Assembly: GCA_016342495.1 (NCBI GenBank)
Contig: JAEIOG010000032.1
Location: forward strand, 1 to 47,160
Reading direction: 5' to 3'
DNA: 47,160 nucleotides
From: Phycisphaerae bacterium
GTDB taxonomy: Bacteria > Planctomycetota > Phycisphaerae > Sedimentisphaerales > SM23-30
Under the pieces are notes generated by a model. The model saw nothing but the letters and a program-made list of their open reading frames with translations, searched no databases and was not told where the DNA came from. The translations under genes and the position numbers were made by a program. Positions 1 to 47,160 of the stretch are shown here, piece by piece; the stretch's first letter is position 1; every line of letters starts with the position of its first letter.

Positions 1-128
1 TCGCGCAAGTTGCCTATTTTAACATTTTGTTTATTTCTCCAAATTCTTCAATTAAATTTCATGCGTTAGCCCTGCCTCTCTACTAGTTGGGAGGTTTGCT
101 TTGTTATAAGTGTTGTTTTTAAGAGATA
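1..128. other. Non-coding flank downstream of the octaheme cytochrome gene
   Basis: AT-rich stretch following the stop codon of the minus-strand cytochrome gene. An imperfect short dyad (CCTCTC/GGGAGG, about 76-93) is present, but no T-run follows it on the minus strand, so I do not call a terminator. No open frame worth calling was seen. Confidence 0.5.
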
Positions 129-1508
129 TTATTTTTTCTTCAGCGGAGCGGAAGTTCCTCTGACATTGAAAATTTTGCCGGGTTTTCCACTTTCGAGGAG
201 TTTTTCGACCTCCTCATCAATAACCATGCAGCGTTTTTTCATTTCGTAGAAGCCATGCCACCAAGCGTAGTCAGGTGCCATCATAGCAGCGCCAAAACGA
301 GCCCGGCGTCCTTCGTGATGCCAGAGTTCATAAAGTTCAATTTCAATTTTTTCATCCATAGGCAGAGTTTTGTCAGCTAAACCTTTTTCATAAAGCTCAT
401 CAACTTTAGCTTGGGTAGGCATGAAATATACTTCATTGTAATTATGAACAGTCCGGTCGAGCCTTTCAAAATGACTGTCAGCCCAGGCTTGAGAATGGCA
501 GGCAAGGCAGACTTTGACCATTTTAGCCCGTTCTTCTTTCCAATCGTTCTGAGCTGGCCAAGGTTTGAAATCAGCGGGCCTTACAGTTACTGGTGCCTGA
601 GTCTCCCATGAAAGTCTTTCGGTAACATCATGTGAGGCTTTCAGGCCATTGACACCAGACATATGACAAACCGAACAGCTAGGAGCACGATAATCGACAC
701 CTGCGGTCCACGAGCCCGGTGCGGCATCCCAATTCCATGTTTGACCTTCGGCGGCATAGATAGCACCATGTTTGGACTCATGGAAGATTTCGATTTGCGG
801 ATGATCTGGGCCGAGATGACACTGGCCACAAGCTTCGGGCTTGCGAGCTTCGGCAAGTGAGAATTTATGGCGGGTGTGACAACTGGAGCAACTGCCCTTG
901 CTGCCATCGGGATTGATTCTGCCCACGCCAACATTGGGCCAGGTAGTAGAATCGAATTTTCCGTCGGTTATTTTGACCTCTGAGCCATGGCAATGATAAC
1001 ATCCGGTTTCTTTTTCGACATCATTATTGAGGCCATGGTTGATCCAGGGATCGATTTTATTGATGAGTTCGATGGTATTGGCATGTTTGCTTTTGGCATA
1101 TTCGGCAGATTCCGATGGATGGCAACGTGAACAATCTTTAGGTGAAACCACCGCACTGATAGCGATTTTAGAATATTCCATGTGCCTGGTGCTGACATCT
1201 TTATCGACAGGGCCAGCTATATGGCAATCAACACAAGTGATATTAGAATGAGCATGCCTGCTGGAAGCCCAATCGGCGACAATCCCTTTAGATTCCTTGG
1301 TATGACAAGTGATGCAATCCTGAGCTTCTTTGGTGATCTTTCGATCAATTTTAAATTCTTTGAGCTGGGGAACGATAGTATTGGCAACTAAAGCCGATTC
1401 TTTATCATCGTCTCCGGTTGCTGTCAGAGCAAAAAACAAAGTAACAATAGCAATAGCTACGACTGAGCTGGCAATAAATTTACTATTTAACTGGCTCATA
1501 TTATTCAC
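129..1508 (-). CDS. haoA: Octaheme c-type cytochrome, hydroxylamine oxidoreductase (HAO) family
   Basis: The 459-residue protein has a hydrophobic N-terminal segment (about residues 11-31) typical of a signal peptide or anchor, so it should act in the periplasm or paryphoplasm. It contains eight CXXCH heme-binding motifs (CITCH, CVDCH, CSRCH, CYHCH, CSSCH, CGQCH, CSVCH, CLACH), the number expected for HAO-type octaheme cytochromes. Near the C-terminus is the motif PDYAWWHGFYE (about 412-422). Oxidative HAO uses a C-terminal tyrosine cross-linked to the catalytic heme, while reductive relatives lack it. Whether Tyr414 or Tyr421 is equivalent needs an alignment. The start overlaps the end of the upstream NapC-type gene by 8 bases, so the two are translationally coupled, as in haoC-haoA pairs. 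Likely reactions are hydroxylamine oxidation or, in an anaerobe, reduction of nitrite, NO or hydroxylamine. Direction cannot be read from the sequence. An octaheme nitrite or tetrathionate reductase relative is the main alternative. Confidence 0.85.
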   Translation of the reverse strand: MNNMSQLNSKFIASSVVAIAIVTLFFALTATGDDDKESALVANTIVPQLKEFKIDRKITKEAQDCITCHTKESKGIVADWASSRHAHSNITCVDCHIAGPVDKDVSTRHMEYSKIAISAVVSPKDCSRCHPSESAEYAKSKHANTIELINKIDPWINHGLNNDVEKETGCYHCHGSEVKITDGKFDSTTWPNVGVGRINPDGSKGSCSSCHTRHKFSLAEARKPEACGQCHLGPDHPQIEIFHESKHGAIYAAEGQTWNWDAAPGSWTAGVDYRAPSCSVCHMSGVNGLKASHDVTERLSWETQAPVTVRPADFKPWPAQNDWKEERAKMVKVCLACHSQAWADSHFERLDRTVHNYNEVYFMPTQAKVDELYEKGLADKTLPMDEKIEIELYELWHHEGRRARFGAAMMAPDYAWWHGFYEMKKRCMVIDEEVEKLLESGKPGKIFNVRGTSAPLKKK

Positions 1509-2076
1509 CTTTCATTTTATCTGGCACGGGATACAATATTGTCATACGGATATGACCTGCATTTTCATGACAGCGGAGACATTGATTTTCTGGTTTATCG
1601 GGATTATTTACTACTTCCTGATGAGCAATTCTGGAAGCTGAATTTGCGGGTTTGGCCAAGAGATTATCGTGGCAGTCGGTACAACGTTTCTGAGGAAAAT
1701 GTTTTAAGACTTTTTGTCTTTGAAATTCAAGGTCATATTCCGGGCCAAAATTATGTTGGTAGAAATCCTTTGCTCCGGCTATTGACTTGGCATAAACATG
1801 GCTGATAAAATGTTCCTTAGGCGGCAGATGGCAATCTACACAGGTAACGGTTATACCGGAAAGGTTGGAGCCATGGGCAGAAATTTCCCAGCTGGCATAA
1901 GCTTCGTCCATTTCGTGGCAGCTAATACAAAATTCGGCAGAGGAAGTATTGCCAACAATTGAGCTGGTTATAAGGTAGGCGGATATGGTAAAAATCAGGC
2001 CCAGAATGAAGCCCAAGGCCAATTTTTTAGCTATGGACCAAAGTCGCTTAACGCTTTTTTTCATGCACTTAAACAT
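1501..2076 (-). CDS. haoC: NapC/NirT-family tetraheme cytochrome c (quinol dehydrogenase)
   Basis: About 190 residues: a Lys/Arg-rich start, one N-terminal transmembrane helix (around residues 15-40) and four heme motifs, CISCH, CVDCH, CTDCH and CLRCH. This is the size and layout of NapC/NrfH/NirT membrane anchors that take electrons from quinol and pass them to a periplasmic multiheme reductase. I place the start at the ATG at 2074-2076. A GTG directly before it and an ATG at 2062-2064 are alternatives, and none has a strong ribosome binding site. It lies upstream of and overlaps the octaheme gene, so its partner is almost certainly that cytochrome. NrfH of a nitrite reductase is the alternative family name, but the partner is octaheme, not pentaheme NrfA. 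Confidence 0.85.
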   Translation of the reverse strand: MFKCMKKSVKRLWSIAKKLALGFILGLIFTISAYLITSSIVGNTSSAEFCISCHEMDEAYASWEISAHGSNLSGITVTCVDCHLPPKEHFISHVYAKSIAGAKDFYQHNFGPEYDLEFQRQKVLKHFPQKRCTDCHDNLLAKPANSASRIAHQEVVNNPDKPENQCLRCHENAGHIRMTILYPVPDKMKGE

Positions 2077-2079
2077 CAC

Positions 2080-2370
2080 AACCCCAAGTTCCAGTAAGAA
2101 AAAGAATCAGAACAAAGCTAATAATACAAATGAATTCAGCGACACTATTAGATAAATTTTAGAAACGCTACATGCGTAGATAGTAAAGCATCAAGAGCGT
2201 TTTTTCCACAATATAAAAAGATATTTTGAAAAATAATGCAAATATCGGTTTTTCCTAAAAAATATAAAATATTCCCATCACAATACTATCAAGATATAAG
2301 TTTAGGAAACCATTATATTATCGACTATATAAAAGATGAAACATGACGAAAACTGGATTAAATAGCTGTT
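2080..2370. promoter_or_regulatory. Leader/promoter region of the cytochrome pair, with a hairpin
   Basis: Very AT-rich region between the cheR terminator and the cytochrome genes. A perfect 7-base inverted repeat, AAACGCT (2163-2169) and AGCGTTT (2196-2202), encloses a smaller CTAC/GTAG dyad at 2168-2179. It lies about 90-115 bases upstream of the NapC-type start, so it may be a regulator site or leader hairpin for the minus-strand operon. No convincing -35/-10 pair was identified. No gene is seen here. Confidence 0.35.
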
Positions 2371-2416
2371 TAAAACAAATTAGCCCTGATTTTCATGGGG
2401 GAAAACCAAGGCTAAT
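2371..2416 (-). terminator. Intrinsic terminator of the che operon
   Basis: On the minus strand a 16-bp stem (arms 2416-2401 and 2394-2379, two G-U pairs) with a 6-base loop is followed by TT-G-TTTT. It begins 29 bases after the cheR stop codon, and it separates the chemosensory operon from the cytochrome genes. Confidence 0.85.
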
Positions 2417-2444
2417 TAAACGAGACAATTTGATTATAATATTA

Positions 2445-3293
2445 TCATACCAGAGCCGCTTTGTTGGTATTGGGCTGATAGAAAACTGATCGACAATGAT
2501 GCTGCGGGACGAAATTGGTGCCGACATCCATGAGCGATTCGGCAAAGCCAACAAAGAGGTAACCTTCAGGGACCATAGCATCAGCTATTCGATTGAACAG
2601 GCTTTTCTTATCTGCCGGATTAAAATAAATGGCGACATTGCGGCAGAAAACAATATCAAATGGGCCTAAGCCAATAAATGGTTTGTGGAGATTTCTCTGT
2701 TGAAAAGATACTAATGCGCGTATTTCATCTTTAATTCGATAAGTTGTACCTTCTTGTATGAAATATTTGTCTAGCATCGCTGGTTTCATACCTCTTTGTA
2801 TTTCGTGAGCCATATAACTGCCGCGGCTGGCCAACTTGATGGCGGTATCAGAGATATCGGTGGCAAGGATGTTAATATCCCAGGAATGAATATCGGGGAT
2901 CAGCTCACTAAGAATCATTCCGATGCTATAAGGTTCCTGTCCAGTGCTACAGGCGGCAGACCAGATACGAAGCCTTTTAGGAAAAGCGGTTTTGGCCTTG
3001 CTGTCAACCATTTCAGGGATGGCCTTATGCTGCAAAGCCTCAAAAGGCGAATCATCCCGAAAGAACAATGTTTCCTGAGTTGTAATGGCATCGACAATCT
3101 TAGTTTGCAACGCTTTTTCATGGTCATAGCGAGCTTTATAATATAATTCGCTGAATGTCTGGCAGCCAACTTCCTGAGCGACAGAGCTTAAACGCGACTC
3201 AATAAGATATCCTTTGGTCTGGTCAAGAATAACGCCGCAAAGATCATATACCAGCTTGGCAATGACTTGAATTTCTTCTGATGTTACCTGCAT
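2445..3293 (-). CDS. cheR: Chemotaxis protein methyltransferase CheR
   Basis: The 282-residue protein carries an all-helical N-terminal CheR domain (about 1-75) and a SAM-dependent methyltransferase domain (about 80-275). Visible motifs are the SAM-binding WSAACSTGQEPYS (near residue 110) and FDIVFCRNVAIYF (near 212). It methylates glutamates on chemoreceptors using S-adenosylmethionine and acts in the cytoplasm. Its start overlaps the end of cheB by 10 bases, and it is the last gene of the operon, just before a strong terminator. No TPR extension is present, and neither receptor in the operon ends in a CheR-tethering pentapeptide that I can recognise. Confidence 0.96.
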   Translation of the reverse strand: MQVTSEEIQVIAKLVYDLCGVILDQTKGYLIESRLSSVAQEVGCQTFSELYYKARYDHEKALQTKIVDAITTQETLFFRDDSPFEALQHKAIPEMVDSKAKTAFPKRLRIWSAACSTGQEPYSIGMILSELIPDIHSWDINILATDISDTAIKLASRGSYMAHEIQRGMKPAMLDKYFIQEGTTYRIKDEIRALVSFQQRNLHKPFIGLGPFDIVFCRNVAIYFNPADKKSLFNRIADAMVPEGYLFVGFAESLMDVGTNFVPQHHCRSVFYQPNTNKAALV

Positions 3294-4402
3294 AAAGCCA
3301 TTCCCCGTTTAATAGAATTTGTAATTTCCATCGACATATGATCTAAAGATGAAATAGTATCAGCTAAGCCTTCTTCGGTTGGTAACTTTGGCATACCATA
3401 AACAACACAACTGGCCTGGTCCTGAACAATAATCATGGCCCCCTGTCGTTTAAGAAGTCGACATCCCATGGTGCCATCATTACCCATACCAGTCATAATC
3501 ACACCTAAGGCATGCTGGCCATAAACATGAGCTACCGATCTGAATAAATAATCCACAGCAGGTTTGCAGCTGTTTTCAGGGGGATCATTATTAATTTCTA
3601 TGACTTTACCGTCAAGTTTTTTAATGACTTTCATTTGTTTGCCACCTGGGGCAATATAAATATTGCCCGGCAGAATGCGTTGGCCATGAGAAGCTTCACA
3701 AACATTTAACTGACATTTTTTATTAAGATCATTAGCTAAAGATTTAGTGAACATTGGCGGCATATGCTGAACAATCAAAATTGGGACAGGGAAATCTCCT
3801 GATAATTCAGGTAACATTTTTGAAAGTGATTGAGGGCCGCCAGTTGAAATCCCCAATACCACAACCTCCCGGGTAACCCCAGGGTCGGCTCTAAGAATTT
3901 TTTGCTTTGGAATAACAGGCTCGGCAGTAATCTTTGTTTTTTGATCTACCTCTTGTCGATTCTTTCCTGCCAAAATACATTTTACTGAATTAGTGCGTAT
4001 AAAAGCATCAATTTTCGGACAAAGCTGGTTAAGTAGCAATTTTTCATTTTCTTCGATATTGCCGGCTGATGGTTTAACAACAAAGTCGAAGGCACCAAGG
4101 TCAAGAGCTTTAACCGTGGTATCAGCGCCTTTGGTTGTGAAAGCACTGAGCATAATAGCGCCAATAGAGCTTTTACGTTTCTTGAGTTCTTGCAGAACTT
4201 CCAGGCCATCCATAACCGGCATTTCAAGATCAAGAGTAATCACATCTGGTCTGAGGTGATCAAGTTTATCCAGAGCAATTTTGCCATTGGCGGCAGTGCC
4301 GACAACTTCAAAGCCATCGACTTTATTGAGGATATCGCTGATAATCTTTCGATAAGTTACGGTATCATCAACAACTAAAATTTTAACTTTTTTATCAATC
4401 AT
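3284..4402 (-). CDS. cheB: Chemotaxis response regulator / protein-glutamate methylesterase CheB
   Basis: The 372-residue protein has an N-terminal receiver domain (about 6-125; ILVVDDT, phosphoacceptor aspartate in TLDLEMPVMDG) and a C-terminal CheB methylesterase domain (about 185-365). Catalytic-triad motifs are visible: Ser in GISTGGP, His in QHMP and Asp in GMGNDG. It removes receptor methyl groups or deamidates glutamines when phosphorylated by the CheA kinase. The start ATG is preceded by AGGGC. It sits 30 bases downstream of the hemerythrin receptor gene and overlaps cheR, completing the adaptation pair. Confidence 0.96.
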   Translation of the reverse strand: MIDKKVKILVVDDTVTYRKIISDILNKVDGFEVVGTAANGKIALDKLDHLRPDVITLDLEMPVMDGLEVLQELKKRKSSIGAIMLSAFTTKGADTTVKALDLGAFDFVVKPSAGNIEENEKLLLNQLCPKIDAFIRTNSVKCILAGKNRQEVDQKTKITAEPVIPKQKILRADPGVTREVVVLGISTGGPQSLSKMLPELSGDFPVPILIVQHMPPMFTKSLANDLNKKCQLNVCEASHGQRILPGNIYIAPGGKQMKVIKKLDGKVIEINNDPPENSCKPAVDYLFRSVAHVYGQHALGVIMTGMGNDGTMGCRLLKRQGAMIIVQDQASCVVYGMPKLPTEEGLADTISSLDHMSMEITNSIKRGMALCR

Positions 4403-4432
4403 GTTGCCCTATTATTAATCCATCAAGGTGAT

Positions 4433-7003
4433 TTATTTGACATTCATAGCATTAACATATTCGCTATATTGTTTATCTTTGTGCTGAATATGGTTAATTA
4501 ACCAATCAGTAAGAAAATCCATTATTTCCAATGATATAGTTACTCGATCATCCATATAATCTGTTTCAAAATCTTTGATTTTTTGTACAAATTTATCATG
4601 TAGCTGTTTTTGCTCCTGGTAGCCAGGGAAATCACAGGCAATCATCAGATCTTCTTCTTCCTTGAAATGCTGCTGAGTATATGATCCCAGTTCATCAATG
4701 ATATTCCCAATAACACTTTTATCTGCCCGTCGTTTCATAGCTGTGTGAAGATCATTAATCAGGGCAATCAGTCTTTGATGCTGCTGATCCATTTCGTCAA
4801 CATCAACAGAGTAGCTATCATTCCATTTAATAAACAATCCTGCCTGCTCACCGCTGAGGTCCGTGGTATCTATCTTAAATTGACCAACTAATGATTCAAG
4901 GTCTATGGCTAATTTCGATAGCTGCATTCCCATTGACTGGGCCTGTCCGGCTCCCTGGGCATTATCTTTGGCGGCCATGTCAACCCTGCTGATATTACTG
5001 GTTATTTCCTGGCTGGCAATAGCAGATTCAGAAACACCTCTGGAAACAACTTCCGAAGCGTTAGCTACCTGGATAATATTATTAGATATTTCTTTAGTGG
5101 TAACACTTTGCTCTTCTACAGCCGAAGCTATTGTCGCTGAGACATCATTAACATTTTTGATAACATCACTGATTTTTCTGATAGCATCAATTGATTCATC
5201 GGCAGAACCCTGAATCGCATCAATGCGTTCGCTGATGTCAGCGGTAGCCTCGGCAGTCTGACGGGCAAGATTTTTGACTTCATTAGCAACAACAGCAAAG
5301 CCTTTGCCGGCATCGCCAGCTCGGGCGGCTTCTATGGTAGCATTCAGGGCCAAAAGATTTGTCTGTTCGGCAATATCATGAATGACTTCGATAACTTTAC
5401 CAATTTCATCGGCAGCGGTTCCTAGATGTTCAATTTTGTCATTGCTGGTCTGAGCCAAAACCGATGCTTCATTAGCGATATTGGCGGCCTGATCGGCATT
5501 TTGAGCAATATCGGTGATTTTAGCAGACATCTGTTCCACAGAATCAGCAACCTTCTTGGCATTATCATTCATCTGCTCACTTGACTGGGCCATATTGCTC
5601 ATATTAATAGAAAGCTCTTCGACGGCAGCGGCAACAGTTGATGACTGACTTGTCATTTCAGTAGCAGCCGAGGACATATTAGTAGCCATATCTGACAATT
5701 CAGTTGATGAGCTTGTCAATTCATTGGCATTGGCAGTAACATGAGAAATAATGTTATTTAATTTTTCCATAAAGATATTAAAACATTTGGCCATCTGACC
5801 TAATTCATCCTTATGGGAATCATCCAGACGAACAGTCAAATCACCATCACCCTCGGCGACATTGCTTAGCGTATCGGTCATCGAACTAATAACTAAAGCA
5901 ATTTTTGACAAAATATATAATACCGGCATAATAGATAATAAGATAAATAATGAAATAACTAATAAAGACCATTTGTTCAGAGAAGCTAATTCAATTTCAT
6001 TATCGATTTCTATCTGTTTGAGCTCTGCTAATACATCCGATACATCAGCAATCAAAACTGCAACCCCAATGACCTTATCAGAATAATCTTTAATTCCAAA
6101 ACATTGGATGCGATACTGATTGCAACTAACGACAGGGTTATTGTCCTGACGACCATTATCAAGCAAGTCTGCATCTAAAACCAGATTAGTCAATTCACTA
6201 TCCGTAGAAGAAACCTGAACATATTTATCCTGCAATATTGGATTTTTGTTGGAATCTTGAAGATTAGTAGCGATAGGAAGTAACTGCTTATCCATATATA
6301 CAGCGAAATTACGATTTTCCTTTAATTTCATATTTTCAAATACTCTATCAAAAGAAAATAAGACTTCATTAGAGCCAAGATGTTTGCCATCGGTATCAGT
6401 GATTGGGCAAATTCCTCTTAAAGCAAAACCACCCCGGCCAACTTCAATACCTTTAATTGGTTTATGATTGGTATTGACATCCAGAACCGATTGCCGAAAA
6501 GAAGAAATATCATCGGAAATGTCTATTTTTTCACCATCTCGTTTGGTTTGCCAACCTTGTCGCCAAAGCCTGGCCAGGCTGCGGCCATTGGACAAATGGA
6601 AATGTAACTTAAATTCAGCAGCAGAGGTATTTGATTTATATCCATCAATAACAGAGGTAAATTCCTGCCTTAGTAAATCCCTGGCCTGTTGAGACTGTTG
6701 ACTGCTTTCATCATTAATATCACCGGAAAGAGCCAGGCGATAAGCCTTTTGCACTTGAGGATTCCGAGTAAATAAAGCCGCCTGATCTAAAGCCTGACTG
6801 GAAACTCCAGAAACTGAATCATAAAAGCTTTTCGTAATTGCATCAAATTCGATTTGAACCTGCTGGTCATAATTATTGGCAGTAAGCTCATATTCATCTT
6901 TAGCGTTCTTAGTAATAAGATGCCTGACAGTAAAATAGCCCGCGACACCAGCAATCAATAGTGCCGAAACACTTGGTATCAATAATTTTGTTCTTATTTT
7001 CAT
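4433..7003 (-). CDS. Methyl-accepting chemotaxis protein with C-terminal bacteriohemerythrin domain
   Basis: 856 residues. TM1 is at about 8-28. An extracytoplasmic sensor of double-Cache type follows (about 40-335, with the [14 protein letters not shown] segment typical of dCache_3), then TM2 (about 345-372), HAMP (about 372-425) and the signalling domain with the conserved hairpin tip [19 protein letters not shown]. Residues about 730-853 form a hemerythrin domain with the full ligand set visible: H in DQQHQRL, HxxxE in QHFKEEE, H in KQLHDKF, and H...D in NHIQHKDK. Hemerythrins bind O2 at a di-iron centre and some respond to NO, so the receptor probably integrates an external ligand with an internal O2 or redox cue. 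The ATG is preceded by AGGGGATT. It lies 49 bases after the upstream receptor and 30 before cheB. Confidence 0.93.
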
Positions 7004-7052
7004 TTTTAATCCCCTATAAATACTAATAGCCTTGTATTAAAATATTTATTCT

Positions 7053-9005
7053 TTAAATTTTAAATTGTCCAACTAGAGTTTGCAGATCGCTGGACAATTT
7101 CAGTAATTTACTGCCTGCATTTTGGGTTTGTTCTGCCCCTTGTGCGGTTTGTTTTGAAGCGGTATCAATACCAACAATATTCTGAGTTATTTCTTTACTA
7201 GCTGAAGCAGATTCAGAAATACCTTTAGATATTGTTGCAGAGGCATCAGCAACCTGTTCGATATTAGCTGAGATTTCTTTGGTTGTCGCACTTTGCTCTT
7301 CAACTGCAGAAGCTATTGTAGCTGACACTTCATTAACAGTTCTGATGACATCGCTAATCTTACCTATTGAGTCGATTGATTCATTAGCTGAACTCTGAAT
7401 TGCTGCGATTCTTTGGCTGATGCTTTCAGTAGCATCGGCAGTCTGTTTAGCTAATTCTTTTACCTCAGTCGCAACCACAGCAAAGCCTTTGCCGGCATCG
7501 CCAGCACGAGCGGCTTCTATCGTAGCATTAAGAGCTAATAAATTAGTCTGTTCGGCAATATCTTGAATAACTTCAATGACCTTACCAATTTCATCGGCGG
7601 CCGAACCTAAAGCTCCGATTATTTCATTACTATTATTAGCTAAAGTGGATGCTTCACTGGCAACACTTGAAGCTCTTTCAGCATTTTGGGCAATTTCACT
7701 AACACTTGCGCTCATTTCCTGAATCGCAGTTGATACCGAATTAATTCTGTCGGAAGATTGTCCGGTGGATGTGGCAATATTACTCATATTAATCGTCATT
7801 TCCTCAGCAGCTGCTGCTACCGTGGCAGATTGATTATTCATCTCTTCGGCACCACTGGCAAGTTGGCTTGAAGTAGTTGACAAGTCACCAGCTGAAGTTG
7901 ACAGAATCGTTGAATTGGACTTTATCTGCTTGATAACATCTTGGATTTTATCAACAAAAAGATTAAACCATTGAGCCAATTGGCCAACTTCATCATTACT
8001 TTTCACTTCTATCCGCATGGTGAGATCACCTTCACCCTGGGCGATATCTTTCAGGCTGGCAACAACCTTATTAATCATTTTAGCAATTGCACCTACAAAG
8101 AACCATGTAATAATAAAAATCACTGCAATAGCAACTAGACCGAAAACCATAGCTTCATTTCTTGTCTTTTTTACCGGTGCAAGAAATTCATCCTCAGAAG
8201 CTATCGCCATAACCACCCAGCCGGTCTGAGCATGGCAGGCAAAAGTTGATGTTCTATCAACCCCTTTGAATGTATAATCAATATTACCATTTTTCTGAAC
8301 TAGAATTTGTTTACCAAAGTCTAACCCGGAGATATCCAGCTTTAAAATAAATTCTTTATTCGGGTGAGCGATTGTCATGCCAGCATGGTCGACAATCGCT
8401 ACATAACCTGATTCACCAATTTTGGTTTTATCCACAAATTTATTGGAAAACTCAGTCAATTCAATCGGAGTACCCATAATACCAATGATTTCATCAGAAT
8501 CAATATCTCTAATCGGAGCCATAACCAATGCAACAGGTCTTCCGCTGGCTGGCGATATTGCAGCATCACTAATCCATACCTTGCCAGCATTTGCATTATC
8601 AACACAAGGTTTATAAACTGGAATCTTAGCAACTTCAATACCGGTAGCATTGCCCCCAATAGAATCAACAAAGATCTTCCCTTCGGTATCAGCTAAAAAT
8701 ATAGCCTCATATACCGGCGACAATTTATGGAATTCTGCAAGTCTGGCCTTAGTCTCTTCAAGGCGATTGCCTTTACAGGCATCTTTGAACAATAAAGTTT
8801 CGCTAAAGATCTGAGCTTCGCGCTGCCGTTCATCGAGCCACATATCCAATTCGGTGACAGTTTTGCCAACAAGCGCACCAAGATTTTCCTTCTGCAAAGC
8901 CGTTATATTATCAGCTGTTGACCCATAAGACATCATCATCAAGACTCCAATAGTAATTGCAGTCATCGGTAAAACAGCTAATAATATTTTGTTTCTCAAA
9001 TTCAA
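7053..9005 (-). CDS. Methyl-accepting chemotaxis protein (dCache sensor)
   Basis: 650 residues: TM1 (about 6-27), a periplasmic dCache_1-like sensor (about 30-278, ending in [15 protein letters not shown]), TM2 (about 283-307), HAMP (about 307-360) and a signalling domain (about 390-650) with the same hairpin tip as the next receptor. Their signalling domains are very similar, which suggests they share one CheA/CheW array. The start is unusual. The only plausible initiation codon upstream of the hydrophobic segment is TTG at 9005-9003, and the AGGAG at 9022-9018 is 12 bases away. An in-frame ATT at 9011-9009 would sit at ideal spacing. The first internal ATG would cut into TM1. The ligand is unknown. 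Confidence 0.92.
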
Positions 9006-9271
9006 TTTAATTTCAAACTCCTAACATAATCTATGGTGTTAATCTTTAGTTAATAATTAAACATTTCCAAAACAATTCTACTTTTACAAAAACATACTTA
9101 AGCTGAAATTGTGGCTGTCACAGTTTCAGACCATGGCCCCTTCTGGCCATTAGTTTTTGACTCATCAAAAAAAGCAAGGTTGAACCAGCATCTTTTTTTA
9201 AAGCTGTTTGCCCGGGTTTCTTTTTTGTCACTTATGCTACTTCCCCAAGGAATCTCTAATAATCACAACCC
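9006..9271. promoter_or_regulatory. Hairpin-rich spacer between cheW and the first receptor gene
   Basis: This 266-base gap inside an otherwise tightly packed operon contains two dyads. The first is CTGAAATTGTG (9103-9113) with CACAGTTTCAG (9119-9129). The second is ATGGCC (9133-9138) with GGCCAT (9145-9150), followed on the plus strand by TTTTT at 9154-9158. On the minus strand the first stem carries one mismatch and T-rich sequence lies further on. It could be an attenuator that sets receptor levels relative to CheA/CheW, or it could hold an internal promoter. No gene is seen. Confidence 0.4.
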
Positions 9272-9739
9272 TCAGACAATCGCAGCTTCGGAATTAACAT
9301 CCATAATCTTATCAATATCAAGGATAACCAGAAGCTCAGATTCCATTTTAAAGACACCTTCAAAGAAATGGCTATCTACGCCGCTAATATTAGCGGGAGC
9401 GCCTTCAATTTCTTCGCTTTTGACATTGACAACATCGGCTATCCGATCCACCCACAGGCCAACGAGTTCTTCATTGGTTTTAACGATAACCACACGGCTT
9501 TGCTTGGTAATTTCTGTGGTATTAAGCCCTAGAATATTATGTAAATCCAGGACTGTTACCACTTCACCGCGTAAATTGATGACGCCATGAACAAACTCAG
9601 AGGCCCCAGGAATAGTCGTGGTATCGAGATGGCGATTGATCTCTTGTATATGCTGGATATCTATACCCATCAGGGTATCTTCCACATAAAAAGTTGCTAT
9701 CTCGATATTATTATCTTTTACTTTATTATTTTTAGTCAT
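9272..9739 (-). CDS. cheW: Chemotaxis adaptor protein CheW
   Basis: The 155-residue protein is a single CheW domain (about 10-145) with the usual core: a FYVEDTLMGIDI start, GVINLRGEVVTVLDL and LVGLWVDRIADVV. CheW couples chemoreceptors to the CheA kinase in the cytoplasmic signalling array. The ATG has AAGGA at good spacing. It follows cheA after 4 bases, so the two are co-translated. The internal order cheA-cheW-receptors-cheB-cheR is that of a complete chemosensory cluster. Confidence 0.95.
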   Translation of the reverse strand: MTKNNKVKDNNIEIATFYVEDTLMGIDIQHIQEINRHLDTTTIPGASEFVHGVINLRGEVVTVLDLHNILGLNTTEITKQSRVVIVKTNEELVGLWVDRIADVVNVKSEEIEGAPANISGVDSHFFEGVFKMESELLVILDIDKIMDVNSEAAIV

Positions 9740-9743
9740 TTTA

Positions 9744-12700
9744 TTAATTCCTTATTTGATGTTTTTCTGAATTTGTCAACACACCAGATTTTAATCGTGC
9801 AGCTTTAAGATGTTTTGCTATCGCAGCCAACAGCATATCACGATCTAATTTGACCTGATAATCATCGATACCAATCTTCATGCCTTTTTCGATATCATCC
9901 TGACCAGCCAGGGATGTTACCGCAATAACAGGAAGATGGGCAAACATCGGATCAGATTTAATATTACGAGCCAGTTCCAGACCATCCATATTAGGCATTT
10001 CGATATCAGTTACAACAAGACCAAACTGATGTTCGGGATCCTGTAAGGTGTCCCATGCGATCTGGCCATCTTCACAGGCAACAACTTCATAACCTTCAGA
10101 TTGAAGGAAATTAGTTACCTGTTGACGGAAAAAACTGGAATCTTCAGCAAAAAGAATAACATTCGATTTATTTTCTTTCGATTCAGTAGTTTCTCGCTGC
10201 GTAAACCATTCAGGATGAGCAGCCTCGGTTAATTCAAAAACATCTATTAAACGAATCGCTTTTTCATTTTGAATGGTTGAGCCAATAATTCCAGTTTGGC
10301 GGAATGTAACAGTATCAATATGCACCGGCAATTCACTAATATCAACCAAATTAGAAGCTACCAGCCCAATTTCTTTACCAGAAATCTTAAATACAATAAC
10401 ATTATAAACCGCAGCTTCCGGTTCAGGTTTGCATCGAGCATGATCGGCAAGATGCAGTAATGGCAACGAAGAGCCTCGATATTGCAGAACATCCTGACCA
10501 CCAACACTATCAATCTGGGAAGCACGGATCCTTTCGATACGAGAGATAAATTCGACCGGCACACCAAAGAATTCTTCTGGATCATTGGCAAAGACCAGTG
10601 TCGATTGAGTCTCAGAGTCCTGACTGTCGGCCCGGGCTTTGTCTTCTAATGCTTGTTCGGTATCTGGCATAATCAAATTAAGATGCGATGCAATGCCAGC
10701 GACATCAAGAATCAAAGCCACCATGCCATCACCCAGAATAGTTGCCCCTGCCAGACAAACACAATCTTTGAGATGTTTGCCCAGAGGTTTAACTACAATT
10801 TCTTTATTGTCAAACAATTCATCAACAATCAAACCATAATGAAAATGTCCTGATTCAACTACAATAATATTGAGAGCGCCAGCAACAGTATTCTCTCGTC
10901 GGTCCTGACCGCTACGGAGATCTGCTACAGCCTGAACAGGCTCTTGTCCACTGCGACGATCAGCGATCTGGGCCCTTTGATTATCTTCGAGATCATCAAT
11001 TTTACGATCATAAAATTGCGAAGTTATTCCCAAAGCATTACTAAGGCGAACCAAAGGTAATAGTTTGCCACGCAAACGTAAAACTTCAATATTTTTAATT
11101 TTTTCAATTGTCGTTGCGACATTCGATGCCTTAATCCTTACCAGTTCGCTTATATTAACCTGTGGAATAGCAAACCGGTCCTGACCACAACGCAATACCA
11201 ACGATGGCATGATTGCCAGAGTCAATGGCAGCTTAACGACAATTGTCGTACCAACACCTACTTCAGTATCAACTTCTACGGTACCGCCGATTTCTTCGAT
11301 ATTGGTTCTGACAACGTCCATGCCAACGCCTCGGCCGCTAACATCAGAAACTACTTTAGCCATCGAAAAACCCGGATGAAAAATCAGTTTTACTGCTTCT
11401 CGATGTGTCATATCGGCGGCCTGATCAGAGGTAATAATGCCTCTTTCCAAAGCTTTTTCTTTGAGTTTTTCACCATCAATGCCGCCACCATCATCACTTA
11501 TAGAAATATTAACTTTACCGGCCTGATGATAAGCTTTCAGTTTAATGGTTCCAGAAGGACTTTTTCTTCGCTGCTTACGAGTAGCAGGGTCTTCAATACC
11601 ATGATCAACTGAATTTCTAATAAGATGGGTCAATGGATCACCAATAGCTTCGATGATGGTTTTGTCCATTTCGACATCTTTGCCGTCGATAGTCAGTTCA
11701 CATTCTTTACCTAACTGGCTACTGAGATCGCGTACAATACGCGGGAATTTATTGAAAACCGTGCCAATAGCCTGCATACGAGTTTGCATTATGGCATCCT
11801 GTAATTCACTGGTAACCTGATCAATTCTATTGGCAACAGATTCCATACCCAAACTACTGTTATCACTGGCTTCTTGCAAAAGTTGATTTCTACCCAGAAC
11901 CAGTTCACCGGCAAGATTCATCAATCTATCTAAAACCTTAACATTGACACGCAAATTTGTGGAAGCCGGTGTACTTGATGTTGGGATAACAGTATCTGGT
12001 TTATTATTTTTAGGTTTTGGCGATACCGGCTGGGAAGCAGGTATTATAGCTTCAACGGGGCAAGCTTCAACTGGTGCTGATGTCTGTGTCTCAGATTCGA
12101 CCGAACCGGAAGGTTCTTTAGGCCCGGATGGCTCCCAGTTGGTTTGCATTGATGTTGCGATATGAGAGACCTGGCTCTCAGGAACACCAATAGCTTGAGC
12201 TAAGTCTGCCGGAGCAAGCATAGATGCGAAAAGCATTACAAAATTCATGGAATCGGGCAGTTCACTATCTAATTCGCCGATACCAGCTGTACTCATATAA
12301 CTGGAGACAACATTGCCATGCTGGTTTGTACGTTTGTAAAAATCTATTGGAGTAAGATTTTTATCATGGATATCAGTAAAGAAATCGATACTGACTACAT
12401 AAATATCAAACCCCTGTTTTTGCCACATCACCAATTCCATCTCTTTGATCATGACAAAAGCCAACCCGCCAGTTGGCAAGGCAATATCAACGTCACGATT
12501 AAGACTTTCGCGTACCTCAGGCGTAGATTCTTCGGTAGTTGCAACTTGTAATAAATTCACAAATTCTGTCACGTCAACATCATTTGAAGTATCAATATTA
12601 TTTGTCATTCCTCGCAAGCAGTCAGCTGCGCGTAACAAAGCATCAGCAACTTTAGAAGTTGGAACTAATTCATTATTACGAATGAGGTTTAGTACATTTT

Positions 12701-12914
12701 CAGCTTCGTGGGCCAGGGAACCGATTGAGACCAATCCCAGGAAACCCGCAGAGCCTTTCATCGAATGAATACCCCGGAAAACTTTATTGACCAGTTCAAT
12801 GTCAATATTAGCTCCGGCTTCTTCAATAATTAGAATATCATTTTCAAAATCTGCCAGTGTCTCATTAGCTTCCTCTATATAAGAAGCTACTAATTCATCA
12901 TTTTTATTTATCAT
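9744..12914 (-). CDS. cheA: Hybrid chemotaxis histidine kinase CheA with second CheW-like and receiver domains
   Basis: 1056 residues. N-terminal HPt (about 5-110) has the phosphorylated His in GIHSMKGSAGF. A P2-like region (about 145-260) and a Pro/Ser/Thr-rich linker (about 265-320) follow. The dimerisation segment (NVKVLDRLMNLAGELVLGR, about 325) is followed by HATPase (HLIRNSVDHGIE; DDGGGID; GRGVGMDVV) and a first CheW-like domain (about 570-740). A second CheW-like domain (about 760-900) precedes a C-terminal receiver (about 919-1040, phosphoacceptor near Asp970 in VVTDIEMPNMDG). The second CheW-like module is extra compared with classical CheA. An odd Gln/Arg/Asp-rich insert (about 660-690) contains two imperfect copies of a DRRSGQ-type segment inside the first CheW domain. 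The receiver may act as phosphate sink or output, since no CheY gene is nearby. Start ATG has GAGG upstream. Confidence 0.95.
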   Translation of the reverse strand: MINKNDELVASYIEEANETLADFENDILIIEEAGANIDIELVNKVFRGIHSMKGSAGFLGLVSIGSLAHEAENVLNLIRNNELVPTSKVADALLRAADCLRGMTNNIDTSNDVDVTEFVNLLQVATTEESTPEVRESLNRDVDIALPTGGLAFVMIKEMELVMWQKQGFDIYVVSIDFFTDIHDKNLTPIDFYKRTNQHGNVVSSYMSTAGIGELDSELPDSMNFVMLFASMLAPADLAQAIGVPESQVSHIATSMQTNWEPSGPKEPSGSVESETQTSAPVEACPVEAIIPASQPVSPKPKNNKPDTVIPTSSTPASTNLRVNVKVLDRLMNLAGELVLGRNQLLQEASDNSSLGMESVANRIDQVTSELQDAIMQTRMQAIGTVFNKFPRIVRDLSSQLGKECELTIDGKDVEMDKTIIEAIGDPLTHLIRNSVDHGIEDPATRKQRRKSPSGTIKLKAYHQAGKVNISISDDGGGIDGEKLKEKALERGIITSDQAADMTHREAVKLIFHPGFSMAKVVSDVSGRGVGMDVVRTNIEEIGGTVEVDTEVGVGTTIVVKLPLTLAIMPSLVLRCGQDRFAIPQVNISELVRIKASNVATTIEKIKNIEVLRLRGKLLPLVRLSNALGITSQFYDRKIDDLEDNQRAQIADRRSGQEPVQAVADLRSGQDRRENTVAGALNIIVVESGHFHYGLIVDELFDNKEIVVKPLGKHLKDCVCLAGATILGDGMVALILDVAGIASHLNLIMPDTEQALEDKARADSQDSETQSTLVFANDPEEFFGVPVEFISRIERIRASQIDSVGGQDVLQYRGSSLPLLHLADHARCKPEPEAAVYNVIVFKISGKEIGLVASNLVDISELPVHIDTVTFRQTGIIGSTIQNEKAIRLIDVFELTEAAHPEWFTQRETTESKENKSNVILFAEDSSFFRQQVTNFLQSEGYEVVACEDGQIAWDTLQDPEHQFGLVVTDIEMPNMDGLELARNIKSDPMFAHLPVIAVTSLAGQDDIEKGMKIGIDDYQVKLDRDMLLAAIAKHLKAARLKSGVLTNSEKHQIRN

Positions 12915-12997
12915 GCTAATCTACCTCTATTGGCATATTAATCGCTGCCGTTAAGACATAACCATATGCACTGTTATATTAATAACACAACGCTATA

Positions 12998-13309
12998 TTA
13001 TTCGGATTTTACAACTGCAAAATGTTCATCGAATCGCATCAAGTGAAACAGATTGCACAGTTCTTCATTATCTGAAATAACTGTTAAGCTGCCCCCTTTA
13101 GCGGCTAAAGTCTTATGGCAAACTATAAAAACCGCCAAACCTTTTGAATCAATCATATCAACATTATTAAGGTTAATAGTAATCTGAAGTATTCCTGATT
13201 CTACTAACTCCAGTAATTCCTGACGAAATTCATCGGCATTAGCTGCGGTTATTTTACCATCAGGATTTAACTCAATATTTTTGTCTTGAATTCCAACATG
13301 CTCAGACAT
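12998..13309 (-). CDS. STAS-domain anti-sigma factor antagonist (RsbV/SpoIIAA-like)
   Basis: The 103-residue protein is a single STAS domain. The conserved phosphorylatable serine lies in NVDMIDSKGLAVF (near residue 54), preceded by the ITINLNN strand. STAS antagonists are switched by Ser phosphorylation by an RsbW-type kinase and dephosphorylation by a PP2C phosphatase. Both partner types are encoded directly upstream. The ATG overlaps the stop of the kinase gene (TAATG), so the products should be made together. It is followed after 83 bases by cheA. The ultimate target (a sigma factor or other effector) is not in the window. Confidence 0.9.
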   Translation of the reverse strand: MSEHVGIQDKNIELNPDGKITAANADEFRQELLELVESGILQITINLNNVDMIDSKGLAVFIVCHKTLAAKGGSLTVISDNEELCNLFHLMRFDEHFAVVKSE

Positions 13310-13734
13310 TATTTTTCTCCAATAATTTGCAATTTTTTTGTAATGACAACCTGGTTACCTTTTTCATTATAATTAATGGCATCTGAATACATATGCATCA
13401 ATGCCAGACCTCTACCGCTTTCTTCGAATACTTCGAAGTGGGGTTTTTTATCCTGCCAGGGGAAACCTTCACCTGGGTCTTTTACTGCTAACTTAATTTC
13501 ATCAGAACTAACCTGCACTTCCATATTTACTATCAAATCCGGGTCGGTATCGCTACCGTGAGTCACGGCATTGAGCATTGATTCTCGTAAAAGAATACGT
13601 AAAGAAAAATGGTTGGTAGATATATCATTTTTTATAAGATAATCCGCAAAAAAATCATCCGCCAAATCAATGTTCTCAAGAGTTGCCGACATTTTCAGCT
13701 CAAACCCCAAATCATTATGTTTAATTTCAAACAT
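13309..13734 (-). CDS. RsbW-like serine kinase / HATPase_c_2 regulator
   Basis: About 141 residues of a GHKL ATPase of the RsbW/SpoIIAB group: N-box LRESMLNAVTHGSD, G1-type DPGEGFPW and G2-type ESGRGLALMHMY. Such proteins phosphorylate STAS partners and often bind a sigma factor. I chose the ATG at 13734-13732 because GGAGG lies just upstream. An in-frame ATG at 13761-13759, overlapping the phosphatase stop as TAATG, would add nine residues (MALSLCGGA) and is possible through coupling. The gene sits between its presumed phosphatase counterpart and its presumed STAS substrate, a classical partner-switch arrangement. Confidence 0.88.
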   Translation of the reverse strand: MFEIKHNDLGFELKMSATLENIDLADDFFADYLIKNDISTNHFSLRILLRESMLNAVTHGSDTDPDLIVNMEVQVSSDEIKLAVKDPGEGFPWQDKKPHFEVFEESGRGLALMHMYSDAINYNEKGNQVVITKKLQIIGEK

Positions 13735-13760
13735 TGCCCCTCCACACAGCGATAACGCCA

Positions 13761-14939
13761 TTAAAATTCTATTCCCATCAATACTACATCATCCCCGATC
13801 GAACCATTACACTTATCAATTAAATCACTTATAATATCATCCACTACTTCATTTATCGGCAGGCTGATCTTTTGATTTACCTGTTCCTTAAGACAGCGAA
13901 CTCCAAAGCTGCGATTGCCCGAAACACCTTCTGGCCCCGGATAACCCTCGCTTAAACCATCGGTATAAATAAATAAGCGGTCACCAGGATTAACTTTAAT
14001 TTTTTTTGTATCACATTGTATTGTTTCATGTATTCCTAAAATATCACCAATAACTTTTATTTCAGAGACATCACCATTAGCACTTTGCAATATAGGCTCG
14101 GGATGGCCGGCTCCGATGATCTCGATTTCCATTCTATTTTTTGAAAATTTCACATAACTGGCAGTCACATACTTACCCGGATCAAGAAATCTACCTAAAG
14201 ATATATTCATCATGATCATAGTATCCATCACTGACATTGCTTCATTAACAAAACTGGCAGTCAGTGCTTTCAGGCAGCCGGTTATATAGGCAGTACCTAA
14301 ATCATGGCCAGAGACATCAGCCATAAAAAAACCATAGTCATTCTCGCTCATACGTACAATATCATAAAAATCCCCACCAGCTTCATGAGCCGGAACATAT
14401 TGCACGGCGACATTCACATCTGGAAAGTTTTTCGGGTCAGCCAACAAGGTTTCCTGCCCGTCTCTTACTTCATTAAGCCTGTTTTTCTGACTGGCTATTA
14501 TTTCGTCCAGCATCTGCTTTTTCAATTGTAGCAGTTGGCGACTTTGCGAAAGTTCTACATGAAGCTTAACTCTTGCCAAAAGTTCTACGTAATCAACCGG
14601 CTTAACAAGATAATCAGAACCGCCTGTTGCAAAACCTTCAGCTTTGTCCTTTGAAGTTTCTTTTGCCGTCAAAAAGATGACGGGGATATCTCCAAACTCT
14701 GGATCCTGTCGCAATATTTTGCACATTTCAAATCCAGTCATTTCAGCCATCATGCAATCCAATAAAACCAGATCAACAGGACATCGCGTAATAACACCTA
14801 AAGCCTCTAAACCACTTTCCGCGATCAATACATTATATCCATCGCGTCTGAGCATGCTACGTACCGCTGCTCGCATTATTGGATCATCATCAACAACTAA
14901 AATATCAGCTTTTTCATTTTCAAATGCTTTGTCTATCAT
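13761..14939 (-). CDS. Response regulator with PP2C/SpoIIE-type phosphatase output (RsbU-like)
   Basis: 392 residues: an N-terminal receiver domain (about 12-130; VVDDDP, phosphoacceptor Asp in LVLLDCMMAEMTG, Lys in LVKPVD), a coiled-coil linker (about 130-170) and a PP2C-like SpoIIE phosphatase domain (about 185-390). Metal-binding signatures are visible: AGGDFYD, ADVSGHD, IYTDGL and GDDVVLM. Phosphorylation of the receiver, probably by the hybrid kinase or via the HPt protein encoded upstream, would control dephosphorylation of the STAS protein encoded two genes downstream. The ATG is preceded by AGGATTTA. Confidence 0.93.
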   Translation of the reverse strand: MIDKAFENEKADILVVDDDPIMRAAVRSMLRRDGYNVLIAESGLEALGVITRCPVDLVLLDCMMAEMTGFEMCKILRQDPEFGDIPVIFLTAKETSKDKAEGFATGGSDYLVKPVDYVELLARVKLHVELSQSRQLLQLKKQMLDEIIASQKNRLNEVRDGQETLLADPKNFPDVNVAVQYVPAHEAGGDFYDIVRMSENDYGFFMADVSGHDLGTAYITGCLKALTASFVNEAMSVMDTMIMMNISLGRFLDPGKYVTASYVKFSKNRMEIEIIGAGHPEPILQSANGDVSEIKVIGDILGIHETIQCDTKKIKVNPGDRLFIYTDGLSEGYPGPEGVSGNRSFGVRCLKEQVNQKISLPINEVVDDIISDLIDKCNGSIGDDVVLMGIEF

Positions 14940-15007
14940 TAAATCCTACTTGATTATACAGTTATACCTGCTTTTCAAAAACCGGGAGATTATTTATACC
15001 CTTGAAT

Positions 15008-15394
15008 TTATTTATTATTAATCTTACTAACCCAGTCTGGTTGTCTCAAAAAACAAATCAAATGACTTAGGTCGTTGGAAATTTCACCTGCTAATTCTTT
15101 GACCGTTTCAATGTTTTCATCGTGAGCCATCCGTTCCAGTTTATAAGCACTTTTGGAGATCGAATCAGCTCCCATGGCAGCTAAGGTACCTTTCATCCGA
15201 TGGGCATAAAATTTCAAATCCGAACGATCGCTCTGGCTGATAGCAAGAAATATTTTCTCCATACTCTTTGGCGCTTCTTCACAAAAGACCTCAGCAATTT
15301 CGGTTAAAACTTCCTCATCGGCATCATAAACTGATTCCAGAACTTCCCAGTTTATTAAATTATGGTTCAAGATAATTTCTTCATTTACTGTCAT
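15008..15394 (-). CDS. Free histidine phosphotransfer (HPt) protein
   Basis: About 128 residues forming one HPt domain with the phosphoacceptor motif YAHRMKGTLAAMGA (His near residue 65 from the chosen start). I choose the ATG at 15394-15392 because AAAGGATAGTGAT sits at ideal spacing before it. The frame extends eight codons upstream without an ATG. It carries phosphoryl groups between receiver domains. Its likely donor is the receiver of the hybrid kinase encoded immediately upstream, and its likely acceptors are the receivers of the PP2C protein or of CheA. Its sequence resembles the HPt at the C-terminus of that hybrid kinase (YAHR-x-x-G-[ST]-L, then GA-x-[ST]-IS), suggesting duplication. 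Confidence 0.88.
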   Translation of the reverse strand: MTVNEEIILNHNLINWEVLESVYDADEEVLTEIAEVFCEEAPKSMEKIFLAISQSDRSDLKFYAHRMKGTLAAMGADSISKSAYKLERMAHDENIETVKELAGEISNDLSHLICFLRQPDWVSKINNK

Positions 15395-15418
15395 ATCACT
15401 ATCCTTTATTGTAACCAA

Positions 15419-18400
15419 TTAAGCTATCTTACTTGCATTAATGAGTAGTTGTATCTGACTTGGGTCAGCTAAATATCCTAGCAACACATTAAGCTCATCA
15501 ACCATCTTTTCAGCCAATATTTCAGCGGTTTTCAAACTTCTATCCATACTGGCTTTTTCCAGACCATAAGCTATTTCCGAAATTGTTCTGGCCCCCAATA
15601 TCGATAGCGACCCATTAATACGATGAGCGTAAAATTCCAAATTGATATAATCTTCATCCCTGACTGCAGCTGACACCAGATTTATATTTTCTAAAATATC
15701 TCTATAGAAAGCTTCTGCTTTTTCAGAAATTTTTTGTTCATGATTATCGCAACCTATCATTAATGCATCTGGCTCGATCATATCCACTAAAGTCTTTTCA
15801 TAACTATCAACCCGGTTTCTATCTGGTGGAAAAAGGTAATCCTTCAGAGAATCGTCAGATTCAGATGAATCCATTTGTCTCTCTAAGTATTTGTCTAAGA
15901 TAACTACAAGCTCATCCGGGTTAATTGGCTTAACCATATAATCATAACATCCAACATCCAGACATCGCTGTTTATCGTCTTTCATGACATTTGCTGTTAA
16001 AGCTACAACAGGAACCTTATAGCCCTGCTCACGTAAGATTTTCGTCGCATCATACCCATTCAAAACTGGCATATGCATGTCCATAAAAATCAAATCGTAT
16101 TCAGTCTGGGTAACAGCTTCGAAAGCTTCCTGACCATTTGCCACAATATCTGCCACCAGATCCATTTTTTTCAAAAGGGCATCTATCAATTTTTGATTAG
16201 ACAAATTATCTTCCGCTACTAAAACTTTACCAACATAGCTATGGCCAGACACATCTTCTTCAAGACAAGATTTCAGGGTAGATTCACCTAATACCGTCTG
16301 GGTAGCAATATCTACTCCGGCAGGAATCATAAGAGTAAACAATGAGCCTTTGCCAACTTCACTGATCAATTTTAAATCACCACCAAGAAGGTTGCTTAGC
16401 TGCCTGGTTATAGTCAGGCCCAATCCAGTCCCGCCATACTTTCTGGTTGTAGAATTATCTGCCTGTGAAAAAGACTGAAAAATAATATCTTTACGGTCAG
16501 GCGATATACCAATACCGGTATCTTCAACTTCGAAATACAGATAATCTTCCCCGGCATATTCATCTTGATATACAATAACATTTACATACCCAGAATCGGT
16601 AAACTTAATCGCATTATTTATCAAATTAGTCAGACATTGACTTAAGCGTATTGGATCAGTATAGATATGCTCTGGCAATTCAGATTTATGCAATACCTGG
16701 AAATCCAAACCTTTTTCGTAAGCTTGAGGTTTAAGAATAGAACAGACATTTCCCAATATGCTCTCCAAAGAACATTCTATCTTTTCAATTTGCAGTTTGC
16801 CTGACTCAATTTTTGAAAAATCAAGTATATCATTGATAACCACCAGTAAATTGTCGGCAGCAGTTTTAATCGTTGTGGCATAGTCAAGCTGGTCTTCGGT
16901 GAGGTCTTCCTGCGATAATATGTCCGAAAAACCAATAATCGCGTTCATAGGTGTACGAATCTCATGACTCATATTCGCTAAAAATTCACTCTTTGCCTTA
17001 TTAGCCTGCTCTGCCAGATCAGTTTTCTCAATCAACATTTCATTTTTCTTATTCAGTTCATTCTTAGACTCTATCGCCTCATTACGAGCTTTTTCGGCAT
17101 CATTCATCATTCGCAATGCCAATTTATTAGATTTTTGAAGTGCTTGAAAATCTATTTTCTGTTTAGCTTCTGCTTTTTTAAGTTCGGTAATATCTACAAA
17201 AGAATGTAACAGGTTTTTTTCCCCATCTAATTCAATAGGTTTTACAGTTTTGAGTACTTCTATCTTTATGCCATCAGCCCGACGCAATTGGCCTTCTACC
17301 GCCTCAATTTCTTTACCGAAATCAACAACAGGACATTTACCATCCAACTGAGGACATATATACTCGGTGCATTTTTTACCCAACATATCTTCTATCTCAA
17401 CACCAACCATTGCTGCACATTTTGGATTTGCATATTCAATTTCATAAGTATCTATATTAACAATGACAATACCGGCATCTACCATATTGAGAATGTCTCG
17501 TGCAGTTTTTTCGCTAGCGCGTAATTTTTCTTCGAATTCTATTCTTTCTGTTATATCTTCATCAACGCCACGATAACCACATAAATTCCCTTTAGCATTT
17601 ATTATCGGAACCCCATTAGTTAAAAAACATCGATATTGCCCATCTTTGGTAAAATTATGATTTTCAAAATCTACAATAGGACTTTGGCTATCTATGATTT
17701 CTCGCAGTTCACCTTTTACTCGTTTAACTTCATCTTCTTCCATTAAGTCAAATGGAGTTTTTCCTAAAAGCGATTCTGGAGTATACCCTGTCATTTCTTT
17801 AACTTTTCCTGCAAGATAGGTATATCGAAACTGCGAATCAATTTCCCACATCCAGTCAGCACTACACATCGCCAGATCCTGATGCCTCTGCTGGGAGACC
17901 TTGAGTTCTTTTTCCGCTTTTTTAAGAACACTGATATCTTTCCATATTACATACAGCATCTCTTTGCCAAACAATGATATCGGTACCAGTGACACTTCTG
18001 TCGGGAAAAGAGAACCATCGAAACGACGGTGATACCACTCGAATTGATTTGAACCCTTTTTCAGGGCATAATCAATCATTTCCTTGGCCTTTTCCTGTGA
18101 CAGACGACCATCAGGCTGCTTTTCGGGCGACAAATCGCCGGGATGCAATGCCAATACCTCATCTATACTGGGCGCTCGCAACATCTCAGCAGATTTGGCA
18201 TTGCAATAAACAATATGCCCATTTTCTAATAATAGCCTTGCATCTGATGACCGATCAAAAGTTTCTATAAATTTGTGGTCTCCCTGATTAATTTCATATT
18301 GAAGCCGACCAAGCATTCGATACAGCACATAAGCCAACAAAGTTCCAATAACTAAAAAAGTAATTACAATTACCGAGATAAGATGAACCAGACCTGCCTT

Positions 18401-19312
18401 GCATTCAGAAATATCATCAAACAATACCATATTGCCTATTTCGCGTTGGCCGGCATCCAATAATGGTAAAACCTTTACTTGATAATCTGTATTATCATCA
18501 TTTATATTTATTATTTCTTCCTTAGAAATATTTGGATTAGAACCAAAGTTATAGGACGAAAAATGCTCGGCCATAATATTTACGGCATTTGGCATAGTTC
18601 CATCTGCAACCACATAATTTGCAAAACTATCCCAGTTGCCAGTTTTATTAGTGAAAGACAAGCCTTCCAACCATTTTTCTTTATCAAGATAGTGTTTATT
18701 AATAACAAAAACCATATCCAGACTCGTGGTTTTTTTAAGCTTTGAAGTAATCTCACCTATTTCTTCGCCCAGTTCGACATATCCAATTAACTTACCATCT
18801 ACAAACCAGGGCTTAACCACTCTTAATGTAAATGTACCCATCACCCCTATTTCTATACCATAACTCATTTTCTGGTCACGTTCAGCGTTTATAGCAGTAA
18901 AACGGTCAATGGTATCACCAAATTTTTCCGGTTTATGGGCCCTCAGGAAATTTATCCTGTTTGCATCATGAAAATATAGATGGGTTACATTATGCTTGAT
19001 ATTATTATCTTCATAAATTTGCTGGGCATATTTGAGTAATTCATCCCGATTTCTATCTATGAAAACTTGCTGAATTTCCCTGTTGGTTAATATGCTATCA
19101 ACAAGAGCGTCGTAAAGCTTGGCCTCCTTTGCCAACTCATCGGCAAAAAGCTCTTGCAAATGCCAGGCATGCTCATTTGTATCACCTTTAATCTCTTCAT
19201 TAATGACAACATAACTGGAAATACTGGCAATAACTATCATTATCAAAAGCATCCCGCCACACCAGGCAAGTACTCGTTTTGAAATTTTGTTGTCAGATAC
19301 ATCCATAGCCAT
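15419..19312 (-). CDS. Hybrid sensor histidine kinase with Cache-like sensor, three PAS, receiver and HPt domains
   Basis: 1297 residues. TM1 (about 13-34), periplasmic Cache-like sensor (about 40-300, with [20 protein letters not shown]), TM2 (about 308-332), then three PAS domains (about 345-465, 470-595 and 600-720). A coiled coil leads into HisKA ([15 protein letters not shown]), HATPase ([28 protein letters not shown]), a receiver (KVLVAEDN; Asp in [13 protein letters not shown]; Lys in MVKPIN) and a C-terminal HPt. In the HPt the motif is [14 protein letters not shown], with His near 1230, where the usual lysine after the histidine is asparagine. PAS3 carries a cysteine cluster ([19 protein letters not shown]) seen in some redox-related PAS sensors. 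This is the first gene of the co-oriented run. Start choice (ATG 19312 or ATG 19306) is not settled because no strong ribosome site is visible. Confidence 0.93.
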
Positions 19313-19772
19313 ACCAACAATCTAAGTTAATAGTTTTATATCGATGAAAAACGCCCATACGACATCATATTCAATATCGACGAAATATAAGCTCGAATTA
19401 ACAAATTAACCCCGAAAGCAATCGTTGATTTACGAAAACACATCAAATAAACACGACGACAAAAATGACATGAAAATTATAACACTGGAACGGCTGGCGT
19501 TCTGGTAATAACACAAAAAGGGAAGCAGGCTATCAGAAATGGTAGGACCTTGGTGGCCAGGTGTGGAATTTATTAAAGCCGCAACAATATTGATACACTA
19601 TAATCAAAGTCAGGACAAAACCTGCTTTTGTTAACATTTTACGACATAGAACAACCAGCGATAATCGACAGGAAATAAGGTTTTTAATCTGGCTGGAGTA
19701 CAGTGGTACAAGCAAGGAAGCTTGTGATACTTATGGCTAAAATTCCACTTTTTTTGCATGAATTGAATATTT
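19313..19772. other. Intergenic region upstream of the signalling operon
   Basis: 460 bases between the hybrid kinase start and the ygbA-like stop. It must hold the promoter of the 17-kb minus-strand operon, but I could not pick a convincing -35/-10 pair. A small dyad CAAGC/GCTTG near 19710-19726 lacks a T-run. The open frame at 19533-19715 (60 codons) has no recognisable features and I do not call it a gene. Confidence 0.4.
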
Positions 19773-20099
19773 TCAGGAAAGGAAATATCGAAAAAGCCAA
19801 TCTAATCGGCCTCGTTTGACATGATAAATGCCAGAAAATTTCATAATTTCTCGAATCTTGACCCGATAATCACTCTTATAGCAGTGAGTATTACAGTCTT
19901 TACACTTTGGCTTAGGCTCATAAGGACATAAAGAAAGCCTTTTAGTTGCATAATTCAGTAAATCCTGACAATCATGGCATAAACAACCTTTGTCAGATTT
20001 AGGTTTTTTTTCACAAAAAACATAAATAAATCGGGTAATTATCTTTAATTCTCTGTTTTTTTCAGCTAACATACTTCCTTGTCCATGACGTTTCATCAT
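19773..20099 (-). CDS. ygbA: YgbA-like protein (nitrous oxide-stimulated promoter family)
   Basis: The 108-residue cysteine-rich protein has the family pattern CHDCxxLLNYAxxRLxxCP, CKDCxxHCY, then a basic MKFSG region and a hydrophobic LDWLFRYFL tail. The cysteines are at 29, 39, 41, 44, 58, 66, 69 and 73, enough to bind zinc or an Fe-S centre. E. coli YgbA belongs to this family and is under NsrR/NO control. Its biochemical role is uncertain. The first two ATGs (20099, 20096) lack a good ribosome site. An internal ATG at 20072-20070 has AAGGAAGT before it and may be the real start, though this would drop nine residues. It diverges from an NsrR/IscR-like Rrf2 gene. Confidence 0.82.
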   Translation of the reverse strand: MMKRHGQGSMLAEKNRELKIITRFIYVFCEKKPKSDKGCLCHDCQDLLNYATKRLSLCPYEPKPKCKDCNTHCYKSDYRVKIREIMKFSGIYHVKRGRLDWLFRYFLS

Positions 20100-20159
20100 T
20101 CTGGATGAAAATCGAAGTAACGCACTAATAGGATTCTATCTACTGTGCGATATAAAAAA

Positions 20160-20214
20160 ATCCTTGACATTCTTTTTAGCAATCTATACCATTTAGATAG
20201 ACATTGTCAAGAAT
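20160..20214. promoter_or_regulatory. Interleaved divergent promoters inside a large dyad (Rrf2 operator candidate)
   Basis: ATCCTTGACA at 20160-20169 is mirrored by a 9-of-10 matching arm at 20205-20214, so each arm supplies a perfect TTGACA -35 box, one per strand. On the plus strand TTGACA 20164-20169 plus 17 bases gives TACCAT at 20187-20192 (toward the Rrf2 gene). On the minus strand TTGACA 20210-20205 plus 16 bases gives TATAGA at 20188-20183 (toward ygbA). Between them is an inner dyad, ATCTA (20182-20186) and TAGAT (20194-20198), which would cover both -10 boxes and is a natural place for repression. Confidence 0.6.
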
Positions 20215-20235
20215 TAACTTTTATGAGGCCCAACC

Positions 20236-20685
20236 ATGACCATTTCACAAAAATGCCAGTATGCAATTCGTGCAACTTTTGAATTAGCTAAAAACTTTGG
20301 GAAAGAACCCCTGAAGATATCCTATATCGCAGAGGAACAAAATATCCCAGTAAAATTCCTTGAGGCAATATTAGCTGAATTAAAAGAAGCTAAGTTTCTG
20401 ACATCTAAACGTGGCGCCCATGGCGGTTATACTCTCAAAACCGACCCCGCCAAGATTACCGTTTTGGATATTATTAAATTCATCGAGGGACCGATGTTTT
20501 TCGCCAAATGTATTTCAGACGAAGAATCTGAAAGATGCCCACAATACAATGCCTGTACATTTCTCCCTATATGGCAGGAAGCCCAGGAAGCTGTAAGCAA
20601 AATCTTCAAATCTTATAATTTTGCACAACTTGTAGCGAATGAAAAAGAAAATACCGGAAGTAGCCACGACGCCAACTGCCTATAG
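20236..20685 (+). CDS. Rrf2-family transcriptional regulator (NsrR/IscR-like)
   Basis: 149 residues: N-terminal winged helix (about 1-75; KISYIAEEQNIPVKFLEAIL recognition region, then RGAHGGYTL wing) and a C-terminal loop with three cysteines C92, C101 and C107 (KC-x8-C-x5-C). This is the position where NsrR and IscR bind an Fe-S cluster that responds to NO or redox state. GAGG precedes the ATG. It is divergent from a ygbA-like gene, a known NsrR-regulon member in enterobacteria, and is followed after 2 bases by a ThiF-type gene. NsrR is the best guess. A sulfur-metabolism Rrf2 (CymR- or IscR-like) is possible because of the ThiF neighbour. Confidence 0.87.
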   Translation: MTISQKCQYAIRATFELAKNFGKEPLKISYIAEEQNIPVKFLEAILAELKEAKFLTSKRGAHGGYTLKTDPAKITVLDIIKFIEGPMFFAKCISDEESERCPQYNACTFLPIWQEAQEAVSKIFKSYNFAQLVANEKENTGSSHDANCL

Positions 20686-20687
20686 AC

Positions 20688-21494
20688 ATGCAAATCAAGC
20701 TTAATGAGAGAATCATTACGATTACCAAAGGGGCAATGCTTGCAGATATACAGCATCAATACCGCCCTTCGGCAGATATTATCGTAGTGAATGGTGCACC
20801 ATGCTCTGAAAATATTCAGTTACATGAAAATGACACTGTTTCGCTGATTACCAGAGGTCAAACCCCTCGGCCAGAAGAACTGGAAGCATTGATGTCTGCC
20901 AGGCATACCCCTGGCGTACACGAAATCGTGAAAAAAGCGACAGTTGGGATCGCTGGATTAGGCGGATTGGGCTCTGCGGTAGCAGTTGCTCTTGCAAGAA
21001 TCGGTGTTGGTAAATTAATATTAGCTGACTTTGATGTTGTTGAGCCCAGCAATCTCAATCGTCAACAATATTTCATTGACCAAATTGGGATGCCCAAAAC
21101 CCAGGCTCTTCATGATAATCTCAAACGCATCAATCCTTATGTAGATTATAATTATCACAATATAAAATTGACGCCAGCAAATATCCCGGATATTTTTGCT
21201 GATGTCGATATTCAGGTCGAAGCTTTTGATGTACCCGAGTCTAAAGCTATGATCATGGAGACCTTTGCCCAATATTTTCCCGATATACCACTAGTAATGG
21301 CTTCGGGACTGGCTGGATATGAACCCAGTAATTCCATCCAAACCAAAAGAGTTGGTTCCAAACTGATTGTCGTTGGCGATTTTACTACTGCGGCAAAACC
21401 GGGGACAGGCTTGATGGCCCCCCGAGTCGGGATCGCCGCGGCCCATCAGGCAAATGCTGTTCTAAGATTAATACTGAATCAAACTGCTGAATAA
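20688..21494 (+). CDS. thiF: ThiS-ThiF fusion: sulfur-carrier adenylyltransferase (ThiF family 2)
   Basis: 268 residues. Residues 1-65 resemble a ThiS/MoaD-type ubiquitin-like fold (MQIKLNERIITI..., VVNG, ENDTVSLITRG). Residues about 75-265 are an E1-like Rossmann domain with the nucleotide motif VGIAGLGGLGSAVAVALARIGVG and the LADFDVVEPSNLNRQQY segment. Family members adenylate the C-terminus of the ThiS sulfur carrier for thiazole (thiamin) synthesis. Here the carrier-like domain is fused and lacks the free terminal GG tail, so it may be structural rather than functional. The gene starts 2 bases after the Rrf2 stop, so co-expression is likely. No other thi gene is visible. Confidence 0.83.
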   Translation: MQIKLNERIITITKGAMLADIQHQYRPSADIIVVNGAPCSENIQLHENDTVSLITRGQTPRPEELEALMSARHTPGVHEIVKKATVGIAGLGGLGSAVAVALARIGVGKLILADFDVVEPSNLNRQQYFIDQIGMPKTQALHDNLKRINPYVDYNYHNIKLTPANIPDIFADVDIQVEAFDVPESKAMIMETFAQYFPDIPLVMASGLAGYEPSNSIQTKRVGSKLIVVGDFTTAAKPGTGLMAPRVGIAAAHQANAVLRLILNQTAE

Positions 21495-21502
21495 AAAAAT
21501 CA

Positions 21503-23695
21503 TCAAAGCCTTATTTCAGGCGAGATCAAACGTAATAATGAATCACGCGACCATTGATAAATAGTATAACTGCCACAATCTATGCGGGTTCTTCCGGTCA
21601 TATAAGGCTTGGCCTCAAAAGGAACAGATTCAGGATCAATTTCTATTATAACTTCATACACAGTTTCAACTGGCTTTTCCTGTTTGGTAGCAGCGTCATA
21701 TTCAGTTAATACTTCGCCACCCAGTTTATTGCTAAGAGCGACTTTCTCGCCAAAAGCTCCCATATCCACTTCACTATTACGTGAAACAAATTTGATTGTT
21801 CCGCCAAAAGGATCTCCAAAAGCATAAAGCATCATCTGGGCTTTTGCGTTTTGGCCTGCTTCAGGAATACGCGAAAGCATTTTTTCCGGCACCCAGACCT
21901 TTACTTCCATTTTTCTTATATCAGCAAATAACAATAGCGATGTACCGCGTTGGATGGGTTTATCTCGAAACTTTTCAATATCTTTTCGCAATGACAATAT
22001 CTGGCCATCAAAAGGCGCTTTTATCTGGGCAGCTGCCAACTTTTCATTTATGCGTACAAGTTCACTTTTGTAAGAATTAAACGATTCACGAGCATATTGA
22101 GCTGCAGCTGTTTCGCCAGCATATTCAAAGGCATTTATCTTCCGCATTGCCTGTTCAACTTTCAACTCAAAGCTCTTAGCCCGCAATTCCAATTCAGGAC
22201 AATACAAACTGGCCAGAACCTGATCTTTTTGAACAATATTACCTTGCTGCACGCAAGGCTCCCATCGCAGGATGCCACCCACTTCAGAATTAATTTGTGA
22301 TATTTGCATCGGTTCAAGAATGAAATTTGTTGTCACTGATTGAGCCATAGGCCAAAACAATGCAACACCCACAAAAGCCATCACAATCGATAATAGCAAA
22401 ATCATACGTGAAGTCGATACACCCATAGTATGGCGTTGTTTAACCAGCATTTTTCCTCCCTTGTACAAAGGCAATAATAACATTGTCGAAACTGCAAAAA
22501 CAAAAACCGCACCGCCAAGAAAGCTGAGGCCTTTGGATTTGAAAAATATAAAAACTCCGCCAGAAATTGCAAAAACAATAAACCAACGATAAAGCATAAC
22601 TGAAATTGCATAAATCGGAAATACGAGGCGATACTTATGCTCATCAGGCAATGCTACTTTTTTGGCACCCAGAACAAATCTTTTAGTATAACTTCCCAGA
22701 AAATCAGCGGCACGTTTGCGCAAATTTGGTACTTCGATCAAATCCGAAAGCATATAATAGCCATCAAATTTTAATAGCGGGTTGGCATTAAACAAAACCG
22801 TCGACACCGAACAAATGAAAATCATCTTATGGGAAATGCTATGCAGGAAGCCCGGAGCTTCGGTAAAGTACCACAGAACTGTCGCAATACCAGCTAAAAG
22901 CAGTTCGGACAATATCCCTGCAGAGGTAGTCAGCAACCGATGCGATTTTTTACGAAATGTCCATGAGTCACTGATATTGCAATACATAAAAGGAGCAAAA
23001 ATCAAGACCAGGAAACCTATTTCGTGTACTTCACCGCCAAAATTTTTACAGGTGAAACCATGGCCGAATTCATGCCAGACCTTCGCCAGCCAAAACAAAA
23101 CGATTAAGACCGGAATATTCCACAAGCTCAAAAACATTGATTTAAACATAAATGTGAAGTCTGCCCAGCGATCAATAATCATCAAACATGACAAACCTGA
23201 TAATACCAGAAAGAAAATAAAAAACCAGCTGGTCCAGATGAATTGGATTTTTTTAATATAACGATCAAAAAATTTATCGGGGTCCCAAATAGGAATCTTA
23301 ATAAAAAGGAAATTACTCATTTGACCAATAATTTTAATTTTATCTCGTTTCGAGCCGCTCTTATAAAGAATTTCATCGCGGTCAGGCTGGGTCATTTCCA
23401 CCAGGTTACGGGCCAGCAATGAACGAATAAATTCACCGACCTGGGCATTTGTCAACAATTCACCTTTGAAATGGTTAAAATGGGCATCTTTAAGCTGATC
23501 CAAGGTTATACCCTGGCGGAGCTGCTCAATGATGAAATGTTCCTCGCGATTGAAACGATAATAGCGCAGCGAAAGTGGATCTTTATAAACCCAGAAAGGC
23601 TCATCATCATATATCTGCGGGGTAGAAACCAGCTCAGGCCTTAGCTTTGGCAAAATCGTATCATGAGGATCGTTATTATTTGGTGAATTATTCAT
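21503..23695 (-). CDS. Membrane M50-type metallopeptidase fused to a HlyD-like adaptor domain
   Basis: 730 residues. The N-terminal segment (about 30-105) resembles a PqqD-like winged helix. Transmembrane helices follow from about 152. The zinc motif HEFGH is at 208-212, preceded by a hydrophobic helix, and NPLLKFDGYYMLSD (about 295-308) corresponds to the second metal-ligand region of site-2-protease-type enzymes. More helices extend to about 460. The C-terminal 270 residues form a membrane-fusion (HlyD/biotinyl-lipoyl) module with a coiled-coil hairpin and IKAPFDGQILSL. It is thus an intramembrane protease joined to a periplasmic adaptor. It ends 8 bases from the convergent thiF stop and begins 7 bases after the HlyD gene upstream. 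Such hybrids occur in planctomycete genomes and are poorly characterised. Role in export or processing of a surface protein is inferred. Confidence 0.88.
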   Translation of the reverse strand: MNNSPNNNDPHDTILPKLRPELVSTPQIYDDEPFWVYKDPLSLRYYRFNREEHFIIEQLRQGITLDQLKDAHFNHFKGELLTNAQVGEFIRSLLARNLVEMTQPDRDEILYKSGSKRDKIKIIGQMSNFLFIKIPIWDPDKFFDRYIKKIQFIWTSWFFIFFLVLSGLSCLMIIDRWADFTFMFKSMFLSLWNIPVLIVLFWLAKVWHEFGHGFTCKNFGGEVHEIGFLVLIFAPFMYCNISDSWTFRKKSHRLLTTSAGILSELLLAGIATVLWYFTEAPGFLHSISHKMIFICSVSTVLFNANPLLKFDGYYMLSDLIEVPNLRKRAADFLGSYTKRFVLGAKKVALPDEHKYRLVFPIYAISVMLYRWFIVFAISGGVFIFFKSKGLSFLGGAVFVFAVSTMLLLPLYKGGKMLVKQRHTMGVSTSRMILLLSIVMAFVGVALFWPMAQSVTTNFILEPMQISQINSEVGGILRWEPCVQQGNIVQKDQVLASLYCPELELRAKSFELKVEQAMRKINAFEYAGETAAAQYARESFNSYKSELVRINEKLAAAQIKAPFDGQILSLRKDIEKFRDKPIQRGTSLLLFADIRKMEVKVWVPEKMLSRIPEAGQNAKAQMMLYAFGDPFGGTIKFVSRNSEVDMGAFGEKVALSNKLGGEVLTEYDAATKQEKPVETVYEVIIEIDPESVPFEAKPYMTGRTRIDCGSYTIYQWSRDSLLRLISPEIRL

Positions 23696-23702
23696 CTTTA
23701 AT

Positions 23703-24629
23703 TTATTCTGTAATCAGTTCAACTCTGGCGCGGGTATTTGGACGATAAACAAAAGGGTAATCCGATTCTTTTTCGGTTTTAACTTTTGGATTATCGAATT
23801 CTACTTCATAGCTATAGACTTTAAGTGAGGCCCCCACACCAGGACTAACAAAAACTACTTCACCGATTATCTCTTTTGGGCCGCCATTTTTCTGATAAAT
23901 AAACACCCTGGCTTTTTGGCCGATTTTGATATCGCCATAATCTTCTGACCGGGCGGTGCTTCTGACTCTGAGCTTATCAACTTTCATCAAAGCTACCAAA
24001 GCCTGGCGTTCTAAAACAACTTCGCCGACTTCAGTATTCTTGACATTTTCCTGTTCGAGCTGTTTGACCATATTAAATGGGACAATAACGCCACTAACTG
24101 GAGCATTTATACTGTAAAAGCTTAAATTCTTTTCCAGCTCTTCCAGAGCCAGTTCAAGTTTTCTAACTTCCAGTTTTGCCTCTGTGATATCTTCAATCGC
24201 CAACTCATAAGCTTGTGTTGCTTCTTTAAGTTCTTTAGCTGAACCCACCCGTGAGGAGCCAACCTTGCTTCCATACAGTTTTTTGACAATTTCAAGATTA
24301 TCTTTTGAATAGGCTAAACGAATCTCAGCTTTTTTAATAAAGGTACTGAGTTCAAGCGAAGCCATAATGGTTTTTTTGCGGATTCGCAGCAACTCATCAT
24401 CAAGTTCGATAATCGGCTGACCTTTCTGAACATAATCCTGTGGTTCAAAATTGATAGCCTTAACCTGGCCGGAAACCAGCGAACGTAGCACAATAGTTTT
24501 TTGAGGTTGGATAAATTGCGGGTAAGTATCCACCGACCTTGTAGATTGGGCAATTGAAGAAACTGAGCTGTTAAAAGCAATAAAGCCAAATACCACAGCC
24601 ACGAGAAGCATTATAGAATATTTTTTCAT
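23703..24629 (-). CDS. HlyD-family periplasmic adaptor protein
   Basis: The 308-residue protein has an N-terminal signal or anchor (about 5-28), a first lipoyl half (VLRSLVSGQVKAINF, with YVQKGQPIIELDDELL, near 48-75), a long alpha-helical hairpin (about 75-160), a second lipoyl half (INAPVSGVIVPFN) and a beta-barrel domain (about 200-300). It would bridge the inner membrane to an outer component in an efflux or secretion complex. AAAAGG precedes its ATG. The M50-HlyD gene begins 7 bases after its stop. No ABC ATPase, RND pump or TolC-like gene is adjacent, so the energy source is unclear. Confidence 0.88.
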   Translation of the reverse strand: MKKYSIMLLVAVVFGFIAFNSSVSSIAQSTRSVDTYPQFIQPQKTIVLRSLVSGQVKAINFEPQDYVQKGQPIIELDDELLRIRKKTIMASLELSTFIKKAEIRLAYSKDNLEIVKKLYGSKVGSSRVGSAKELKEATQAYELAIEDITEAKLEVRKLELALEELEKNLSFYSINAPVSGVIVPFNMVKQLEQENVKNTEVGEVVLERQALVALMKVDKLRVRSTARSEDYGDIKIGQKARVFIYQKNGGPKEIIGEVVFVSPGVGASLKVYSYEVEFDNPKVKTEKESDYPFVYRPNTRARVELITE

Positions 24630-24711
24630 TTATAAATCCTTTTTAGAAATCCAGGTATACCAGACAAACATCCCTGCTGCCTGTTGATAGAACATTTTTA
24701 TACAGCAAAGA

Positions 24712-26715
24712 CTAAAATGTACTGACACGCCAAAAATCTTTGAATTGTCGAGTTACCACATAATACAAACTGTTCTTGCCGCATTCAATAGCGACAGAAG
24801 CTTTCATGCCCTGCCGTAAATCTATAGTTTCGGTTAATTCTTTTGGAGCTTGGACCCGAATAGAAATAACATTACGATATTTTTGATTGCCAGCGGTTTC
24901 GATATGGGCACGCGGCGAAATGCTCAATACTTTAGCCTCAAAAATTTGATCAGGACAGGCCAGCATCAAGATATGGGCTTTAAATTCCTGTTTATGCTCG
25001 GCGGATTTTCCCTTGTTCTGATAATCCGCTTTAAGAATATCACCAGCCTGATCTTCCGGAACATTTACGATAAATTCCCAGGGCGAATCTTCCGGCACAA
25101 CATCCAGAATCGATTGGCCCCGCTGGACAGGCATTCCAGTTAATTTATTGATATGATTCTGCTGAGTAAAAATTCTACCATCCACAGGTGATTTAATTTG
25201 CAGTTCTTCATTTTTCTTACGTTTATACTCATTTGCCTGAGCGGTCAATTCTGCTATTTCCAGAATCAATAATTCTTCTGATATAGCATCACCCTTAGCT
25301 TTTGCCTGGTCGTAAGCCTGCTGCTTTTGATTTATTTTAGAAACGGCCATGTCAATCAACGATTCTATTTCACTAAGATCCAGCGAAGCAAGAACCATGT
25401 CTTTGTTAACAAGGTCACCTTCTTTGACGTTGACAGTATCTATCTGACCATCGGTAGCGACATAAACTTCTCTGCCGTCAATAGCAATCAGCTCGGCGGC
25501 TCCAATATTTTTTACCGGCAATTGTATAATCGCTGGCAATCCAAATACAATAAATAAAAAGCATGCCCAGATAGCTTTACGCAAAGCTCCCATAGCATAA
25601 ATTTTATTGCGGATAACCGCCAAAGCTCTGGAAGCCAGCGACAAAGGCATATCTCGATATTTCAATGAATTATTAAGAGCTGATGCGGCTTCCTGAGTCA
25701 GGATCTCAATGTTTTTAAGTTGCCCCTGATCAAAAGGAATCTCTTGGGCCCTTTCCACCACCAACACCCCAACAACTTTATCATCAGCTGAAATTGGGAA
25801 AATACCCATAATTGCCGCCTTGGCTTCAAGCATATAACAACGGGCGGCAGTCAATAACTCATCGCCATCGGAAATATCGGTCATCGCCGCATTAGGATTG
25901 TCAACGATCAACGCTTTGCCATTTTTACAAACATGCTTGGCGATTTCAGAAATAGTTTTAATAAAATTACTCTTTATCGCTACCGATTCCAGACCGGAAA
26001 CCGATTGCATGCGGAATTTACCTTTGATATTAAATGTCCCGGCCATACAGCGGTAGACTCCCAGCATTTCCTGGGCATAGTTCGCCAGAGCATAACAAAC
26101 CCGCTTGGGTTCAAGACTGCTGTGCAATGCCGCACTGTATTGCCTGAGTCGGTCAGAATAGCCAATTGTCTTTTCCTGATTACGAATTTCCTGTTTGAGC
26201 AGAAAAAAACCGGCACGATCACACAGGCCCGCGATAAAATTCGTATAACCTTTCAGAGCCCTGGCATCGACACCCTCTGGTGCGATCAAAACCAGTACTG
26301 CCACCACCTGCCCTTTGCGGATAATGATGGGCACGAATATTAAACTATTGTTGGCTTTATTGACCATATGGGGGCCAAGGCCGCTATTTAGTAAATTGGT
26401 ACTGTTATTTTCAGGCAACACCAATGGTGAAACCGTTTCAACCGAATGACTAAGAGCAGCAGACAAAAGCTCAAATTGAGCTCCGCCAGGTTCGATCCCA
26501 GCTAAATTCAGGTTAATATGAGCGACGCAGTTAAATTGGCCATCAAGGCTACCCTGCCATATAGCGCCGCCTTCACCTAAGCCATTAACTGTAAGTTCTA
26601 GCATTCGGCGATAAAAGTCTGCTACGGACATATCCTGTTCGCACAAAGCGATGATCCTGGCTTCCATAGCTGCCAAATGATCCTGGAATGAGTTTTGCTG
26701 GACATTGGTTGTCAT
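24712..26715 (-). CDS. GAF-GAF-transmembrane-HlyD hybrid protein
   Basis: 667 residues. Two GAF domains are predicted at about 40-175 and 195-350. They are followed by a transmembrane helix at about 381-399 and a membrane-fusion adaptor: lipoyl half (VYVATDGQIDTVNVKEGDLV near 418), coiled coil, second half (IKSPVDGRIFTQ) and beta-barrel. The topology suggests cytoplasmic GAF sensors wired to an extracytoplasmic adaptor, so ligand binding could gate export. GGAG precedes the ATG. A TATAAT on the minus strand (26757-26752) with TTGATT at 26782-26777 (19-base spacer) is a candidate promoter. It is the first of three co-oriented adaptor genes. Confidence 0.86.
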   Translation of the reverse strand: MTTNVQQNSFQDHLAAMEARIIALCEQDMSVADFYRRMLELTVNGLGEGGAIWQGSLDGQFNCVAHINLNLAGIEPGGAQFELLSAALSHSVETVSPLVLPENNSTNLLNSGLGPHMVNKANNSLIFVPIIIRKGQVVAVLVLIAPEGVDARALKGYTNFIAGLCDRAGFFLLKQEIRNQEKTIGYSDRLRQYSAALHSSLEPKRVCYALANYAQEMLGVYRCMAGTFNIKGKFRMQSVSGLESVAIKSNFIKTISEIAKHVCKNGKALIVDNPNAAMTDISDGDELLTAARCYMLEAKAAIMGIFPISADDKVVGVLVVERAQEIPFDQGQLKNIEILTQEAASALNNSLKYRDMPLSLASRALAVIRNKIYAMGALRKAIWACFLFIVFGLPAIIQLPVKNIGAAELIAIDGREVYVATDGQIDTVNVKEGDLVNKDMVLASLDLSEIESLIDMAVSKINQKQQAYDQAKAKGDAISEELLILEIAELTAQANEYKRKKNEELQIKSPVDGRIFTQQNHINKLTGMPVQRGQSILDVVPEDSPWEFIVNVPEDQAGDILKADYQNKGKSAEHKQEFKAHILMLACPDQIFEAKVLSISPRAHIETAGNQKYRNVISIRVQAPKELTETIDLRQGMKASVAIECGKNSLYYVVTRQFKDFWRVSTF

Positions 26716-26751
26716 GAGTTCTCCACTTCCGCAATATTTACACGAAAATAC

Positions 26752-26782
26752 ATTATATTGAACAATTTAAGGGCAAAATCAA
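26752..26782 (-). promoter_or_regulatory. Candidate promoter of the GAF-HlyD/HlyD/M50 operon
   Basis: A perfect -10 TATAAT (26757-26752) lies 36 bases before the ATG. The best -35 candidate is TTGATT (26782-26777) with a long 19-base spacer, so the pair is only moderately convincing. Confidence 0.4.
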
Positions 26783-26960
26783 GCCTGAAGTTCGATTATC
26801 AGGTTACTTTGCTATATTATTACCTCAAATGCGATAAAAATCAACAATTATCGGGCCTTAACTTATTATTCTAAAATCGGCATAAAACCATTGTTTACTT
26901 CAATTTTTTTGCTGTTAAATCCAACACCTACCGAAAGTTATCGGAACCTGCCAAATTTAA

Positions 26961-26992
26961 AACAAAAAAGCCCGGCTCATATGAACCGGGCT
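26961..26992 (-). terminator. Intrinsic terminator of the giant repeat-protein gene
   Basis: On the minus strand AGCCCGG (26992-26986) pairs with CCGGGCT (26975-26969) around a partly palindromic loop (TTCATATGAG), followed by TTTTTT-G-TT. It lies 25 bases after the stop codon, so the giant gene is transcribed apart from the adaptor operon downstream. Confidence 0.9.
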
Positions 26993-27016
26993 GGAAATTT
27001 AATTCATGACTAAAAA

Positions 27017-30000
27017 TTAGATAACATCAGGAAGAACGCTATTAGAGACTCTTACGCCATTATAACGTGAGTTACCAATATTATCATAGTCAAAGTTGGT
27101 AGTCCATGCACCATCATTATCATTAATGAAACTGTTAGCGATCTTGGACTTCATGCCTGTGACAAACATATTGTCAGCATCACCAATAACGGTCAACCTA
27201 TTGACTTTATTAGCAAAGATTTCATTAATGTCACCTTCGATGCTAACTTTAGTGAGCTTGGTAGAAGCAAGTTTATCTACATCGCCACCGAATTGAGCAT
27301 TCTTGATAGACTTAGCGGCAATGATTTCACCGGCGTCACCAGATACCCACATCTTATTGATGCTCTTGGTTACGGTCAGGTCGCCCATATCGCCATCAAC
27401 AAACATGCTCTTAACTTTAACATTGCTATCCATTGCAAAGCTGATGTCTGGGACATTAGCTGTGCCTTCACCAGTGAAGAAGTCATTAGTTTCACCCTTC
27501 ATGGCTAGTTTAGCAGCTTTCTGAACGTCTTTCAGTTCAGGCTGAGCAGCGGCATCGAAGCTGTAAAGTTCCAGGTTGCCACGGCCAGCAATCTCCAGGT
27601 CAGTAATCTGACCGAATAGAGTATTGAATGTACCAACAGCATTTCTAGAACCCTTCAAAGCGACATACTGAGTACCACCGATAAGCTGAACATCACCGCC
27701 ATTAGCTGTGATAGCACCGGTAGGAGCAATAGAATTGCCATTATAGTCCCAGGTATCAGTGAATGTAGCACCTGTCAGAGTAGCAGTGTTAACTGTACCC
27801 CAAACTTCAACATCATCAATATCTGGAGTATTGGCATACATGACGGCCTTGCTGACATTAACAGTACCAGTCCAGTCACCTTCAACAGTTACACTGTCGA
27901 TATCATTGGCGGTAAGGTCTAAAGTACCAGCCAAATCACCTTCAATAGTTACATCGAAGATATCCTGACCATCAACAACAGTTACTGTACTGCCAACTGG
28001 AAGATCGCCAGCCACTGTGACATCATCAAGTGTATTAGCATCATCTTCGGTAACAGTTACAGTTGTGGTTGCATCTACCAAACCAGTTATGGTTACGGTA
28101 TCAGTACCAGCATTGTAAGTTGCCAGGGTAGTAGCACCAGTAACGCTCATATCGACAGGACCATCATAGTCAGTACCTTCGAAAGCGAATGCTTCGCCAG
28201 TGCTGTACATGGTTGCGATAGTGTCATCACCTGTGAATACACCATTGGTATCATTGAATGCACCAGTCAAGAGAATCTTGCCAGCGGTGCCTTCATAGTT
28301 ATATGCGGCATTATAGCCACCATTAGTATTGACGATACCAGCAAAGGTATTTGTAGCTTCCATTGTGATACCAGCTGTGATGTTGCCATTTGCTGTTATC
28401 AAGCCAAGGTTGCCATCAGCAACAGTAACTGAACCAGTAAGAGTTGAACCGACTGTTATGTCGCCAACATTACCATCGTTTGCTGTTACAGCAGCGACAG
28501 CAGCACCTTCAACAGTCAAGCCACCAATTGAATCAGCAGTAACAGCAAATGCACCTGTGGTATTAGCCACTGGAATATTATTGCCAAAACTGTCAACTAC
28601 ATTACCGTCGGCTACCAAAGCCAAACCAGTTACATCAGCATCATCATCAACGATTACTGAACCAGTCAGGTCGCCATCAACGGTCAATGTCATATTGGTT
28701 GTATTACCAACATAAACATTACCAGAAATATCGCCACCAACTGCTACAGCACCATCGGTACCATCAGTTAGAACTGCGATATCGGTAAATGCCCATGCCT
28801 GGCCATCAGTTGCATCCCAGGTTGCAGCACCAAAGACAGCAGCTTCGGTATCGCCGCCAACTGTAAAGGCTGCTTCGCCAGCATCTGCTACATCGCCATC
28901 ATCATTATTGTCGATGGTCAAACCAGTAGAGCCGTCTTCAGTACCAAGAGCAAATGTACCAACATAAGCGATTGCTTCTGGACCAGCGGTATTAACAATA
29001 GTTGTTCCGCCAACACCAGTTGTGATATTTGCATAAAGGATAGCATTAGCAAGATCTGCATTTGTAGCAACAGTTAAGTCGATAGTAGTCAAGCTGCCAT
29101 CAACAGTAATAGTTGAAGTTGCAGAACCGATTACACCATCAAGCTCAGCATCATTAAGAGTCAAGGTACCAATATTACCTTCAGCAACTGTGATAGTTGA
29201 ACCAAAGTCACCAGCAATTGTAATATCCTGACCATTACCATCAGCGACGGTCAATGTACCTGTCATGTCATCTGTAACAGTCAAAGCTGCGCCAAGTTCA
29301 CCTGTGGCAACCGTTGATGTTGTCGCGACACTGCCAACAGTAACAGTTCCGCCTACATCACCCATAGTTACAGTTAAACCAGCACCAACTTCACCAACAG
29401 TAACTGTCCCGCCTACATCGCCAACAGTCAAGTCAGCTGTAAGATCGCTGCCATTGGCAACTGATACATTACCTGTCACATCACCAACAGTAACTACACC
29501 AGAAACATCACCAGCGATATTTACTGATGTTGCCGCGGTAATAGTAATAGTTGAGCTTACATCACCAGTAATAGCTACAGCACCAGCATCATCACCGAAG
29601 GTAATTGGAGCACTGATATCGCCAGTTAGAGTAATATCACCAGCTACTGTACTAAAGTCAGTTGCAGATGTGATGTCACCAGTAAAGCCTACGCCACCAG
29701 CACCAGCTACGCCAGCTAAGCTGCCAGCAGTATAAGTCACTGTTGCTTCGCTATAAGTTGCAGGTGAATCTGAAAGAGTTACAGCATTAATATTTGCGAC
29801 ACCATCAAAGAAGCCATCGGCACCAGCGGTAAAGACCATAACATCATCACCACCGTTTGCTGATACTGGAACGACAAAGTCGCCAGTAACAACTGCGGTA
29901 GTTGGATCAGTTAAGCCACCACTGTGAGTTGTATAAGTGTCAGCCAAAGTAGCAGTTGCTGCACCAGTTGCAAAGGTTGCTGCTGAAACCACATTGATTG

Positions 30001-33000
30001 AATCAACTGTGATCACATCATCAATATCACCTTGAACCAGCAGAGCATTTACAGCTGAACCACTGCCAAAATCTACAGCATCAAGAATGTCACCATCTAC
30101 TGTAATAACATCAAAGACATTTCCACCGGTTACGGTGCTGGCATTTATCGTCAGTGAGTTCAGATCAAATTCCGCGGCGGTTGAGGTCTTAACGCTCAGA
30201 TCCAGTGCGGTTGTTGTATTATTAGTTACATCAATATCAACTTTTGCATCAGCACCTGAAGTGAAGCCAATATCAAATGTTGCATCAGCAGAAGCATCTG
30301 TCAATACCTGCCAGCTGTTGCCACCTGATTCCAGATCAAATACAACGCCATTAGCATCGGCGGTCTGGGCTTCTGCATCAAATGTTGCGGTAAAGGCTAT
30401 GCCGACATCGGCGGTCACTTTACCCATTGTTGTAGCTGCGGTTGCATTTACAACACCAATGCTTGCATCAGTTGTAATAGTCCCAACTGAACCATTGGTA
30501 GCGGTCCATGTACCAGCACCAATATTACCGGTAGCTGTTACATTACCGATATTGGTATCGGAAGTCATAGTGGTAACTGTCAATGTACCGCCTGCTGTGA
30601 TAGCGCCAATACTTGTTGTACCATCAGAGCCTGCGTCAGCTGCGGTCAAACCATTAAGAACAATTGCGCCAGTTGCTGTAATATCAGCTACATTGCCATC
30701 AGTTGCTTCCAGGTCATTACCAGTTAAGTTACCTGTAACTGTACCAATAGTCAATGTACCAGCTGTTGCAGTTAAATCATTAACTGTCAAGTTGCCAGTA
30801 ACATCTGCGATTGTCAGATCATTAGCGGCGGTAATATCATTAACGGCAGCAGCAGCACCAGGTGTCAAAACTACATCATAACCAGTCATATCGATATCAT
30901 TGGTTTGAGTAATTGCACCAGTTGTGGTAACAGCTAAGTCACCAGTAGCAGCAGCAGCGGCATCACCATCAGCATCAGCTGTCAATGTGATTGTACCAGC
31001 AGCTGAGTCGATAGTGCCAGCACTCTGGCCATTGACTGTCAGGCCAAGATTGCCGTCAGCCTCAATAACCAAAGCATTAGCGCCAGCTGTCACGATTCCG
31101 CCAGCGGTCATTGTCAAATTACCATCATCAGCAGCACTAATAGTAACTGCTTCATCGGTAGTGTCAACATTGCCCGCAACGGTCAATGATGTGATATCAC
31201 CATAAACGGTAACATCATCCATCAGATGACGACCAACTGTGATAGCATTGGCATCTTCCTGGTCGCCACCAGTTACACCAATAATGATGTCACCGAGACT
31301 ATCGCGACCAATTGCCAAAGTGCCGGTTAAACCAGCGGCCATATTGACTTCACCCAGTGAATCGGTACCGGTTGAAACTGTACCAGAAACAATACCTTCG
31401 ATATCAGCAGATGCTAAAGTTGTTCCAGCTGAGATTGTACCAGCAACTGTACCATTTACATCAACAGCGGCCATTGTGGTTCCGGAACTAACTGTACCAG
31501 CAACATTACCCGTTACAGTAACAGCACCCATTGTGGTTGTTGCAGCTACTGAACCAGTTGCGTCAACATTACCACCAACGGTAACTGTGCCAACTGTTGT
31601 AGTTGCAGCGATGTCACCAGCGATATCGCCAGTTACATCAATATCACCGATTGCTGTTGTCGCGGTGATTGTTGCACCATCAGTAATGTCATTAGCAACA
31701 GTAACTGTGCCAATTGCTGTTGTTGCGGTTAAAGCACCAGTAATGTCGTTACCAACATTAACGGTACCGATTGTTGTTGTTGCGGTAATTGAACCAGTCA
31801 GGTCACCTTCGCCAACAACTACATTGCCAACGGCACCAGTTGTAGCTGTGATTGAACCTGCGAATGATTCATCTGTACCATCATCATCACTATCGACTGT
31901 AACTGTTCCAACGCTTGCTGCGCTGATTACACTGTCAGCTGTGATTGAGCCATCAACTGCTTCGATATTCCCTAATGCACCAACAGCTGTGATGTCACCA
32001 GTTATATCATTGCCAGCAGTTACAGTTCCAACTGTACCAGCTGAACTGATGGTACCAGAGAAGTCACCTTCACCAACAACGATGTTGCCAACATTGCCGG
32101 TTGTTGCAGTGATTGTACCAGCTAATGCTTCGCTTGAACCATCGCTATCAGTATCAACTGTTACATTACCTACGCTTGTGCCACTAATTGCACTTGCATC
32201 TGTAATAGCACCGTCAACTGTTTCGACTGTTCCAACTGTGCCTGTTGCTGTTACATCACCAGAGATGTCATTACCAACCTGGATATTGCCAACATTACCT
32301 GCTGAGGTGATGGTACCGGAGAAATCACCAGTTCCATCAGCGTCAACTGTAATTGCGCCAACATTACCAACGGTTGAAGTAATTGTACTGCTCAAGCTAC
32401 CATCAGTAACTGTAATAGCACCGATTGCTTCAGCTGTTACAGCACCGCTCATTGCATTATCTGCTGTGATTGTACCTGTGATATCACCAGCTACTGCTGA
32501 GATATCACCGCTGATAGCACCAGTGGTTGTGGTAATTGCACCACTAATATCGCCAGCTGTGGCGGTTATGTCATTGGTTATTTCTGTTGCCTGTAGGTCA
32601 CCAGAGATAGTGCGGGCAACTTCAACAGCACCTAATGTACCAGCTGAGGTTACATTAGCAGATAGATCTGCATCTGTACCATTTGCTGTAATTGCGCCAA
32701 TATTACCACTTGTTGTAGTAGTAATGTCACCGGCAATGTTTCCAGCAGTTGCTGTGATTGTACCAATATTAGCTGCGGTTGCATCGATTGTACCACCAGC
32801 TGCACTACCAGCTGTCAAAGTAACATTGCCAATAACACCATCAGAATCAATTGAACCTGCCAACTGATCTGTTACTGTTATATCGCCAATACTTTCAGCA
32901 TCAAAGCTGGTTGCAATACCTTCAAATGCTACATCATCAACGGTACCGACATTCATGGTTCCAACTGTTGTGGTATCCAATGTGAATGTTCTTGCACCAA

Positions 33001-33598
33001 AATCTAATAGAAGTGAAGAAGTGTTATCTGCTTCAGCTACGACAATCGCATTAATTTCGGCAGCATCAACAGCACTATCATTTACAGAAGTATCAAAGAT
33101 AGCATTTGTTGCTTCAACTGCAAACATACTAAATTCATTAGTCGTATTGTCATTTGCATCTGTAACAATATTACCCGTACCTGTTGTAATACTTAGTGCG
33201 GTTGTACCTGTTTCATTTACAAATGCCAGCACCGCATCAGCTGATAAAACTGTGCTACCAACTTCAATTCCAGTCAGAGAGAACTGGTCGGCGGACTCTT
33301 CAGTCAATGAGACAGTAATAGTACCAGTACCGCCACCATTCATTGCTATAGTCCATTCATCACCACTTTCGTCAGTGAATGTAATACCGTCATCATCACC
33401 AAGGATGATAACCGGGGTAGTATCACCATTGCCAGTGCCATCTGTGGCACCGCCTAGATACTCTACACCACTAGCTGCTGCCGGTGCGATTCTTTCTTCC
33501 AGTTCTTCGACCCCTAGACGCCTGTCCTGAAGAACCAGATCATTCTGGAATCTGCGTTTTCTTGATCGTTTGATCGTTTTTCTTAGCCCTTTTGCCAT
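27017..33598 (-). CDS. Giant LEPR-XLL-type secreted repeat protein (beta-solenoid-like)
   Basis: 2193 residues. The N-terminus is strongly basic (KTIKRSRKRR, 7-16) followed by LGVEELEERIAPA (28-40), a variant of the planctomycete LEPR-XLL N-terminal export motif. The body (about 220-1880) is rich in Gly, Asp, Thr, Val and Ala, with degenerate repeats of about 15-25 residues such as GTVTVxNDITGxITAT and GDVTGxVTVGDV. This suggests a long right-handed beta-solenoid, as in adhesins and surface-layer proteins. I saw no cysteine and very few lysines before the C-terminal 330 residues, which switch to a Lys-containing region (MWVSGDAGEIIAAKSIKNAQF). AAGGAA at 8-base spacing precedes the ATG. The gene has its own terminator. 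It is probably exported, and the adaptor/M50 trio next door is the obvious candidate machinery, though this is inferred. Confidence 0.88.
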   Translation of the reverse strand: MAKGLRKTIKRSRKRRFQNDLVLQDRRLGVEELEERIAPAAASGVEYLGGATDGTGNGDTTPVIILGDDDGITFTDESGDEWTIAMNGGGTGTITVSLTEESADQFSLTGIEVGSTVLSADAVLAFVNETGTTALSITTGTGNIVTDANDNTTNEFSMFAVEATNAIFDTSVNDSAVDAAEINAIVVAEADNTSSLLLDFGARTFTLDTTTVGTMNVGTVDDVAFEGIATSFDAESIGDITVTDQLAGSIDSDGVIGNVTLTAGSAAGGTIDATAANIGTITATAGNIAGDITTTTSGNIGAITANGTDADLSANVTSAGTLGAVEVARTISGDLQATEITNDITATAGDISGAITTTTGAISGDISAVAGDITGTITADNAMSGAVTAEAIGAITVTDGSLSSTITSTVGNVGAITVDADGTGDFSGTITSAGNVGNIQVGNDISGDVTATGTVGTVETVDGAITDASAISGTSVGNVTVDTDSDGSSEALAGTITATTGNVGNIVVGEGDFSGTISSAGTVGTVTAGNDITGDITAVGALGNIEAVDGSITADSVISAASVGTVTVDSDDDGTDESFAGSITATTGAVGNVVVGEGDLTGSITATTTIGTVNVGNDITGALTATTAIGTVTVANDITDGATITATTAIGDIDVTGDIAGDIAATTTVGTVTVGGNVDATGSVAATTTMGAVTVTGNVAGTVSSGTTMAAVDVNGTVAGTISAGTTLASADIEGIVSGTVSTGTDSLGEVNMAAGLTGTLAIGRDSLGDIIIGVTGGDQEDANAITVGRHLMDDVTVYGDITSLTVAGNVDTTDEAVTISAADDGNLTMTAGGIVTAGANALVIEADGNLGLTVNGQSAGTIDSAAGTITLTADADGDAAAAATGDLAVTTTGAITQTNDIDMTGYDVVLTPGAAAAVNDITAANDLTIADVTGNLTVNDLTATAGTLTIGTVTGNLTGNDLEATDGNVADITATGAIVLNGLTAADAGSDGTTSIGAITAGGTLTVTTMTSDTNIGNVTATGNIGAGTWTATNGSVGTITTDASIGVVNATAATTMGKVTADVGIAFTATFDAEAQTADANGVVFDLESGGNSWQVLTDASADATFDIGFTSGADAKVDIDVTNNTTTALDLSVKTSTAAEFDLNSLTINASTVTGGNVFDVITVDGDILDAVDFGSGSAVNALLVQGDIDDVITVDSINVVSAATFATGAATATLADTYTTHSGGLTDPTTAVVTGDFVVPVSANGGDDVMVFTAGADGFFDGVANINAVTLSDSPATYSEATVTYTAGSLAGVAGAGGVGFTGDITSATDFSTVAGDITLTGDISAPITFGDDAGAVAITGDVSSTITITAATSVNIAGDVSGVVTVGDVTGNVSVANGSDLTADLTVGDVGGTVTVGEVGAGLTVTMGDVGGTVTVGSVATTSTVATGELGAALTVTDDMTGTLTVADGNGQDITIAGDFGSTITVAEGNIGTLTLNDAELDGVIGSATSTITVDGSLTTIDLTVATNADLANAILYANITTGVGGTTIVNTAGPEAIAYVGTFALGTEDGSTGLTIDNNDDGDVADAGEAAFTVGGDTEAAVFGAATWDATDGQAWAFTDIAVLTDGTDGAVAVGGDISGNVYVGNTTNMTLTVDGDLTGSVIVDDDADVTGLALVADGNVVDSFGNNIPVANTTGAFAVTADSIGGLTVEGAAVAAVTANDGNVGDITVGSTLTGSVTVADGNLGLITANGNITAGITMEATNTFAGIVNTNGGYNAAYNYEGTAGKILLTGAFNDTNGVFTGDDTIATMYSTGEAFAFEGTDYDGPVDMSVTGATTLATYNAGTDTVTITGLVDATTTVTVTEDDANTLDDVTVAGDLPVGSTVTVVDGQDIFDVTIEGDLAGTLDLTANDIDSVTVEGDWTGTVNVSKAVMYANTPDIDDVEVWGTVNTATLTGATFTDTWDYNGNSIAPTGAITANGGDVQLIGGTQYVALKGSRNAVGTFNTLFGQITDLEIAGRGNLELYSFDAAAQPELKDVQKAAKLAMKGETNDFFTGEGTANVPDISFAMDSNVKVKSMFVDGDMGDLTVTKSINKMWVSGDAGEIIAAKSIKNAQFGGDVDKLASTKLTKVSIEGDINEIFANKVNRLTVIGDADNMFVTGMKSKIANSFINDNDGAWTTNFDYDNIGNSRYNGVRVSNSVLPDVI

Positions 33599-33930
33599 AA
33601 TTAAAATTCCTTTCGCGACGACTTTACGGGTTTGTTAACAACCTGTCTTTGTTCTCGTTTAACTCTAAACTATCATTAAAATTAGTTATCTTGTAATCCA
33701 GACAGGCCACACAGCCTGCTGACATATTTGCAAAAATACAAATATCCTAATTCTCTATAGGCATGATATGCCCATAAAGAAAATGTTTTCTATCTTGTTT
33801 TTCTGCTATTTCTTTCAAGTTCATTAATAAATTCCGATGGTTTCGTAAAAAAACTGCTTTTATTTTCATTTTCACAGATTTTCACTCTTAAAATAACCCA
33901 CAATTGACATCATGTATCAGATACTCAGTA

Positions 33931-33955
33931 GATAAAAAAAACTATCTACACCTAA
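33931..33955 (+). repeat. Intergenic motif GATAAAA-CTATCTACACCTAA, copy 1
   Basis: The same arrangement (GATAAAA, a short A-rich spacer, then CTATYTACACCTAA) occurs at 35247-35272, with 13 of the last 14 bases identical. Both copies are in non-coding DNA and in the same orientation. Function is unknown. Confidence 0.45.
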
Positions 33956-34413
33956 GTCTATTTATTACAATCACTTAAGTCGATAACAAGCAGGACTTTC
34001 CTGACCTGAATCTGTCATCGCAACCTCTATTTATGTATCAAAATACCATGTTTCAACCATAAATCATCTTCACATCGAAACACATTAATAACGTTATCAG
34101 TACTGATATCGGCCATTTGCCCTGTTTTCCATAAATTCCTGTTCATTATGTTTTTTTTAACCATAACCGACAAGAATTAACCTGAGACTTCCATAGTCAA
34201 AATGCCTGTTTATTTTATAAATATCCATTGAATATTTAAAATAAAATAAGACAAATACAACTTTCGAAAACTACAGAGCAATACCCACTACCAAACTAAT
34301 TCCCATTTAGTTAGTTCCAAACCACTACGACGTCCCATAATTCAACCAAAACATAGAAAAACAGACATCGTAAGTCCTGGCATTTTACCCACTAATGGGA
34401 ATATGAAAATTCA

Positions 34414-34441
34414 GAGCCTGAGATCATTTTATCCCAGACCC
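34414..34441 (-). terminator. Probable terminator after the DUF3467 gene
   Basis: An 11-bp stem (34441-34431 with 34424-34414, two G-U pairs, 6-base loop) begins 11 bases after the stop codon on the minus strand. The following sequence is T-rich but lacks a clean T-run, so efficiency may be moderate. Confidence 0.5.
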
Positions 34442-34452
34442 TAAATTATTTT

Positions 34453-34800
34453 TTACTTCTTTTCTGCGGCTTCAGGACTAAGGCGACGTTGAACATTAAG
34501 CTCAATTACTCCAAAGTTCTGTTCATGACGCATGATTGTCTGTTGCAAAGCGGCATAAAGACGTTTTGCGGTGTAGTAATTGATAACAAGACGTCTGTCG
34601 ATCTTGATTTCCTGATCGGTACGAGCAAATGGATTGGGATTAAGAGCAAAATCCACCACGACTTCTTCAGGAGTGCCAGTTACACGGCAAAAATTTGAAT
34701 ACGAAGCTTCAACATCCTTGTCATCTAAAGTTATACGAACCTGTTGGCCTTCTGCGGGGGCGTCGGCTTTACCTTCATTTTTTTTAGCATTATCTGCCAT
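34453..34800 (-). CDS. DUF3467-family protein
   Basis: About 115 residues. The core VRITLDDKDVEASYSNFCRV, then PEEVVVDFALNPNPFA and IDRRLVINYYTAKRLYAAL, matches the small DUF3467 family common in planctomycetes and other bacteria. Its function is unknown. I chose the ATG at 34800-34798, with AAAGGA nine bases upstream. Eight further in-frame codons exist upstream but begin with TTG. The first 25 residues are charged and Ala/Glu-rich and probably disordered. It stands alone, with long intergenic regions on both sides. Confidence 0.8.
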   Translation of the reverse strand: MADNAKKNEGKADAPAEGQQVRITLDDKDVEASYSNFCRVTGTPEEVVVDFALNPNPFARTDQEIKIDRRLVINYYTAKRLYAALQQTIMRHEQNFGVIELNVQRRLSPEAAEKK

Positions 34801-34824
34801 GGAACAACATCCTTTCAATTCCAA

Positions 34825-35325
34825 AATCTAATCATTACAGCGATCAAACATATATTCGCTGCCAAATTACAACGATCTATATAAAACTTATATAATCGTT
34901 ACTTTCTACTTCTTTACTCTATAGTCTCCAGATTACCATTGATGTCAACAAAAAAATCCCAAACTACCCTAAGAAATTTAACTTTTTATCCATTTAACGG
35001 TGATTCTTAATAATTTCCTAATATTATTTCTCTGCCCATAAAAACAAATTCAATACTAATGAGAGAAAACAGAATATATAATTACTTTTTCTTTTGGAAT
35101 ACCAGCAAGAAAAACCCGGTGAACCCTTGACGCCAACTAAAATCAGCGTTAACTTATTGCGAGAAAAAAGACGATATGACAATATAGCTACCACACTGTA
35201 GATTAATTAATTATCTTAATTTATATCTATTGGTATAATAATTAACGATAAAATATAGCTATTTACACCTAAAGTGCTTTATAATAAGCATTTATATATA
35301 AAAGCAATACCGCCAAGGAATCTTC
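34825..35325. other. Intergenic region between DUF3467 and signal peptidase genes
   Basis: About 500 bases of very AT-rich DNA between divergent genes. It should hold both promoters. TATAAT-like hexamers occur at about 35233 and 35280, but I could not pair either with a good -35. Copy 2 of the GATAAAA/CTATYTACACCTAA motif lies at 35247-35272, ending 53 bases before the signal peptidase ATG. No gene is seen. Confidence 0.4.
35247..35272 (+). repeat. Intergenic motif GATAAAA-CTATTTACACCTAA, copy 2
   Basis: Second copy of the motif at 33931-33955. Its place just upstream of the signal peptidase gene suggests a promoter-proximal or regulator site. It has no match to a named regulator that I know. 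Confidence 0.45.
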
Positions 35326-36852
35326 ATGACAACTAAAATGAAAAAAAAACCGCAAAAAACTGTAGCCCAACAATTCAAAGAGACCATGGAATCACTCATT
35401 ATTGCCTTTGTATTAGCTTTTGTTTTCCGGGCTTTTGTGGTTGAAGCTTTCGTTATCCCCACTGGTAGCATGGCCGACACCCTCCGGGGCGCTCATTTTA
35501 ATCTGACCTGTCAGGATTGTGGCTATGAATACAATTTTGGTTTCATTCCGAGATATTACAAAATGGGCGAAAACACAATACCAAAACAACCTATATCGCC
35601 ATCCCCTTTAGTTAGAAATGATAATGAAATCTGCTGTCCTATGTGTGGCGCAAAAATCGGCAATTCACCCAGACATGTAAGTAAGGGTGATAGGATTTTA
35701 GTGTTAAAATCAGCATATCAGACTCAAAAACCCGCTATTTGGGATGTTGTGGTCTTTAAAAATCCTACCGATCCCAGAGAAAACTATATCAAAAGGCTTA
35801 TCGGACTGCCAAACCAAAAAGTGGAAATCCGTGATGGCGATGTCTATATCGACGATCAGATCCAGCGTAAACCCGACACCATCCAGGATACTTTGTGGAT
35901 AGAAGCGTTCAACAATGACTATCAACTGCCAGATCGGCAGGGTATTGAAGGCAAATGGAACCAACCTTTCAGGCAGCAACGGGCAGAAAACGCATGGGAA
36001 ATCGACCAAAATGCACGAATTTTTCACTTTTTAGGCGCAAATGAAACCCAATCGCTGACATTTAATTACAATCGAATGAACTATATCTGCAACAGTTTCA
36101 ACGCTTACAACGGAACTGGTGTTACCATTAACAGCATTTGCAGCGACCTGAAACTTCAGTGTATTTTCACCCCGACAGACCTTGACAGCCAACTAAAAAT
36201 AACCATTACCAAATATGGGATTGATTATGAAGCGGTGATTGACCCGACTGGTAAATGCTATATCGCAGGGCCGAATGGCAAAATCGAACTTACGAATTTA
36301 GCTAATGGCCAGACAGCAAAAGAAGGGACATTTACCGAACTTACAGTCAACAATCCAACAATTGTATCCTTTGCTTGCGTAGATCATAAATTTGATTTCA
36401 GAATTGGCGAGTATCGTTTTGAGCATATAGGCGCCAATGACCCGACCCAATGGGGCTATCAGGGCAATCCCAAAACCCCAGGACTGAAACTTGGCGGTAG
36501 CGGCAAGCCTTTTACTCTAACTAGAATCCAGCTTTTCCGTGATATTTATTATACCAATGCCAACATTAGCAGAAATGGCCACCCTGGCCATGGCACTGAA
36601 GGCAATCCAATTCAATTGCATGATGATGAATTCTTCGTTATGGGAGACAACAGTCCTCAGTCAAGCGATGCCCGTTGCTGGAGTGCGGTCGCAGACGCTC
36701 ACATTGAAGGCAAAAACTATCGCATAGGAACCGTGCCCCGCGATTATCTCATCGGCAAAGCATTCTATGTCTACTGGCCCAGTGGCTACCGCTTCAGCAA
36801 AGAACCATTTGCGATCATACCTAATGCCAGCGATATGAGATTTATTAAATAA
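35326..36852 (+). CDS. lepB: Signal peptidase I with zinc-ribbon and long insert
   Basis: 508 residues, much longer than typical bacterial type I signal peptidases. One N-terminal membrane helix (about 22-45) leads into box B with catalytic Ser48 (IPTGSMADTL). The general-base lysine is Lys156 in NYIKRLIG, followed by DGDVYID, and the late box MGDNSPQSSDARCW is near 440. Two insertions stand out. A C4 zinc-ribbon-like segment (C62xxC65 and C104xxC107) lies right after the catalytic serine. A domain of about 220 residues (about 185-410) has no motif I recognise. The enzyme cleaves signal peptides on the outer face of the inner membrane. AAGGAATCTTC precedes the ATG. Confidence 0.92.
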   Translation: MTTKMKKKPQKTVAQQFKETMESLIIAFVLAFVFRAFVVEAFVIPTGSMADTLRGAHFNLTCQDCGYEYNFGFIPRYYKMGENTIPKQPISPSPLVRNDNEICCPMCGAKIGNSPRHVSKGDRILVLKSAYQTQKPAIWDVVVFKNPTDPRENYIKRLIGLPNQKVEIRDGDVYIDDQIQRKPDTIQDTLWIEAFNNDYQLPDRQGIEGKWNQPFRQQRAENAWEIDQNARIFHFLGANETQSLTFNYNRMNYICNSFNAYNGTGVTINSICSDLKLQCIFTPTDLDSQLKITITKYGIDYEAVIDPTGKCYIAGPNGKIELTNLANGQTAKEGTFTELTVNNPTIVSFACVDHKFDFRIGEYRFEHIGANDPTQWGYQGNPKTPGLKLGGSGKPFTLTRIQLFRDIYYTNANISRNGHPGHGTEGNPIQLHDDEFFVMGDNSPQSSDARCWSAVADAHIEGKNYRIGTVPRDYLIGKAFYVYWPSGYRFSKEPFAIIPNASDMRFIK

Positions 36853-36863
36853 TGGGTAAATGA

Positions 36864-37403
36864 ATGACTAATGAAAATAAAAGCCCCATCGCTATTGAGC
36901 AATATCACCGCTTGACAATGCAGATTGACCAGATAGCTGATGAGCTGGTCCAATCGCACAAACAGCATATAATCTGCAAGGAAAAATGCTGTAGTTGCTG
37001 TGTTAATCTTTCGGTTTTCCCGGTGGAATTTTATGCTATTAAGGAAATGCTTGAGGCCGATGGGGTTAAATTACCTGAATTTGATGATAACGCGACCTGT
37101 GGGTGCCTGGCTGATAGCTTATGTGTAATCTATAAATATCGTCCGGTGATCTGTCGTAGCCATGGGCTGCCGATTGCGTTCCTCGACGACCTGAGCGACC
37201 CGCCAGAAATGTCGGTTTCATTTTGTGAATTTAATTTCACTGAGATTAATATTGGTACTTATGTTTTTGATCAGGATAACACCTTAAATGTCGATGCGGT
37301 CAATATCGCTCTGCACCAGATTAATCAGCAATTCATAGCCGAGCATCCTGAACTAAAGCTTGATGAACAAAGTCGAATTCCAATTAAAGATTTATTTGTG
37401 TAA
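36864..37403 (+). CDS. YkgJ-type cysteine cluster protein (putative zinc/iron chelating)
   Basis: The 179-residue protein has the CxxxCCxCC motif at 38-46 (CKEKCCSCC). Further conserved cysteines follow in CGCLADSLCVIYKYRPVICRSHG, the pattern of the CxxCxxxCC family thought to bind zinc or iron. Its role is not established. It begins 11 bases after the lepB stop and is probably co-transcribed with it. The ribosome site is weak. The convergent gene downstream ends 33 bases away. Confidence 0.83.
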   Translation: MTNENKSPIAIEQYHRLTMQIDQIADELVQSHKQHIICKEKCCSCCVNLSVFPVEFYAIKEMLEADGVKLPEFDDNATCGCLADSLCVIYKYRPVICRSHGLPIAFLDDLSDPPEMSVSFCEFNFTEINIGTYVFDQDNTLNVDAVNIALHQINQQFIAEHPELKLDEQSRIPIKDLFV

Positions 37404-37436
37404 GCTAAAAGGCACTGACAGGCAGACCATTATCAC

Positions 37437-38441
37437 CTAACAGAAATCATCGGGCAGACCCAGCACTTTATCTTTGATTATGAAACTGGTGCAATCCCGC
37501 AGGCCCAGAGACTGGATTGCTGTTTCTAAAATATCACGAATGGCTATGAAGGTCGATTGTCCCTGTTTTTGGAGATAATACTTCCCTGTAGCAAGCAATG
37601 CATCATAAGGGATCATTCCAATAATTTCACTGCCGGTTACGACCAGGCCCAAATCAGCGGCCAGGTTGCGGGCTTCTTCCATGACCACATGTATTGGCGT
37701 GACTTTATAATCAGTTAAATTCATGGAAATCTGAGCCCGATCGAATTCATCTACCACCCAGCCGATTGCTTTACAGCATTGGAATTTGCCGGGGATTTTT
37801 TGTTTATTAATATCCTTATAACCTGTGGCACGCAACATACCAGCTATCTGACTGGCAAGCCGTATATCACGGGTATTGAGATTGATATTGTAAGCTATAA
37901 GAAATTCACGGACACCCATCACGGTGGCACCAGCTTTAGGATTAAATTCCGTCGGACCAAAATCGGGCTTCCATTCTTTAAGTTTGAGCTTTTCAGGTAA
38001 TCCTTCATATTGACCGCGCCGAATATCAGCTAAGTTTTGGCGTTCGGGCTGGGTTGCTGACTTTTCATAAAGATAAACTGGTATACCTAATTCATCGCCA
38101 ACGCGTCTGGCGACATTTCTGGCCAAATCGAGACATTCTTCAATAGTAACATTTGAGACAGGGATAAAAGGACATACATCAGTAGAACCCATACGGGGAT
38201 GAGTGCCACTCTGTTTGGCCATATCGACCAGTTCATAAGCTTTTGCAATGGCATTAAAAGCGGCGATGCCGACTTGTTCTGGCGAACCAATGAAAGTCAT
38301 AACGGTGCGATTGACATCATAGCCACTATCGACATGTAATAATTTAACGCCATCGACCGCTTCAATGGTAGCAGATATTTTATTGATTATTTCGGGTTCG
38401 CGACCTTCGGAAAAATTTGGCACACATTCGACAAGTCTCAT
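37437..38441 (-). CDS. ftcD: Glutamate formimidoyltransferase (formiminotransferase domain only)
   Basis: The 334-residue protein matches the N-terminal plus C-terminal transferase subdomains of formiminotransferase: VECVPNFSEGR at the start, HVDSGYDVNRTVMTF, GTHPRMGSTDVCPFIPV and GATVMGVREFLIAYNINL. It moves a formimino group between formimino-glutamate and tetrahydrofolate, in histidine breakdown or folate one-carbon metabolism. The cyclodeaminase half found in bifunctional enzymes is absent. No other hut gene is visible, so a general folate role is possible. The ATG has GGAG seven bases upstream. Confidence 0.93.
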   Translation of the reverse strand: MRLVECVPNFSEGREPEIINKISATIEAVDGVKLLHVDSGYDVNRTVMTFIGSPEQVGIAAFNAIAKAYELVDMAKQSGTHPRMGSTDVCPFIPVSNVTIEECLDLARNVARRVGDELGIPVYLYEKSATQPERQNLADIRRGQYEGLPEKLKLKEWKPDFGPTEFNPKAGATVMGVREFLIAYNINLNTRDIRLASQIAGMLRATGYKDINKQKIPGKFQCCKAIGWVVDEFDRAQISMNLTDYKVTPIHVVMEEARNLAADLGLVVTGSEIIGMIPYDALLATGKYYLQKQGQSTFIAIRDILETAIQSLGLRDCTSFIIKDKVLGLPDDFC

Positions 38442-38650
38442 AAATCAGCTCCAGGCTAGAATCCTCAGTAAACGAAAAAAACAGGATTTCGCCAAAGTGT
38501 ACCACAAATACCATGAAGCTTGCAAGTACCGGTGATAAAAATATATAATTGAGGCCTGATGATCAAAATTTATTGCAGAGCGCGGATAACTATTGACACA
38601 GCCAGTTAGCTGTATTAAAGTATCACTTCCACAGGCTTTGAGCCTGCCGG

Positions 38651-38723
38651 GCCAACGTAGCTCAGTTGGTAGAGCACAGCTTTCGTAAAGCTGGGGTCGC
38701 GGGTTCGACTCCCGCCGTTGGCT
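38651..38723 (+). tRNA. tRNA-Thr (anticodon CGT)
   Basis: A complete 73-base cloverleaf: acceptor GCCAACG/CGTTGGC, D-arm GCTC/GAGC, anticodon stem CAGCT/AGCTG with loop TTCGTAA (anticodon CGT, reading ACG), and T-arm GCGGG/CCCGC with loop TTCGACT. CCA is not encoded. A tyrosine recombinase gene starts 113 bases downstream in the same orientation, so the tRNA 3' end is the probable attachment site of the island. Confidence 0.95.
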
Positions 38724-38802
38724 GTATCTGTAAACAACTGCTAAACAGGGACTTATGGAGATTCTGAATTGCAAAAAGCAATACCTATAACCCATACAAA
38801 AA

Positions 38803-38817
38803 CGTATACTGTATACG
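38803..38817. promoter_or_regulatory. Perfect 15-base palindrome upstream of the integrase (operator candidate)
   Basis: CGTATAC-T-GTATACG lies 19 bases before the integrase ATG, overlapping the region where a promoter or leader would be. A perfect odd-spaced dyad here is typical of a repressor site controlling integrase expression. The regulator is unknown. Confidence 0.5.
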
Positions 38818-38836
38818 AAAGGATGGTTTTTAGGCT

Positions 38837-40003
38837 ATGAAAATGAAGATTCCAAGTTATCGCAAACAGAAAAAAAGTAAAGGTCAAGACGTTGCATTTG
38901 TCGAGCTAAACGGACAAAAATTTTATCTGGGCAAGCATGGCAGTCCCGAAAGCAAGATTCGGTATGAAGCACTTATAGCTGAATGGCTGGCTTCTAACAA
39001 ATACCTACCCACCAAAGAAGATCAGCAGGGAATTGTCAATATTGAACTTATCGCCCGCTTCTTAAAGCACGCCGACGGCTATTACCGCAAACCCAATGGC
39101 CAAAGAACCCCAGAATATGAAAAACTCAAAAGTGTATTAGCAGTTCTCAAATCACTTTACCCCCATTTGCCAGTTAATGAATTTAGCCCTTTGAAGCTTA
39201 AAGCGGTTCGCCAAAAGATGATTGAAAAGAAATGGGCCAGACTCACAATCAATCAGGCTATTGGCAAAATAAAGCTAGTATATAAATGGGGTGTTGAAAA
39301 TGAACTTGTAAAACCCGATGTCCTGCATGGCTTGCAAGCAGTATCAGGTATAAAAGCTGGCAGGAATAGCCAGGTCACAGAATCAAAACCCGTCAAGCCA
39401 GTACCAAAAGCCCATATAGAAGCGGTAAGGCCTTATGTGAGCCGTCAGATATGGGCATTAATACAATGTCAGCTATTAACAGCTTGCAGGCCAAGCGAAC
39501 TATTACAGCTCAAACCAATTGATATAGAAATGGGTAGTAAGGTTTGGCTTTACACACCAGAAGATCATAAGACAGCTTATCGGGGAATCAAAAGGACTAT
39601 TTACTTTGGGCCAAAGGCTCAGCAGGTCATTAATGAATTTATGCCCCGCCCTGTCCACATGCCACTATTTAGCCCCAAGGACGCTACCCAAGAAAAAGCC
39701 CAGCAAGCCCAGACACACAGACGAGCAAAACAAAAACAAAATCCACGCAAAACCGAACGCAAAGTCAATGATTATTATAGCATAAGTGCATATCGAAGAT
39801 CTATCAGCAGGGCTTGTGTAAAGGCCAATATACCCAGCTGGTCGCCAAACAGATTAAGACATAACGCAGCAACTTTTATCCGCAAAGAATATGGCCTTGA
39901 AGTTGCCCAGATCATGCTGGGCCATAGCAAAGCAGATGTAACACAAATTTACGCCGAAGTGAACCATGAAAAAGCTTTGAAGATTGTCGAGAAAATAGGA
40001 TAG
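38837..40003 (+). CDS. int: Tyrosine recombinase / phage-type integrase
   Basis: 388 residues: an N-terminal core-binding SAM-like region (about 50-165) and a catalytic domain (about 185-385). The Arg box is LLTACRPSELLQLKP. The second box is SPNRLRHNAATFIR, followed by MLGHSK and the nucleophile tyrosine in VTQIYAEVN. It is probably responsible for insertion at the tRNA-Thr just upstream. The ribosome site is weak (AAAGG at 10 or more bases). Many arginines and lysines near 300 (AKQKQNPRKTERK) form a charged insert. No second copy of the tRNA 3' end was found to the right within the window, so the far boundary of the element is not defined. Confidence 0.92.
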   Translation: MKMKIPSYRKQKKSKGQDVAFVELNGQKFYLGKHGSPESKIRYEALIAEWLASNKYLPTKEDQQGIVNIELIARFLKHADGYYRKPNGQRTPEYEKLKSVLAVLKSLYPHLPVNEFSPLKLKAVRQKMIEKKWARLTINQAIGKIKLVYKWGVENELVKPDVLHGLQAVSGIKAGRNSQVTESKPVKPVPKAHIEAVRPYVSRQIWALIQCQLLTACRPSELLQLKPIDIEMGSKVWLYTPEDHKTAYRGIKRTIYFGPKAQQVINEFMPRPVHMPLFSPKDATQEKAQQAQTHRRAKQKQNPRKTERKVNDYYSISAYRRSISRACVKANIPSWSPNRLRHNAATFIRKEYGLEVAQIMLGHSKADVTQIYAEVNHEKALKIVEKIG

Positions 40004-40019
40004 AAGAAAGGGAACACCC

Positions 40020-41258
40020 ATGGCTTTTACTAAAACTCTAATCGAAATCCCCACGTATAATGAAAAACAAGCATTTCCATCCCATTCACCCAAACAAATA
40101 AAATATCTGAATACTATCATATTCTCTGGTGACAATTCTTTTATGTACTATCATCATTTGGAGAAATACAAGGAAAAAACTCCAACCAAAACCTATGAAA
40201 GACAACTCAAAAAACTCCTATCGACTGCCACCACCAGAATGAACTTAAACAAAATCCTCCGCACATCTTCCATATATTGTCAAAAATCAATAATAGACAG
40301 CGAAACCTTCTATAAAATAGTTTGTAAAACAAATAAATATTCATACCAAAAAGATTTCAAAAACTACGTTCGCTCAAAAATCCAACCTAATACCGACAAA
40401 GAAAGTACAGAAATATCAACAATATTTCGTGACTTACTCCACTTCTACCTACTACTATTCAATATCTTGTCATTAATGTATGATCTGGTTTTCTATGGAC
40501 TCAAAGACCCCATAATGAGCTACATAACATACCAGTCTACTTTAGACTTAATATATGAACACACGGTAAAAAATGCTTTGCTTAATCACAGAATCAACTA
40601 CCAGACAATAAATAGAACTTTTTCAAATCAGGAACAAATATACTTAGGACCATACTCAACAAGCTCAGTGTCAAGTTCATTGATGGATTGGATGAACAAA
40701 ATAAATGCATTGTTCTTTTTCATATCCGCACGTGACAAATATTCAAAAAGTCAACTATTTTTCAAATATGTCCAAGATGAATTTAATGAAATTTTCACAG
40801 ATTGCCCTATATGGATTATAGATAGAGATTTCAACAATCTAACAAAATCATTAGTTGACGAATTTTTTATAGACTTAGACTTACTCTGTAAAAATAATCC
40901 TAACATAAAATTTGATATTGAACAGGAAAAATGTTTATTCTTCCAAATCGCATACGAAAAAAAATTGGAAGATACTAATGATGCACTGCCACGCCCCGCA
41001 ATAATAGCTTATAATAGTTATGGACTTGCTGAAAGTGAACTGGGTAAATGTACCGATAGACAAGCACATGAATGGCTTAAAATTAATGGCCCTGAAGAAT
41101 ATAAATTATCATCATTTGATACCTGGTGCCGCAACCTGCGAACAGCACGAAAACACTATGGCGCCAGCAAACACACCCCCAGAGCTGGGAGAAATCACAA
41201 GGCAATAGTCACTTCAAATCAAATAGACTTGTCAGAAATCACAAATCAATATAATTAA
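40020..41258 (+). CDS. Unrecognised 412-residue accessory protein
   Basis: I do not recognise the main body. It is AT-rich, with many Asn, Lys, Tyr and Ile, mostly helical in appearance, and has a hydrophobic stretch near 140-165 (LLHFYLLLFNILSLMYDLVFYGL) that may be a buried helix. The last 85 residues stand out as a separate module: CTDRQAHEWLKINGPEEY, SFDTWCRNLRTARKHYG, then KHTPRAGRNHKAIV. It looks like a small DNA-binding or adaptor tail, and I have an impression of similar tails in other planctomycete accessory proteins. The gene starts 16 bases after the integrase stop and ends at tandem terminators, so it travels with the integrase. A defence or regulatory role is possible but unsupported. 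Confidence 0.75.
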   Translation: MAFTKTLIEIPTYNEKQAFPSHSPKQIKYLNTIIFSGDNSFMYYHHLEKYKEKTPTKTYERQLKKLLSTATTRMNLNKILRTSSIYCQKSIIDSETFYKIVCKTNKYSYQKDFKNYVRSKIQPNTDKESTEISTIFRDLLHFYLLLFNILSLMYDLVFYGLKDPIMSYITYQSTLDLIYEHTVKNALLNHRINYQTINRTFSNQEQIYLGPYSTSSVSSSLMDWMNKINALFFFISARDKYSKSQLFFKYVQDEFNEIFTDCPIWIIDRDFNNLTKSLVDEFFIDLDLLCKNNPNIKFDIEQEKCLFFQIAYEKKLEDTNDALPRPAIIAYNSYGLAESELGKCTDRQAHEWLKINGPEEYKLSSFDTWCRNLRTARKHYGASKHTPRAGRNHKAIVTSNQIDLSEITNQYN

Positions 41259-41259
41259 C

Positions 41260-41286
41260 CGGATTTTTAAAAATATCCGTTTTTTT
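41260..41286 (+). terminator. Intrinsic terminator 1 after the 412-residue gene
   Basis: CGGAT (41260-41264) pairs with ATCCG (41275-41279), extended by T/A pairs around TTTTTAAAAA, and is followed by a run of seven T. It starts right after the TAA stop. Confidence 0.75.
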
Positions 41287-41291
41287 AAAAA

Positions 41292-41323
41292 TCCGCTTTG
41301 ATGCAAATCATGCGGGTTTTTTT
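41292..41323 (+). terminator. Intrinsic terminator 2
   Basis: CCGC (41293-41296) plus TGAT pairs with ATCA plus GCGG (41312-41315) around a GCAA-type loop, followed by G and seven T. It directly follows terminator 1, a tandem arrangement that insulates the integrase unit from the genes beyond. Confidence 0.75.
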
Positions 41324-41334
41324 AATGCGCAAAC

Positions 41335-41352
41335 CGGATAAGTTCCTATCCG
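41335..41352. promoter_or_regulatory. CGGATA/TATCCG dyad upstream of the DUF1580 gene
   Basis: A 6-base inverted repeat with a 6-base spacer, 68 bases before the ATG. It shares the AACCGGAT/TATCCGTT ends with terminator 1, so the 41258-41352 segment carries a cluster of related CGGAT elements. It is a possible binding site for the helix-turn-helix protein encoded next. Confidence 0.3.
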
Positions 41353-41419
41353 TTCTATGTAATATGTTATAAGAAAATAACATTTGAATCACTTGAACTC
41401 TTATTGAGGAACATAAATC

Positions 41420-41740
41420 ATGAAAAATTATATGAGTATCACAGAAGCCACAAACTGTTGTCCAAACAAGCCCCATAGTTCTGCTGTCTGGCGTTGGTGT
41501 CGAAAAGGCATTAAAAGCAGATCAGGGCAAAGGGTTTTCCTCGAACATGTCCGTTGTGGTGGTAAAATTTTTATCACTGAAGATGCCCTTGAGCAATTCT
41601 TTGAGAATCTAGCACAAGAAGACAGCCTATACTTCCAGAATTCAAATATTGAAACCAATCACATTAAAAGCTATCCGGAATCAATAAGGCAGGCACGTAT
41701 TGAACAAGCAGAGAAAGAACTAAAAGCTAGAGGTATGTAA
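41420..41740 (+). CDS. DUF1580-type helix-turn-helix protein (excisionase/regulator-like)
   Basis: 106 residues. The N-terminal two thirds match the small DUF1580 pattern of planctomycete mobile elements: SITEATNCCPN, then SSAVWRWCRKGIKS, a basic strand with LEHVRCGGKIFITEDALEQFF, similar to MerR/excisionase winged helices. It may control excision together with the integrase or repress the element. GAGG lies before the ATG. The C-terminal 30 residues are charged and predicted helical. Confidence 0.75.
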   Translation: MKNYMSITEATNCCPNKPHSSAVWRWCRKGIKSRSGQRVFLEHVRCGGKIFITEDALEQFFENLAQEDSLYFQNSNIETNHIKSYPESIRQARIEQAEKELKARGM

Positions 41741-41802
41741 TATGGCAATATATGCCGTTTTAAACCGCTAAAATCGTCAAACTATAACTAAGAGGTACAA
41801 TT

Positions 41803-42042
41803 ATGCCAAACAAAGAAAAAGCCCTTCAAAAGGCTGCCAAAATACCCAATAAATACAGAGGACAATACAGATCAGCAATGGCAGGCAATAGCCGAACCGA
41901 TGCGATCAACAGTTTTTGTCGAGAATGTATGGGCTGGAAAGATGTTGCAGCAGGAATAAAAAGCTGCACCGCTATCACTTGCCCCCTTTACCCTTATAGA
42001 CCTTATCAGAAAAATAAAACTAAACAAAGAGGATCAAAATGA
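41803..42042 (+). CDS. Small Cys-rich protein of phage/mobile-element type
   Basis: 79 residues. The four-cysteine pattern FCRECMGW-x8-IKSCTAITCPLYPYRPY is a recurrent zinc-finger-like small protein in phages and integrative elements. Function is unknown. GAGG precedes the ATG. Its TGA stop overlaps the ATG of the next gene (ATGA), so the two are translated together. Confidence 0.72.
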   Translation: MPNKEKALQKAAKIPNKYRGQYRSAMAGNSRTDAINSFCRECMGWKDVAAGIKSCTAITCPLYPYRPYQKNKTKQRGSK

Positions 42043-42518
42043 GCGAAACACAACCCCCTAAGCATTGGATATCTGATACGACCTTAGCAAGTCAGGATCG
42101 CCTATTTATAAGTAAAGAAATGCTAAAGTCAAAGGCTTTTATTAAATTGACAGGATCAGCTAAACAGATATTGCTCGAACTATACACAAGATTAAGAATT
42201 ACTAAATCTGTCAATAAGTATAAGCAGCAAAAATCAGTCAGTTATTCAGCAACCAACAATGGTAAGTTGGAAATGAGCTATAAAAGCATAACAAATCAAT
42301 TCGGCTATTCAAGTGCAACTACCAGCAAAGCTTTAGACAAACTTTGTAAGCATGGATTTATTGAGATAGCCGAACTGGGTTCTGGAGTTCATCGCCAAAG
42401 TCATAAGATAGCATTAACCACCAACTGGAAACAATGGAATAAACCAGATTTCTCGCCCAATAAAGGCAAAGCCAACAAGCCAATAAACAAAGGATTTCAA
42501 AAAAAATCAACTTCATAA
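42039..42518 (+). CDS. Winged-helix protein, replication-initiator-like
   Basis: 159 residues. The central part (FIKLTGSAKQILLELYTRL, then YKSITNQFGYSSATTSKALDKLCKHGFIEIAELG) reads as a winged-helix DNA-binding domain like those in phage and plasmid replication proteins, ending with VHRQSHKIALTTNWKQW. The C-terminal 30 residues are Lys/Asn-rich and probably disordered. It overlaps the Cys-rich gene upstream. Directly after it come three identical 15-base dyads and further inverted repeats, as expected if this protein binds its own origin or operator. It could equally be a transcriptional regulator. Confidence 0.65.
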   Translation: MSETQPPKHWISDTTLASQDRLFISKEMLKSKAFIKLTGSAKQILLELYTRLRITKSVNKYKQQKSVSYSATNNGKLEMSYKSITNQFGYSSATTSKALDKLCKHGFIEIAELGSGVHRQSHKIALTTNWKQWNKPDFSPNKGKANKPINKGFQKKSTS

Positions 42519-42533
42519 ACTAAAGCCTTCTAA

Positions 42534-42548
42534 CTTTAGAAACTAAAG
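42534..42548. repeat. Dyad repeat CTTTAGAAACTAAAG, copy 1
   Basis: First complete copy, beginning 16 bases after the stop of the winged-helix gene. A half copy overlaps the end of that gene. Confidence 0.85.
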
Positions 42549-42607
42549 ATATAAATGCATAAATGGTAAAATAGGTAATGCCAAAAAAATCTAACCATGT
42601 CGAATAA

Positions 42608-42622
42608 CTTTAGAAACTAAAG
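42608..42622. repeat. Dyad repeat CTTTAGAAACTAAAG, copy 2
   Basis: Identical to copy 1, 74 bases further on (start to start). Confidence 0.85.
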
Positions 42623-42641
42623 GGTATATGGCCATACTCAC

Positions 42642-42656
42642 CTTTAGAAACTAAAG
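42642..42656. repeat. Dyad repeat CTTTAGAAACTAAAG, copy 3
   Basis: Identical to copies 1 and 2, 34 bases after copy 2 (start to start). Confidence 0.85.
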
Positions 42657-42955
42657 TAATTTATAATATACCATAATCTCTATCATAAATGGCAAGTAAT
42701 AAATATCATATAGATCAGCATTACAAAACATAAACCCACACAATAAACAAACCATATAATAAAACTACAAAAGAAAACATTATAAGAAGATAAAATGCAA
42801 AATAACGATAAATAGTCGTGCCTGAAAAAGTTAAAAATAAGCTATAAATCTTTGTATTACAATGGTTTATAGCTTTAATATTATGTTTTTTCTGCTATAA
42901 TATTGCAAGTTAATCTTCTCAAATAGCTCAAAACCTTGCAATATTGGATAAGAAA

Positions 42956-43315
42956 ATGCAGCCCTTAAAAACCGATAATACCCCTCAATTATTTCAATCG
43001 TCGCTCGAAGCTATCATTAATCTGGATCATCCTCTGGCTCAGCTGGCAGAAGCAATCGACTGGGATCATCTTGATGAAAAAATGTCGAAATGTTATGCTG
43101 CGGACATGGGTAGGCCTGGCAATGCAACACGCTTAATGGTGGGTTTGCATTATCTCAAGCATGCTTTTGATGAGTCTGATGAAAGCGTTGTCGCTCGTTG
43201 GTTGGAAAATCCATATTGGCAATTTTTCTGTGGCTACAAATACATGCAACATGAGTTTCCGATTCACCCGACTAAAGAAGAAGCCTTCGTCAGGTTCGCA
43301 GGAACAATTGCATGA
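42956..43315 (+). pseudogene. IS5-family transposase, N-terminal fragment
   Basis: About 119 residues match the N-terminal domain of IS5-type transposases: LDHPLAQLAEAIDWDHLDEKM, GNATRLMVGLHYLKHAFDESDESVVARWLENPYWQFFCG, then HEFPIHPT. After HPT the family sequence breaks off and the frame stops within 15 residues. The whole DDE catalytic domain is missing. I place the start at ATG 42956. The frame can be read four codons further up to a TTG. It cannot transpose by itself. Confidence 0.8.
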
Positions 43316-43408
43316 AAATTTGAGTTCGTACATGCGAAGCTTGCAACGGAAGCCAAAGAAGGTCAAAAAGTTTTTTGAACATGAAAAAGTAATGTATGCA
43401 AAAGCCAG

Positions 43409-43432
43409 TTAAACATCCTATTAAACATCCTA
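43409..43432 (+). repeat. Tandem 12-base repeat (two copies)
   Basis: TTAAACATCCTA occurs twice head to tail, just after the transposase fragment. It may be a scar of recombination or slippage. Confidence 0.6.
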
Positions 43433-43635
43433 TTTAATTGCCGGAGTAATAACTTATGATTTATTGAGCAAGCCCAAATTGTCAATTTTTTCTTTTATTA
43501 AGCAACTATTATTATGGGGTTGGATTATTGTTGATACGGGTTGGGTTATAGGTTATAATTATTTAGTATTGTACAAATTGATATGATTTGAGTGTGGGGT
43601 TGGCGAAGATAAACGATTACTAGAAAAGGAATATA

Positions 43636-43845
43636 ATGGCCAAAGATAATGGTAATATCGAAAAACACAGCTTTGTCCTTACACCCGGTCGATATGTGGG
43701 TATCCCCGATGAAGATGATAATGGCATTCCTTTTGATGATAAAATGAAAGAGCTGACAGCTACCTTAGCCACTCAGATGGAAAAGGAAAAGTCGCTTGAT
43801 GACCAGATTAAAGCACTGCTAAAGAAAGTTGGATTTGAGTTATGA
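43636..43845 (+). pseudogene. hsdM: HsdM C-terminal fragment (type I restriction methylase remnant)
   Basis: 69 residues. KHSFVLTPGRYVGIPDEDDNGIPFDDKMKELTATL is the characteristic C-terminal end of type I N6-adenine methylase HsdM, which is normally about 500 residues or more. The catalytic NPPF region and SAM-binding domain are absent. An AAAAGG lies before the ATG and an in-frame stop lies five codons upstream, so the fragment may be translated. Its stop overlaps the RhuM-like start (ATGA). Confidence 0.8.
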
Positions 43846-44456
43846 GCGAAAATGACCAAAAGCGCCCGGCTGGCGAATTGCTGGTATATCAGGGCCAAGG
43901 TCTGAATGAACCTATTCAGGTTCGGCTGGAAGGAGATACTCTCTGGCTGAGCCAGAAACTGCTGGCAGAGCTCTATGGTATAGGTGTTGGCACTATAAAT
44001 CACCATATTAAAGAGATTTACGATGACCAAGAGCTTAGCCCGGAGGCAACTATTCGAAAATATCGAATAGTTCAAAATGAAGGCAGCAGAGAAGTGTCGA
44101 GGTTAGTTGACCATTACAATCTGGACATGATTCTGGCGGTAGGTTTTCGGGTTCGTTCCAGGCGTGGCAGCCAGTTCCGCAAATGGGCTGCCGACCGGCT
44201 CAGTGAATATCTGGTCAAAGGCTTTACCCTCGATGATGAGCGACTCAAAGGTAATGCTGGGATAGTTGATTATTTCGATGAATTACTGGCAAGAATCCGT
44301 GAAATTCGTGCCAGTGAAGCTCGGGTTTACCTGATGAGCCTCTTGCAAAACCTCAAGAAATGGAGTCTTGGCAGTGAGCGTCAACTGAGAGAATTCATGC
44401 CGAAGGGTGTTTGGGTCGGATTTGCGAAGGATTTCTGGAGATCGCCCGCTGTGTGA
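43842..44456 (+). pseudogene. RhuM-family protein, C-terminally truncated by an insertion
   Basis: 204 residues. The first about 165 match RhuM: GELLVYQGQGLNEPIQVRLEGDTLWLSQKLLAELYG, HHIKEIYDDQEL, DMILAVGFRVRSRRGSQFRKWA and LARIREIRASEARVYL. RhuM proteins are usually well over 300 residues and often sit in type I restriction loci between hsdM and hsdS. From about base 44334 the reading frame runs into unrelated, GC-richer insertion-element sequence, giving a 40-residue foreign tail. It overlaps the HsdM remnant, so this is a decayed type I restriction locus. Confidence 0.8.
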
Positions 44457-45060
44457 GAGGTTTAGAATGCCGAAAATCATTGTTTGGCGCATACCGCCCC
44501 TGTTCCGTACTCACCGGCTTCACCAAAATCACCCAAAATCTCCCTGTGTCGCGTCAGGATAGCAGTTTGAGTAATTGCTCTGCGGCGATGACCAGCAGTC
44601 CGAAGCTCAGGTGGGCGGCTACTTTCACACCGCCGCGAACACGCACGTGCCGTCCACCGTGGTTATCGTGCAGGTGCGAGTTGACCCGTTCGGCGCTGCT
44701 GCGCTGGCGATACCGAACCGCTTCAGAGGGCGTGAACTGTCGTTTTTCACCACGACGAGGATTATGATCTATCAATGCCACATGGCCAAGTCGTTTGGAC
44801 ATCTGGCGAATTTCCTTGGCGTCATAGGCGGCATCGGCCAGATCGTAGAGGCTGGTCACACGGTCGGCACTCATCTGTGCCAGCGGGATGGCGGCTTGGC
44901 TATCGTGCGTGCTGGCGGAGGTCACCAGCCAACTGATCGGGATATCGCCGTCAATGGCGTCCAGATGCAGTTTGAACCCGCGCCAGGTTTGTTTCTTGCC
45001 CTTGCTGTCTTTCTTCGTGCCCCAGTCGCAATCCCGAACTCGCAACCTTCGGATCGACAG
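44334..45060 (-). mobile_element. Insertion-sequence remnant (IS4/IS5 superfamily)
   Basis: A GC-rich block in AT-rich surroundings. One probable end is at about 44334-44350 (GAGCCTCTTGCAAAAC), where the RhuM homology breaks off. The other edge, near 45060, is where composition drops sharply and the transposase loses its N-terminal half. I found no matching inverted repeat at the second edge, so the element is truncated there. Confidence 0.6.
44554..45045 (-). pseudogene. DDE transposase, C-terminal fragment (IS4/IS5 superfamily)
   Basis: 163 residues. WRGFKLHLDAIDGDIPISWLVTSASTHDSQAAIPL, then LYDLADAAYDAKEIRQ, LIDHNPRRGEK and RQRSSAERVNSHLHD is the second half of a DDE transposase, with the late catalytic Glu in the RSSAERVNS region. 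The N-terminal half with the first catalytic aspartate is missing. The frame reads on upstream only into AT-rich unrelated sequence. Higher GC than all neighbours points to a different donor genome. Confidence 0.8.
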
Positions 45061-45344
45061 TCTGATTTTAAAAAAATCAAAAACCTTGATATTTAGCTCT
45101 AAACGATGATTTCCCCGATACTTACATAAAATTGATGTAGACAGATAGTAGGCTGATAGAAGCCCAACAGGACATCATTGGTGCACATTTTGGTGCACAC
45201 CCCTTCAATTTGACTTGCTCCAGAAGCTCCCTATTTGACTTCTCAAGCGTTTGTTTTATTTTGTGATCTAAAACATCTCTTTGATTGCAATAAATAGCCT
45301 TTCTAGGACTAACAATAAACTCATCTTACCCAAATCAGAGCACA
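45061..45344. other. Non-coding junction between insertion remnants
   Basis: AT-rich sequence of unclear origin. GGTGCACATTTTGGTGCAC near 45180-45198 contains two GGTGCAC copies. A minus-strand open tail of roughly 60 codons runs through it but matches nothing I recognise, so I do not call a gene. Confidence 0.35.
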
Positions 45345-45654
45345 TCACGCCGCTCGACGATAGGATTTTAACAAGCCACCAAGCTGTTCGTGACACTCAA
45401 CCGAGTAACGTGTTGGGCGTAAAAAGCCCACAGACCTCCGCCAAAGCCTTCCGCCCTACCTTCTTGGCTGCTACTGCCAATCGCCTGCGTTGGGCGTCAT
45501 TTAAGATAATTCTTTTCTTGCCTATTGTTTCACGCAAGACCTTATTCTCAGTTTTTAAATACTCGATCACATCCTGCTGCTGTCGATTCACCCAGCCTGC
45601 TAGCATGGTTAATAGCACTAATTGTGGTTTTATTATCATTAACATTTTCCTCAT
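45345..45654 (-). pseudogene. Integrase-type transposase with internal deletion
   Basis: The N-terminal part (LAGWVNRQQQDVIEYLKTENKVLRE..., then RRRLAVAAKKVGRKALAEVCGLFTPNTLL) is the typical start of planctomycete integrase-core transposases. Near 45400 the frame shifts. In the next frame the sequence VECHEQLGGLLKSYRRAA then stop (45347-45345) looks like the C-terminus of a related transposase. The whole DDE core between them has been lost, so this is a deletion derivative with a frameshift at the joint. Confidence 0.7.
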
Positions 45655-45744
45655 TCATTGAAGTTCAAAATCCAAGTTGTATTCTTTGTTCTTCGACGGA
45701 AAACATTAGTGACTTAAGCAAATTTATCTCAATTTTTAACTATA

Positions 45745-45977
45745 ACGGGGGTAACGGCACTCTACGTCGCGACTGCTTGAATCACATGATCATTTTCAAT
45801 GAAAAACATCTTTATAATATTCTCGACGAATACATCAATGAATATTATAATCCCAGCCGCACACATATGTCGCTGGGAAAAGATGCTCCTGAACATCGAG
45901 AAGTTCAAGCCGAGGGCAAGATTGTAAGCAAGCCAATCCTTGGCGGCTTACATCATATCTATAGCCACATTGCTTGA
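45745..45977 (+). pseudogene. Integrase-core transposase, C-terminal fragment
   Basis: About 75 residues: GTLRRDCLNHMIIFNEKHLYNILDEYINEYYNPSRTHMSLGKDAPEHREV, ending LGGLHHIYSHIA. This is the end of an rve-type DDE transposase, including the region after the catalytic Glu. The open frame runs upstream to 45525 but there it reads antisense to the other fragment and is not homologous. It points in the opposite direction to the fragment at 45345-45654, so the two come from different insertions or from an inversion. Confidence 0.75.
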
Positions 45978-46186
45978 GTAGGCATCTATGCCAAACTTAA
46001 GCTTTCCATAAAGCTCAACGGAATCGGTACGCGTAGATTGGTAAATTACTGCTAAAATCTGAGATTTCAAAGCCTGCCAGCCTTCAATAACAGCTCATAT
46101 CCGATTCTAAAAGAACAATTTTCATAAATCAAAGTCCGATTTCATGCATTTTTACGCTCTGATGGATTATTGCACAGGACAATGGT
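45978..46186. other. Non-coding region before the PEP-CTERM gene
   Basis: 209 bases with no gene, repeat or convincing terminator that I can see. It marks the probable right edge of the insertion-sequence cluster. Confidence 0.4.
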
Positions 46187-46897
46187 TTATATTGTTCTGC
46201 GTCTCTTTAGCAATCTTGCACCGCCTACACCAACAGCGAATAGAAGCAACGTTGCAGGTTCAGGAACATCCGTTGAACTCTGGAAATTGTCATATTTGAT
46301 TAATCGCCCAAGACCTGCGTAACCACTATCAAGCTGGCTTATTGAATTGTTGTAACCTTCGTCGAAATAGGAGGTATCGTTAACCGAAAGTTTAAAATGC
46401 GTATCGCTGCCAGTACCCATAACCTCAAAAGATAGTGTATACCAACCGGTAGAGTCAATTGGACTTTCACCTGCTCCAAAGAGAGTTTTGACTATATATG
46501 GGTTTCCACCAATATGCGTGTTTTGTATGGCGATCTGACCTATTTGAACTTCTGCAAGATACCCTGTATCCCAAAACGGTTGATTGACACCTGAATTCTC
46601 ACCTGTCCTCAGACGTAAATGAGCTATTTGGTCATTCACTCCGGCGTTCAAGTCAAAATACGCATCTACCTGAAGTTTTTGGTTTACCCCAAAAGACTCC
46701 TCATCCCAGATAACGCTGTACGGATTACTGGTGCTCTGGAGATATTTATCATCTCCACCGCTAACTGCCCATCCACCTTGTTTTGGTGACCAGCCAGCCA
46801 TATCACCATCATTAAAATCATCACTAAAAATCTGGCCAGCTTCTGCGATTAGTGTAAAACATAAAACCATACCAATTATCAAAACAAATCTTTTCAT
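46187..46897 (-). CDS. PEP-CTERM sorting-domain protein (jelly-roll type, secreted)
   Basis: About 236 residues from the chosen ATG (46897-46895). It has a signal peptide MKRFVLIIGMVLCFTLIAEA, a beta-rich body starting IFSDDFNDGDMAGWSP that looks like a concanavalin/LamG-type jelly roll, and the C-terminal exosortase signal VPEPATLLLFAVGVGGARLLKRRR. Such proteins are exported by Sec, then cut and anchored or released by an exosortase, often together with an exopolysaccharide matrix. An upstream in-frame GTG (46942) would place basic residues ahead of the signal peptide and is less likely. No exosortase gene is in the window. Confidence 0.85.
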   Translation of the reverse strand: MKRFVLIIGMVLCFTLIAEAGQIFSDDFNDGDMAGWSPKQGGWAVSGGDDKYLQSTSNPYSVIWDEESFGVNQKLQVDAYFDLNAGVNDQIAHLRLRTGENSGVNQPFWDTGYLAEVQIGQIAIQNTHIGGNPYIVKTLFGAGESPIDSTGWYTLSFEVMGTGSDTHFKLSVNDTSYFDEGYNNSISQLDSGYAGLGRLIKYDNFQSSTDVPEPATLLLFAVGVGGARLLKRRRTI

Positions 46898-47100
46898 AAC
46901 TCTACTCTTTCTCAAAAAAAAACATGGAACCCTCAATTTCACAACATTACAATATTACAATATTAGTAACCGTTCACGGGTATTTTGAGCGTATTGAGCA
47001 ACGCACTCAATGTCAAAACGCCCGTTTTTAACTCATTAATAGTTATAATTATAGCATACTCAAGGCGGAATATCCATATTTTTCTCCAGGGCAACCGCAT

Positions 47101-47160
47101 CTAAATTCCTAATAATTTTTTCAGATAATCTTCATCCCAGCCTGCGTTTTTGCGTTTGGA
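47101..47160 (-). CDS. C-terminal end of a gene running off the window
   Basis: An open frame of 19 codons enters from the right edge and stops at TAG (47103-47101): SKRKNAGWDEDYLKKLLGI. The composition is plausible for a real C-terminus, but I cannot identify the family from so little sequence. Confidence 0.35.
   Translation of the reverse strand, partial: SKRKNAGWDEDYLKKLLGI

Follow-up and report, generated by a model that had tools for sequence, protein, structure and literature searches.

The genes flanking the giant protein at the locus described here probably form a dedicated machine for its export. The locus lies in a 47,160-nucleotide stretch of DNA from a Phycisphaerae bacterium, referred to as the window, and combines a 2193-residue repetitive protein with a soluble DUF3467 protein and three HlyD-type adaptors, one fused to an M50 intramembrane metalloprotease (M50-HlyD) and one to a GAF domain (GAF-HlyD). 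Export of the giant, as proposed in the preliminary description, remains the best reading of the sequence data, in which the association is conserved and machine and tag occur together across genomes. Little is known about the exit from the cell of the largest bacterial proteins, which reach 12,376 residues in the present genome and 15,831 in Methylobacterium extorquens AM1. Both the LEPR-XLL tag and a SecA/HlyD locus described in 2015 have lacked a function, and joining them gives each a testable role and yields a parts list that includes DUF3467.

Organization of the locus

The open reading frames of the giant, GAF-HlyD, HlyD and M50-HlyD, all four on the minus strand, lie at the positions first reported, and domain searches confirm the trio as the neighbors of the giant (Table 1). 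The block is longer than had been thought, as an additional DUF3467 gene upstream of the giant had been missed. Directly past the stop codon of the giant (26992-26969), a GC-rich 10-bp stem precedes a T-run. In view of this probable terminator, a single operon for the whole block was considered and rejected, and the block is probably not one operon. The 854-bp spacer between DUF3467 and the giant has counterparts of comparable length (0.84-0.89 kb) in two relatives, and its sequence is hardly conserved. An RNA element was considered for this spacer and rejected given the small conservation and the lack of an Rfam match.

Table 1. Features of the export locus and its surroundings
Feature	Position	Strand	Basis or remark
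M50-HlyD, 730 aa: RRE-like domain, intramembrane metalloprotease, periplasmic adaptor	21503..23695	-	
Adaptor (MexA/MacA-like) part of M50-HlyD	21563..22351	-	Foldseek PDB E ~1e-13
Third ligand candidate D311 of M50-HlyD	22763-22765	-	
Protease motif HEFGH of M50-HlyD, residues 208-212	23060..23074	-	Invariant in 43 sequences
RRE/PqqD-like N-terminal domain of M50-HlyD, residues ~22-112	23360..23632	-	
HlyD-type adaptor, 308 aa, N-terminal signal/anchor	23703..24629	-	Domain match
GAF-HlyD, 667 aa	24712..26715	-	Domain matches, TM prediction
Probable intrinsic terminator between giant and trio	26969..26992	-	10-bp stem, T-run
Giant repetitive protein, 2193 aa, proposed substrate	27017..33598	-	Giant at same position in 8 relatives
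Conserved C-terminal domain of giant, ~250 aa	27020..27799	-	C-termini matched in 8 family giants
N-terminal leader of giant, residues 1-40	33479..33598	-	Motif residues 31-40 at 33479-33508
AT-rich spacer, 854 bp, DUF3467 to giant	33599..34452		
Weak terminator-like stem after DUF3467	34408..34447	-	Pattern match alone; overall number found not above shuffles
DUF3467 protein, ~115 aa	34453..34800	-	PF11950 E 6e-22; adjoins start of giant in 8/8 family genomes
Signal peptidase I, 508 aa, divergent from DUF3467	35326..36852	+	PF10502 E 5e-33, TIGR02227

As had been noted before, no ABC, RND or TolC protein is found among the window ORFs scanned, and the window also has no secondary SecA_DEAD gene. 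Outer-membrane OEP proteins are encoded elsewhere in the genome, with none on this contig. The SecA genes elsewhere in the genome are a housekeeping copy, an accessory copy on contig C132 and an orphan on contig C163.

The giant protein, its leader and DUF3467

The giant is rich in T, G, A, V and D, contains no cysteine, and has neither a hydrophobic signal peptide nor a transmembrane segment. Its leader begins with a basic MAKGLRK stretch and continues to the motif VEELEERIAPA. The corresponding family pattern, MAxGLRK…EELEERIAPA, is matched exactly once per genome in 8 family genomes and is absent from the remaining genomes of the 59 searched. Because the signal EELEERIAPA occurs only once per genome, the sequences suggest a dedicated machine-substrate pair. 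The C-termini of the 8 family giants are alike while their middles diverge, and the C-terminal domain, with its short V/I-x-G-D repeats, is probably a beta-solenoid.

The preliminary description had classed the giant as a LEPR-XLL protein. By the curated LEPR-XLL/LEPR-8K model (NF012209) this does not hold, as the model is silent on the giant even at an E value of 10; matches to the model in the host genome are confined to contigs C132 and C17. The giant shares with that domain a basic N-terminus, an LExR motif and small residues, but its EELEERIAPA is a distinct variant below the reach of the model.

The DUF3467 protein matches PF11950 at 77.9 bits against a cut-off of 25, and its gene lies approximately 0.8-1.1 kb upstream of the start of the giant in 8/8 family loci. 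It has no transmembrane segment and is soluble, and we propose that it acts as a chaperone or targeting factor. A SecB-like chaperone in particular was considered and dropped, as the predicted structure is poor (pLDDT 63) and matches no fold with confidence, the hits being weak and PC4/MRP-like. The PDB holds no sequence relatives of DUF3467.

A signal peptidase I gene sits at the same place in two related genomes (G005 and G006) and was not seen in a third (G001); the enzyme is a possible alternative leader peptidase. Were it to cut the leader, the M50 domain would have a structural or regulatory role. This is unlikely, even though the gene is adjacent and divergent in three family genomes and the IAPA and LLSA ends of the tags fit the AxA rule, the APA of LEERIAPA resembling an AxA site. 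Neither G001 nor the other loci inspected keep this neighbor, and all family members have the M50 residues unchanged.

Conservation and co-occurrence of tag and machine

The order DUF3467, giant, GAF-HlyD, HlyD, M50-HlyD recurs in every member of the host's family with a long enough contig (8 loci), and the synteny of giant and trio is held at 45-52% identity. Because the order recurs in 8 loci, with DUF3467 upstream in all of them, the adjacency exceeds chance. What had been described as an adjacency is thus a conserved functional association, reaching through sister and plasmid loci far beyond this window. In the host genome itself, a sister version on contig C132 places GAF-HlyD, M50-HlyD and an accessory SecA beside a true LEPR-XLL giant of 12,376 residues. 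The same combination is found in five other genomes (G002, G026, G044, G053 and G195) and on alphaproteobacterial plasmids. Plasmid relatives of the machinery in Alphaproteobacteria and Enterobacterales adjoin giants that are variously annotated; a LEPR-like motif lies near the N-terminus in 8/8 of those that could be read, compared with 6/580 ORFs in control neighborhoods searched with the same loose pattern. None of the giants inspected has a hydrophobic signal or h-region. Two further GAF/M50 pairs in the host genome, on contigs C16 and C186, have no giant alongside, and most trios in distant planctomycetes are without an adjacent one.

By Fisher tests that treat related genomes as independent, LEPR-8K is found in 15/57 planctomycete genomes with M50-HlyD and 1/138 without (p 3e-8, 195 genomes), in 15/20 against 0/39 among relatives (p 4e-10), and in 6/7 against 0/39 outside the host's own family (p 7e-7). 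The link between trio and LEPR-XLL proteins drawn in the preliminary description survives in one direction, with M50-HlyD present in 15 of the 16 LEPR-8K genomes of the phylum and all 15 of those among close relatives. In the other direction it fails as originally worded, for 42 of the 57 planctomycete genomes with M50-HlyD have no LEPR-8K match. In the M50-HlyD genomes closely inspected, LEPR-8K is replaced by the variant tags LEERIAPA, LEERQLLAP, LEDRSLLS and LESRQLFDGA. DUF3467 is present in 45/57 planctomycete genomes with M50-HlyD and 15/138 without (p 3e-20 in the same kind of test, related genomes again counted as independent), and lies within 6 kb of M50-HlyD in 17 genomes. One quarter of the genomes with DUF3467 (15/60) have no M50-HlyD.

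The adaptor trio and a model for export

All three adaptors carry an HlyD_3 domain. In GAF-HlyD, the GAF domain is confirmed and forms a cytoplasmic part, followed by one transmembrane segment near residues 381-399 and a periplasmic adaptor part. The M50 domain of M50-HlyD scores 24.1 bits, slightly under the Pfam cut-off of 27.2, and has the features of an M50/site-2 protease, namely HExxH and a distal Asp within a multi-TM domain, which are invariant in 43/43 relatives. Sequence searches return no solved structure for this protein; a Foldseek search of the PDB finds its adaptor part to be MexA/MacA-like. The N-terminus looks like a PqqD/RRE-like leader-binding domain, with a predicted secondary structure of three strands then three helices as in the winged-helix RRE. 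PqqD (PF05402) is matched by 13/15 family members at E values up to 1 (best 4e-5), the window's own protein not among them, and profile matches in the PDB include PqqD (3g2b, E 0.015) and TfuB1 (6jx3_B, E 0.14).

From these parts we infer the following route. The giant, which has no classical signal peptide, would instead use its basic N-terminus and the motif VEELEERIAPA as the export tag. M50-HlyD may capture this tag through the RRE-like domain at its cytoplasmic end, assisted by the soluble DUF3467 protein. A SecA ATPase, dedicated in the sister systems and here presumably supplied in trans, would then drive the unfolded chain through the inner membrane, and the M50 domain would remove the leader during passage. 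M50-HlyD, HlyD and GAF-HlyD could together build a conduit in the periplasm, leading to an outer-membrane channel of the OEP/TolC type whose gene lies elsewhere, with the GAF part opening the conduit or setting its activity. The lack of a SecA gene and of an outer-membrane channel in the window locus counts against this model, as do the trios and GAF/M50 pairs with no giant alongside, the missing PqqD match of the window's own M50-HlyD and the DUF3467 genomes that have no M50-HlyD.

Alternatively, the giant may cross the inner membrane by ordinary Sec, with the trio serving only in sorting and processing, as a peptidase complex in the membrane that removes the leader and passes the protein along, no conduit being formed. 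The intact M50 residues, the accessory SecA of the sister loci and the missing channel gene would all suit such an arrangement. We nevertheless consider it improbable, since three separate adaptors, together with the TolC-family genes present in several related loci, point to a periplasm-spanning conduit, and the giants have no h-region.

A dedicated exporter must also be weighed against a RiPP-type system, in which M50-HlyD would mature and export a small peptide with the giant as bystander. The best NCBIfam match of M50-HlyD is the daptide intramembrane metalloprotease (NF041824, E 4e-48), at 164.6 bits under the cut-off of 300, and daptide and epipeptide maturation proteases (NF041824, NF058609) share with it a homologous M50 domain and a probable leader-binding region. 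The RRE-like domain would likewise suit such a system. The window protein differs in being fused to an adaptor, in having no small precursor and in scoring under the curated cut-offs. The recurring neighbor in both Planctomycetota and Pseudomonadota is a tagged giant, with no recurrent modification enzyme nearby, and a RiPP role is thus very improbable. Less credible still, despite the HlyD-type adaptors and the TolC genes of some related loci, is ordinary type I secretion whose ABC transporter would be encoded outside the locus. Neither the 2015 survey nor the related loci inspected with their annotation show an ABC transporter beside the machinery, and the ATPase, where present, is SecA.

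Relation to known systems

The machinery itself has been described as a secondary SecA_DEAD/type-I-secretion-related locus by Kamneva, Poudel and Ward in 2015 (PMC4452313), who called its biological role "completely unknown" and noted that parts may be encoded apart; neither a substrate nor DUF3467 nor an RRE domain is named there. The window shares with that locus, known from Planctomycetota and Pseudomonadota, the GAF-HlyD, M50-HlyD and further HlyD proteins, but lacks its SecA gene and OEP. The HlyB-HlyD-TolC systems of type I secretion resemble the present one in their HlyD-type adaptors and giant repetitive substrates, and in the TolC of some relatives. However, the window has no ABC transporter, its adaptors are fused to protease and GAF domains, and the proposed signal is N-terminal rather than C-terminal. 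As in the Gram-positive accessory Sec (SecA2) pathway, the sister loci pair a second SecA with giant repetitive surface proteins, although here the bacteria have two membranes, adaptor and protease fusions are involved, and the window has no SecA2 gene.

On balance, we lean towards the view that LEPR-type tags and the M50-HlyD/GAF-HlyD/(SecA)/DUF3467 machinery make up a distinct, widespread secretion pathway for giants in two-membrane bacteria. An RRE-like domain, joined in one protein to an intramembrane protease, would recognize its leaders, and its energy would be of the Sec type rather than from an ABC transporter; the window would represent a branch with a tag of its own, a single substrate and no SecA gene. 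Tying tag and machine together would also explain why proteins carrying Ig-like, LamG, DUF4347 or calcium-binding annotations have one N-terminal motif in common. That relatives of machine and tag travel together across distant bacteria suggests an exit route for many of the largest bacterial proteins.

Two possible precedents were set aside. The RSP/R27 Ig-like protein is reportedly exported by the type IV system of its plasmid (PMC6764697), and Pseudoalteromonas BapP uses a different, ABC-type machinery (PMC12153261). No published link of the machinery to giants, LEPR tags or DUF3467 was found in the literature. We count in support, as an independent link drawn from the literature, that M. 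extorquens AM1 has both the operon (META1p2402-2399; PMC4452313) and a giant of 15,831 residues (META1_2412; PMC2680597). This organism is among the tractable models in which the link between tag and machine can be studied.

Gene Organization of the Proposed Export Block

The window spans 47,160 bases and is contig C196 of a planctomycete genome of 5.4 Mb. The preliminary description had placed genes for an M50-HlyD, a HlyD, and a GAF-HlyD protein (the trio) beside that of a giant protein, and this arrangement is confirmed on the minus strand. The gene list was complete except for one overlooked member, the DUF3467 gene. Intergenic gaps along the block, from DUF3467 to M50-HlyD, measure 854, 301, 82, and 7 bases. 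Directly past the giant's stop codon is a GC-rich stem of 10 bp with a T-run, so the giant and the trio are probably separate transcripts, an arrangement that would make sense if the substrate were abundant and the machine scarce.

Coordinates of the features discussed (window positions unless a locus, L, is named)
Feature	Location	Coordinates	Strand	Remark
DUF3467	window	34800-34453	minus	first in transcription order
Giant	window	33598-27017	minus	second; 2193 aa
Stem and T-run	window	26992-26969
GAF-HlyD	window	26715-24712	minus	third
HlyD	window	24629-23703	minus	fourth
M50-HlyD	window	23695-21503	minus	fifth
Signal peptidase I	window	35326-36852	plus	divergent from DUF3467
Rrf2 regulator, then ThiS-like/ThiF fusion	window	20236-21494	plus	convergent with M50-HlyD
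Chemotaxis-like cluster	window	2445-19312	minus
tRNA	window	38651-38723
Phage-type integrase	window	38837-40003
Apparent island	window	38651-46942
GAF-HlyD/M50-HlyD pair	C16 (L014)	9148-13329
GAF-HlyD/M50-HlyD pair	C186 (L015)	16087 onward
Orphan accessory SecA	G000:C163 (L153)	9228-11144		638 aa
Accessory SecA	L104	18023-20047		called by domain
Accessory SecA	L105	12171-14087		called by name and position
Accessory SecA	L106	12088-14073		called by domain
Accessory SecA	L111	12135-14096		called by name and position

The Giant Protein and Its Leader

T, G, A, V, and D are abundant in the giant, and a sequence scan found no cysteine, transmembrane segment, or hydrophobic signal peptide. Its best 11-residue hydropathy within the first 70 residues is 0.75, versus 3.05 for the neighboring HlyD. 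It had been labeled a LEPR-XLL protein, a label that does not hold, as the LEPR-XLL model (NF012209) gives no match. Its first 40 residues, MAKGLRK...VEELEERIAPA, are instead a leader common to relatives' giants at the equivalent place. Across 59 genomes searched, a profile of this leader matches exactly once in each of 8 members of the host's family and in no other genome, and in 8/8 of these members DUF3467 adjoins the giant's start. The last 250 residues of the family giants show conservation too, in contrast to the divergent middle; by sequence, the giant is made up of a fixed head, a fixed tail, and a free repetitive body.

Proteins of the Proposed Machine

In an AlphaFold2 model of M50-HlyD (pLDDT 81.6, from 27 sequences), an N-terminal domain of three strands and three helices precedes a helical membrane region and a periplasmic adaptor part that matches MexA/MacA/AcrA. 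Of 15 relatives, 13 have an N-terminal domain that matches PqqD, and a PDB profile search returned PqqD and the leader-binding protein TfuB1, both with weak E-values. The HExxH motif and Asp311 are unchanged in 43 proteins. GAF-HlyD has one strong transmembrane segment, which separates its GAF and adaptor parts.

Sequence comparison establishes the parts, their conservation and co-occurrence, the tag, and the lack of a classical signal. In the probable mechanism, this N-terminal, RRE-like domain of M50-HlyD would bind the tag and the M50 protease would cut. Energy may come from SecA, supplied in trans for the window system, and a conduit may lead to an outer-membrane channel protein (OEP); the GAF part may act as a gate and DUF3467 as a helper. 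The export reading of the preliminary description is partly supported: the neighborhood is confirmed and recurs in genomes beyond this one, without the LEPR-XLL label.

Conservation and Co-occurrence

Among the 59 relatives, M50-HlyD is present in 13/13 members of the host's family and in 7/46 other genomes of the order. Every family ortholog of the window M50-HlyD on a sufficiently long contig is preceded by GAF-HlyD and HlyD, with the giant before those (L115, L116, L119-L124).

LEPR-8K, the NF012209 domain, occurs in 15 of 20 relatives with M50-HlyD versus 0/39 without; outside the host's own family, the counts are 6/7 versus 0/39. A proposed co-occurrence of trio and LEPR proteins is borne out in one direction across the phylum sample, with LEPR-8K in 15/57 genomes with M50-HlyD versus 1/138 without. 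G144 is the sole exception, and a borderline one (E 5.5e-4). The converse is weaker, as 42 M50-HlyD genomes have no LEPR-8K match; the host's family illustrates the reason, its variant tags escaping the model. DUF3467 is found in 45/57 genomes with M50-HlyD versus 15/138 without, and the two lie within 6 kb in 17 genomes. Fisher p values for these associations range from 7e-7 to 3e-20 and overstate certainty because the genomes are related. Tandem DUF3467, in two or three copies, occurs in open frames of ~240-330 codons in several phylum-sample genomes, besides the single-copy form. Genome G190 carries 17 LEPR-8K matches, in open frames of up to 10,951 codons, and two M50-HlyD genes, suggesting that in other genomes a single machine may handle many substrates.

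Sister Systems with Accessory SecA

The host genome holds three further GAF-HlyD/M50-HlyD pairs. On contig C132, GAF-HlyD is followed in turn by M50-HlyD, an accessory SecA of 666 aa, and a protein of 12,376 aa with a textbook LEPR-XLL start (FNIEPLEPRVLLSGD). Such SecA-type sets sit beside LEPR or LEDR proteins in five genomes (G002, G026, G044, G053, and G195), and no such giant is adjacent in G036, G050, G052, and G058. No giant was found alongside the pairs on C16 and C186. The C16 pair, of a type also present in G006 and G011, has an S41 protease with PDZ after it; the C186 pair has a PilZ protein before it. An orphan accessory SecA on C163, with no adaptor genes beside it, is a candidate motor in trans. 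In a maximum-likelihood tree, SecA-type planctomycete proteins group with alphaproteobacterial ones (100/98), and the window's clade (100/100) is separate from this group.

Relatives Beyond the Phylum

A tblastn search with M50-HlyD returned 79 plasmid records. Twelve neighborhoods were opened, and the 11 informative ones all have a giant next door. The typical alphaproteobacterial order is giant, DUF3467, GAF-HlyD, M50-HlyD, SecA, small HlyD, and TolC. The plasmid SecA often goes under the name "prepilin peptidase" or "DEAD/DEAH box helicase" in annotations; Pfam finds SecA domains in both copies tested (L104 and L106), and four such genes publicly annotated otherwise are tabulated. Escherichia coli, Kosakonia, and Azospirillum have another form, made up of the giant, TolC, two adaptors, and M50-HlyD, without SecA. 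One E. coli IncHI1B plasmid (L103) has an Ig-like giant starting ALESRQLFDGA in this setting; of 5426 complete E. coli genomes, 24 carry near-identical adaptor genes.

All eight plasmid giants with a readable true start carry a LEPR-like motif in roughly their first 60 residues (ALEPRFLLSAD, TLEPRVLLNAD, PMEPRVLLSAD, PIEPRILLSAD, ALEPRLLLSAD, ALEPRFMFDAA, SLEPRMLFDGA, and ALESRQLFDGA), versus 6/580 control ORFs for the identical loose pattern. Their annotations vary among LEPR-XLL, LamG, Ig-like, and DUF4347. The trio of distant planctomycetes likewise has DUF3467 and LExR proteins as neighbors, sometimes convergently (L032, L033, and L048), so the link is more than inheritance of one operon.

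Relation to Previous Work

The machinery is known but orphan. A SecA_DEAD/M50-HlyD/GAF-HlyD/HlyD locus was reported by Kamneva, Poudel and Ward (2015; PMC4452313), who suggested a role in secretion and termed its broader role completely unknown; the words "giant," "DUF3467," and "PqqD" are absent from their text. Their Methylobacterium extorquens AM1 operon is META1p2402-2399, and the genome paper of this strain lists a 15,831-residue protein, META1_2412 (PMC2680597). Judged by the locus names in the two papers, operon and giant may be set side by side. In a collection of 5.39 million papers holding few subscription journals or preprints, LEPR-XLL turned up in 2 and DUF3467 in 1, and no description linking either to the machinery was found among them. 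What appears to be new is the substrate link, together with the tag variants, DUF3467, and the RRE-like domain.

Other Genes in the Window

The signal peptidase I gene has PTGSM and KRL motifs and an equivalent position in G005 and G006. The chemotaxis-like cluster encodes CheR, CheB, two MCPs (one with hemerythrin), a CheA-type kinase, STAS, an anti-sigma-type ATPase, and a SpoIIE-type phosphatase; its 1297-aa PAS hybrid kinase is immediately downstream of the proposed export block. The tRNA gene is followed by the integrase, a RhuM-family gene, and a PEP-CTERM protein, and this region looks like an integrated island.
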